A program made the position numbers and the translations under genes. A model generated the notes under the pieces. The model saw only the letters and a program-made list of their open reading frames with translations. It was not told the DNA's origin and did no database searches. A DNA stretch of 64,000 bases from Owenia fusiformis. Taxonomy: Eukaryota > Annelida > Polychaeta > Sabellida > Oweniidae. Each line of letters begins with the position of its first letter. The first letter of the stretch is position 1. Positions 1-64,000 of the stretch are shown piece after piece. The stretch lies in NCBI GenBank assembly GCA_903813345.2, contig CAIIXF020000010.1:1045169-1109168 (forward strand). Reading direction: 5' to 3'.

Positions 1-1074
1 TTTTGCAGATTCGGATTCCTGAGAAAATTTTACCTCTAATTCATAACACATACGTTAAATTTAGCGAATTTTTATTTTGACCTACTTTTTGGACACAGCA
101 TAACTTCGTAACCGGAAGTCGGATCGAATTTTGGTTTGCAGATTCGGATTCCTCGGAAAATTCTACCCTTAATTCATAGCTCATATGTTAAATTTGGAGA
201 ACTTTTTATTTTGACCTACATTTCGGACACCATATCTCAAAAGTGGGTCAAAATACTTTCTGACGGCAAAAAGCTAACACTATTAGCACACTCTTTGCTA
301 CCTGTATACAAAATATTGAAGCAAATTATTAAAGTGTAGTGTCAGAATCGTAAAAATAAGGAAAAGCTGTGAATTTGACCTAGATTTTGACCTAGGCATT
401 TTGGTGTCCAAATTTTGAAGTTATGTAGCTTTTGAGGTCCCCTTCTTTTATAGGCATTCATTATGTTAAGCTGTACTCAGTCTATATCTTGTATTTTACA
501 CTTCGAAAAAGTCTTTTTTCCCATTGGCTTAACATGGGCACCAAATTTAGCGATTTTTGAGATTTCAAAACGCCATAACTTCCGAACCGGTAGTCGGATC
601 GGAATTTTGTTTGCAGATTCGGATTCCTGAGATAATTCTACACTTATTTGATGATTCACACGTTGAATTTAGAGAACTTTTTATGTTCTGACCTATTTTC
701 GGACGCCATATCTCAAAATCGGTAAGAGTAATCAAAAAACAGTTTGATATTCGCAATGAGCTTTTTCTAAGGAACATGATGAAAAAAAACCGGAGCAAAA
801 ATACTGAAGGACGACTGAGAAAACTTGTAAAATAGTGAAAAACCACGATTTGACCTAGTTCTTGACCTTTGACCTAGATAAACATTTGACCTTATTTCCC
901 AGAAACTAGGTATCATTACTTAGTTGACTATGTTAGCAGATTTAAGTTAGTCCTTCTAGTTGCTGAGAAAAAGTGTTCGGAAAGAAAGAATAATAACTAG
1001 ACCTGGGAAATTGAACAAGTTCAATTTCAGACTCCAGATTCTTCTGGGGTTTTTAAAAAGACAGATGGACAGAC

Positions 1075-1300
1075 GGATGGAAGGACGGACTGGCTGGACT
1101 TGGACTGGACCTTGACTGGATTTGAACCTTGACTGGATTGAACCTGGGCTGGTCTTGGACTGGACTTAGACTATACTTGGACCTGTACTGGCCTTGGAAC
1201 TGGACTGGAATTGACCTGAACCTGGACTTTGACTGGACTGGAACCTGATTTGGACTAAGACCTGGACTTGGACCTGTAAATGGACTGGACAGGTATTTTT
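1075..1300. repeat. Degenerate TGGACT-type tandem repeat
   Basis: About 220 bp of imperfect 'ggactggacttggac' motifs (variants ggacctg, ggaactgg). It lies between two copies of the larger repeat and has no coding signal. Confidence 0.8.
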
Positions 1301-3054
1301 TCGATTTTTTTCTTCACTTCTCTTGACTTTCTATAAGGCTATCATCAGATCGATTTTTCTCGAAATTTCAAAATGCCATAACTTTTGAACAGGAAGTCTG
1401 ATCGAAATTTGATTTGCAGATTCGGATTCCTGAGAAAATTCTATCTTTAATTCATAACTCATACGTTAAATTTGGAGAACTCTTTATTTTGACCTACTTT
1501 TCGGACACACCATAACTTCCGAACCGGAAGTCGGATTGACATTTGGTTTGCAGATTCGGATTCCTGACAGAATTCTATCCTTAATTCATAACTCATATGT
1601 TCAATTTAGAAAACTTTTTATTTTGACCTACTTTTCAGACACCATATCTCAAAAGTGGGCCAAAATACTTTCTGACGGCAAAAGGCTAACACTATTAGCC
1701 CACTCTTGGCTACATATATACACAATTTCGAAGAATATAATTAAAGTGTAGTGTCAGGATCGCAAAAATAAGGATAAACTATGAATTTGACCTAGATTTT
1801 GACTTAGGGATTTTGGTGTCCAAATTTTAAAGTTAAGTAGCCTTCAAGGTCCCCTTCTTTCATAGGCTTTCATTATTTTAAGCTGTACTTAGTCTAAATC
1901 TCGTATTTTACACTTCAAAAAAATCTTTTTTCCCATTGCCATAACATGGGGCACCAAATTTAGCGATTTTTGAGCTTTCAAAATGTCATAACTTCCAAAC
2001 CGGAAGTCGGATCGAAATATGGTTTGCAGAGTCGGATTCCTGAGGAAATTCTATACTTAATTCATAACTCAAACGTTAAATTTGGAGAATTATTTATTTT
2101 GACCTACTTTTCGGACACCATATCTCAAAAGTGGGGCAAAATACTTTCTGACGGCAAAGGGCTATCACTATTAGCACACTCTTGGCTACATGTATACAAA
2201 ATTTAGAAGAATATAATTAATCTGTAGTGTCAGAATCGCAAAAATAAGGAAAAACTTTGAATTTGACCTAGATTTTGACCTAGGCATTTTGGTGTCCAAA
2301 TTTTGAAGCTAGATGGCTTTTTAGGTCCCATTCTTTTAGAGGCTTTCATTACATTTAGCAGAACTCGGTCTATATTTCGTATTTTTCACTTCAAAAAAAT
2401 ATTTTTTCCCATTGACTTAACATGGGCACCAAATTTAGCGATTTTTGAGCTTTCAAAACGCCATAACTTTCGAACCGGAAGTCCGAGTTGAATTTGGTTT
2501 TCAGATTCGGAATCCTGAGAAAATTTCCTATAAGACTTATATCATGGACATTTGATTCGGAGAATTTTTTTTTGGACCTCGTTTTCGGACACTTATATCT
2601 CTCATTTGATTCGGAGAATTTTTTTTTGGACCTCGTTTTCGGACACTTATATCTCGAAATCGGTTCGAGATATCAAAAATCTAAATCGTATTGCGTTTTT
2701 CTACTTTCTTATGAGGAACACAATGAAAAAAACCCGGATCAAAAATATTGAAGGACGACCGAGATAATGGGAAAAAGTGACAAAGTACTGGATTTGACCT
2801 AGTTCTTGACCTTTGACCTAGATAAAAATTTGACCCCATTTCCCACCAACTAGATACTAGACCTTATTTGACCATATAATAGTCTTGAAAAGATACCTTA
2901 TAGTTATTGAGAAAACGTGCACAGTAAAATAAGAATAACTAGATTTTGGAAATTGAACAAAGTTCAATTTCAGACTCCAGATCTAGACTTTTTTTAGCCG
3001 AGTCATCCAGAATAAGCCGAGTCATCCAGAATAAGCTGAGTCATCTAGAAAGAG

Positions 3055-3240
3055 ATGGATAAATAAAATAGGAAGGTAGGATAGAATAGGAAAGAACGAT
3101 AGGATAGAATAAGAAAGAAGGATAGGATAGAATAGAATAGGAAGAAAGGATAGGATAGGATAGGATAGGAAGGATAGGAAGGAAAAGATATGAAGGAAGG
3201 ATAGATAGGAAGGATAGGGTAGGATGAGATAGGAGGATGG
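3055..3240. repeat. AGGAT microsatellite
   Basis: Imperfect (AGGAT)n and AGGAA runs, purine-only on the plus strand. The pyrimidine strand gives an artefactual Ser/Leu/Pro-rich reading frame. Confidence 0.9.
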
Positions 3241-4384
3241 ATGAATTTTTCAATATTTTCTTCTCTACTCTTGACTTTCTATCAGGATACAATCAGATCG
3301 ATTTTTCTCGAAATTTCAAAACGCTATCACTTCCGAACCGGAAGTCGGATCGAAATTTGGTTTGCAGATTCGGATTCCTGAGAAAATTCTACCCCTAACT
3401 CATAACTCATACGTTAAATTTGGAGATTTTTTATTTTGACCTACTTTTTGGACACGCCATAACTTCCGAACCGGAAATCGGATCGAAATTTGGTTTGCAG
3501 ATTCGGATTCCTGACAAAATTCTACCCCTAATTCATAACTCATATATTCAATTTGGAGAACTTTTTATTTTGACCTACTTTTCGGACACCATATCTCAAA
3601 AGTGGGTCAAAATACTTTCTGACGGCAAAAGGCTAACACTATTAGCATATTCTTGGCTACATGTATACACAATTTCGAAGAATATAATTAAAGTGTAGTG
3701 TCAGAATCGAAAAAATAAGGAAAACCTATGAATTTGACCTAGATTTTGACCTAGGCATTTCGGTGTCCAAATTGTGAAGCTAGATGGCTTTTGAGGTCCC
3801 CTTCTTTTAAAGGCTTTGATTATATGAAGCTGAACTCAGTCTATATTCCGTATTTTTCACTTCAAAAAAATATTTTTTCCCATTGACTTAACATGGGCAC
3901 CAAATTTAGCGATTTTTGAGTTTTCAAAACGCCATAACTTCCGAACTGGAAGTCAGATCGAAATTTCGTTTTCAGATTCGGAATCCTGAGAAAATTTCCT
4001 ATAAGACTAATATCATTGACATTTGATTCGGAGAACTTTTTTTTGGACCTCGTTTTCGGACACTGATATCTCGAAATCGGTTTGAGATATCAAAAAACTA
4101 AATCGACCCTAGGTTTCCTACTTTTTTATAAGGAACACAATGAAAAAAACCCGGATCGAAAATATTGAAGGACGACCGAGAAAATCGAAAAAAGTGACAA
4201 AGTACTGGATTTGACCTAGTTCTTGACCTTTGACCTAGATAAAAATTTGACCCAATTTCCGAGGAACTAGATACTGGACATAAATTGACTGAATAATGAT
4301 CTTTATTGGAAGCCTTATGGTTATCGAGAAAACTGGGAAAGAATAATAAAGAATAATAATAAACAATAATAATAAGAATACTGA

Positions 4385-4582
4385 CGAAAACAATAGACTC
4401 CAGATTTACATCTGGAGTCTAATAAGAAGAAAACTGGCAAAAGCAATAGACTCCAGATTTTCAATCTGGAGTCTAATAATAAGAAAACTGGCAAAAGCAA
4501 TAGACTCCAGATTTTCATCTGGAGTCTAATAAGAAAACAGGCAAAAACAATAGACTCCAGATTTCATCTGGAGTCTAATAAC
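4385..4582. repeat. Tandem hairpin units (actccag...ctggagt)
   Basis: Four tandem copies of a short perfect inverted repeat, arm 'agactccagat' and its complement 'atctggagtct', with a loop of only a few bases. They are separated by 'aataagaaaactggcaaaagcaat'-like linkers of about 35-40 bp. Single arms of the same motif occur at about 1030 and 2970 at the ends of earlier super-units, so the hairpin looks like the terminus of the repeat family at 1-4270. Confidence 0.85.
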
Positions 4583-4589
4583 TTCTAAG

Positions 4590-7370
4590 ATATGTAACAT
4601 ATACGCCTCAAATATTCTCAGAAAAGTTTTGTCTTTCATATTACTAATGAAATATAGAAAAATGATTGCATTTTTTTCAAAATTTTAATTTTAGCCTCTG
4701 GTGTCCCACCTTGATAACTCTCATGATATGCAACTTATGCATCTCAAATGTGTGCTCAAAATGATTTAAATATAGTCTTGTTTTGTCATATTTATTTAGA
4801 ATCATAAAATCAACAGTTCAGAATCAATGGATTTTGACTGTCTCCTCTACAGCTACATATAATTCAGGGCAAATAATATCTGCTTTCAAATATTTGCATC
4901 TGCTCCCCAAACACCCCTTACAGGTACAATGGATGAGATTATTCCCTTGCATAACTTGGACCAAACATCTTTTGTAATCCATACAGGAATCCTTTTAGCC
5001 TATCAATAGTGGGAGTACTTTACTCCATTTATGAAGTAATGGCAAATGTTGATAAGGTGTTAATATGTTATCCTGTGGCCTGCAATATATGCACCTTGGA
5101 TCATACACTGAATTAAGGGATTTTGAGTACGTAAAATACGGGAAAAGGAGCTCTTTGTAATGATAAATCTTTCTAGCCACATTCTCTAGTTTTCATGTTT
5201 GTCATACAACATACATTGATTGTATTGAAATATTAATTTATGATTGTGATGTCCCGCACTTCTAGGGTCCCAGAGAAGAGCTTAGCTTTTGGAACACTTG
5301 CATTACTCTTGGCATGATAGGCCATACAGTGAATACAATTGTTGAGATGGGGCAAGAACAATATAGCACATTCGACAAAAGGCAACTTGAAAACCTAACA
5401 GTACCATTTGATAGAACCATATCCAGGAACAAAGTTCTTCAGTTTATTAGGCCTCGCAAACCTCCATTCATAACAGATTATGGAAAACTATAGTTCCTCC
5501 ATTAAATTAAATTTTGAATGACCATGCCAAAAATTAGATCATTAACATGCTAAAACCCAACAGTGAAAATATGCAGAACATGAACATAAATGATTGTGCA
5601 AATTAAGTAATATTTCTTCCCCACATATAAAACATAGAAATGGAACAAGGGAGAAGGTATATCATACTAATTCTCTTGTAAATTTCCTAAGATGTGCCAA
5701 GAACAAGAGTGATCTGTTTTCCTTCCAGACATCAAAACTTTATGCTAAAAAACTGAAAGTGTCAATTTGGATTGCATACTGAAAGAGGAAATCTTATCAG
5801 TATCTACCTTCCCATGATATTATTGCAGAATATGGCCATGGCAAAACTTTAGCCCTTTCCTTATGCAATCATTGCATGTGATGCCATATCTGCATTCTAA
5901 TACTGTTCTAAATCATCCGATTTCCGATCTGGATTTCTTCTGATACATGTACCATAGAATGAGAGACATTGCAGTTATAAAGTCATTTGTAATTCTGATA
6001 TATGACAAAACATGCAAACTAGAGAATGTCAATCGGGATTAGAAGCAACTTATCGCCCTTGTAATTTAGCAGTGGGACAGTTTGGTGTATGTTTGGGCAT
6101 AAATGCGGCTTTAAGGCCTAATTTTTCAGGATATTTTCAAAATTTCGGGGCAGATTTGGGGTTAAGGGGCCAATTTTGGTAAATGAGGCTAGGCTACTCA
6201 CACTACTGATAGGCTACCAGTATACAAAAGATGTTGCATCCAAGGCATGCAAAAGACTTATCGTCCATTGTTCCTGTAATATAAGGAGTGTTTGGGGAGA
6301 AGATGCAAATATTTGAAAGTAGATCTTATTGTCTCTGGGCTATATGTAGCTGCATCCTTCAGTGGAGACAGTCAAATCCATGAATTCTGAACTTCTGATT
6401 TTATGAATCTCAATAAATATGACAAAACAAGACTATATTTATACCATTTTGGGCACGCATTTGAGATGCATATGTTGCATACTGTGAGAGTTATATCAAG
6501 GTGAGATATAGTTGCCCCTGGGATGTCGGATTCGGAAGCTAAAATGAAAATTTAAATTCAAAAAAGGTGTAATAATTTTTTCTACATCTCATGAATAATA
6601 TTATGACAAAGCAAGACCATATGCCCCATTTTTGGTATATTTGAGTTGTATATGTTACATAATTTTAGAAGTTATTGAGGGACGTCAGAAGCTAAAATTA
6701 AAATTAACATTTTTTAAATGTATAATCATATTCCTACATCTTATTAGTATAATATTATGACAAAGCAAGAGTACATACACCATTTTGAGTACATTTGAGA
6801 TACATATGCTCCATATTTTGGAAGTTATTAAGGTGAGATATGGTCACCCCTGGGACGTCCGAAGCCAAAATGAGAATTAATATTTTTTTAAATGTACAAT
6901 CATTTTCCTACATCTTATTAGTAATATTATGACGAGACAAGATTATATACACCATTTTGAGCACATTTGAGATACATATGCTCCATATTTTGGAAATTAT
7001 TAAGGTGAGATATGGTCACCCCTGGAACGTCAGAAGCTAAAATGAAAATTAATATTTTTAAAAATGTACAATCATTCTCTTACATCTTATTAGTAATATT
7101 ATGACTAGACAAGACTATAAACACCATTTTGAGCAAATTTGAGATACATATGCTCCATATTTTTGAAGTTATTAAGGTGAGATATGGTCACCCCTGGAAC
7201 ATCAGAAGCTAAAATGAAAATTAATATTTTTTAAAATGTACAATCATTTTTCTACATATTATTAGTAATATTATGACAAGGCAAGACTATATACACCATT
7301 TTGAGCATATTTGAGATACATATGCTCCATATTTTGGAAGTTAATAATGTGAGATATGGTCACCCCTATC
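4590..7370. mobile_element. Foldback-like element with arms of ~180-bp tandem units
   Basis: Sequence at about 4785-4935 is the inverted complement of about 6270-6435; landmarks are 'caaatatttgcatctgctcc' on the left and its complement on the right. Both arms continue outward into a unit of about 175-185 bp. On the right this recurs with 'gagatatggtcacccctgg' near 6836, 7012 and 7189 and diverged copies near 6500 and 6660. The ~1.3-kb interior (4960-6240) has no long intact reading frame. Long inverted arms containing tandem repeats are typical of foldback-type DNA transposons; assignment to a named superfamily is not possible by eye. Confidence 0.65.
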
Positions 7371-7962
7371 CTGAATGATGCCACAATTTTAAATTTCAAT
7401 AATTTTTTTCTCCGAAGGTACAAAAGCTATTGATCTAATTTTAAGTATGTGCTATGAACATATATAGGTCCTTCAAAATTTCAGTTCATTTTGTACCTTA
7501 ACGAATCTAAAATAAGTTATTACACGTGGTAGAAGTACGAAAATAGGTGGCGCCCCTGTAGTGAATTTCAAGATATGCCCTTTTTTCACCCAATATACAC
7601 AAGAAAATTCATACTGATTGTAAATAATGTTTTTGATAAGATTTTATTAGTATTTCAATGTCATTTTACTATTAAAATGTGTTAAAAAATTATTTTATAC
7701 CCCTACCCCCTGTTTAAAAATGAATAGATGGCGCCTCTTTAACTGCCCATAGCGAATTCGTTTACCACACATTTTTATTCCACCCAAGATGAATTATTCT
7801 AGAGAGTGTCTGGAACAAAATGATACCCACAAACCTTTTTTCCGAGCCGAGTAACAAAATCAGACCTAGGGACAGCACTATATCATTGAATATGAGGTCC
7901 AAAATGGTCCATTTTAAGCCCATAATGAAAATAAATATTGCACATATGTGTTAAGTAAATAC
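7371..7962. other. No recognised feature (intron of laminin gene)
   Basis: AT-rich sequence with no convincing exon, RNA gene or repeat beyond short polyT/polyA runs. It would be intronic, downstream of the last laminin exon visible in the window. Confidence 0.5.
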
Positions 7963-10900
7963 CTCTTATTTCCACAGTGAGCTCTGCATTAGGCTCTGTT
8001 GTGTGGTAGCGCAGGATGATGTTATATTCTACCCCAAACTTCTGGATGTTAGACGTCACCAACCGTGTTCCCGCAGTAAACTGAAATATAGTTTTTTAGG
8101 AGCAGGATGTAAACTGAGAGATTATAACAGAGTAGGCCTATGTATAAATACTTGAAATATAAATACCATAACATGTCATGAGCATAACTGTATGTAACCA
8201 CCTTGAAAAATGTAACTCTTGTTACAGATGTAGACACAGAATGCAAAATACATAATGTGAGTAATAATAAATATGTCCCAGCTTTCCCCAATTTTGTTTT
8301 GATAATTCATTTTGATATGTTAATACTAATTGTACAACTCATCACTGATCTTGCACCCGATGCCTTCTTCAAATTTACACTCACTAAAAGTATCTCCCTG
8401 AAAAGAGTTTCCAAGAACATGTCATCTGAACCATGCAATATTTTATTCGCACAAATAAGCGATATTGTCAACTTATGGAATAACAAAGTTTATTTCTTTA
8501 GAAGGAGAGGGTAATTGAAAAATTCATTCGTGAAAAATATTGATTTGTTGAAAATGAAAGGCTAACTAAGACATAAAACTGGGATGTCAAACTTTGTTTT
8601 AAACCCATATACTGTTGACACTTGGACCTCCATTCCCTATTACAGTATTTGGTTCTACTTACATTGACTGATGTGACGGCATATCCGAAGCCATTATAAC
8701 CTGGTATGGTCCTATCCCAGTCTTTGTTAAGGTCTTCAAACTCAGCATGGTAAAAATGTGGGTCAGGGTAGTAGAAGCCTGGTAATGGACTGGAACAAAG
8801 CATAAGAAACAAATAAAGATTACTTTTTATGAAAAATGGCGGCCATTTTGAAATGAGTGGCCATATTGAAAATTCCTTCTTGAGGAGAGGTCCTACACTA
8901 ATAAGGCATAAGCTAATAAAATCTGATTCAAATCTGTGAACTGGTATTTGAGTTATTGTCTGGACAAACGAACAGACGAATGGACAGAATAATGGATGGA
9001 TGAACGGCTTTTCTACATGTATATCCCTCCAAACATTGTTCATTGGGATAACCAGTTACAGAAAAGGATCCATTTCAGAAACGGTTCCAGAAAAATGTAA
9101 AAATACTACGAAAATATATTCAGCAAAATGTTGCACTCTTGAACAAGAACATCTCAGACCTGTACACATATTGAATAATATAATTCTATGCTATGAAAAA
9201 AGCAAAAGTGGATGTATGCTATTCTTCTGAAATAAAATGTAATGTATCTGGTTCTTTACAATATGAAGACAGCTCTTCAATCGAAAGAGTGGCATTGATT
9301 ACTTTTATGTATCTATGCATGTATCTTACGTGTCACATTGTCTCCCACCAATATTCTGCCGACAAGGACACTGTCCAGAGATTTTGTCACATACAAGACT
9401 AGTGGAGCCACCTATGTCACAATCACATGGAATACAGCCTGAAATGCAAATATTTAAAATAATATTTAGTCTCCCTTACCCATAATGTATTGATCAACCA
9501 TAACACACACTTTCTTGATCATTGATTAAAGATACTTATGCAACAAAAGATGCAAAGCAAAATCTCTTTTTTAACAAATATAGTAAAAGCCTAGTTTGCT
9601 GAGACTGAATAAATCACAATTGCTTCTTGAGCTCTAGTTGTTTTTTGGTTTAAAATGATTGAAAATATTTCGGATTTTGACTTTTATCCATCCAGTTTAT
9701 CCATCTGTCTATCTTATTTTTGCTTTATACAATTTATTGAAAATGCAACCTTTCCAATATTTTCAGAACAAAATATAGTTCAAAATGTTATTTTCCCACT
9801 AAATGGTTTGCAGTAGACTTACTTTTGTAGACAATATATCGCTACAATAATACAGAAATGCAAACTGTGCTCTGTATCTCTGTCACATTTTTGAATAAAC
9901 ATTTTTTATGTGACCACTAATGAAATCTGAATACTTTGTACCTTCAGTGTTATTAGCCTCCATCCCATAATACTTGTCCTGGCATTCATCACACTGTCTG
10001 TTGATCGTGTATGTCTTGCATGGACACTGGCCCATTGTGTCACTACCACAGATATTACTGCCATCTATAGTACCACGGAGATCACACAAACAGTCTGAAA
10101 TAAGAAAATGGCAAAATAACAAAGGATTACATTATTCAAAACTGTACTAGCTGCATTAAACACAACTTGTAATAGAAACAATACTTGGATAATGCTCCTA
10201 GATCCTAGGTTCCAGACAGTTAAGAATTTCTAAGTATTCCATAATGAATCCATGATGTCATGATATTAACACGATTTAATTTCACAAGAATTTTCTTGCA
10301 ATATGACAAGACAGAGGAATCATTTCTCTTGGTTTACAATATTTTCCCCTTATCATCCTACCTTGACAACCTACAGGGTTGGACAGAGACAAGTTGAAGC
10401 TACCAGGTTTGCATACATCACACTTGTTGCCTGTTACATTAGACTTGCAGAAACAGTCCCCAGGCACCTAAATTCAACAAAGAGAATTGGATAAATCATG
10501 TCTTTGTTACGATTCTATAACAGACAAGAAAAACATACATACTCTAATATAGACCAGTAAATCAATTGTTCTAGTTATTGTAACGTCACATATCATATTA
10601 AAATTAAGAAATATAGACCAAAGAGCAACGGTAATATTGTCGAATACACCCCTTAGGGCTAGGCACAAAGTTTACAGAAAACGTATGTGCTTAGCCCTGC
10701 TGGGTGTATTCGACGATATTACACCTGCTCTGAGGTCTATATTACGATTCGAACATGGAAACTCACCAAAATGTTTTGAATATTCATTATGGTACGCCAT
10801 TATTTTGGCCCAACGTCACACATTACACGTATTACCAGGGGCATTGTTCGTGAATATACCCCGGGTGAAATGTTGACTTTGTTTATAGTTTACAAAAGGG

Positions 10901-13900
10901 GTGAATACAGTCATGTTTCGAATGTTATTTAAAATATATTGCTGTAACACAATTTTATTAATCAACCTCTTGAATCCCAGGCACTAAAATTGGTGTGAAA
11001 CCAGAGAATGTTTCATTTTCGCCAGCATTTGTCATTTTACCACATACATATATAACCATTATGCTCGATTAAGTAGAATTAGTCAGATCATTTCTACACA
11101 TTTTAAAACAAATTTTGTGTAAATTGGATAAAAATTGTTCAAATTAGAGCAATTTTAGTGCAAATTATTTGTGCCAGTTTATCTTGTAACTCTGGGTTTT
11201 AAGGTCATTTCTTAGGTGACGAGAAATCTCATCACTCTGGGTAGTTAGGATGTTAAAAGGCAGTATTTTACACATAAAATTAACATTGAAAAATAATAAC
11301 AGAGAAAGAGGGACAGAAAAGAGGTTCAGAGAAAAAACAATTGTACTGAAATGTTAAAAATATTATGAACAGCTCTTTTCAAATAAGGTCAAAGTTATTG
11401 CTTTATTTTGAAAGTGAAGCGTATAAAAAATGTAAACTTGTAGATTTTAAATTCTGATGAAGCCCCCTAATGGATGATGGATACTTACACTCAACAAAAG
11501 CACAATGAAGAAAAACCAGACCAAAAGGCACCATCTTCAGCTAACAAATCTACATACATTCATAAATAACACTACAATACAATAAAAATGCAGACAACAT
11601 ATACACATACAAATAAAATAAAAAATAAATACAATGTACAACATTTATGATCACAAAAATACAACATATACTTTTACAGACCCCATTCACCTAAACAATA
11701 TGTATATTTCTTAAAAATATATTGTGGTGGGAACATTTCCACCTTGGTTTGGCAAGTCTTTGATTATCAAAAACATCATTCATAATAAAAATTGAATCCA
11801 AATAAGATACAAAGATAAGAAATCAACCTATTATAAAATTCAAATCAAAATTAAAAAAATCAATTTCGAACATTTATTGTGATTCATATTTCAACAAATT
11901 GATTTTCAACACATTCTGAATTGGTGTTAAACATCTGACTTCCTATGAATCAACTTTAAATAATATTTGTTATTCACATAAAACTTGTTTCTAAAATCAA
12001 TTAACATTGGCAATAGGCAACAAATGAAAGTATTTGCTATTGTTTTGCTATTCTCTACTCTTGCAGTAAGCCCATGTGACCCCCCTCCCCCTAAACACCT
12101 CAACTCCACAAGCTGTAGGTGGAGTAAGGGGGAGTCTTAGTGCAAAGTTGCTATTTACATGCCAATCAAATTATGAAATGGTCTAATTGTGTTTTAATGA
12201 GAATTAACACAAGTAATAATATAGTTTATAATAGTATAACAGTTTATAACAGCTAAACTACAACAGAGACTACTACTAAAACTATAAAGCTTGCATAAAA
12301 GTGCTTATTCTGGGGGTAAGAAAACTTTGGTAAACCAGGTGAAGATGACAAAATTCTCATTTTGGACCCCAGTAATGAGATTCAAGAGGTCAATGAACTT
12401 AACTCAACCAAATTACAAGTAGTTACATTGTGATTTGGGTATACCGAAAATCCCTGTTGATCAGAATTCAGGATCCTACACTGAAACTACATGTTTCTCA
12501 TTTGTTATTTGCACTCACCATTCCAAATGGTAGTGTAGTATCATTATTCATGACACAATCTCCCACAAGCTGCGTCTCCAGGTTGAGCCTCACCCCAGGC
12601 CCGTGACAGTCACAGGGGACGCAGGGGTCAGGATCCGTTTGACTACGGTCCAGTGGGCGATAGGAGAAATCCACACATTTATGGCAATTTATACCTGAAG
12701 TCAAAGGAGGCAAGAATGGTTTTGTTTGTTTTGTAAAATTGGGCAACAGGTCTTTAATTGTCACTATTCTGGGTGGGGGGATATCTGTTACTTTTGAAAT
12801 TAATTAATCATATTTTATTTTTACAGCAATTAACTCCATAATAAAATTTTCTAGCTTTTTTAATCAATATATTTGCCAATATTGTTTGAGCAGGTGTAAA
12901 TTACACCTTTATTGATAATTTCAATTGTTCTAGCTTTCAATAGACATTATGGATTGTTAATAGTTAGCAATATAAAATACCAAGGTGTTCTAAGGCCCTG
13001 TCCAATGTTTTGCAATTTATTCAACACAAAATAGAATTGTGGGTGTGGCAAAAATGTGGAGATTATTAAGAATATCTTTTAAAAAACACATCTCGAAAAG
13101 GTATGTTTACTTTACAGACATGAGTGGTTGGCTTATGAGTTGAACAAAATGGATTTAGTGTAAGTAAAAGTAAAATCTTTGGGATAACCCAAACACACTG
13201 TCCAGACAATAACTGAAATTCAGTGGCTTGAAGTAAGACTCACCTGTTGTGTTTCTACTACAGATTTCAGTCTTCCCCAATCCCTCTGTTCTCTGTTTAT
13301 TCCCCTAAGGGTGGAGAGGGAGGGGGTAGAGGAGGGTAGGGAGAGTGGGTAGATGTAAATCTAGAAGCTATATGACTCACCTGTTGTGTTACTACTACAG
13401 TTCACACAGACTCCTCCGCCATCCATCTGGTTCAGTGTGTTCATACTCCTATTCATAAAATCAACTGTTGCGTTGTATTCACAAACTGTAGAGTGACCAA
13501 AACAGTTGCACGCTGGAATAAACATTTTCGATATTAACAAACTCAATACAAGCATTTTTATGTACCAATATTCAAACAATAACAAAGTTATAACATCACT
13601 TCAAAGTAAACCTTTGGAAAAGAATAAATATCTACATAGCCATAATACACGTCAAAGGGAAAACTTTCATATTGATACTTCTGACAAATTCTCTATAAGA
13701 TACCATGGACATTCCCTTTGGTCCACACTTGATGACACAATTAAACAAGAAAATAATTTATCCCATTTCAAGAAATCATATAAATCCAACCGTATTTCAA
13801 AATATTAATGATATCACTTTAAATCAATCTCATTAGGCACATCATCACATTTAATTGTATTTTATTGTATCCCTGTAAATTGCATGTACATAGTGTCGGC

Positions 13901-16900
13901 CATTAGGGCTAGTTACCTTTTTATTGAATACATTTTTTTAAGCTCTTCATTAATACCAATATATGCCCTTTGGTGTCTCGGTATTTGTCATGCTGCATTT
14001 TTGTACATACTTTTTATAGGATTAATAATAATAATAACATCAATAATGTGTCCAAGATATACTGTAATTGACCATATTCATGATGAAATCAGCTTCTTAA
14101 ACAATACAACCTATTTCAATATAAAGAATCACATTTCTGAGCAATACAGTAAAACCTGTCTAATCTAAACGCATCTTGGACCAGCCAAAAGTGTTCAGAT
14201 TAGAAGGTGTTCACATTTCTGTGATCAAAAAAGCATAAAGCCAAAATAAAATTTCAATCGCTGACTTACGTTCACATGGATTCTCATATTGGAAAGCCTG
14301 CTGATTGTAGCCAGGGAGACACATCTCGCAGTTGGCCCCTGTTGTAAAGTGGGAACAGAGGCACTCAAATTGTCCACTAGAGTTACTCTTAATACAGTCC
14401 TGCTGGTGGCCATTGCAGACACATTCTGCCTTGATCTCAATTTCCCGTACAGAATAATGTTGCTAAAAGAGATTTAAACTGCGCTATACCACATATCGAA
14501 TACACCTTGCATGGAGACTGGTTACTGTACTTTGCATTCGTTGTGGTATATTTTTCATATTCATTGTTTTTGTGTTACATAATGAAACAGTGATTTGTTA
14601 ATTTGTCACCACAATATCATTTTACTGTGATCAAAAAAGCATAAAAGCCACTCCCTTCTGTCGTTCGGGGTACAGAAAACATTTGTGCCTAGCCCTGCGG
14701 GGTGTATTCGACAATATTACCCCTGCTCTTCGGTCTATATTTCTTAATTAATCATCGGACAATGCCTACCTTAATTATTTATGGATAATTCTGAGATGGT
14801 TTCTATCCAATTGTTAAAACTGGAGCAAAATAAAATCTACTAAAATCCGAAATATTAAATTATTGTGAAAAAATATCAATATGGACATATTTGTTTCTGT
14901 AAACGGTAAAACATGAAGATCAACTGAAATATCACATCATATTTAAGTGAATCCATAGTAACCATAATACTCAATGAAGCAACAAAGCCATTATTCAATG
15001 GATGTATATATATGTATTACATACCTAGCGAAGCATTTGTATGGAAGTCAATGGGAAAGTTAGCGAGCTATATCCACCGATATTGCCCGATTACCCCGAT
15101 ATAGCCCGCTTACCTCGTTTTGATATTAGATTTCTTTAATAACCATGATAATATCATGATGTCACGTCATTGATACAAAGTAACCATGGGAATAAAGGCA
15201 TGTAATACATCAGTTATGTCACTATGACGTGAAATATGCCTTCGTTCTTGCCCAAATATAGAGCCTCCCAAGGTCGGCCTATATTGGGAGAACTCAGGCA
15301 TATTTCACGTCATAGTGACATAACCTCTAAATATGAGAATTGTTTGATCGTTTGTTTGTTTAATGAGTTTAAAAAACATTAATAAAAACACAGGGATTAT
15401 ACGAGACTTCAAGTGTCCTTAAATTCCATGATGAACTAAACAATAATATTCTGTTTTCATTATGAATGAGCCCCTTTGAGCAACTGACATTTACTTAATA
15501 CACACTGGCAATAGATTAAAAATGCAAAGGTATGAATACAGGCCAACCAATATGGAACCATGAGTCTGTTGGTGATTACAAGCTCAATAAGCAAGGAGTG
15601 ATATTGATTCTGTTAGTGTTACCATAGCAACAGATGCTGAATTGTTACATTAGTGATAAACAATGAACATTTTTCTAATTCTCTACCTATAGTCTGAATA
15701 ACACTTGAAACAAATGTTACTCGTATATCTGAGCATTACTCATTTCAAATAATTGATTTTTAAATCGTTTTAAACATAGCATACAAGGAAGCAAAACATC
15801 TGTGGTTGATCAATAAGCAAGTATTAAATGTTGAAACAGAAAACATTGATTTTGTCTCTAATTAAAACAGTTGATATTGAAATATCTTCTTATTATCAGA
15901 ACAAAAACATGAATTTTTCACTGAATCTATCACTATATCCTTTTCATTGGAAATTATAGCTCTTGCTCGGTAAAATCATTTTTAAGTCAATTTCTCTGAC
16001 TTGAAAACAAACATTCTGGGTACATACATATATACACCAAAGCCAAATAAACAATTGATGCTAATCACATGGTGCTATAATATAATATAATCGTATTGTC
16101 ACCATTTATTGGTGTATTGTCACCATTTATTGGTGGTGATATAAGATTAAAATGTGCACTACCTGACATACTCAGTAACTGACTGGCTTATTATGAGTGT
16201 TAAATAATATAACACGTTACACTTACATAGTTGTCTCCCCGTATCCCCAGTGTCAAGGGCATCTTAAGGAATGTGAAGCGCAAGAATTTCGCTTTTCGCC
16301 ATCCCTGAAATAAAAAATAAAAATCAATGTCTTCAAATACATATAAAGAGAACTATCCAACACCACAATGACATGTTGAACCCATATTCATTGGGGGTTA
16401 GAGTGAACGCCCCTGGCTAATAATTCTTCTAAAATCATGCAGCTTTTTCACCATTTTGAACACTTTTCAAGTGATTTTGGACTAAAGTTGTCAAATTTAA
16501 AACATTATAAATACTGACCCCTTCCTTGGCAAAAGCTGTCTATGGGCCTGGAACATACACTTAAATCTAATTCTATTAAGGTAAAACCCCATGTTCATCT
16601 TTTCCTTGTTTTTTATAGGGGGAGGGGGCACCCATCGCACCCCCCTGGCTACGTCTATGTGTCAATAAACTTACTGTGTTAGCTTTTGGGACATCTCTCA
16701 CGTCAATGGTAATCTGAAACATAAATGAAAGATAATAGTTTTACATTTTGTAGCTTTAGACTCGCTAGTCAAAATTTAAAACAAACTGGTCAAAATGAAA
16801 ATTAACTGGTGCTGAACCTCAGAGTCTCTTCCTTCTGGAGAAAGAAAAAAATCCTTTTTTCAATACCACTCGATATAATTAGATTAATTTTCAGGACCAG

Positions 16901-18788
16901 CCATTATAAATAGATAATTTTCAGGACCACCCATTATAAAAAGATTATCTCAGTTCCATCCATTATAAATATATGATTTTCGGTATTATCTAATATAGAC
17001 ATTTTCAGTACCACCATTATAAATAGATCATTATTAGTAATACCCATTATAAATTGATAATTTTAGGTACTATCTATTATAAATGGATAATTTTCGTAAC
17101 TATCTATTATAAATAGATCATTTCAGTACCACCTATTATAAGAGATAATTTTCAGTACCATCTGTTAGAGATAATTTTCAGTACCATCTGTTAGAGATAA
17201 TTTTTAGTACCATCTATTATAAATAATTGTTAGCACCATCAAATATAGAAATAATTTTCAGTATCAATCATTAATAGATATAATTTTCAGTACCATCTGT
17301 TGTCAATAGATAATTTTTTGTACCATCCATTATAAAAACAATTTTAAGTACCACACATTATGAACATATATTTTCCAGTGCCATCCAAATAGACTATTAT
17401 CAATACCACTCATTATAAAGAGATTATTAGATACTTAGGTGATTTCGTTGTGAATTTCAGTAACTTGGATATGTTCAGGGGTTTGGTCAAAGATATTGAA
17501 AATTGATGATAAACTTTGAGGTATCATTCAAAATGTTAAGAATATGCCCTAGATTGATGAGAATGACTATCTGGTACTGTATTTGTTGTACCTTTAATTC
17601 AAAAATTGATACGTTTTAACCCCTTAGGAGATAACAGTGTGTAGAAACTGTTTATGTAAACTTTTTGCTTCCTAAAGAAAAACATACCGTTTCATTGCCA
17701 CTTCTCGCTGCATTGTGATAAGTATAACACAGGACATCAGTGACATCATTGACGTCTTGTAGATCCTGTAAGATCGGTGTTCTATAGTCTTGGGTACATG
17801 TATTGTCTATCTCTACATTATACACCCACGGACTGTAGACCACACCATCGTCTGACTTCTCTACCATTAGGTTACCCGGCCTGGGACTACTCCCCATTGA
17901 TATGATGATCTCGTCAATCTCAAAAATCTGAATTAAAATAAAACTTTTACATTTTAAATGATGTGAAAGAATTTCAAGGACATACAAATGCTGAAAATAA
18001 ATGTTTGATGAAAAACATTTAATTGATTAATTATGGCCTTCTATTTCAATAACTCAATACACAAACTTACACTCTTTTAATAAATAATACTTTGATCTCA
18101 ACTTTTGAATTTTTACATGTCTAGAGCTCTCACTAATGGTGACATCTGTGCACAGACGTCTCTGCACAAACATAGTATAAGAACCTCAAAAATAAATTGT
18201 AACAACCCTATAGTTGCTCTTACAGCTCAGCTATGGAGGCTAGACCTTATGAGTCAGTAGTGGAGCACCAGGCTTTGAACAGGAAGGTCCTGTGCTTGAT
18301 TCCAATGATCTAATGCCAATGACAGAAAACCCCCTCCCCCTAGTATGTATCCAACAGACCGACTAGAAGTCAGTCTGAATATATTTAGACTAAATAGGAT
18401 ATAGTTTACCCCTCCCCTATATACATACCTGTTCCAGATTTATGGTAATGTTGATGAACTCTCCACCAAGAACAGTGTTGTATTCATTTTCAAGCAATAT
18501 CGGCCGAGATGTACTCTGCCAAAATGATGAAGAATTTCCATCTACCATTGAGGATGCTGGGTGGTCACCTCTTTTGCACACTTGTATGATCTTTTGGTCG
18601 AGGTAAAGTTGATTGTGGTCGATAAATGTTTCACTTTCCTCAAAACCGCAGGTAAGATCAGCAAATATTGGCTTTCCAAGTGCAACATTTACTGGTACCT
18701 GATTACTAGCCTGGCATTCTACAGAAATAATGTTGCACGCCAAAACAATCAATACCACAATATTTTTCATTTTGCCTTTTTTCCACAT
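7963..18788 (-). CDS. Laminin chain, N-terminal part (LN, five LE modules, start of L4b); 3' end beyond the window
   Basis: A secreted basement-membrane laminin subunit. Twelve minus-strand exons join in frame: 18429-18788, 17688-17927, 16675-16713, 16227-16304, 14270-14462, 13381-13512, 12519-12694, 10362-10467, 9942-10094, 9330-9438, 8663-8789 and 7963-8080, about 610 residues. All introns seen have GT-AG ends and matching phases. Residues 1-26 form a signal peptide; a second in-frame ATG lies six codons later. Residues ~30-240 are the laminin N-terminal polymerisation domain, with the motif SSPRPGN. From ~253 to ~528 come five cysteine-rich LE modules (CVCNGH, CNCFGH, CDCHG, CLCDL, CDCDIGG), followed by an L4b-type domain starting PGFYYPD. 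The LN domain and LE2 (GGGVC) look like alpha chains. LE3-LE5 followed directly by L4b matches the beta-chain layout. I therefore give no subunit symbol. The gene is head-to-head with PSMA4. Confidence 0.9.
8820..9000. repeat. Fragment of a dispersed repeat with 'gacagacg' motifs
   Basis: The segment near 8955-9000 ('acaaacgaacagacgaatgg') resembles the segment near 1060-1085 ('gacagatggacagacgg') in style and length. It is probably a remnant of an interspersed element in a laminin intron. Weak evidence. Confidence 0.3.
10611..10742. mobile_element. Palindromic MITE (~132 bp)
   Basis: Near-complete inverted repeat. The left arm runs from 'atatagaccaaagagcaac' through 'gtaatattgtcgaatacacc'; the right arm is its complement ending 'gaggtctatat'. 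The centre is near 10677. A related half-copy lies at about 14670-14750, so it is a multicopy family. It is intronic to the laminin gene. Confidence 0.75.
10965..11230. mobile_element. Degraded TTAA-type MITE, inverted relative to the copy at 26914
   Basis: It begins with 'aacctcttgaatcccaggc', the complement of the right end of the element at 26914-27214. It shares internal stretches such as 'ttctacacattttaaaac' and 'tgtaaattggataaaaattg'. The far end has decayed. Intronic to laminin. Confidence 0.55.
11231..12518. other. No recognised feature (laminin intron)
   Basis: AT-rich intron sequence between the laminin exons at 10362-10467 and 12519-12694. No convincing exon, RNA gene or inverted repeat was seen. 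Confidence 0.5.
13575..13880 (+). mobile_element. 3' end fragment of a non-LTR retrotransposon
   Basis: The frame ending at 13808 contains HNTRQ (from 13641), then [12 protein letters not shown] and a terminal FKK-type stretch. This is the characteristic extreme C-terminus of LINE ORF2 proteins, in which an 'HNTR...', 'gp..WN.L' and 'FK..L' sequence closes the polyprotein. The rest of the element is missing, as expected for 5' truncation on insertion. It sits just upstream of laminin exon 6, in opposite orientation to the host gene. 3' UTR-like AT-rich sequence follows to about 14040. Confidence 0.65.
14140..14222. mobile_element. Tigger/pogo-like terminal repeat remnant
   Basis: 'cagtaaaacctgtctaatc' followed by 'gaccagccaaaagtgttcag' resembles the ends of pogo/Tigger-like elements. 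A related stretch occurs at 54815-54955 in the opposite internal order. Degraded. Confidence 0.4.
14670..14750. mobile_element. Partial copy of the 10611 palindromic MITE family
   Basis: It shares 'gtgcctagccctgcggggtg', 'attcgacaatattac' and 'ggtctatatttcttaatt' with the element at 10611-10742. The left arm is not complete. Confidence 0.6.
15012..15210. mobile_element. MITE with ~15-bp terminal inverted repeats
   Basis: 'atgtattacatacct' at 15012-15026 faces 'aggcatgtaatacat' at 15196-15210; the arms differ at one base. The ~170-bp interior is non-coding. It directly abuts another palindromic element at 15213. Confidence 0.6.
15213..15324. mobile_element. Palindromic MITE (112 bp)
   Basis: A 28-bp perfect-looking terminal inverted repeat begins 'gttatgtcactatgacgtga' and ends with its complement 'tcacgtcatagtgacataac'. 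The loop is ~55 bp. Intronic to laminin. Confidence 0.8.
16855..17430. repeat. ~30-bp AT-rich minisatellite in laminin intron
   Basis: About 20 imperfect units of the type 'accatctattataaatagataattttcagt', lying between laminin exons 17688-17927 and 16675-16713. Units diverge in length and sequence. The array stays about 140 bp away from the nearer exon. Confidence 0.85.
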
Positions 18789-18849
18789 AGTCTAAGGCTA
18801 GTCCACATGCAAATCCAGTGCAAGATTTTGTTCTTGTTTATCAGCTTTA

Positions 18850-19101
18850 ACTGAAGTTTATTTACTCCTAACTTGTCCAATATTTAAAAAATAGTATTAT
18901 CCAAGATACCGTATAGGTTTTACTCCTACATTTTACTTAGTTATTGAGAAAACAGCATATTTGTATGAGAAAAGAAAATGCAATGTTTTCATTTCTAGCG
19001 GTGCATGACGTCATGACGTAAATAAACTAGATGCGCATGCGTGAGATACGAAATTCGGATCAAAACACCGGTTCATCGCCAGCTCTGCTGAAAAATTCAA
19101 C
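18850..19101. promoter_or_regulatory. Shared head-to-head promoter interval of laminin chain and PSMA4
   Basis: The two start codons, minus-strand ATG at 18788 and plus-strand ATG at 19102, are ~310 bp apart. The interval holds a palindromic CRE-like TGACGTCA at 19006-19013, a second TGACGT half-site at 19014-19019 and an NRF1-like TGCGCATGCG at 19032-19041. It is locally richer in CpG than its surroundings. CRE and NRF1 sites are common in TATA-less housekeeping promoters and fit PSMA4. Whether they also drive the laminin gene is inference. Confidence 0.6.
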
Positions 19102-22100
19102 ATGGTGAGATTTGTTTTCAGAGTTACATTATTTTATCCATAATTTATAACAATATATAATTAATAATTGCCATTAGTTGGTTATGAACCTGTATATGAT
19201 AATAAGGGCAATATCTTTGGAGCTTTCACGTCCGCAGTGACAATCTCGTTTCACTTATATATGCAGTTGAAATGAAAATTTTGCATTGTCATTCCAGCGA
19301 TTCCTTCAATTTTTATTGAAATTTATAAAATGATAGTTGTCAAGGAGGATTCTTCTTCTTTTAAAGTACAGACTCCTCTTGAGGATATTTCGTACTATGT
19401 GTGCTTGCGTGCGGTGTATATACAATTGTAGTGTGAATGTGCAAAATCGATTTAAAATCGTCATCACTTAGTACGAAAGCATCACACTCCCTGCCTCCTT
19501 CTTGAAAATGTCCAGGGAATTAACCCGGCTACATATGCTGGAAGAAGGTTCCATAGTCGTATGGTTGCAGGGAAAAATGAGTAAAGATGTAAGTCTACTC
19601 TTGAGGATGGGACAAGGTAGCGTAGGTTGTGACCCCTGGTCACAGATCCTACTGGCTCAAGGTATGCCCCTGGTGGAATGGCTACCTTATGGTGGACTAT
19701 CTTGTGAAGCATGACTACTCTTGTCAGATTACGTCTGTCTTGTAGTGGTGGCAGCTGCAGATTCCTCAGCATGGTGGTAGGACTGCTGGTTTGTCTGTAA
19801 TCTTGTGTTATAAATCTGGCTGCTCGTCGCTGAACTCCCTCCACCTGCCCGATTGCCTTCTTCGTGTAAGGGGACCATACAGAAGAGGCATATTCCAGCT
19901 GTGGTCTAACAAAGGTGGTACGGTATATGCTTGTTTCCTCACATTGCTTGGGCAGGAGCTGATGTTACGACGGAGGAAGCCTAGGGTGGAGTTGGGTTTC
20001 TTGGTGATGGCAGACACGTGAGGATTCCAAGATAGGGTGTTACTGATGTTTACACCTAAGTACTTAGCAGAGTCAACTGCACGTACTCATGGATGCAGTA
20101 CTGATGTAAACGAGGTGATCTTTTCTTGGATATGTGTAGTACCTCACATTTGTCTGGGTTGAATCGCATCAACCAAGAATCCTCCCATCTTTGTAGAGTG
20201 TCCAGGTCTTGTTGGAGTCTCTTTGCATCCATCTCAGATTTCACTCTGCGATACATCAAGCAATCATCTGCAAAGAGGCGAGTGGTAGAAGTTACAGCCT
20301 CTGGCAGGTCATTGATGTATGCAAGGAATAACAGTGGTCCTAAAACAGTCCCTTGGGGCACTCCCGATGTTACTGGAGCTGATTTGGACTGTTCACCATC
20401 AAGGACAACGCATTGTGTGATCTGTGAGGAAGTCTTTGATCCAAGCATGGGTTGAACCTGTAATGCCGTAGAACTGAAGTTTGTGGAGCAGCCTTCTGTG
20501 TGGGACTTTATCAAAAGCCTTGGAGAAGTCAAGCAAGATTGCATCAGCTTGATCTCCGTTATTCAGTTCTCTTGCAAGGTCGTGGATGGTTACAATGAGC
20601 TGCGTTTCACAGGATCTCTCAGCTCGAAACCCATGCTGGAAGTTGGTGAGAATTTTGTTTGTTTCCAGGTGTTTTATTGTCTCGCTGAAGATGATGTGTT
20701 CGAGAACTTTGCAGCATATTGATGTAAGTGAGACTGGCCTGTAATTAGATGCCAATCGAATGATCGATCACCCTTTTTAAAGAGGGCTACAATGTTGGCA
20801 TCTTTCCAGACTTTTGGGATCTTGCCCTGATTAAGGGAAGCCTGGAAGATCAGGCTAATCGCTGGTGCAATCTCACTTGCTGTCATCTTCAGGAATTGTG
20901 CTGATATCTTGTCCGGTCCGGTAGCTTTGTGTGGTTTTAAGTTCTTAAGTTGTTTGAGCACTCCATCAACATGAATACTGATATTCGGCATTCTAGGATG
21001 GGGAGAAAGGCCTTTGTTTGGAATGGCACCTTCTGGCTCATGTGTAAAAACTGACACAAACTGGTCATTGAGCACCTCTGCCTTGGCTTTACTTGAGCTG
21101 AATGTTGTGCCATCACGCTTCAGAGGGGCCACACCTGAGTTGTCACATTTCTTGGACTTAATAAAGCTAAAGAAGCGTTTGTTACAACCGTCACTCACCA
21201 AGCCATCCAAATAGGTGTTATATGCTTTTTTGCATTCTCGCTGGGACTTGTTCTTCACTGAACGATAATAGTTCCAGTCCTGCGAGCGTTTGGATTTCCG
21301 GGCACGGTTGTATGCACGCTTCTTCCGATGTGATAGCTGTTTCACAGTTGTTGTTATCCAGGGCTGGTCAAAGCGTGACGACGTCAGGGTTCAAATTCGA
21401 TATTCTGCCGTACATCTAGATCAGACATCAGTCGGTAGATCTCCCAAAGTTGACTTTTCATATTGGCACGTTCGAAAACAAATTCTATAAACTGGTCTTA
21501 TTTGCCACTGAAATTGATCTCCGAATGATCGCTGTAGTTTTATGAGTATTCTCTAGATCTACAAGTATGGATCGAGTAACTTCAATAGTATTACCGTAGG
21601 TTTGAAGTGATGATGTTGAACTGATGTTAACGCCATTCCCACAATTTCAAATTTGACTTTGCGCATGCGCAGCACTGAGAGAGCACTTGCTCATGATTGT
21701 TCACGTGATCACATCCTGCAATTTGATTGGAGATGATGCTGGAGATGATTTAGTGGGGAATCCCCGAATACAATAGAATATGAAAGAATTATGGGAGCTA
21801 CTCACTTTTTCTGATCAGACATGTTTGGAATTAACTGCCCGCCATTTTTTCACTTTAGAATTTGAATCCCAAATATCAAAAAATTTGATTGGGTCTAATT
21901 ATTAAAACGCAAGCACAATCAATAACTTAATAATTGTATGTTTTTTTTAGATAGTTGTGATATCACTTACATTCATTATTTCACAGCAGTCCCTACCCAT
22001 AATGCACCTTATATTACGGGAATATTTTGTTAAATGTACATGTAACTAAATAACAAAAACATCCAAAACAAGTGTAATGACATAAATTCAACTGGCCCCA

Positions 22101-25100
22101 AATTTGTAGACATTTGTTCTGTCGAACCAATCGCAGAAAAGCAATTTGAATCATGAGCAAATAAATTGGCAATCAACAAAAGTATTTTTTGAATATATTA
22201 AAAGTGATACTATCGTTTTTTCAGTCTCGAAGATATGATTCCAGGACCACAATCTTCTCACCAGAAGGTAATTATTTACTTTGTATAAGCTTATTATAGT
22301 ATTTTGTTAATCTTGAAGGTAGACTTTTTGTGTATTCTTTCCATTTCCATACATTTCTTACTTATATGAAAATGTTAAACTTTCACCAATTGTGGTTGAT
22401 GGTGAATTTGACCATGTGTGAAGTAAAAACAGTTAGGCTATCTATTAAATCTATGTTCACTTCAAAGTGTGTGTTTTTGCTCTTTTCAATGTTCTTTGAA
22501 AGCAACTTATTCATTATGCCTCATATTATGTGAAAATGGAAAGATCGCAAGCAATTTATTAAGATCTAGAGTTCAAATCAAATTCAAAGCAATAACATTT
22601 CTGTCATAGAGAAAACCAACATCACTCCAAGATCATAATAATTATGATTCAAAATATGATATTCTCTTAAAATTTAGGCAGGGTCTCCCTTATCTTTTTT
22701 TAAATAACATGAATATATGACATAAGTTGTTTGCAGTCTATTTGGGAAAAAACTGATATTTTCTCAAAATGGCAGAAATATATGTTTTTTTGGATATTAT
22801 AATTAAGATATTCATAATGAGCCCTTTTATGGTGGCAATAAACAGCGAAATAATATGAAAGATATTTCATTTCACCAACCATAGGTAGGCCTAGATGTAT
22901 GCATTATTTTTGATTCTGACGTATGAAGTCTATGTTTGAATATATATTTCAGGTCGCCTGTACCAAGTTGAATATGCAATGGAAGCAGTTGGTCACGCAG
23001 GGTCGTGTCTAGGAATTTTGGCCGAAGATGGTGTGCTACTTGTCGCTGAACGTAGGAATACAAATAAACTGCTCGATGAGGTGTCATATTCTGAAAAGAT
23101 CTACAAATTATATGAGTAAGTAGGAAGAAATTGCCCAACGTCTGTTCTATAACATTTTGCATGGTGATGAATTGGAACCATTTTTTAAATTTTTCTGCTT
23201 TAACTAAATCTCTTTTACACAATACTAAGACAGGGAAATATTCCAGAATTCAAAAAAGAATCTATCCTCATTTCAATATTAATCTTGAATTGCATTAAGG
23301 GTTATCCCCCTGCTTTATAATACTTGTACATTTCCAGTGACTTGGCATGCAGTGTAGCTGGAATCACATCAGATGCTAATGTTTTGACAAATGAGCTTCG
23401 TCTTATTGCTCAGCGTTATATGCTGCAATACCAAGAACCCATTCCATGTGAACAACTCGTCAGCACACTTTGTGACTTTAAACAAGCATATACACAATTT
23501 GGAGGTGAGAACAACTCTATATGACGCATACAAGTACTATGTGTTTTCCATTGTATGCTATTTTTAACCCTTCTTGTGTTTTTGAATATAGATAATTAGG
23601 TTGTATGTTTTGTTGTATTGATTAATAATATGAATGTTGTCTACTCTGATTAAAACTGATTGACTTCTAATGTTAATGGAATTTAGATACATTTTAGAAG
23701 TTTCTGTATGCAAATTTGTGTAGATTTATTATGGAAAAGTTGAAATTCTGTGTAATATAGCAGCTGGTTTAAGATTGCCACTAGCTGGTTGCGACTTAGT
23801 CCCGTCTCCTGTCTAGAGGCCCAGAGCCAGTTACTTAAAAGATGGCAGATTTTTCGTAATAGGAAATATCATGGCTACTTTTCCATAATTCCTTGATAGG
23901 CCTGGAATCCTAATGTTATGTCTTGGTTGCTATTATCAACATACATGTTTGACCACAATTTTGACCCCTTCAAAAATAAATTATAGCCTCTATTTTGCGA
24001 TAGTCCCATTATGAATTATGACAACCATTATGAAATTGCCCCTCAATGATTTTTTGGTTGTTTCCAGAAACATCCATTTGGTGTTTCTATATTATTCATG
24101 GGTTGGGATAAACATGGCTACCAGCTGTACCAAAGTGATCCTAATAATGAATTCTATTGTTGTTTTCAGGGAAGCGTCCATTTGGTGTTTCTATATTATT
24201 CATGGGTTGGGATAAACATGGCTACCAGCTCTACCAAAGTGAGCCCCATAATTAATTCTATTGTTGTTTTCAGGGAAGCGTCCATTTGGTGTCTCTATAT
24301 TATACATGGGTTGGGATAAACATTATGGCTACCAGCTCTACCAAAGTGACCCCAGTGGCAACTATGGTGGCTGGAAGGCAACATGTATAGGCAACAACAG
24401 TGCTGTAAGTATCTTTATCCTATGACCAGTTCAGTGATAAGTTTGTAAGATATATCCTGTATCCTGATTTTGAGGTTCCATATCCAGAACCTTCATATCT
24501 CTCCCTCCTGTGCATATTTTCCCACTTCTGGTAGTTGAAAAAAAATCCACTGAGTGTAGGATTAAGCAATTACGTAAATGTACAGCTGGAAAATAACATT
24601 TTAGGGAAAAATTGCTATACCTGCACTTGCTATTTTCTGACATGTTATAATGAGACTTTCCTGAAAAAGCAAGGAAATTAACACATGCCTTCATACTTTA
24701 TTTCCAACTGTACCTTAAAGCAGTTGGAAATGGGGTTTATCCCTCGGGAGATATACATATCTCCCTCATCTGTGGATAAACCCCATATCCAAAATCTCCT
24801 CGTACATAACCTTTATATATCCTATTTCTATACCTACTGAGGTTCCCTCAGGGGTACACATATTCCCCTTGGAATAAACCCTGTATACAGTTTTCAGTTC
24901 ATAATCCTTGTATATCTCATGTTAAGGATTACATAAGGCTAGATTACCATCAAAATGTGATACAGTATATACAATCTATTTTCAAAAGATTTGACTTATT
25001 CGCTGTAGGAATATTCATACAGCTATTCTTATATATTCTAGAAGTAATGACATATTGTTATAGTCTCCAATTTTTCTTGGATGACAGTTGGTGTTTAGCA

Positions 25101-25760
25101 TCTGTAACAACTGGCAGTTGGTGACATTTTGTGTGTTTGTATATGCCTTGTACAATATAGGCATGGACTAATTTGCTAAAGGCCAATTTCATCTCCACCA
25201 ATATTGCATTGTGTTATTTTTAGTAAATCTCATTTTTAGGCTGCAATCTCTATGTTGAAGCAAGAATACAAAGAAGAGGGAAAACTCAGCGATGCTCTTA
25301 AACTTTCTCTTAAAGTGTTAAGCAAAACTTTAGATATGACAAAGCTGACTTCAGAAAAAAGTAAGTCTATGTTCAAGACTTTTCATAATCCTGACTCATT
25401 CATATGGCACATTTTTGCAGGTACTTTTAGAAATATTGTCCACATTGAACTAAAAATTATGAAAATTTTCCATTATACTAAAAAAGATTAATCTAGGCTA
25501 GCCTTTAACAGCTCTCAAACAAACCTTTTTGAAAAAATGATGATTTATCATGGTCACTTCCTCAAAAATGTGATTGACCTATTTTTTATTGTTGAATTGT
25601 AGTTGAAATGACAACTTTAACACGTGAGAATGGTGTAACACAAATCAAGATCCTCCAGAATGCAGATGTGGATGAGCTGATTAAGGCACATGAAGCTGAA
25701 GAGGCAAAGATTGAGGCAGAGAAGAAACAAAAAGAGAAGGAAAAATCTGAAAAGTCATAG
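19102..25760 (+). CDS. PSMA4: Proteasome subunit alpha type-4 (20S core alpha3), complete
   Basis: Alpha-ring subunit of the 20S proteasome, a structural rather than catalytic subunit that helps form the gated pore. Seven coding exons join in frame: 19102-19104, 22225-22267, 22953-23115, 23338-23504, 24274-24404, 25240-25360 and 25603-25760 (stop TAG). They total 786 nt, i.e. 261 residues, the same length as I recall for the vertebrate protein. The first exon contributes only the ATG, directly followed by a GTGAGA donor. The protein opens with [20 protein letters not shown], containing the proteasome alpha-subunit signature at residues 5-27. It continues with the conserved [13 protein letters not shown] and [13 protein letters not shown] blocks and ends in a Lys/Glu-rich tail. 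Exon 5 is preceded by two partial tandem copies of itself (see 24060-24404). A donor at 25769 and an acceptor near 26125 suggest an extra intron in the 3' UTR. Confidence 0.96.
19482..21480 (-). mobile_element. Dead Jockey/CR1-type non-LTR retrotransposon, 5'-truncated
   Basis: Minus-strand remains of a LINE ORF2 lie in PSMA4 intron 1. From 21345 downward come the pre-RT region, the RT fingers ([11 protein letters not shown] near 20910), NYRPVSLTS near 20730, the [11 protein letters not shown] block near 20520, the [14 protein letters not shown] block near 20340, the FADD catalytic box near 20270, and a C-terminal stretch with RRAARFIT near 19810. At least four shifts of frame and internal stops break it. 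The endonuclease domain is absent, as is usual after 5' truncation. The 3' end probably reaches 19350-19480. Expression as part of PSMA4 is not expected. Confidence 0.9.
21480..22224. other. Rest of PSMA4 intron 1
   Basis: It includes possible 5' remains of the LINE up to ~21650 and otherwise AT-rich sequence with no identified feature. Confidence 0.4.
24060..24404 (+). repeat. Three tandem copies of the PSMA4 exon 5 acceptor region
   Basis: The intron end plus about the first 70 nt of exon 5 occur three times, with exon-like starts at 24068, 24170 and 24274 (spacing 102 and 104). Only the last copy runs on into the full exon and a GTAAGT donor at 24405. Copy 2 keeps the ttttcag acceptor and reads GKRPFGVS like the real exon. 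It lacks one codon (the TAT after AAACAT) and ends at a GTGAGC donor-like site at 24239. Copy 1 is more diverged. The duplicated reading frame is a local tandem duplication, not a second gene. Confidence 0.9.
24731..24785. repeat. Short palindrome in PSMA4 intron 5
   Basis: 'tggggtttatcc' at 24731-24742 faces 'ggataaacccca' at 24774-24785. Between them, 'gggagatatacatatctccc' is itself a palindrome, so the whole can fold. Probably the core of a small MITE. Confidence 0.6.
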
Positions 25761-25836
25761 TAGAAATTGTAAGTTTTCTATAATTTTTCAGTTATTGTTG
25801 TTATACATGTGTATTTATTTTGTAAAACTATCATGC

Positions 25837-25842
25837 AATAAA
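25837..25842 (+). terminator. Proximal polyadenylation signal of PSMA4
   Basis: AATAAA 77 nt after the stop codon. A distal AATAAA lies at 26600-26605, preceded by a possible 3' UTR intron. Confidence 0.45.
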
Positions 25843-26599
25843 CTATGCTATGTTGTCAGCTTTTTTATAATGTTGAATATACTTGATCTATTTTGTTATT
25901 GACATATAATAATCCAGTATATTGTTTTTATGAGAGCTTTTTAGTTTATCATCCTACTAGCGTTCTAAAATGTTTTCTACCCTTCCCATTATGTCTTCCT
26001 TTAGATTTGTATAGCATCAAGTAACCTTTATTCAGGGAACTTATCAGAATAGAAAAGACAACGTACTTAGATGTTTTCAATCAAAGAGCTTGTAAAATAA
26101 TCAAAATGTTTTTGTTTTGTTTCAGAAGGTTATCCACTTTGTAAATAGACATTGGATTGTATGATTGGAATGGAATACAACAACAGCCTTAATCCATCAG
26201 TTTTGCCAACTTCAGTTTCCGAGATGATAGCTGTCAAATCTATGGATTGTACACAACATTGGAGATGGCGACATCATAGTACCTTACTGTGACATCCTAA
26301 AATCTGATGGTGACATCACAATACTTTACGGAGACTCCTCGAATGTATATGCCAAGTTATACATGACCTGATTGGATACAAGTTACAACTTGTTTACTTA
26401 CAGGTCATTTAACCATTGAACACTGAGTATTCACATAGATGATGATTGAATTAAGAATAAGGCATCTGCATATGTCACACTGGGAAATAGTCTCATTTAC
26501 TCAGAATTTTAGGAATTGTACTTTTGAAGCTATAATTCAATCATATCACAAATGTTCATGTAGTGTATTGTGTGTATTCAGAAATTTTGTCACATGAAC

Positions 26600-26605
26600 A
26601 ATAAA
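26600..26605 (+). terminator. Distal polyadenylation signal of PSMA4
   Basis: AATAAA followed within ~35 nt by a GT-rich stretch ('ttttttgtgtgtatt'), as in real cleavage regions. It would belong to transcripts that splice 25769 to ~26125 or read straight through. Confidence 0.5.
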
Positions 26606-26913
26606 CAAATATTCAAACAGAGCTTTTTTGTGTGTATTATGTTTACAACCCTGCCTGCCATCAACCAAATGGAGAAGTCTTTTTGTCATTGTTAGTTAGA
26701 AACCTGACTTAACTTTTTCTTATGATCAAGTCACTGATTTTGCTGTTACTCTGTAACTTTTTAGCTATTAACATGCCATAATAAGTGTGCAATTTCTTAA
26801 ATGTATATTAATGATCTTTTTAAGTAAATTTATAGTTCATACTCTCGCTCTATAAGATTAGCAACCATATAGTTCTATGAACAAAGGTGAACAATTTGAA
26901 AATCTTCATTCCC

Positions 26914-27214
26914 TTAACCTCTTGAATACCCAGAGTGACGGATATATCCGTCACAAATGAAATAAGACTGGTGCCCAGAGGGACGAGAAAATCCGTCACA
27001 AAATTTTTCACAAAAATTGCTCTCATTTGAACAATTTTCATCCAATTTACACAAAAATTGTTTTAAAACGTGTAGAAATGATCTCTGCCGTCCAATTTTA
27101 CTAAGCTGAGCATCTAAAGTTGTATAGGTATGTAATAAAATGTCAAAAGGTGGCAAAAAATGAAAAATTATCTGGTTTCATGCCAATTTTAGAGCCTGGG
27201 ATTCAAGAGGTTAA
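26914..27214. mobile_element. TTAA-flanked MITE (piggyBac-like), 301 bp
   Basis: TTAA at both ends (26914-26917 and 27211-27214). Terminal inverted repeats are 'cctcttgaatacccag' and the complement of 'cctgggattcaagagg'. Near the left end is an internal palindrome, 'tgacggatatatccgtca'. TTAA target sites with CC...GG termini are the hallmark of piggyBac-type elements. There is no transposase inside. A degraded relative lies at 10965. Confidence 0.75.
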
Positions 27215-27415
27215 TCCCTTGTATATGAATGGAATATGAAAGGTTAACAGCAAATTAGATTCTTAAATGCCATATCATCAAATCATAAAGGATCCACTAA
27301 TGTCCTATATGCTATAGATGTCTTTAGATTGTTGCTTTTCAATGAATTATTTTTCATATTCTTAGAATTCTTGAAGAACCAATTCACTTGAAATCCCATT
27401 CCTTTTTGATACTGA

Positions 27416-28114
27416 CACGCTCGGTGATCGTCCAAAAATGATGGAGGGGGGATTAGGCGATTTCTGCAAGAAAACTCAACAAATTTGGGAGATTTATTTT
27501 TTCAAGAGAAAATTTACACGTGTATACAAGACATGATAAGACATGCTACTTGAATTTATTCTTATGACCCCAAATTTTCCCATTTTTCATTCTCCGGAGA
27601 TATAATATCCAGTTTCTTACAGGGGTTCTGAGTTTATTTTTTTTTAAATGCACGAGTTCTTGTGAATTTGTTCCATCGTAAAGATATAAAAATCCCCCCC
27701 CTCCATCCGATCCCCCCTCCATCCCAAATTAATTTATTTCGATTATGTTTTGTATAACGCATGGAAACTAACTTTAAAAAGTGAGCAATGTCATAAGTAT
27801 TGTGATAATAACGTCCCTTATACCTATTTATTACAGGTTGTGTAGACCATTGTTGCCCGATTTATAGCAAAAACATTGACTTTTGCACGTTGGTGATGAT
27901 ACGCCTTTTTTAATAGATCTCATATCTTAGAAGAGTACCAGTTCAAAAAAAATACTAGATGACCTAACATATTTTGCCATGCACTGCGCCTATTCATTTG
28001 GCAATTCAATTGTAAATTTTCTCTTGAAAAAATAAATCTTCCAAATTTGTTGAGTTTTCTTGCAGAAATCGCCTAATCCCCCCCTCCATCATTTTTGGAC
28101 GATCACCGGGCGTG
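27416..28114. mobile_element. Non-autonomous DNA transposon with ~100-bp terminal inverted repeats
   Basis: Left arm 27416-27516 and right arm 28012-28114 are near-perfect inverted complements. Both carry 'gatcgtccaaaaatgatgga' and 'ttctgcaagaaaactcaac'. The tips read CACGC...GCGTG. The ~490-bp interior has no transposase frame. The high identity of the arms suggests recent activity. Confidence 0.85.
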
Positions 28115-28452
28115 CTGAAGAAAATAGGATTTATTTTGTCAGTTTACATGAAACTAGAGTATTGCCATTTCCCATTGGTTAAAGCAGGGTTCGTACACAC
28201 CTGAAAATCAAAATGTATTTGGTCAGCCATTGTCATTGTGGGTGAATTGGATAGTGTGTTCCATTGTGAAAGAAAGGTTTATGGATTCAGCCGATCCAAT
28301 TATGATAATTTTGTTCCAATATTCAGGTACATTGTTTTGTTTATCAAATTATATATTGTAATAGTTTTTGATTGTTAAAGACCATCAAGGCACAATTATT
28401 TTGTTATATTAGGTAATTATGATAGTGATAATGGCCTCAGTGCTCAGTCAAG

Positions 28453-28524
28453 TCCTCGTTAGTATAGTGGTGAGTATCCCCGCCTGTCACGCGGGAGACC
28501 GGGGTTCGATTCCCCGACGGGGAG
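28453..28524 (+). tRNA. tRNA-Asp (GUC), copy 1
   Basis: 72 nt. The acceptor stem TCCTCGT pairs with ACGGGGA, and the discriminator is G73. The anticodon loop CTGTCAC is closed by CCCGC/GCGGG, and the T-arm is CGGGG-TTCGATT-CCCCG. GUC anticodon reads aspartate. Split internal pol III promoter boxes are present, and a TTTT terminator follows within 9 nt. Confidence 0.97.
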
Positions 28525-28925
28525 ACTAAATTTTGTTAACAATGTTTTATCTTTAACATTTTGATGAATAAAATCGATCAATGTTGTTATTAAGTTTATG
28601 AATCAATATGAAAATGAATAAAATAGCTGAATATATATTTGGGTTCACATGCTATTTATGTAGTAAGTTTTTGATGGTTCAAGCCCATCCAGACACAATT
28701 TATTTGTTATACTACATGTAATTGAAAAATGTGTTTAATTGTAAACGAAAGGTTCATGGTTCAAGCCAATACAACGATGCCAATTTTGTTCAAATATTAA
28801 GGTACATTATCTCATTTATCAAATTGTGTCATAATAGTTTTTGATGGTTAAAGACCATCAAGGCACAATTATTTTGTTATATTAGGTAATTATGATAGTG
28901 ATAATGGCCTCAGTGCTCAGTCAAG

Positions 28926-28997
28926 TCCTCGTTAGTATAGTGGTGAGTATCCCCGCCTGTCACGCGGGAGACTGGGGTTCGATTCCCCGACGGGGAG
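28926..28997 (+). tRNA. tRNA-Asp (GUC), copy 2
   Basis: Identical to copy 1 except the first T-stem base is T instead of C (gagactgggg). This leaves a U-G wobble at the base of the T-stem, so function is probably kept. Confidence 0.95.
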
Positions 28998-29398
28998 ACT
29001 AAATTTTGTTAACAATGTTTTATCTTTAACATTTTGATGAATAAAATCGATCAATGTTGTTATTAAGTTTATGAATCAATATGAAAATGAATAAAATAGC
29101 TGAATATATATTTGGGTTCACATGCTATTTATGTAGTAAGTTTTTGATGGTTCAAGCCCATCCAGACACAATTTATTTGTTATACTACATGTAATTGAAA
29201 AATGTGTTTAATTGTAAACGAAAGGTTCATGGTTCAAGCCAATACAACGATGCCAATTTTGTTCAAATATTAAGGTACATTATCTCATTTATCAAATTGT
29301 GTCATAATAGTTTTTGATGGTTAAAGACCATCAAGGCACAATTATTTTGTTATATTAGGTAATTATGATAGTGATAATGGCCTCAGTGCTCAGTCAAG

Positions 29399-29470
29399 TC
29401 CTCGTTAGTATAGTGGTGAGTATCCCCGCCTGTCACGCGGGAGACCGGGGTTCGATTCCCCGACGGGGAG
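29399..29470 (+). tRNA. tRNA-Asp (GUC), copy 3
   Basis: Same sequence as copy 1, including all stems, the GTC anticodon and the downstream TTTT. Confidence 0.97.
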
Positions 29471-29887
29471 ACTAAATTTTGTTAACAATGTTTTATCTTT
29501 AACATTTTGATGAATAAAATCGATCAATGTTGTTATTAAGTTTATGAATCAATATGAAAATGAATAAAATAGCTGAATATATATTTGGGTTCACATGCTA
29601 TTTATGTAGTAAGTTTTTGATGGTTCAAGCCCATCCAGACACAATTTATTTGTTATACTACATGTAATTGAAAAATGTGTTTAATTGTAAACGAAAGGTT
29701 CATGGTTCAGGCCAATCCAATGATGACAATTATGTTCCAATATTTAGGTACATTGTGTTATTTATCAAATTGTGTCGTAATAGTTTTTGATGGTTAACGA
29801 GCATCGAGGCACAATTATTTTGTTACATTAGGTAATTAAGTTCAGTGTTGTTTATGGTATTGATAATGGCTACATAGGTCAGTCAAG

Positions 29888-29959
29888 TCCTCGTTAGTAT
29901 AGTGGTGAGTATCCCCGCCTGTCACGCGGGAGACCGGGGTACGATTCCCCGACGGGGAG
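29888..29959 (+). tRNA. tRNA-Asp (GUC), copy 4, T-loop variant
   Basis: Same as copy 1 except the T-loop reads TACGATT instead of TTCGATT. The universally conserved U55 (pseudouridine) is A. This base makes the tertiary contact with G18 and lies in the B-box promoter, so this copy may be a pseudogene. Confidence 0.85.
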
Positions 29960-30376
29960 ACTAAATTTTGTTAACAATGTTTTATCTTTAACATTTTGAT
30001 GAATAAAATTGATCAATGTTGTTATCAAATTCATGAATCAATATGAAAATGAATAGAATAGCTGAATATATATTTGGGTTCATATGCTGTTTATGTAGTA
30101 AAGTTTTTGATGGTTCAAGCCCACCCAGACACAATTTATTTGTTATACTACATGTAATTGGAAAATGTGTTTAATTGTAAACGAAAGGTTCATGGTTCAA
30201 GCCAATACAACGATGCCAATTTTATAAAATATTAAGGTACATTATCTCATTTATCAAATTGTGTCATAATAGTTTTTGACGGTTAAAGACAATTGAGGCA
30301 CTATTATTTTGTTATATTAGGTAATTATGTTCAGTGCTGTTTATGATAGTGATAATGGCCTCAGTGATCAGTCAAG

Positions 30377-30448
30377 TCCTCGTTAGTATAGTGGTGAGTA
30401 TCCCCGCCTGTCACGCGGGAGACCGGGGTTCGATTCCCCGACGGGGAG
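30377..30448 (+). tRNA. tRNA-Asp (GUC), copy 5
   Basis: Tandem-array copy with the same 72-nt body as copy 1. The 3' flank differs (tcttaattttg) because the repeat unit stops here. The TTTT terminator is still present. Confidence 0.96.
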
Positions 30449-30654
30449 TCTTAATTTTGCAACTACTCGTAAACATAACTGGTTTTTTAACCTTAACAGA
30501 ACTTCGGATTTAGCAGTACCATTTGACACTTCGAAGGATGAAATAGCTAGGTATAAAGGCTTCACAAGATTGGCACCGAAACATTTGGAATGATGGTCAA
30601 CACCCACGCGGCCAAAGGAACAAGCTAAGGACATAGTGCACATTTAAACTTCAT

Positions 30655-31040
30655 ACACAGCCTGAGACTTATTTGAAGTCTGACATACCCCTTTCTTGTA
30701 GAAGGGCATTTGCTTCAGTCAGATGCGGTGTGGCACCATTACGAATAGAGACTGGGCGCTTTGAAAGACTATCAGAACAGGAAAGAATATGTGTTTTATG
30801 TGACACTGGCTCAGTGGAAAATGAAAAGCATTTTATGTTGGACTGTGCTTTTTATAACGATTTAAGGTCATACTTGTTCAGAAAGGTTGTAAATCAACTG
30901 CCTGCATTTTTACATATAAACAGAGACTTGAAATTCTTTAACTTAATGAGCAATACTAGTATTTACCTACATTGTATATGTTGCAAAGGCCTGTGGCCAA
31001 ATGTTGAAACTTCAAGAAAATTTTCTATATAAATGATTTA
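30655..31040 (+). mobile_element. C-terminal fragment of a second LINE family
   Basis: The open frame ending at 31032 carries the CVLC...E...HFMLDC...Y zinc-knuckle-like block (near 30790-30860). This closes the ORF2 of several non-LTR retrotransposons, followed by a short tail. No RT palm motifs are present, so it is a 5'-truncated copy. AT-rich sequence to ~31135 with AATAAA motifs may be its 3' UTR. Confidence 0.65.
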
Positions 31041-31139
31041 CATGTATTTATAGTGTCCTATAGGTCGTTGTCAGCCTGGGGTGTTTTCATTGTATTTTAT
31101 GTTTTAAAACTCATGACACTTTAATAAAATAAATAATAT

Positions 31140-34100
31140 ATATGAATCTGTATTTGTCACAAAAATACAATCATTAGAGATATGTCAGAATTTGTACCAA
31201 TTTAGGCATTTGGGTGACCATTTAAGATTTAAAAGGCACAAATAATCAAGACAATTTGAATTTTCTGAGGTGCAAATCAGGAAAACAATACCATTATACC
31301 AATCTATCCTAAATTTCCTTGGATTTGAGAATAATATAGCCATACTTTGAAGAAATGAGAAAATTATTGCTAAATCCCACATAAGGTGGCCATTTTGAAT
31401 TTTAACATGGAATGATTCTCAGAATTCTCACTTATATGTTTGTATTTAATATTTTTAAGTTCATTTAGGTTCTACTATATGTAAAACAAATATTTCATTT
31501 CTCTCATGTTGTACTGATAGCATAAAAGCTAGAATTGAATCTAAGCATGACATAATACATCACATTCAAGGTACACAGTAGAGCCATTCTATAGTACTAT
31601 CTTAGAACAAATAAATGGATAAGTTGATCTCTGCCTTGCTAAATAATTTGTCCTTATTTGTTATTATGATATATTATCATTTGCCAGTTTTGGTTTACCT
31701 GTGATATATTTCAAAAACGAAGCATTGAGTTGGTGCTTAAATCCTTAAATAAAAAAAACCAATATAACAGTGAAGTGTATTCATTATTATACTGTAATAT
31801 GCCTTTTATTCATGTTTTGTTTTCATATAGAAGATTGATATGTGATACAAAAGTGAAACATAAAGCAATGTAATACTGTAAAACTAGAAAGTATTGAGCT
31901 AATTTTCATGTTTTTAATAATGAAATAATTAGAAATCAGGAAAAAATTTGCAATTACACCTAAAAGGTTTTGAATATAATAAAGGATTTCATAGCAATTT
32001 TGGAAATTAATTCAAAGACAGATTGACCAGGATCCAATATTTTTGTTAATATCAAAATTCTGCATACCAGTTTATGTGAAATTTTGCTTGTGATTAATTT
32101 AAAACCAATTCAATTTTGAATAAATATTGCCATCCTGAAATAATTACAATTGCCTTACACACAAGACGTCCTAGTTTTACATTATCCGGGAGGCACTAAA
32201 ATAAGACATATCTTCATAACCTTTTTTATATACATAAGTACATGTACCCTAATACAAGCTTTGAGGACCTGAAAACAAGATATACAATATTTATATTTAC
32301 AGACATAGAGAAAAATGTTTCATATCCCAATCATATCTACATTGATGTGAAATATGCCATTAACCATTGGGCTTTAATAAATAGTTAAAACTCTATACAA
32401 TATGCATGATTTTACTTGATAATCTTTTATTCACCAAAAATATTTTTAGAGTGCCCATATTTCTTAAAATGGGAATTGGCGTATGTCTGGTTGTGATTCA
32501 CACACACAATTCAACATATTGGCATTCAGTCCATTGCCCAAAAGGCAACTGGGTTTCCAAGGACAATGCCAAGAGTGAAATGTCGTTGCTACTGGCAGTC
32601 ACGCAGCAGTGAGTTTCGAACCCAAGAGAAGGGAGAAGAAACTTGATTAAAGGTGAATAAATTAATATAAATTAAAATCATGAATACACTACATCCAAAT
32701 CAGTAATCTTTGTTATTCCATTTGTTTAAAAATATCCCACCTATAGGGTCAAATATACCTTGTCACCATGGAAACTAATTTGATGTTTCACAATATTCTC
32801 AAAATGACATTAACCGTGTAACAATCCTTTGTAATTAAACACAATTCTTACTCAATTTTCTCTTGCAGGGTTTCAAACAATCTTTAATTGACCCAGGAAC
32901 TAAACAAGAACTTTCCATAAATTCAAGCAGTGTGATGCTTTCAATAATTTCACTATGGTTCATAATTGTTTCAGTTGAATACATTGAGCTACAAAACGTG
33001 CTAAATGCACAGTAAGTACCTCGAAATCAGAAATGATATTATGCAGCTTATTTCAAAAATCAGACAAGAAAAACTATTGAAATAATATGAATGTAATGCA
33101 CAATGTTTTCTTATATAGTTTATCCCAGTTAATGTTAGAAAACAATCCCATTGATTTCCACATTTCAAAAATGAACTTTCATAATAATGTTCTACTTGTG
33201 AATTCCTTCAGTCATTCACTCCGGTCTTATTTTTATGTGGTGTGTCATGGCAGATCTAGATAGTATCTCTTAGACAGTGAGTTAGACCATTTAGATTGAC
33301 AGAACACTCACAAACTCTGCTGTTATCAATTGTGATGTAAATCTATATGTACATATGGTATGTATTATTACGTAATACTGTACAAAGCGAAGTGCAATGA
33401 GCACTCAGAACCACAGAAAAACCAGTCTTATCAAAACGAATAAAGCAATCAAGCAAACCGAAATAATCGTATGTCAAATTAATAATTGGTGATCAAGTGC
33501 ACAATATATAACTAAATCTGCTGTGTTAAGGCTGGTCTTGACGCGGCTAATGGCTCACATTAACATATATGTGATCTGTATAGAACTGTATACGCTACAC
33601 TTAAACCTGTGTTACCGAACAAGACTTCTGATTTACCTTCTTAAAAGGGGTCAGCTCAAAATATCATTATTAATAACAGAAAGTATAAAATCGATCTTGA
33701 CATATTGATATGAGGTATTGAAGCATTTGCTTATCAAAACTACTGCCTCAGTCACATGTTCAATTATGGCTACTGTAGCACTTTTGACTGCTAAAATATG
33801 TGACTGAGAAATTCTACAGGCTGTATGATTGCTATTGGTCGTAGAAATATTAGAATGTACAGTATGTTTGCCATAGAAAATGGGATTGAGGCGTAATATG
33901 TAATGGTGTCAAAATGTCAAAAGTTGTGGAGAAACAAAGTTAATTTTGTTAGGGGGAAGAGGATGTAAATGACAATTTCATTTGTGAAGAATGTTTTTTT
34001 ATATTAACTCCATTTTTCCACAACTGACAACTGATTTGGATATCATCCCTTTGTACCCCTTACAGAGCAGGTTTGCATTGTTTCATTACAAAGGTGATGA

Positions 34101-34600
34101 TGTATTACAACAACACAGGCACAAAATGCTTTGTAACAAATTTAAACCTGCTGTTTAACAAGTAGCATTGTTCAATAGATTGTATTGAATGTATCTACAA
34201 AATGTGAGATCTGTTATAATATATATTAAGTTTTTTGCAATGAGGGCACAATTACAAATTGTTTTATTTAATATGCAACATCAGTATACACAAAATAATG
34301 TAAATCTAATGTAAATCTGCATGTTAATACGTCATTGCATTTGAAATCATAATCAATGCATTTTGAAGCTTAAAAGGGTCACTCCTGTTGAATATTCCAA
34401 GCTGTGTGTGCTGAGGATTCCATTCATTGCATTTTGAAGCTTTATACAGCAATCCATACATAGCTTTCTCATCAGATCATCGCATTTTGCACATGTCGTG
34501 ATCATTGCATTTTTATGATCATTGCATTTGTAGCTTTGAACAATGTTTCATATTGAATCTTTACATTGTTCCATTCTCAATCTTTAAACATGTGAAGATC
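31140..34600. other. Gene-poor interval between tRNA array and ARNT
   Basis: I see no supported coding exon, RNA gene or large repeat. A short inverted repeat 'ctcagtcacat' / 'atgtgactgag' at 33748-33808 could fold. The last few hundred bases before 34613 are the likely ARNT 3' UTR (minus strand). Confidence 0.5.
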
Positions 34601-34612
34601 ATTGTTATTGGC

Positions 34613-37600
34613 TCACTGCATGTTAAACATTCCCAGAGCACTTTCCCCGAACTCTGGCCCACTCTGATCCAAAATACGCAAGACATTGCTTAGATCATCT
34701 GGCTGTTGCTGACCTTGTCCTTGACCTTGGCTTGAACTCTCCTGTGCTTGTGATTGGCCAGTATTCTGTAAATAACATTCAGATGTGTTATAAGTATTTA
34801 ACCTTCTGAGCACCAAGAGCAGCTAATTACAAATCTTCATTAAAGGCTAGAGGTTCTCATTTTCATACTTACCCAATTTACATTTACATTAGGTTTTATA
34901 TTTGTGCGACTGTCTTCATTCAAATTCAATTACTTAGAAGGTAACATTAATTACATTAATGAGGCAAAATGGTGAACTATGTTCTTGTAACCAAGAGCAT
35001 TATGCATGATCATTATTTCAGCAGCATGATTACAGTGCCAGGTGAACAAGTGAACCAAGGACCCTAAACTGATCCCACTGACTGCTTCTAATGTAATCCC
35101 ATATAAACAAAAGATTTTACATTTTTCCAATACAATGTTCCCTACCTGTTGTGACTGGGAGGCTGATGGCTCCCCCGTTCCTTGCCACTGAGACCAGAGG
35201 GAGGACGTAGTTGAGGAGCTCGGGTGGGTATATGTTGAGGACTGGGCTGCTCTTGCAGTGCCCCCTAGTTGTGTGTAAGTGGGGGCTCCAACATCTGCAA
35301 ACAAATATGTTAATTAATAGAGGGTTTGCTAAATAGCTTTGAAATCTTGTTGGGTCTCATGAGATTTTATGATATCTGCATTTTTAACCATTTAAGACCA
35401 ACATTTTCTTCTCTTTGATGGCATATTTGAATTTTGAGCTTTGATTTAAATAATTATTAAACTTTCAAGTTTTCTGAAAAAGGCCGCAGTGAAACAATGA
35501 AATGCCATTTACTCTTAAGGACCACAGTTTTTATGCTAAATCACAATCTGCATGTCAACAAGATAATATAATTAGTTACAATCCAATGTTTTTAATCCAA
35601 ATGGAAATACTTAATGGATCAAGAAATTAAAGTGACTTTTGCCATGTATCCTGGCCCTACCAACACAGATTTATTTAATCAAAAATAGCGCAACTTGTAA
35701 ACATACTTGGAGATCCGCTAGGGCTCATCTGGCTGTAAGGTGTACTTCCACTGTAGTCCTGGGATGACGATCCTTGAGCAAAATTGCCGCGAGGTGACCA
35801 ATTTGGACTCTGGTTCCGTCCCTGGGCCATGCTCCCAAGGCTGCTCCCAGGGGTGGCCTGACCCCCACTGCCTGTAGATGCTGTGGGATAGAGCTTAGAT
35901 CGGTTTGCATAGTTTGAGTACATCTCAGTCCCTGGGGGAGATGAGAAATATATCAATGTATACAAATAAAAATTGCTGTATTATGAGATGTTTATTTATC
36001 CCTCCATGGATGAATACATTTACTTAATGACTTAACATATTTAACTTTGCTTTATCTAACTTTACTTTTTACTAGTCTGGAGAATCAAGCTTTCTATTCT
36101 GAGATGATATTCCTATTCTGGGAGAAAAATTTGGTTCACACAACAGTATCTATATTTTTATGGGTATATTATGGAAAAATGTACATATACCTATAAAAAT
36201 AAATAATACCTTGCATCTGGCGGCTGGCCATCATATAGGGGTCACTGTACTCAGTCTTTGACTGTTCACCCATGACAGGAGGTCGGGAAAATGTGTTTAA
36301 GTTAGGTACACCTTCAGTAGTCTCCCCTGACATAACTGGAACATTGCCCCCTTGTTGGACAGATCTAAAATAAACAGAACCATACATGGTCAAAGTGATT
36401 TAGAAAAAGACCATATTTGGTCATAGTGATTTAGAACAAGACTATATTTGGTCATAGTGATTTAGAACAAGACCATATAAGTATGGTCATAGTGATTTAG
36501 AACAAGACCATATTTGGTCATAGTGATTTAGAATAAGACCATATATGGCCAGAGTGATTTAGAACAAAACCATATATGGTCAAAGTGATTTAGAACAAGA
36601 CCATATATGGTCATAGCAATTAGGAAAAAAAGACCATATTTGGTCAAAGTGATTTAGAACAAGACCATATTTGGTCATAGTGATTTAGAACAAGACCATA
36701 TATGGTCATAGTGATTTAGAACAAGACCATATTTGGTCAAAGTGATTTAGAACAAGACCATATATGGTCAGAGTGATTTAGAACAAAACCATATATGGTC
36801 ATACCAATTGGGAAAAAAGATGGCAGAGACAGGATCTTAAGAAAGGTGAGACAACTTTAGTATCCCACACACGTTGAGAGCAAATCATATTTGAACCATT
36901 TAATGTGAGTGCTGGACACTATCAATGAGGCACATTCTCTATTACATGATTAATTGCTTTCCACTTACTTTGATGAACTGTTTGTGCAAACAATGTATTC
37001 TGTTTCATCAGTGTATGGATTCTGGAATGCAAAACTGCTAGTTCGCAGCCACACCCACTCACGGTTCTTTGCACGGAATCGATATAAGATGGACAACACA
37101 TTGCCTTTGAGTTTCAGCACTGAAATAGCAAAGGTGTATTGTTTATAAAGCAATATAGCTTGGAAGTTGAGAATTTAGGGCAGTCGATCTTGAAATATGA
37201 GGCCATGGATCATAAATGCAGGGCCCTGTTTGTTATAAGGATTAATTAATTAATTTCTTTAAAGGTTGTCTAGCCCTAACTTATAGATTGCACTCTTTTT
37301 ACTGATATTGTTTATCCAAATATTTGAGATTGAGAATGGAAAACTCCTATTAAAGGAATGATTGGTTTAAACAGTTGTGACATCTATCAATTATACAGAA
37401 ATTACTCTTTATTCCTGTTTCTCTGTTCACCACAGGATAATTTCTCAACTGGGCAAAATCCTTATCTTATCCTATTGTGACTGCAAAAATGTCCAAAGGA
37501 GGTCAAACTATCCCAATTTTCCATGATTTTGCATAAGATGTACCGTTTACCTTGCTCAAAGCTGTCCTTCATATGGCCCTGGTCTTCAGGGTGATAGAAG

Positions 37601-40600
37601 TCAAATGCAGACTTGCCCAATAATTCCTGGGGCTGATACCCTAAGACAGGAGTCACCCTGTAATAAACAAGCAATTGTAGAGAATATACAAGTCAAATGC
37701 AGACTTGCCCAATAATTCCTGGGGCTGATACCCTAAGACAGGAGTCACCCTGTAATAAACAAGCAATTGTAGAGAATATACAAGTCAAATGCAGATTTGC
37801 CCAATAATTCCTGGGGCTGATATCCTAAGACTGGAGTCACCCTGTAATAAACAAGCAATTGTAGAGAATATACAAGTCAAATGCAGATTTGCCCAATAAT
37901 TCCTGGGGCTGATATCCTAAGACTGGAGTCACCCTGTAACAAACGAGCAATTGTAGAGAATATACAAGTCAAATGCAGACTTGCCCAATAATTCCTGGGG
38001 CTGATACCCTAAGACAGGAGTCACCCTGTAATAAACAAGCAATTGTAGAGAATATACAAGTCAAATGCAGACTTGCCCAATAATTCCTGGGGCTGACAGG
38101 AGTCACCCTGTAATAAACAAGCAATTGTAGAGAATATACAAGTCAAATGCAGACTTGCCCAATAATTCCTGGGGCTGATACCCTAAGACAGGAGTCACCC
38201 TGTAATAAACAAGCAATTGTAGAGAATATACAAGTCAAATGCAGACTTGCCCAACAATCCCTGGGGCTGATACCCTAAGACAGGAGTCACCCTGTAATAA
38301 ACAAGCAATTGTAGAGAATATACAAGTCAAATGCAGACTTGCCCAACAATCCCTGGGGCTGATACCCTAAGACAGGAGTCACCCTGTAATAAACAAGCAA
38401 TTGTAGAGAATATACAAGTCAAATGCAGACTTGCCCAATAATTCCTGGGGCTGATATCCTAAGACAGGAGTCACCCTGTAATAAACAAGCAATTGTAGAG
38501 AATATACAAGTCAAATGCAGACTTGCCCAATAATTCCTGGGGCTGATACCCTAAGACAGGAGTCACCCTGTAATAAACAAGCAATTGTAGAGAATATACA
38601 AGTCAAATGTAGACTTGCCCAATAATTCCTGGGGCTGATATCCCAAGACAGGAGTCACCCTGTAATAAACAAGCAATTGTAGAGAATATACAAGTCAAAT
38701 GCAGACTTGCCCAATAATTCCTGGGGCTGATACCCTAAGACAGGAGTCACCCTGTAATAAACAAGCAATTGTAGAGAATATACAAGTCAAATGCAGATTT
38801 GCCCAATAACTCCTGGGGCTGATATCCTAAGACAGGAGTCACCCTGTAATAAACAAGCAATTGTAGAGAATATACAAGTCAAATGCAGACTTGCCCAATA
38901 ATTCCTGGGGCTGATATCCCAAGACAGGAGTCACCCTGTAATAAACAAGCAATTGTAGAGAATATACAAGTTAAATGCAGACTTGCCCAATAATTCCTGG
39001 GGCTGATATCCCAAGACAGGAGTCACCCTGTAATAAACAAGCAATTGTAGAGAATATACAAGTCAAATGCAGACTTGCCCAATAATTCCTGGGGCTGATA
39101 TCCTAAGACAGGAGTCACCCTGTAATAAACAAGCAATTGTAGAGAATATACAAGTCAAATGCAGACTTGCCCAATAATTCCTGGGGCTGATACCCTAAGA
39201 CAGGAGTCACCCTATAATAAACAAGCAATTGTAGAGAATATACAAGTCAAATGTAGACTTGCCCAATAATTCCTGGGGCTGATATCCCAAGACAGGAGTC
39301 ACCCTGTAATAAACAAGCAATTGTAGAGAATATACAAGTCAAATGTAGACTTGCCCAATAATTCCTGGGGCTGATATCCTAAGACAGGAGTCACCCTATA
39401 ATAAACAAGCAATTGTAGAGAATATACAAGTCAAATGCAGACTTGCCCAATAATTCCTGGGGCTGATATCCTAAGACAGGAGTCACCCTATAATAAACAA
39501 GCAATTGTAGAGAATATACAAGTCAAATGTAGACTTGCCCAATAATTCCTGGGGCTGATATCCCAAGACAGGAGTCACCCTGTAATAAACAAGCAATTGT
39601 AGAGAATATACAAGTCAAATGCAGACTTGCCCAATAATTCCTGGGGCTGATATCCTAAGACAGGAGTCACCCTATAATAAACAAGCAATTGTAGAGAATA
39701 TACAAGTCAAATGCAGACTTGCCCAATAATTCCTGGGGCTGATATCCCAAGACAGGAGTCACCCTGTAATAAACAAGCAATTGTAGAGAATATACAAGTC
39801 AAATGCAGACTTGCCCAATAATTCCTGGGGCTGATATCCCAAGACAGGAGTCACCCTGTAATAAACAAGCAATTGTAGAGAATATACAAGTCAAATGCAG
39901 ACTTGCCCAATAATTCCTGGGACTGATATCCTAAGACAGGAGTCACCCTGTAATAAACAAGCAATTGTAGAGAATATACAAGTCAAATGCAGACTTGCCC
40001 AATAATTCCTGGGGCTGATATCCTAAGACAGGAGTCACCCTGTAATAAACAAGCAATTGTAGAGAATATACAAGTCAAATGCAGACTTGCCCAATAACTC
40101 CTGGGGCTGATATCCTAAGACAGGAGTCACCCTGTAATAAACAAGCAATTGTAGAGAATATACAAGTCAAATGCAGACTTGCCCAATAATTCCTGGGGCT
40201 GATATCCCAAGACAGGAGTCACCCTGTAATAAACAAGTAATTGTAGAGAATATACAAGTCAAATGCAGACTTGCCCAATAATTCCTGGGGCTGATATCCT
40301 AAGACAGGAGTCACCCTGTAATAAACAAGCAATTGTAGAGAATATACAAGTCAAATGCAGACTTGCCCAATAATTCCTGGGGCTGATATCCTAAGACAGG
40401 AGTCACCCTGTAATAAACAAGCAATTGTAGAGAATATACAAGTCAAATGCAGACTTGCCCAATAACTCCTGGTGCTGATATCCTAAGACAGGAGTCACCC
40501 TGTAATAAACAAGCAATTGTAGAGAATATACAAGTCAAATGCAGACTTGCCCAATAATTCCTGGGGCTGATACCCTAAGACAGGAGTCACCCTGTAATAA

Positions 40601-43600
40601 ACAAGCAATTGTAGAGAATATACAAGTAAAATGCAGACTTGCCCAATAATTCCTGGGGCTGATATCCTAAGACAGGAGTCACCCTGTAATAAACAAGCAA
40701 TTGTAGAGAATATACAAGTCAAATGCAGACTTGCCCAATAATTCCTGGGGCTGATATCCCAAGACAGGAGTCACCCTGTAATAAACAAGCACTTGTAGAG
40801 AATATACAAGTCAAATGCAGACTTGCCCAATAATTCCTGGGGCTGATACCCTAAGACAGGAGTCACCCTGTAATAAACAAGCACTTGTAGAGAATATACA
40901 AGTCAAATGCAGACTTGCCCAATAATTCCTGGGGCTGATATCCTAAGACAGGAGTCACCCTGTAATAAACAAGCACTTGTAGAGAATATACAAGTCAAAT
41001 GCAGACTTGCCCAATAATTCCTGGGGCTGACAGGAGTCACCCTGTAATAAACAAGCAATTGTAGAGAATATACAAGTCAAATGCAGACTTGCCCAATAAT
41101 TCCTGGGGCTGATATCCCAAGACAGGAGTCACCCTGTAATAAACAAGCAATTGTAGAGAATATACAAGTCAAATGCAGACTTGCCCAATAATTCCTGGGG
41201 CTGATATCCTAAGACAGGAGTCACCCTGTAATAAACAAGCACTTGTAGAGAATATACAAGTCAAATGCAGACTTGCCCAATAATTCCTGGGGCTGATACC
41301 CTAAGACAGGAGTCACCCTGTAATAAACAAGCACTTGTAGAGAATATACAAGTCAAATGCAGACTTGCCCAATAATTCCTGGGGCTGATATCCCAAGACA
41401 GGAGTCACCCTGTAATAAACAAGCAATTGTAGAGAATATACAAGTCAAATGCAGACTTGCCCAATAATTCCTGGGGCTGATATCCCAAGACAGGAGTCAC
41501 CCTGTAATAAACAAGCAATTGTAGAGAATATACAAGTCAAATGCAGACTTGCCCAATAATTCCTGGGGCTGATATCCCAAGACAGGAGTCACCCTGTAAT
41601 AAACAAGCAATTGTAGAGAATATACAAGTCAAATGTAGACTTGCCCAATAATTCCTGGGGCTGATATCCTAAGACAGGAGTCACCCTATAATAAACAAGC
41701 AATTGTAGAGAATATACAAGTCAAATGTAGACTTGCCCAATAATTCCTGGGGCTGATATCCTAAGACAGGAGTCACCCTGTAATAAACAAGCAATTGTAG
41801 AGAATATACAAGTCAAATGTAGACTTGCCCAATAATTCCTGGGGCTGATACCCTAAGACAGGAGTCACCCTGTAATAAACAAGCAATTGTAGAGAATATA
41901 CAAGTCAAATGCAGATTTGCCCAATAACTCCTGGGGCTGATACCCTAAGACAGGAGTCACCCTGTAATAAACAAGCAATTGTAGAGAATATACAAGTCAA
42001 ATGCAGATTTGCCCAATAACTCCTGGGGCTGATACCCTAAGACAGGAGTCACCCTGTAATAAACAAGCAATTGTAGAGAATATACAAGTCAAATGCAGAC
42101 TTGCCCAATAATTCCTGGGGCTGATATCCTAAGACAGGAGTCACCCTGTAATAAACAAGCAATTGTAGAGAATATACAAGTCAAATGCAGACTTGCCCAA
42201 TAATTCCTGGGGCTGATATCCTAAGACAGGAGTCACCCTGTAATAAACAAGCACTTGTAGAGAATATACAAGTCAAATGCAGACTTGCCCAATAATTCCT
42301 GGGGCTGATATCCTAAGACAGGAGTCACCCTGTAATAAACAAGCAATTGTAGAGAATATACAAGTCAAATGCAGACTTGCCCAATAATTCCTGGGGCTGA
42401 TACCCTAAGACAGGAGTCACCCTGTAATAAACAAGCAATTGTAGAGAATATACAAGTCAAATGCAGACTTGCCCAATAATTCCTGGGGCTGATATCCCAA
42501 GACAGGAGTCACCCTGTAGTAAACAAGCACTTGTAGAGAATATACAAGTCAAATGCAGACTTGCCCAATAATTCCTGGGGCTGATACCCTAAGACAGGAG
42601 TCACCCTGTAATAAACAAGCAATTGTAGAGAATATACAAGTCAAATGCTGACTTGCCCAATAATTCCTGGGGCTGATATCCTAAGACAGGAGTCACCCTG
42701 TAATAAACAAGCAATTGTAGAGAATATACAAGTCAAATGCAGACTTGCCCAATAATTCCTGGGGCTGATACCCTAAGACAGGAGTCACCCTGTAATAAAC
42801 AAGCAATTGTAGAGAATATACAAGTCAAATGCTGACTTGCCCAATAATTCCTTGGGCTGATATCCTAAGACAGGAGTCACCCTGTAATAAACAAGCAATT
42901 GTAGAGAATATACAAGTCAAATGCAGACTTGCCCAATAATTCCTGGGGCTGATACCCTAAGACAGGAGTCACCCTGTAATAAACAAGCAATTGTAGAGAA
43001 TATACAAGTCAAATGCAGACTTGCCCAATAATTCCTGGAGCTGATACCCTAAGACAGGAGTCACCCTGTAACAAACGAGCAATTGTAGAGAATATACAAG
43101 TCAAATGCAGACTTGCCCAATAATTCCTGGGGCTGATACCCTAAGACAGGAGTCACCCTGTAATAAACAAGCAATTGTAGAGAATAAACAAGTCAAATGC
43201 AGACTTGCCCAATAATTCCTGGGGCTGATACCCTAAGACAGGAGTCACCCTGTAACAAACGAGCAATTGTAGAGAATATACAAGTCAAATGCAGACTTGC
43301 CCAATAATTCCTGGGGCTGATACCCTAAGACAGGAGTCACCCTGTAATAAACAAGCAATTGTAGAGAATATACAAGTCAAATGCAGACTTGCCCAATAAT
43401 TCCTGGGGCTGATACCCTAAGACAGGAGTCACCCTATAATAAACAAGCAATTGTAGAGAATATACAAGTCAAATGTAGACTTGCCCAATAATTCCTGGGG
43501 CTGATATCCCAAGACAGGAGTCACCCTGTAATAAACAAGCAATTGTAGAGAATATACAAGTCAAATGCAGACTTGCCCAATAATTCCTGGGGCTGATATC

Positions 43601-46600
43601 CCAAGACAGGAGTCACCCTGTAACAAACGAGCACTTATATTAGAACAGAAGCAAATTGTAGAGAACATATGTACATTGATAATGTTATAAAGAATAGTTG
43701 TTAAGGTGAGAGGTCTTAATAACCAATCTAAGTCTTACCTTTGGTCAACAAAGGTGAATTTGCCATCGACACTGTGCCGTGAGATGAATTCTGTAGCACC
43801 GTTGGGTGTGATGTCACTGACGTTAGGAGTGCTTGTTACTTGGAGACGACCAATAGCAACCAGGCAACAATGGCTACTATTATGTTCTTCAGTTTCATTC
43901 CTCTCAATTTGAACTCCTGAACAATAAGACAAACATAAAGCATTTATCAATGTACATTTCTAGTAAATGTATTCAACTTTATTTATTTATTTATTCATTC
44001 ATACGATCACCTAAGTCTAATATTCTCTTATTATGACAATTATGGCGATAAATTAGTGAATTTTCTTTTACAAGATTGTTGTCATAAAAAAACTCTAATT
44101 CAAAAAAGCTAATTCAACCTAGATCTTTAACTGTAGACATATATAATCAGAGAGCATGCGTAAATGTTCACTTGTTGAAACCTTTTGTTTCCTCCATCCT
44201 TGTAATTTTTTCCACACTTGTTCATTTACATATTGGTACTCCAGGATGACTAGTTTTCATAGGTATGAATTCATAGCATAGTAATAATATAGCATAGTTA
44301 TAATAAATATAGTTTGACAATTATAACATACCTGCTGGGGGCCAGTTCTTTATATAACCAGTCACATGAACGACTGCATAAGAATTGCCATCACCAGAGG
44401 GACCTAGTGTTGCACGTTGCCTCATTCTGATTGTATGACTCGCAGCCATCGGGTCGATTGCCATGTTTCCTAGTTTCATTCGGCATATAAACCCACGTCT
44501 GGAACCCATACATAGCCGTAATGACGATTGATGACCTTCTTTTTTAACTGTCCCTGTTTTTAAATCAAGAATTCTCCCCGTATTTTGAGACTCCGTCGTG
44601 GAAAGCTGTTCTCGTAGTTTTTCGGTGTCATCATGATGAACCTGCTCATACAGGTTACTTTGGTACCAGTCATTCTGAAATTGTATCATAGATGCTTGAA
44701 TCAGCCAGAAATGAGAACTGTGCACCAGTCATTTTGAAAGTTATGATAAAATCTGTAAGGCTTATCAATTCCAGATATTCTGAAACTATATGGGAGCTAG
44801 AACATACATTTTATTGCATATCATAATTATGTACTCTCCAATTCACAATGGTGGCAATAAAACATGAACCAGCTATCATAAAATGAAAACATTAGTACCA
44901 GACATAATGAGATTAAGACTAATGGTTACCAGTTATATTGAAATATGGCCTCGTATGAAAAGATTTTAGACTGAAGGCAATGTACAAAAATGTAATTTAA
45001 TATGACATTATATTATATAGGAGATCATATTTTTGCCCACAGGTGACAGAGATATAAAGAAACAATGTTCGGGTACTTCATAAATTCTGCTAGTTTTTCA
45101 AATACAATCAGGTATTCGCTCGGATTCAGAATGCTGCGAATGTAAAAATGTATATCTGGCACAAATTGAGGCTCTTGCAAAATTCGCAATATGTGAGACA
45201 ACATAAAAATCTGCAAAACTACTTCCATGAAATCCCATGAAAATGAGATGCTTTTGAAATGGGATTTTTCAATGAATGGTACTTTACTCAAAAAAAAACC
45301 CTTAATGTCCCATCTACCAGCTGAATTTAACATGAAACAAATAATATGGGCCCCAATATAGAGGTGTAACTTATGGGTGACTTATTGAGAACTGGAGTGA
45401 TGGAATCTGACACGTAGATAACACGCCCAGTGTCACATTGGATCACAAACAGGAACAAATAATATGGGCCCTAATATAGAGGTGCAACTTACGGGTGACT
45501 TATTGAGAACTGGAGTGATGGAATCTGACACGTAGATAACACGCCCAGTGTCACATTGGATCACGAACAGGAACCCATCTGCAGCCTGGAGGCAAAATAA
45601 GATAATTTCATAACACGTGAAAGATGAAACATAGATACTTATTACAAAGCATACATAGCAGGGTGAAATTACTTTGTCAAGAAGCATTTTGAAATAAAGC
45701 TTCATCAAGGATTTTGTGCCTGTGTAACACCTCAACAATCCTCTGTTACAAAGATTTTTTTGTCAAAATATTTATCAAACCTGCTATATATATATTTATA
45801 AAATACTCATGAGAGTCAATAAAATGTCTCGAAATATTTTGCCTTGCAGAATTTTAATCTATCGTTGCTGATCAGTGAGGGATGAAGGTTTATATGAATC
45901 GTCATTTTGCTTTTTTAATACTGTATATCCTTGTTGATTTGGTACTTTTTATTACTAGAATTGTGTGTATTTGAATTACCTCTAAAATTAGATGCTTCAG
46001 CTCCTGGTCAGTGAGGAAGGAAGGTTTATATGCACCATCATTTTGCTGGGTATTTGTACCTTCAAGTCAATACATAAGATTATTTTAAACAAGGTTAATA
46101 TGCACCATCATTTTGCTGGGTATTTGTACCTTCAAGTCAATACATAAGATTATTTTAAACAAGGTTAATATGCACCATCAGTTTGCTGGGTATTTGTACC
46201 TTCAAGTCAATGCATAAGATTATTTTAAACAAGGTTTATATGCACCATCAGTTTGCTGGGTATTGGTACCTCCAAGTCAATACATGAGCTTATATTAAAC
46301 ATCAATAAGGAAATTCTTGAAATAAAATTATAAAGCTCCATCTTGAATGATTACCATAATCACGCCAAGGAACGCACATTGCGCTTGTGAAATTGGAGTA
46401 GAATAACATGAAATATCGACCCCAAATAGAGCACATGTAAACACAATTTCTATAGACAATAATATATATGTGGATTTTATCTGAATCTCAGCAATATGTA
46501 CTTGCTCTTCGCTCATTTATAGACTTTATAGAGTAATAATATTGGATGCAGCACATCTTCATGTATTCTTCATATGTCTGAAAATAATGCTTTCTGACCA

Positions 46601-49600
46601 ACCCGATTTATATGAAATTTTTAATAAACTTTTTGCTGAATTTACAGCTCATTAAAGTGAAATTCTAAGAAGGTTGGACTCTATTTTCTTCATTTTTCTC
46701 CCATCTTAAGGATGATTATAAAGCTTCTGAAGTCACATGCGCGCTCATTGGGACATGTGCGGTCTTTGGCATGACTATGGTATTTGAAAACATAGGAAAT
46801 AGTAATGGTGTTTATGCTAGTCAGGCATCAAACTCCTGTACCCCCCCCCCACCCTCCATTCTATCTGCAATTTGGTAAGTGGATATCAGAGGGGAACAAA
46901 AGGTTTATGCAAGCATAAGTTTGACCTGATTTCTCCAATCTGTTAATTGATCAACTATAATATAATCAAGTATGCACATGTGTGTATGAAGCATAAAGGC
47001 CCCATATAAAAAAATTGTTTCTAAAATGGCAATAGAAAATACAATATTTGAAAATTTTAAGAGATGAACAATTTTTTTTCAAAAGTTCCATTTTTCAAAC
47101 TATATCTCAATCTTTTTTCAAGTCATGAAAAATCACATTTGATTGATTGAACTATATTGTCAAACTTTGCACAGGACCATTAGGCATTCCATCTTAAGAC
47201 ATTGAGAAATTCGTACAGGTAAAAAAATAGGAAATTAAATTCAAAATTATAATTCTATTGCATTACAATTAAAATGGAAAAAATGCCATGGATTAACCAT
47301 GTGAGCCAACAATACATTATCGTTATAACATAAATATATACTGCAGAACAATATGAAAAAGAAAATCTTGTAAAAAATAAAAAAAAAGTAAAATAATTAG
47401 AAAAGTAACTGAATCTTATAAATCTGTCATTCCAAATCAAAACTTATATATGATGATGCCTTATCTATGTGAAAAACCATGAATACAATTATATTAACGT
47501 TGGCAAGGCATTAAAATTGTTACGCACAAGATTTTAGTAATCAAAATTTGAGTATTCAACTCAACCATGCCAAAGTTAACCAGATTACAAGAATATTTGA
47601 AGCACAGTGTTGTCATCAATTATAGATCCAAGTATAGCGTTCATGTTTGGATTTTTAAAAGCTGTTTAGGTCTGCATGTTAAGCAAATAAATGATCTCAA
47701 TATCCTAGATGCGAGTAGAAATAATCTTGATTTACGTCATTAAAATTCACAATTCAGTCAAACTGATGTCATATTTGGAATCTACATATAAAATTATATC
47801 ACGAAATGTGGTTTTGAAAAGAGTTTATCAACTTTGAAAATTTGATTTTCTTTGAAAATGTGACTTCTAGGTCGGGGAGATTCCCCATAGACCCCATGTT
47901 GTAAAACCACAAAAAGAGAAATATCTTTCTTGTGTTAGGCAGATACTATTTTCTTTTAATGGACATATTTTAATTTGTATAACTATCACATACATAAGGG
48001 TAATATAAAAAGTGAACCACTAAAACTGAGGCTTATTCAAGTTTAAGGGAATTTTGTAATACCCTGCCATGTTATTTCCCCCGAATCAGCCACCTGGTGG
48101 CGAAACTGGTAACTACCTACTCGCATCTGAGTAATTCACTCCATATAAACTGAAGTATTTAGCTTTGAGGTTATCAGAGTCTTAATTAATTTCTCAATGA
48201 ATAATTCTATTCAAAAGCTATACAAATAACAGAGTAGTTTGACAGGGACTTTAAGGGTCTTTGGGATTGTCCAAATATAATAGTGAAAAAAAAAAAAATT
48301 CTTCTTGCAACTTGTTTGAAAAAATGTATATTGATACATAAAATATAACTGAAAATAGATGTGTCCTATACTATATTGGATTATAATACCCATGGGATTG
48401 CCCTGACCTCGTTTGTGTGCATTGCTATTTCTAAATGTGAAGACAACATGTTGTGCTATATGTTATATGTGGTTGCTCATGAGTTATGACAGGCCCCATG
48501 TTACCTCCTTGTATAGTCCGCATATGAGCTACAGCCAATTTAAGTATAGTCAGCTTATCAGGTTTACGGGCTAGAGTGCTGCAAGCTGGCACCATATCAC
48601 AGAGCTCATTCACGTAAGTAGCCATCTTGGTTCGTCTGCGACGTTCAATCTCGCAATGGCTCTCCCTGTAAAGTTATATAATGTTGTTTAGAGGTGAGTC
48701 CTCTAAGCCTAAGTGTTGTCTGCATGCAGCAGCCACTTGAACAAAGCATTATGGGAAGACATATCAGTATCTAAGACAAATATTGAAAAAATATGAAATA
48801 TAAGACTACAAATGATTGGATGTATAAGTCTTATCACTTCTGGTTATAACTTGGAATTTGAACACATGATATGAGTATATAATGGTTGCTATGGTAATAA
48901 CCTGATATGTTGTCCCCGAGAATGACTTTATCAATGAGGCCAGATGTGATTTGTTAACAACATGCAATATTCTAGTATGCCTTGTATAAAGAAGCGTGCA
49001 ACCCAAAAAATGCCTAAAAATAAATAAGAAAATCAAAGTGAAAGTGAAATTAACCATAATTGAACAGAAGCTGTCAAATATGGTCGCTAGGCAACATCTA
49101 AACAGTGCGTGGTGTGACCTGACATCTGCTGACGTCCTTGTGATGTCATACAAACCTCGTAGATTTTTCATGTGAGATACTGCCATACGCAGTATCGTTA
49201 GTTTATCAGGCTTACGAGCCAGTGTTGCACATGTTGGGACCATGTCGCAAAGCTCTGTGATGTATGTTGTCATTTTGTTGCGACGTCTTCGCTCAATCTC
49301 GCAATGACTTTCTCTGTAATAAGCAGTCAAAGCTACAGATTACTATACATAGGCAGAACAGTACATATAGCTATATATGGATCTAGGGCAGAACAGTACA
49401 TATAGCTATTTATCCCATACTTGGACGTGTTACAGGTACATAAGGCCGGTTTGTAAAAACTTATATTTTCATCAGCGGGCAGATATAGCTTTACGTCCCG
49501 CTCCGAGCGGGCAGATATAGTATATCTGCCCGCTACGTCATAATCGCCGCTCGCATATTTTTCATAATTGGTAACGTTCGCGTAATGACTGTAAACGACA

Positions 49601-52600
49601 GTGGAGAAAACACAGACAATCGGGATCTATTTGATGGTTTAAAAAAGGGAAGGAGTATCCACTAAATCAATCAAAAATTCGAGAAAATAAATGTGGGAAT
49701 ATTTGAGAGAACAGGAAAATCCGCCCACGGCCAAGAAAACAAAACTGGACATGAATATTCTAAAATATTTCCACGATTGAACAATGTGAACCAGATGACC
49801 AAGATTGGTATGGGATAAACATATTATCCTATAGTCGGTTCAGGATATTGGGATTATCCCTTGGCCAATATAATATATTTTCCCTCGGGACCTGCGGCCC
49901 TCGGGCAAATATATTATATTAGCCTCGGGATAATCCCAATATCCTGAACCTCATATAGGATAATCTCTATATATGGATCTAGGGCAGAGATTTCAAACAA
50001 GGGACCATGACAAAATATACACCATTGTATGTATACCATTGATCATGATGCATAAAATCAAGTTGCAGTTCTATTTTGTTGAATATAAAATTCAAAAATT
50101 ATTTTCTGAAAAATGATCCTTTGGCTTATCTTAAAATTATCTGCATTACATCCTGCATGGCTTTTTGACAAATATGCAAGTCCTATCATCGATTATGATA
50201 CAATGTAACAGTCCTGCGCCAAAATTATAATCGGACACCATAATATTACTACAGTCCTACATAAAAGAGGGTGGGGACAATTTTCTCCTTATGGGTCAAA
50301 CCCTAGATCCACTACTAAGTTGGTCTTAACTAAATGCTAAAAGGCTAAATTTGTCTCAGACCAGAGAAAGTTATTTCATTTTGTGTTGAAAGAGCACATT
50401 TCAATGGTTTTCAATGGCATTTCAATGTTTCTTCAATGATATTTCAATGGTTTTATGAATACAGAACATTTATGCTTATTTCATTAACACATTTATAACA
50501 GCAGTTGAATTACTGCATCTTTCAAAGTATATATAATCATAACATAACAAGTGCCGAATTATAAGTATAAAATAATCAATTAAATGTATGAACTGAATGA
50601 AAAATGAAATAAATTCCTTCGGTACATTTAGAATCTACATGCAAATATATAGCGAGACTATTTCTGCTCCTAATATAGGGCTATATACATGACTACAGCA
50701 GGGCTATATGATTATACAGGTATAAAAGACATGAACTATTAGATGGTACAAAGATCATGAAGTCAACTTAATACAACAATAAAAAAAATATAAATCATTT
50801 CAACAAAACTTCCATATAAAATCAGATATAATTTAAAATAAAAACAGAACTTAGGTTCACTGCATACACCCAGGGCTCTATTATTTCAGATTTTATTCTT
50901 TGCATTTTGATTTTACGAATCATAGAACTGGTTGTGTATAGTGATGTCAAGTTCTATTTAATAACAATACTGATCCCCCTTATGCTTGATGCATGCCTTT
51001 ACCAATTATTGCTCAAAATTACAGTTATAATTTTAGAATAATAAAAAAGGCATTCCATAATTGAAAAGATAATTACATTATATGCAGGAGACACTATATC
51101 AACATTTGAAATAAAAGTTAAAATACATTCTCAAAACCAATAATTCAGTTTATGCATTTTTTAAAGAAAATATTCAGAAATTAATTTTCAAAATAAAATG
51201 TAGGATTTTAAGGAATTGTTAACATACCTTTGCCAGGTGTCTTTAGCGCTAGAGTTTCTGCGGACAAATACCAAACTACTTTATATATGTATATATATAA
51301 CAGATCCTTCTGACCGAAGCTCAGATAAGATCGATTTATCATTTTCACAAATATCCTCGACAAATCTCATCATTACATTTGAGATTTGATATATTTTTTT
51401 GAAATGCAGAAAAATATGCATGCAAACATAAAGGGGATCAATTATATATTGTAAACAAACAGGGTGTGATATTATGTCCGCCAATCTTATATATACAAGA
51501 TTAGCAATGATGTTTGAAATGATTTGAAAAAATACTCCCAAGTGTTAAAAGTTATAATATGTACACAGTATGGGCATTAATGAATATAAAATAAATAAAG
51601 TACATGTTTAATAATATGCCCAACAATTTATGTTTTTCGTTGATTCTACTTTTTTAACTAAGAAAAATTGCAATCTGAGTCAATCGGGAGGTTAGCTACA
51701 TGTTTTGTAAGAGAACTTAGAATTTGCAATGTTATGACTTTATGGCCTGGTTTTCCTAAAATCTTCATTATGAATCTGGCCACAATATCGTGAAGGGGAG
51801 AATTTAAATCACAAGATGATCATAACTTTACATGTTCGCTTCACCTCCCTCATATTAACCTAACTGAAATATGTTTTGCTGGTTTATTTTGAGATTTTAC
51901 ATGCAGGTTGTGACAACCTATTGAGTTATTCTAAACAGATATAATATATATCTGAACAAATCATGATATCTGTGCAATAGTTTAGAAATTGCATGTTAAT
52001 TATAAGCTTTAAATATTTCTATGCATGTTAGGCAGCATTGATCCCATTTTTCCTTATTGAATCAGATTACTATGATATGATGTATAATATATAGTAATTT
52101 ATACAGTATATGGTATTTTATATACCATAATTATGATATGGTATATAATATAACTTACACAGCACACATGTATATAGCATAACTTACACAAATTATGGTA
52201 TATACTCAGTATATGGTATATAATAACAAATTCATGTACATAATATACAGTAATATAATAGAGTGCGCTCCTCAAAAATCAAATGCTAACTTCTTGAATA
52301 TCTATATCCAAGAAAGACTATCACTTATTCCCTTTGCGTTGAATTGGAGAACATGATCCTAAACATGTTTTCCTGAGTTTGCCTGACATTAAAACATCCG
52401 TTTACCATCTAATAGGGATCAACAAATAAATACTGTATAAAAGTTTATGTATTTTATATAAGTCATACTCTTTCCTAATATGTATGTTGACATTTAATTC
52501 ACTCGGAATAAAGATTAATTGGTTCGCAGTAACATTCAACATTTTCTTATCTATATGACACGCTCTAAAAGCTTTTTTATATTTCAGTGAAGTTTAAAAC

Positions 52601-55600
52601 TTGTTAAAGATTGCTTTACCCTGAATTTTTCTTTTTAAAAATTAAGGTTAATAGAACTGACAATGATATCAAACTTGCCTCTTTTGAGTGTTACATGATT
52701 TCCTAAGGTCACCACTGTCACCTGTAAATAGGACCACTGGGCTACTGAATGAAAATTCAGATTGGGAGATATTGTATGATTTCTATGAATCAAATAAGAT
52801 TTAAAAGAAGATTTTAAAAGTCTTCCTGTTGTCTACTATGATTCCTAATAAGATACAATTAAACGATATTCTACATATAGCCATTACCCCAAGTTCTTAC
52901 TATCCTCAAGTTGTTCCATTTTATCAGATAATTGTAAGGTAGATACATACACTACCCTCAATAAGTTTGGCAACTGGGAATTTTCATTTGATAGCAATTA
53001 AAACATATCTATGTTTGAATCTAAATTTTGTTCCTAATATACAATACAAGTAGTATAGACATTTAAGACAAAGATTATTTTTAAGTTGTCAAACATTAAA
53101 AGGGTTTGATAAATGATCCAAAAGGTGACTGTTGATTGCTTAACTTATGGAGGGGAGTGTACATACAGTACATGTATTGTGTTATGTTATAATCTAAACA
53201 TTTAGCATGATTTGCAATAAAGTGTGATGATTAAATAAATGCACTTTTCAACAGCTCTGATAATTAGACATTTTCTATGACATGATCATATTAACGGAGT
53301 GGAGGAAGGTATGATGAATCATTTAAATGAATTAGCCATGTATTGTCATATGTTATATGATCATACTCATTTAATAATATGGGAATCTATCTAGGCGTGG
53401 TGCTATATAATGGATATAATTAAAGCAATTCTGACATCCGATATGACACGATTTAATCTTAAGAAATGAAAATTGAATAGATTAAGAAACATTAATCAAA
53501 CACGTTGCCAAGTGTGACGACATGTGAGATTAAATATTTAGTTAAATTAATATGAAATGCGTAGTAAACAGTCAGGTTGTAATGACACATATTATTATCA
53601 TTTTAATAGGGAAAATAATAAACGGATCGGTGAGACATGTAACTAATACAATATCCACTCCATCTGATTAATGGAAAACTGTTTTTACTTATATGTAGCA
53701 AAAATGATTTTTCTAATCGAGTGAAAATTAAAGGTACATGTACTGTATATAGTTAGTTGCATAACTAAGAATGTTATAGGAATGTTAATTACAGGATTGA
53801 TAAACTGACTTTGACATGTGTTTATGATTTTAGAAATAAATCACTCCACTTTGCTAAAGAATTCTATAACAATGAAGCCATACCCTGTTACCTAGACAAC
53901 TAAATCATTATGTCAGGCTTAAAAGTGATTCTTTTGTCACTTTGCTTGTGTCAAGACAGCTTACAATTTGATGTTCAATTCCTAATATCAACATTTTACC
54001 AGTTAAAACACAAAAAATTGTAATTAAGAGTCCCTAGTAATGGCAAAATGATTTCAAACACAGATAGTCTAAAATTTAAAATAAGTGACTTATAAATTTA
54101 TGCATATCCGCAACTATCTTTTTGCTAGTGATCCTCTTGAATGGCCAATAGAGACCCTTATACCCTAAAGTTCATGGATCTGCTCATGTGTCCAAGGCAC
54201 TTACAATCCATAAGTATTAGAACAGCATAGAAAGAATAAACACCCACAAGGCAAGAAAGTTAACTGTCACATTATTGACATTTAAACTACACATACGAGA
54301 AAAAGTTTATTAGTTAATTTCTTTTTTTAGCTTAGTATTTAATAGTCATGTAAACTACTAGAAAAAAGTTTATTCATAAATTGATTTTGAGCTTAGCATT
54401 TAAAAGTTACATTTTGCTATTATATATTCACAAAAGCCTGTTAGTGTAAGTGAACACAGTGAACGCAGATCACAGCGAACTGCCAAGCAATGTTGATTTA
54501 TTCAAAATGGTTACGGCTGTCTTTCTGAAGTTTGTCCTGCCAACATTTTATAATTCATTGAAAATCACTGAGTAAATGATTAGAATAAACCAATGAGTAT
54601 TAATGTAAGTGTTCTCACTTGGATTTCTCTTGACAGAATCACTCAAAACTATATATTTTGGGGAACATCTCTCACCCAAATCTCCAGATTCATGCTTTTC
54701 TTTACATTTGAAAGCAAATCAAAGGTTGATGGTTCTTTGAATGAGGGTGCATGGACAGGTTCGGATAAGATAGTGTGCCTCAGTCTAAATACTACAACTG
54801 AACTCTCAGATATACAGTAAAACCTATCTACTAAACACCTCTAAATGTGAACACTTTTTCTATTCTTAATCTGTAAATTAGATTTGACATCAAAAACCTT
54901 GAAATGCGAACACCTGCCAATTTAAACACTTTTGGCTGGTCAAGCTATGTTCATATTAGATATTAGGTATTACTATTTGTCAGTATTTGATCCAACAGTC
55001 TCATTTTCATTATTTCAATGTATTGTATAATTTTAATGCATTGTATGATTTTAATAAATTATAATTTCAATATATTGTATGATTCTAATGCATTGTATAA
55101 TTTCAATACATTGCATAATTTTAATACATTGTTTTATTTCAATATATTGCATAATTTTAATGCACTATATAATTTCAATGTTTTGTATAATTTCAATGCA
55201 CTGTATAATTTCAATGGACTGTATAATTTCAACGTATTGTAAAATTTCAATATACAATTGCATTATTCCAATGTATTGCATAATTTTAATATACAATTGC
55301 ATTATTTCAATGTATTGTATAATTTCAATGTATTATATAATTTCAATGTATTGCCTATTTTCAATATACAATTGCACTATTTCAATGTATTGTATAATTT
55401 CAATGTATTGTATAACTTCAATGTATTGCATATTTTCAATATACAATTGCATTATTTCAATGTATTGTATAATTTCAATGCATTGTATAATTTCAATGTA
55501 CTGTATAATTTCAATGTATTATATAATTTCAATGTATTGTATAATTTCAATATACAATTGCATTATTCCAATGTATTGTATAATTTTAATATACAATTGT

Positions 55601-57069
55601 ATAATTTCAATGTATTGTATAATTTCAATGTATTATTTAATTTCAATGTATTGCCTATTTTCAATATACAATTGCATTATTTCAATGTATTGTATAATTT
55701 ACCTTGCTGCTCTTTCTTTATCTGTGATATTCTCTCCATCCCCAAACATGTTTGAATCATCATCTTCATTGTCAGACCTGTAAAAAAATTATTGTATTCT
55801 CAAACTGACCTCTCAAACCTATTGAGGTTCTAAATTGCCTTAAGTTGGCAATACATTCATGCAGGATATATAGTGTATATATAGTGTAGTGTATCTCGAG
55901 AGCATGGATGGATGTTTCTGTATCTATCCAGCTATATCCCAGTCAAGCTCTATCATTTTTTCAAATAGTGAAAAAATCATGTTTGAAGTTTTAAAATAAA
56001 TATATATATATATATTTTTAAGAATTGTGGGGCCTCAGAAAGCAAGGTACAGTATACCTAGAACTTCAGAAAATGTCAGTTTTGAATCCCTCAAGAAATA
56101 TATTTTTTATATTTCAAAACTATGCTTATTTCCCTAATTTCCCTCCCTATAAACCTTGTATCCAAAACACTCCAAAACTCTTATTTATACAATAACACTA
56201 ACAAGCTACTATAGGCAATGTACAATATTTCCCATTGTTTTGCCATTTCTGAAGTGTAAGTAAATATAACGCAAATCATTGAAATATATTCATATATTCT
56301 ATATAGTGGTAATCGAAATCTCTCGATCGAACAGGTCTCAGATATTCTAAAAAACAAAAGATAAAAAATGGCATCACCTGGAAAGTTAATACGAAACATT
56401 GACCACTGAACTTAAAGTGTGGTCATAAAAACCATTGCCATAACAACAATATATGACATGATGATGTCATAAAACTCTGATATTAATTAGTGTATCATGT
56501 CTAACAACCACCCATATTGAAAATACGAAGCAATGGAATATGATTGAAAAGTTTGTCTTTCATAGTTCAGAGGGACATCAGAGGTAAGCACCCCAAAATG
56601 GCTAAATAAGTCACGAAGGTAGATATGATATATCCAACCTACTCCTTGAAAGGTAGATATCATATATACAGCCTACTCCTGGAAATTGAAGTTTCATGAA
56701 GTGAACTGTTGCTTTGAAAGAAATGTTAAAAACATGTTGACAGTTCCCTAGTAATCTAAAGAAATAAATTTTGTTTTTCATGTTTTTCAACAAATATAAT
56801 ATGTATCTAATTTCTTAATGTCAAATGTTTTGAAAAAGGTGAAACTGCATCATGAAGTTAATCTAAAGCTCATGAGATACATCTGTTATATACAATCAGT
56901 GGAGAAAATTGGCTTTATTCCATGAGCTCGGTGTCTTGTATTTTGGTTAAAGTATTGAACTCAGGATAAATCCTATATCCAAAGCCTCTTAGTGCAAAAC
57001 CTGTGTATACTCACCCTGCTCCATATGTCTTGCGTTTTCTGCCAGCTTTACCAGCATCAGATGTAGGCC
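34613..57069 (-). CDS. ARNT: ARNT (aryl hydrocarbon receptor nuclear translocator) homologue; 5' end not located
   Basis: Class II bHLH-PAS transcription factor, the nuclear partner of AHR, HIF-alpha and SIM-type proteins. Minus-strand exons join in frame: 57015-57069, 55703-55777, optional 51228-51257, then either 49156-49313 or 48505-48665 (bHLH), 45980-46059, 45493-45585 and 44332-44674 (PAS-A), 43739-43916, 37551-37657 and 36969-37119 (PAS-B), 36210-36364, 35707-35931, 35146-35294 and 34613-34765 (stop TGA). That is about 640 residues without the 5' exon(s). Diagnostic stretches are RKRK near the N-terminus, [61 protein letters not shown] and FQNPYTDE. The tail is Gln/Ser-rich, as expected of a transactivation domain, and ends [14 protein letters not shown] rather than BMAL is supported by ARKPDK and [10 protein letters not shown]. 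The exon carrying the start codon lies above 57069, perhaps beyond the window. Several introns carry tandem arrays touching splice sites. Confidence 0.95.
36379..36815. repeat. 31-bp minisatellite with palindromic core, abutting ARNT exon 36210-36364
   Basis: About 14 units of 'gtgatttagaacaagaccatatatggtcata'-type sequence. The core 'gaccatatatggtc' is a perfect palindrome in many units; others have 'gaccatatttggtc'. The array starts only ~15 bp from the exon's acceptor end. Confidence 0.9.
37551..37657 (-). other. ARNT: Functional PAS-B exon of ARNT at the edge of the 92-bp array
   Basis: 107-nt exon reading [15 protein letters not shown] then FYHPEDQ and KDSFEQ, with a GTAAAC donor. Its first 57 nt (37601-37657) plus the 35 nt of intron before it form the repeat unit of the array. 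This is the only copy that continues past the repeat boundary into the remaining 50 exon bases and a donor. Confidence 0.93.
37601..43642 (-). repeat. ~66-copy 92-bp tandem array of a PAS-B exon 3' splice site
   Basis: Unit of 92 bp. On the minus strand it holds 35 nt of intron ending 'gtttattacag' followed by 57 nt of coding sequence for [19 protein letters not shown]. The first unit starts at 37601 and the last at 43561. That interval of 5960 bp equals 65 units, allowing for two shortened 82-bp units near 38090 and 41030. Units differ by a few substitutions only (taccc/tatcc, caatt/cactt, cagac/cagat). The variants are scattered and recur, indicating ongoing homogenisation. Because 92 is not a multiple of 3, no long frame spans the array. 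Confidence 0.97.
43739..43916 (-). other. ARNT: ARNT exon between PAS-A and PAS-B, upstream of the array
   Basis: Reads VQIERNE through [13 protein letters not shown] to [16 protein letters not shown]. The donor at its low end (GTAAGA) must splice over ~6 kb of array to the acceptor at 37657. Phase 2 matches. Confidence 0.93.
45336..45585 (-). repeat. ARNT: 118-bp tandem duplication of the 3' half and donor of an ARNT PAS-A exon
   Basis: The real exon is 45493-45585 (AADGFLF...VTPVLNKSP-like block) with a GTAAGT donor. A copy lies 118 bp away: exon-like 45375-45453, same coding text with one or two changes. Its donor is altered from GTAAGT to ATAAGT, so it cannot act as a 5' splice site. Confidence 0.88.
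46021..46300 (-). repeat. ARNT: Four 70-bp tandem copies of an ARNT exon 5' end and acceptor
   Basis: Units at 46021, 46091, 46161 and 46231. Each contains 39 nt of exon ([10 protein letters not shown]-coding) and 31 nt of preceding intron with its acceptor. Only the first is connected to the rest of exon 45980-46059. A further diverged copy, with 'gatcagtgagggatgaagg', lies near 45860-45905 on the other side of the exon. Confidence 0.88.
48505..48665 (-). other. ARNT: Alternative ARNT bHLH exon B
   Basis: 161 nt, acceptor 'ctttacag' and donor GTAACA. Encodes [14 protein letters not shown], then helix-loop-helix text with [17 protein letters not shown] and HMRTIQ, with one more codon than exon A. 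The DNA-contact residues of the ARNT basic region (His, Glu and the terminal Arg of H..E..RR) are intact. Start and end phases equal those of exon A. Confidence 0.9.
49156..49313 (-). other. ARNT: ARNT bHLH exon A
   Basis: 158 nt, acceptor 'ttattacag' and donor GTTTGT. Encodes [14 protein letters not shown], then [19 protein letters not shown] and AVSHMKNLR. It is the copy closer to vertebrate ARNT, including RRRRNKM and [10 protein letters not shown]. The donor GTTTGT is weaker than consensus, so selection may be regulated. Confidence 0.92.
49371..49988. mobile_element. Composite palindromic insertion flanked by a 22-bp direct repeat
   Basis: 'ctatatatggatctagggca' occurs at 49371 and again at 49967. 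Between them are two palindromes. A small one at 49474-49534 is built of 'agcgggcagatata'-type arms. A larger one at 49824-49963 has ~37-bp arms beginning 'ttatcctatagtcggttcag' and ending in the near-complement. The layout suggests one MITE nested with another, in the ARNT intron upstream of exon A. Confidence 0.65.
51228..51257 (-). other. ARNT: Candidate 30-nt ARNT microexon
   Basis: Flanked by 'tttgtccgcag' and a GTATGT donor. It carries A AAC TCT AGC GCT AAA GAC ACC TGG CAA AG, i.e. [11 protein letters not shown] when joined. Both sides have the phase of the 55703 and 49313/48665 junctions, so it can be included or skipped without changing frame. Human ARNT has an optional 15-residue exon at the same place, just before the basic region. 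No transcript evidence here. Confidence 0.6.
51260..54800. other. ARNT intron, no further feature recognised
   Basis: AT-rich. At 52080-52260 there are loose 'tatatggtatataat' repeats. No additional exon with conserved bHLH-PAS text was found. Confidence 0.5.
54815..54960. mobile_element. Tigger/pogo-like remnant
   Basis: 'cagtaaaacctatctacta' and, inverted further on, 'aaacacttttggctggtcaa'. The same two motifs occur at 14146-14210. Degraded MITE. Confidence 0.4.
55010..55702. repeat. ~18-bp minisatellite ending exactly at an ARNT donor site
   Basis: About 38 units of 'ttgtataatttcaatgta'. The last partial unit ('ttgtataatttac') contains the minus-strand donor GTAAAT of exon 55703-55777. 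On the plus strand the array gives artefactual Ile/Ser/Met- or Asn/Phe-rich frames of up to 234 codons. Confidence 0.93.
55703..55777 (-). other. ARNT: ARNT exon upstream of bHLH
   Basis: 75 nt, reading [16 protein letters not shown] then DKERAA and ending with the first two bases of Arg. It is acidic, like the region before the basic domain in vertebrate ARNT, and the DKER motif is shared. Confidence 0.9.
57015..57069 (-). other. ARNT: Most 5' ARNT exon seen
   Basis: 55 nt, reading [18 protein letters not shown], a basic stretch consistent with the ARNT N-terminal nuclear localisation signal. Acceptor 'ttttcag' and donor GTGAGT. It begins in mid-codon, so at least one further exon lies upstream. 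Confidence 0.8.
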
Positions 57070-57515
57070 CTGAAAATACACATTATCAACATGTTAAATA
57101 CACATTATGAACATGTTAAATACATACCATATTATAGAAATGTTAAATACACATTGTTAACATGTTAAATACACATTATAAACATGTATTATAGGCATGT
57201 TAAAGACACATTATAAACATGTTAAATACTTATTATAAACATGTTAAATTCATACAGTATTATGGACATGTTAAATACACATTATTAACATGTTAAATAC
57301 ACATTATAAACATGTTAAATACACATTATAAACATGTTAAATCCATACAGTATTATGGACATGTTAAAGACACATTATAAACATGTTAAATACATATTAT
57401 AAACATGTTAAATATATACCATATTATAGACATGTTAAAACACATTATAAACATGTTAAATACACATTATAAACATGATAAATACATACCGTATTATAAA
57501 CATGTTAAATACATT
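57070..57515. repeat. ~22-bp minisatellite abutting the acceptor of ARNT exon 57015-57069
   Basis: Roughly 20 imperfect copies of 'acacattataaacatgttaaat', some with 'catacagtattatggac' variants. The array begins within 5 bp of the AG acceptor, so its terminal unit includes the splice site context. Confidence 0.9.
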
Positions 57516-57519
57516 CTTG

Positions 57520-58134
57520 CTAGCTTGTGTAAGACAACAATAATTTATATTGATTTAGCAATTGAACATTAACATAATATATTTTTCCACTTATCTATGA
57601 GTTTTTCATCTGTATATCCCATGTTTCTATGTAGAATTACACATTTTTAAGATAATCATTTTGAATAGAAAAAGATCTTAACTTTATACACAATATCATT
57701 ATTTCAATATCTATTTCTGAATCTTCTAAATAATCCCAAATAGCATTATAATATCATGCAAAGAAGAAATAGAATTATATTGAAATTAATTATAACTGTT
57801 AAAATATTTTTTCAAAAATTATTAGGCTACAATATTCCTATATAGGCAAGAATATTCCTTTAAGTTGAAAGGTAAGCAAGCAATGCATTATGAAACTGAA
57901 GAGGCCTCATGTCCTCTTAGCTTATAGATGAAGATTGATACAAGATGTGTGTGATATACTTGCATTTGCTTATGTCACATGGCTTGTATAAGTAAGACAG
58001 ATGGACAAATTACCAGATCACTACTCATTAACCAAATAAGATTTATATAAAGGCGGAACTGTTTTTTCTAGATCGGATATGCATCATGTTCGACAAATCC
58101 TTTTAAATCACAAAAGCTTTTCGATTTAAAGTAA
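57520..58134. other. No recognised feature
   Basis: AT-rich presumed ARNT intron. No exon with a start codon that fits the phase of exon 57069 was recognised. Confidence 0.45.
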
Positions 58135-60965
58135 CCCTTAAGAAAAAAGCCATGGTAAACATGGTATTCCATGGTGTGTCCATGGTGTCCATGGAAATTC
58201 ATGGTTTTTCATGGTATTTTCCATGGAAATTCATGGACGCCCATGGTAATTTTCCATGGATATTTACCATAATTTTCAACGGTAATTAGTGGTTTGGTAA
58301 TTGGTTTTTCATGGATGTGTCATGGTTTTTACCATGACACATAGAGATGTAAAATCAACAATTTGGGTTGGATTTGTATTTACCAAAATCTCCAAAATTA
58401 ATATGTTTTGATGATAAAAAAGGGTGGAAATTTCATTTTTTAGGTTTATCAAGAACATTTGTCAAATGTTAAACTCAGCTTCCTTACAAATGAGAAACAA
58501 GACACACAGTGATAAATATCGCACTTTGAAGAGCAAACTGGCCACCATGCAATTTACCCAGCATGGCCAAAACCTAATCAGACCTTGGCACTATTCTGCT
58601 CTTGCATCTGTAAACATTTCAAGTTGACAAGGTTAGCGGTTTTCCTGCAATTTTGATGACAAGAATTTAGTTATAGTCTTGAACTTTGGGAAAAAATTTA
58701 GATAACATTGTTTGTGACCTAATTTTCACTTTTTCAGACCTCAGTAGGTGTTTTGTAATTAAGCTGACCTAAATAAAAATCCAAAATATCAATTTAGAAA
58801 ATCAACTTTTTTGACCTTTTCAAGGTCACTGAAGGTCAACGAAAGGTCAAATCTGAAATCTAAGGTCAGATTTGAACTTTTGAGAACTTGTAGATGTTTT
58901 TTAAAAAAAATTTGGTCAATTTGGAGCAAGTTCAAAAATTCAAAATGGCCACCAAATTCAAAAATTCAAAATGGCCACCATTTAATTCAGCCAGCATACC
59001 CAAAACCTAATCAGATCTTGGCAATAGTCTGCTCTTGCATCTGTAAAAATTTCAAGTTGAACGAATAAGTGGTTTTCCCGGAATTTTGATGACAAGATTT
59101 GTTGAAAAATTCAAAATGGCCGCCACGTAGTTTACCCAGCATGCCCTTAACCTAATCAGATCTTGGTACTAGTCTGCTCTTGCATCTGTAAAAATTTCAA
59201 GTTGAACAGGTAAGCAGTTATCCTGGAAATTTGATGACAACATTTGGTTTATGTGCCGCCCGCACGCCCGCCCGCCCGCCCGCCCGCCCGCCCAACAGCA
59301 CAAGACGACGACAATATAGCACTTTTTCAAAGTGCGATAAGAAATATGTGAAAATTATGTCACTTTTCTATAAAGAAATATGGTAATGCAGCGAATGCAG
59401 CACAGAGTGGGTCATAAGATTTCAAAGTGAATTGTTTCATGGGCCTTTGTGTAGATCAAAACTAAATAGAGGTTCCTTATTTTTTAGGCCAAACACTTCT
59501 AACCTTTGAAAAAGATTAAGTCAAACTAGCCCAAGGTCTACTTTTTTATTCTTTCTTTAATTTTCAATTATAAAAATCAATATGAAATAATTTAATAAAT
59601 AAATAACTCATTTTCTTAAATTACATTTCTTGAATTGGAGAATGCAATCAAAAACCATGGTTACTTTCTTTGAAGTTGAGGAAACTGCAATCAAAAGCCA
59701 TGGAAGTCGGTTGATTGCAATCGAAAGCCATGCTTTTCCATGGTTATTTCTTTGATGTTTTGAAAAGTGCAATCAAAAGCCATGGTTTTCCATGGTTATT
59801 CTTTTGATCTTTTGAAAGTCCATGGTTTTCCATGTCTAAATGTTTGGTCATTTGGATGCAGAAAAAAAGAAAAATACATTATGTTTCTAAATGAACTTTT
59901 CCAAATTAAGTCCCATTTAATTTTTATGTGCACATTGTCTGAAAAAATCCACAGAATTTTGACTTGAAATTGAGATGGGTGATTAATCACAAGCCTATCG
60001 CTGCAAACTGAAATGTAATACCTATTGTGATCAAAATTCAATTTGTCTATGCAAGAATATTATATATAATCCATTTAAAAGTACATATGTAAGTTGCATG
60101 AAGGAGAGGGGGGGGGGTAACAACACCATTTGGCTTAAATAAAACATGAAACATACACCTTAAGTAATCATAAATTGATTTGTCTTTGAATAGGAATATA
60201 TAATCATTTTCATAATTTTTAAATGTTTGGTTGCCATTGTTCTATGTTAATTAGGTTTATTAACTCTCAAATTAATGTTAAAAAATAATCTCTTTGTAAA
60301 CAGATTATAATAGTTCATTTGCATCATTCTTAAATATGCTAATTTTAATTGTTATTATTTATGATAATCTTACTCTCCCTAATGCTCCCTCTTCAGTAAT
60401 TATTATTGTCTGTGAGTATAGACAGTGCAAGTGAAAAACTCATTGTTAATCAAATAAAACCAAATAGGATTTACTCCAAGCATAAAATGTTTATTCAGTC
60501 TGCAATAAGGGAATCCGGTGAGCTGATTTCATCACTTATTTTTTTTTTTTACATTCATGCCAAAGTAACAATTGATAGCAAATCCCAGCAAACAAATTAT
60601 TAATTGTAGTTATTGGGTCAATTCATCAATTAAATTATTAAATAAAAGTTCTTTGTTATATGACACTATGTACAGAGCTTGGAATCATTCGTTAAAACGA
60701 TTCAATTTGGAAGATTTGGGTAAAAACAAAACCTGCCAAAATTGTTGATTTTACAACACAAGTGCCATGGTAAAAACATGACATGTCCATGAAAAACAAT
60801 TACCAAACCACTAAATACCATGGAAAATCATGGTAAATATCATGGAAGATTACCATGAATGTCCATGAATTTCCATGGTAAATACCATGAATTTCCATGG
60901 AAAACCATGAATTTCCATGGATGCACCATGGAATATCATGGCTACCATGGCTTTTTTCTTAAGGG
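58135..60965. mobile_element. 2.8-kb DNA transposon-like element with CCATGG-rich inverted termini
   Basis: The left end 'cccttaagaaaaaagccatg' at 58135 is the exact complement of the right end 'catggcttttttcttaaggg' at 60965. Inside each end, ~200 bp of 'ccatggaaattcatggt'-type motifs continue the inverted arrangement (58150-58340 and 60765-60950). A further block of 'gcaatcaaaagccatgg' repeats lies at 59645-59830. No intact transposase frame was found in the interior. It carries a nested element at 58517-59339. Confidence 0.8.
58517..59339. mobile_element. Nested element with TATCGCACTTTGAA termini and CCCG tract
   Basis: 'tatcgcactttgaa' at 58517 faces 'ttcaaagtgcgata' ending at 59339. 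Inside are three copies (near 58560, 58990 and 59140) of a segment with 'cctaatcagatcttgg' and 'tgctcttgcatctgtaaa'. A (CCCG)n run lies at 59261-59293, the only GC-rich stretch nearby. Multi-copy interspersed element, non-coding. Confidence 0.75.
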
Positions 60966-61247
60966 AACATACTAAGTTACTTTATTTATTTAACCATTGC
61001 AATTAGCTTAATTAATCAGATTCTTTAGTAATTTTTTTTCATTCTAATTAGTGATTTTGATAAATTTTAAAATATAACGAGGCATTAACATGACAAAATG
61101 TTACCACCTAGTTGCTCACAATATTATTACTTCAATCTTAAATTAATTTATAGTCTGAAAAATAAAGAGTATAGATAGTTGGAGCTTTACCAAAGGGTAT
61201 AACTTGTACATTAATATAACTACACCACTAACAGAATGTTTATGTAG

Positions 61248-61957
61248 TTAACCTTTAGCATGCTACCGGCGAGCGTAGTCGCCCGTGCTTAACAATCCCC
61301 GGCAACTGCCGGCGACTCCAGTCGAATTTAAACTTTCAAAAACTTAACTTTTTCCCGCCGGTCTTATGATCCAATCAGATTGCCCGATTTATTTAGTCCT
61401 TACGTGGGGACTTCCTGTTGACCTAGAAATGGCGATGTTTCGAAAAATATTTCTCAATTCAACGATTTAAACAGTGTTTAAGTCGTTTTTAGTGAACAAA
61501 TCGTACAAAATGGCGGCCAAATACGATCACAACGAACATGTGGAGGAAATGGATTGCGATTTCGAGCTCTTTAGGCTCTTGGAAGCCGATAATGGTCATC
61601 GAAAATAGAAACTAGAATATTTTCTGAACTGAAAATGAACATTCGATCGCTGCAAATTCAGTTTTGGATTCTGACCAGACGTTGAATCTCCACAGGGGCG
61701 AAGCGGCGGATTCCGGAGGAGTATTCATGGTATATTTATGCCCAGTCCTGTTTATTTATGTAAAAAATTCATGAAAATATTTTTTTCATGAGCCAGGCCA
61801 ATGTATCTTCTCTTTGTGAAAATTTTATCCAGATTCATTCAGTAGTTATTGAGATATTAATTATTTAGTCCAGGCATATCATTTTTTGCACTCTTTGAAA
61901 AATAAGTCAGTCGCGTGGGATATATTTGCTGAATTAAGTTAGCATGCAGAAGGTTAA
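61248..61957. mobile_element. piggyBac-like element with TTAA ends and a short transposase-like ORF
   Basis: TTAA at 61248-61251 and 61954-61957. The terminal inverted repeats are CCTTTAGCATGCT and the complement of AGCATGCAGAAGG. The subterminal region holds GC-rich 'gccggcgactccagtcg'-type palindromic motifs. A plus-strand frame starts at ATG 61510 (AAAATGGCGG context) and runs 32 codons to TAG, with an acidic HVEEMDCDFELFRLLEAD stretch. This could be a truncated transposase N-terminus; the DDD catalytic core is absent, so the element is non-autonomous. Confidence 0.7.
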
Positions 61958-63090
61958 TAGGGTCATAAACAACTCTACTGACCTTAGCATTATGCTGAAA
62001 ACTTTACATTATGTTGAACATTAATTAAACAATTATCATTAAATTAAAACCACAACCCATCAATTTAGTACAATAAAACATGTACATACTGTAGGAATGT
62101 TATCTTGAGAGGATACGGAAGTGAACTAATGTTTTTATAGAAAAATTACCCTGCGCACAGAGTCTGTTAAACTACAAGATGAAGCTCTCTTTTAAGAAGT
62201 GAAGTCAAACGAATGCAAAGGGTATAGAAAAATCGTTGTTATAAAAAATACATAAATATGCCTCTTTTCCAGCGAATGAACCAATTAATAGGGTTCTGTC
62301 TAGATTCACCTCAATTAGCTAAAGTCTTCGTCCAATCACAGGGCTCCAAGATTAAAAATTAGGAGGTACGGATTCTGGACACCTGCTTAGGAGGATGGCT
62401 AAAAAAACTTAGCCATCGCTCTAAATCTTTAAAATAACGCTAAATACATGATAATATATACAAATTTTCTAATAATTTTGCTTGTTGTTTTTATTTGTTT
62501 TCACTAGAAATCTTAGTACCCTTGATATCGGTTCAAAAGACTGAAGAGCTATCAAAAGGTACAATGTCACAATGTACTTAATAGTATCAAAACATCTTGA
62601 TTTATTTACTCATAGATGTAAATACAGTAAAGCATTTATAGAACATATCTCTGAAAGGAACACCTCTCTATATGGGAGAGTTTCCGAAAGACCAAAGCCC
62701 CATATTGACAAATATTTTAATGAGCCCTCACTGTAAGAAGCACATGTTTATTTTAACAATATTGGACTGTAAAGAGTGTTCTATATACTGTACACAGGTT
62801 TTTACATCTCAGTAAAGTGTTAAACTTTCCTTTCTCGCATGTCTGTTTCATCCAGTGAATAACACACGTTTTCCAGGGGAAAGAACTCAACTGGCAAAAT
62901 TACTCCAATGGCAAATCAGATTGAAAACATGAGGTCGATAAAACATAGAGGAGTCGGTCGGTCCATCGATGACAAACATTATCCCATCAATGGTATATTA
63001 ACATCAATCTAGCCAGTTTTTAACAAGCAACATATCATCACCAGGCACAGATGAGTTTTATGCATTTAATCATCAATGATTAACATTGGG
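61958..63090. other. No recognised feature
   Basis: No supported gene. A stretch at 62625-62700 with 'cagtaaagcatttatagaac' may be a decayed mariner-type remnant. Confidence 0.4.
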
Positions 63091-63124
63091 TGCTCTACCT
63101 ATACACGCCCTGCATATTAAACAG

Positions 63125-63930
63125 GACATCATGGAAATGAGCTTTAAAAGACAGGACACTGTCAGGAATATAAATCATGTCAAGCAAGTCCTTTACAAGT
63201 GCAACTGCTTTAAAAGAAAGGAGCCTGTGGTGAATCTAAATCATGTCAAGTCCTTTCCAAGTACCTATCTGGGGTGGGGGCTTGACAAGCTTTAAAAGAC
63301 AGGACCCTGTCAGGAATATAAATCATGTCAAGCAAGTCTTTTAAAAGTGCAAATGCTTTAAAAGAAAGGACCCTGTGGTGAATCTAAATCATGTCAAGTC
63401 CTTTCTAAGTACCTATCTGGGGTGGGGGCTTGACAAGCTTTAAAAGACAGGACCCTGTCAGGAATATAAATCATGTCAAGCAAGTCTTTTAAAAGTGCAA
63501 ATGCTTTAAAAGAAATGACCCTGTGGTGAATCTTAATCATGTCAAGTCTTTCAAAGTACCTATCTAGGGTGGGGGCTTGACAAGCTTTAAAAGACAGGAC
63601 CCTGTCAGGAATATAAATCATGTCAAGCAAGTCCTTTACAAGTGCAAATGCTTTAAGAGAAAGGACCCTGTGGTGAATCTAAATCATGTCAAGTCTTCCA
63701 AAGTACCTATCTGGGGTGGGGGCTTGACAAGCTTTAAAAAACAGGACACTGTCAGGAATCTAAATCATGTCAAGCAAGTCCTTTACAAGTGCAAATGCTT
63801 TAAGAGAAAGGACCCTGTGGTGAATCTAAATCATGTCAAGTCTTCCAAAGTACCTATCTGGGGTGGGGGCTTGACAAGCTTTAAAAGACAAGCTTTAAAA
63901 ATATAAATCATGTTGAGCAAGTCCTTCCCA
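63125..63930. repeat. 147-bp dimeric tandem repeat
   Basis: Starts of 'cttgacaagctttaaaag' at 63281, 63429, 63576, 63723 and 63870 give periods of 148, 147, 147 and 147. Each unit contains two related halves, 'aggaccctgtcaggaatata' and 'aggaccctgtggtgaatcta', so it is an amplified dimer. The period is a multiple of three, so a reading frame of 109 codons stays open through several units. No homology recognised; a coding role is unsupported. Confidence 0.92.
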
Positions 63931-64000
63931 AATGGAAATCTTTTGTTAGGCCTGATGTAAGATAAAAATGACATATCCTTCCAATATTTTGATAAAAAGA

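Follow-up and report, generated by a model that had tools for sequence, protein, structure and literature searches.

The 64,000-nucleotide stretch of the Owenia fusiformis genome analysed here (the window) carries on its minus strand a gene whose 135-residue joined translation returned ARNT as its best structure match (5y7y chain B, E value 3.2e-57). Searching with a 582-residue query, the best protein among the 120 of 3230 matches listed was an Owenia fusiformis gene model (P0001, 96 % identity), which mapped back onto the exons of the window as five pieces at 100 % identity, with the remaining pieces falling below 100 %, mostly where the alignment extends beyond the exon. P0001 contains one normal PAS-B segment of 31 residues, as would be expected if the donor of exon E8 (43739..43916, minus strand; AAG|GTAAGA, GT at 43738) is joined to the acceptor at 37657 of PAS-B exon E9 (37551..37657, minus strand, 107 nt; donor AAG|GTAAAC, GT at 37550). 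The Owenia gene models are described, in the portion of PMC9977687 available to us, as drawing on RNA-seq. Elsewhere in ARNT, the bHLH exon pair E4a/E4b resembles the class of tandem duplicated, mutually exclusive exons.

A tandem array (37594..43633, minus strand) lies at the 3′ splice site of E9, and TRF returned for it a 92-bp unit, 65.9 copies and a 97 % match. On the minus strand, each unit joins 60 nt of exon start (GGTGACTCC...GACTT) to 32 nt of intron end (GTATATTCTC...TTACAG); an earlier note on this DNA had placed the split 3 nt away, at 57 and 35 nt, and the array ends at 37601 and 43642 rather than at ~37594 and 43633. When the units are cut at the exon start, the 66 copies resolve into 63 decoys of 92 nt, two decoys of 82 nt, both of which carry one common 10-nt deletion, and the true exon, a description that draws on TRF, the unit list and the variation between units. 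The same note had proposed that a coding-gene border has been amplified into about 65 decoy 3′ splice sites, with the true exon farthest from the upstream donor. Both points were borne out: 65 decoys accompany the true exon and each retains an acceptor AG, and E9 (37551–37657) is the 66th and most distant copy relative to the donor GT at 43738.

A search of the 498-Mb genome (525 contigs) with the 92-mer, in which only the best candidates were scored and very common words were skipped, placed 66 of 66 matches at the ARNT locus. Satellite DNA would be expected to form long arrays or to occupy many loci; this search revealed a single locus of ~6 kb, for which the label 'satellite' is overstated. 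The array looks like a mirage, the name given to minisatellite-like duplications of exon–intron borders in amphioxus (PMC3087553, PMC3902484, each seen in part), and would be a very large example in another phylum: the repeats run in tandem across an exon–intron border (60 + 32 nt per unit, 66 copies), the authentic exon is retained on the exon side of the array (E9 is complete and present in the annotated protein) and splice signals recur in the repeats (AG in 66/66 copies, GT in 65/65 units).

Variation and turnover of the repeat unit

The 63 full units comprise 29 distinct types with a mean pairwise identity of 97.3 %, so the earlier description of the units as highly homogenised holds for their identity, while homogeneity is not complete. 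Neighbouring units are more alike than shuffled ones (0/2000 shuffles as low), and identical unit types recur far apart in the array. This scattered sharing points to turnover through unequal exchange or conversion, and the pattern of variation as a whole looks like ordinary minisatellite turnover. In total, 72/92 columns of the unit are invariant, and the variable columns are equally frequent in the exon part (13/60) and the intron part (7/32; p 1.0). The true exon and the array consensus disagree at 1/60 sites, and 17/63 full decoys are identical to the true exon across the exon part. In the three thirds of the array, the exon part lies at a mean distance of 1.24, 0.81 and 1.32 from the consensus.

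The same data bear on whether the copy number has been inflated during assembly. Noisy long-read assemblies can miscount tandem arrays, and the Owenia genome was assembled with Canu from PacBio Sequel reads; however, the read N50 of 25.75–30.75 kb (PMC9977687, in the part available) spans the 6 kb of the array, the longest exact repeat within the array is 244 nt and, among the 29 unit types, a search within the array for repeated blocks of at least three units found none. Given a read N50 above 25 kb, exact repeats of at most 244 nt and the absence of block duplication, we rejected an assembly artefact as exceedingly improbable.

The intron end upstream of the first decoy (43618..43665, minus strand) reads CTCTACAATTTGCTTCTGTTCTAATATAAGTGCTCGTTTGTTACAG and has an ancestral appearance when compared with the units. 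It contains TTCTAAT, which we take to be branch-point-like, and the motif occurs here only, the repeated units being without it. Removal of 21 nt from CTCTACAATTTGCTTCTGTTCTAATATAAGTGCTCGTTTGTTACAG gives CTCTACAATTGCTCGTTTGTTACAG, the form retained in three units, while the others carry two further changes. Judging from this series of forms, the founding duplicate probably lost 21 nt, TTCTAAT included. A candidate replacement branch point, TTGAC, is found ~35 nt before each later AG, within the exon-like stretch of the previous copy.

Splice signals, reading frame and stops

The acceptors of the 66 copies read TTACAG (59), TTATAG (6) or CTACAG (1), and the GT that follows the exon-like part is found as GTATAT in 64 units and GTTTAT in one. 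The four invariant GT/AG columns are in themselves unremarkable, as 72/92 columns are invariant anyway. Donors were scored using a matrix built from 12/13 ARNT donors (E2 was left out, its border having been misread). These 12 donors scored 3.0–10.6 (leave-one-out), while the decoys were scored from the full matrix: among all GTs in the window, the decoy donor CTT|GTATAT, with 1.1, ranked at the 63rd percentile, and AAG|GTAAAC, the true donor, with 6.1, at the 99th. The decoy donors therefore score like background GTs. As the duplicated piece covers 60 of the 107 exon nucleotides, the complete exon, with its strong donor, is present in the last copy alone. In tandem duplicated, mutually exclusive exons, the whole exon is copied together with a working donor. 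The array shares with this class the presence of tandem exon copies and splice signals within one gene, but it copies only the first 60 of 107 nt and does not offer, in each copy, a complete exon with an acceptor and a usable donor.

Reading on from a decoy acceptor to the true donor meets an in-frame stop in 65/65 cases, at codon 32 in 63 and at codon 46 in two. All of these stops lie before the true donor and are thus unaffected by the length of E10, which was one base too long when the product of splicing all mini-exons and the codon-56 stop of the true exon were computed. Stops are expected in AT-rich introns; hence, those after the decoys are no sign of design or selection.

As the 60-nt exon-like part is in frame (20 codons), we tested whether the units could be translated, i.e. 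whether they act as mini-exons from which the 32-nt spacers are removed, so that some transcripts encode 20-residue PAS-B repeats. Such an arrangement would be in keeping with the GT after the exon-like part and the AG before the next in 65/65 units, with the 60-nt length in 63/65 and with the mostly synonymous nature of the common variants. The exon part holds seven synonymous and eight nonsynonymous variant types: those present in at least five copies are four synonymous and one nonsynonymous, and the rarer ones are three and seven, respectively. The synonymous excess is seen among the common variants (p 0.012–0.035, depending on the transition weight), weakly among all types (p 0.04–0.15) and not among the rare ones, although the contrast between common and rare variants was not significant (Fisher p 0.12). 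The ratio among the rare variants is that expected without constraint, which counts against translated units, as do the equal variability of the exon and intron parts, the background-level donor scores, the length of 32 nt, very short for an intron, and the two units of 50 nt, which would shift the frame. A protein search with the 20-residue repeat returned no match. On the strength of the weak donors, the frame-shifting units, the equal variation and the missing protein match, we rejected translated mini-exons, a reading that we consider highly unlikely. We read the common variants as inherited from the time when the sequence was a constrained exon, with the decoys now drifting.

Border repeats elsewhere in the Owenia genome

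The E9 array is not the only such structure in the window. A second ARNT mirage (46021..46301, minus strand; 70 bp × 4) covers the acceptor of E5, with the true acceptor at 46059 and decoys at 46129, 46199 and 46269, each followed by a stop. A third (45336..45574, minus strand; 118 bp × 2) covers the donor of PAS-A exon E6 (45493–45585), the second donor having decayed to AT (CCC|ATAAGT at 45374). In the neighbouring gene PSMA4, an acceptor is duplicated (24073..24354, plus strand; 104 bp × 2.7), with the true exon at 24274–24404, decoys at 24068 and 24170 and stops after both. This mirage was also recovered as three adjacent overlapping matches in a proteasome-family search, at one of the 14 loci into which 40 matches were grouped by coordinates.

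A kinase sample was assembled from 144 Pkinase matches, mostly partial, which gave 95 listed loci, of which 40 (47 exon cores) were picked by hand. Border repeats were present at 2/40 loci: a PAK exon bears repeats at both borders (86 bp × 3.8 and 71 bp × 2), and another kinase exon, which by eye resembles MAP2K, bears one on its donor side. The decoy donor in PAK is identical to the true donor over nine bases (CAG|GTAAGA); proximity or the intact exon must therefore decide there. Locus L028, picked for its two adjacent matches, proved to hold a tandem pair of diverged exons and was excluded from the mirage count. Mirages thus seem common in the Owenia genome, and the earlier view that a coding border is an unusual seed is not supported, given the mirages known from amphioxus and those in ARNT, PSMA4 and 2/40 kinase loci.

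The occurrence of three mirages in ARNT and one in its neighbour PSMA4 might suggest that such repeats are seeded by mutations of a kind confined to splice borders, e.g. through a process tied to transcription or splicing. Tandem repeats are, however, abundant in general: arrays with a period of at least 15 cover 24 % of the window, and 7.7 % of 244 kb of kinase-locus sequence lies in tandem duplications of offset 40–1000. By strict overlap, 3/27 borders of the ARNT region fall in arrays, against 7.7 expected from random placement, or two against 2.6 when the 6-kb array is left out. In the kinase sample, where domain ends approximate exon ends and 47 exon cores give 94 borders, about 3/94 approximate borders are affected, compared with the 7.7 % background. 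Allowing 25 bp and excluding the 6-kb array, the number of ARNT borders in contact with arrays is six, where 3.0 would be expected (p 0.10), but array edges could gather at borders regardless, if exons stop the growth of arrays. No enrichment of arrays at splice borders was found in these two small tests (ARNT region and kinase sample), on which ground we rejected splice-specific amplification, a process that we judge very unlikely. Without enrichment, ordinary tandem duplication together with tolerance suffices; duplication seems to be indifferent to borders, and borders seem to tolerate it.

The array might instead serve ARNT, the decoys competing for splicing factors or giving rise to stop-containing transcripts that tune the amount of ARNT, perhaps by copy number. 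A set of 65 acceptors, each with its AG retained and a stop behind it, would suit such a switch. Even so, the equal variation of the exon and intron parts fits tolerance better, the invariant GT/AG columns do not stand out among the other invariant columns, arrays are unenriched at borders and similar structures occur in unrelated genes, so we regard a regulatory role as improbable.

The ARNT array as a probable mirage

The amphioxus mirages reported in the available portions of two papers lie in Adh3, the globins BflGb6 and BflGb9, troponin C and PGBD5 (PMC3087553, PMC3902484), the troponin C and PGBD5 cases of the lancelet having been added in PMC3902484; the regular mRNA is described there as intact by RT-PCR. 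As far as these portions go, the amphioxus cases share with the ARNT array tandem border-spanning repeats, which may lie at 5′ or 3′ borders, splice signals in many of the repeats and an intact authentic copy. Their units are 81–100 % alike, compared with 97 % in ARNT; and two BflGb6 haplotypes hold six and three copies, compared with 66. A length that changes between haplotypes or tissues would be a further mark of the amphioxus type. The ARNT array is known from one assembled haplotype and a gene model, while the regular mRNA has been reported for amphioxus. Compared with these cases, what is new is the phylum, the host being an annelid rather than a cephalochordate, and the far larger number of copies. 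Turri (1995) reportedly described, to go by the title, a minisatellite with multiple splice donors in a human interferon-induced transcript; there, too, many splice sites would be supplied to one transcript, but as donors that serve it, whereas the ARNT array supplies acceptors that show no sign of use. No border-spanning minisatellite from an annelid was found in the open-access literature, which omits most subscription papers. Earthworm metallothionein introns contain minisatellites, and the available part of that source does not describe border-spanning ones; the available part of a huntingtin paper likewise yielded nothing on border minisatellites.

Taken together, a mirage that arose by border-spanning duplication, expanded and is tolerated under exon definition is, with good probability, the best explanation of the array. 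A local tandem duplication would have fallen by chance across the acceptor of the PAS-B exon and would then have grown to 66 copies inside the intron through unequal exchange or slippage. Pairing of an acceptor with a nearby strong donor would define the exon, so that the last copy is chosen, and occasional slips onto a decoy, followed by reading on, would run into an in-frame stop, so that nonsense-mediated decay clears the transcript. We infer that exon definition is the most likely basis of correct splicing, that errors are rare, as the decoys have no partner donor, and that they are mostly harmless, as their products would be targets of decay; the array would be neutral, tolerated rather than useful. 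The earlier note had credited the single true donor with exon definition, which fits the ranks of the true donor (99th percentile) and the decoy GTATAT (63rd); as a general rule, donor strength in the sole role is contradicted by the PAK decoy, whose donor equals the true one. Two further observations count against the explanation. The first decoy is closest to the upstream donor and is the sole keeper of the ancestral-looking branch-point motif, and it should be favoured on both grounds; and the common exon-part variants are synonymous above expectation (4/5, p 0.012–0.035), which could hint at coding constraint.

It is conceivable, although we stop somewhat short of favouring it, that mirages are pervasive in Owenia and affect perhaps thousands of exon borders, as a side effect of tandem duplication that is more active than usual. 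If so, copied borders, growing introns and whole-exon duplications turned into alternative exons, such as the ARNT bHLH pair, would form one continuum, with the 66-copy array at its extreme as a natural test of exon definition. With 66 near-identical acceptors, of which one is followed by a strong donor, the locus is a natural experiment on splice-site choice. Gene-prediction programs may also go astray at such exons. More broadly, if annelids have mirages, an oddity of amphioxus turns up again in a distant branch of the animals, and the turnover of tandem repeats would be linked with intron growth and exon duplication.

Arrays flanking ARNT exons

Three further arrays in the minus-strand ARNT gene stop just outside an exon, no more than 25 bp from its border; these lie near the acceptor of E2 (57074-57513), the donor of E3 (55008-55700) and the acceptor of E11 (36379-36803). 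Downstream of the true E5, a degenerate copy of this exon is present at 45844-45912 (56 % identity, one stop).

Tandem repeats of other genes

Elsewhere in the window, a 473-bp tandem array (28255-30459) comprises five tRNA-Asp (GTC) genes. At L028, a kinase locus outside the window that appears GSK3-like by eye, two diverged exons lie in tandem (L028:4757-4906 and 4935-5066), representing a possible alternative-exon pair.

A duplicated bHLH exon in ARNT

The bHLH exon of ARNT is present twice, at 48505-48665 and at 49156-49313; the copies are termed E4a and E4b. Their lengths (158 and 161 nt) are each 2 modulo 3, and splicing both together would therefore shift the frame; hence, E4a and E4b look like frame-enforced mutually exclusive exons. 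Isoform X2 from Lingula anatina (P0003) also carries E4b-type sequence, as does P0006, and the pair may therefore be of ancient origin.
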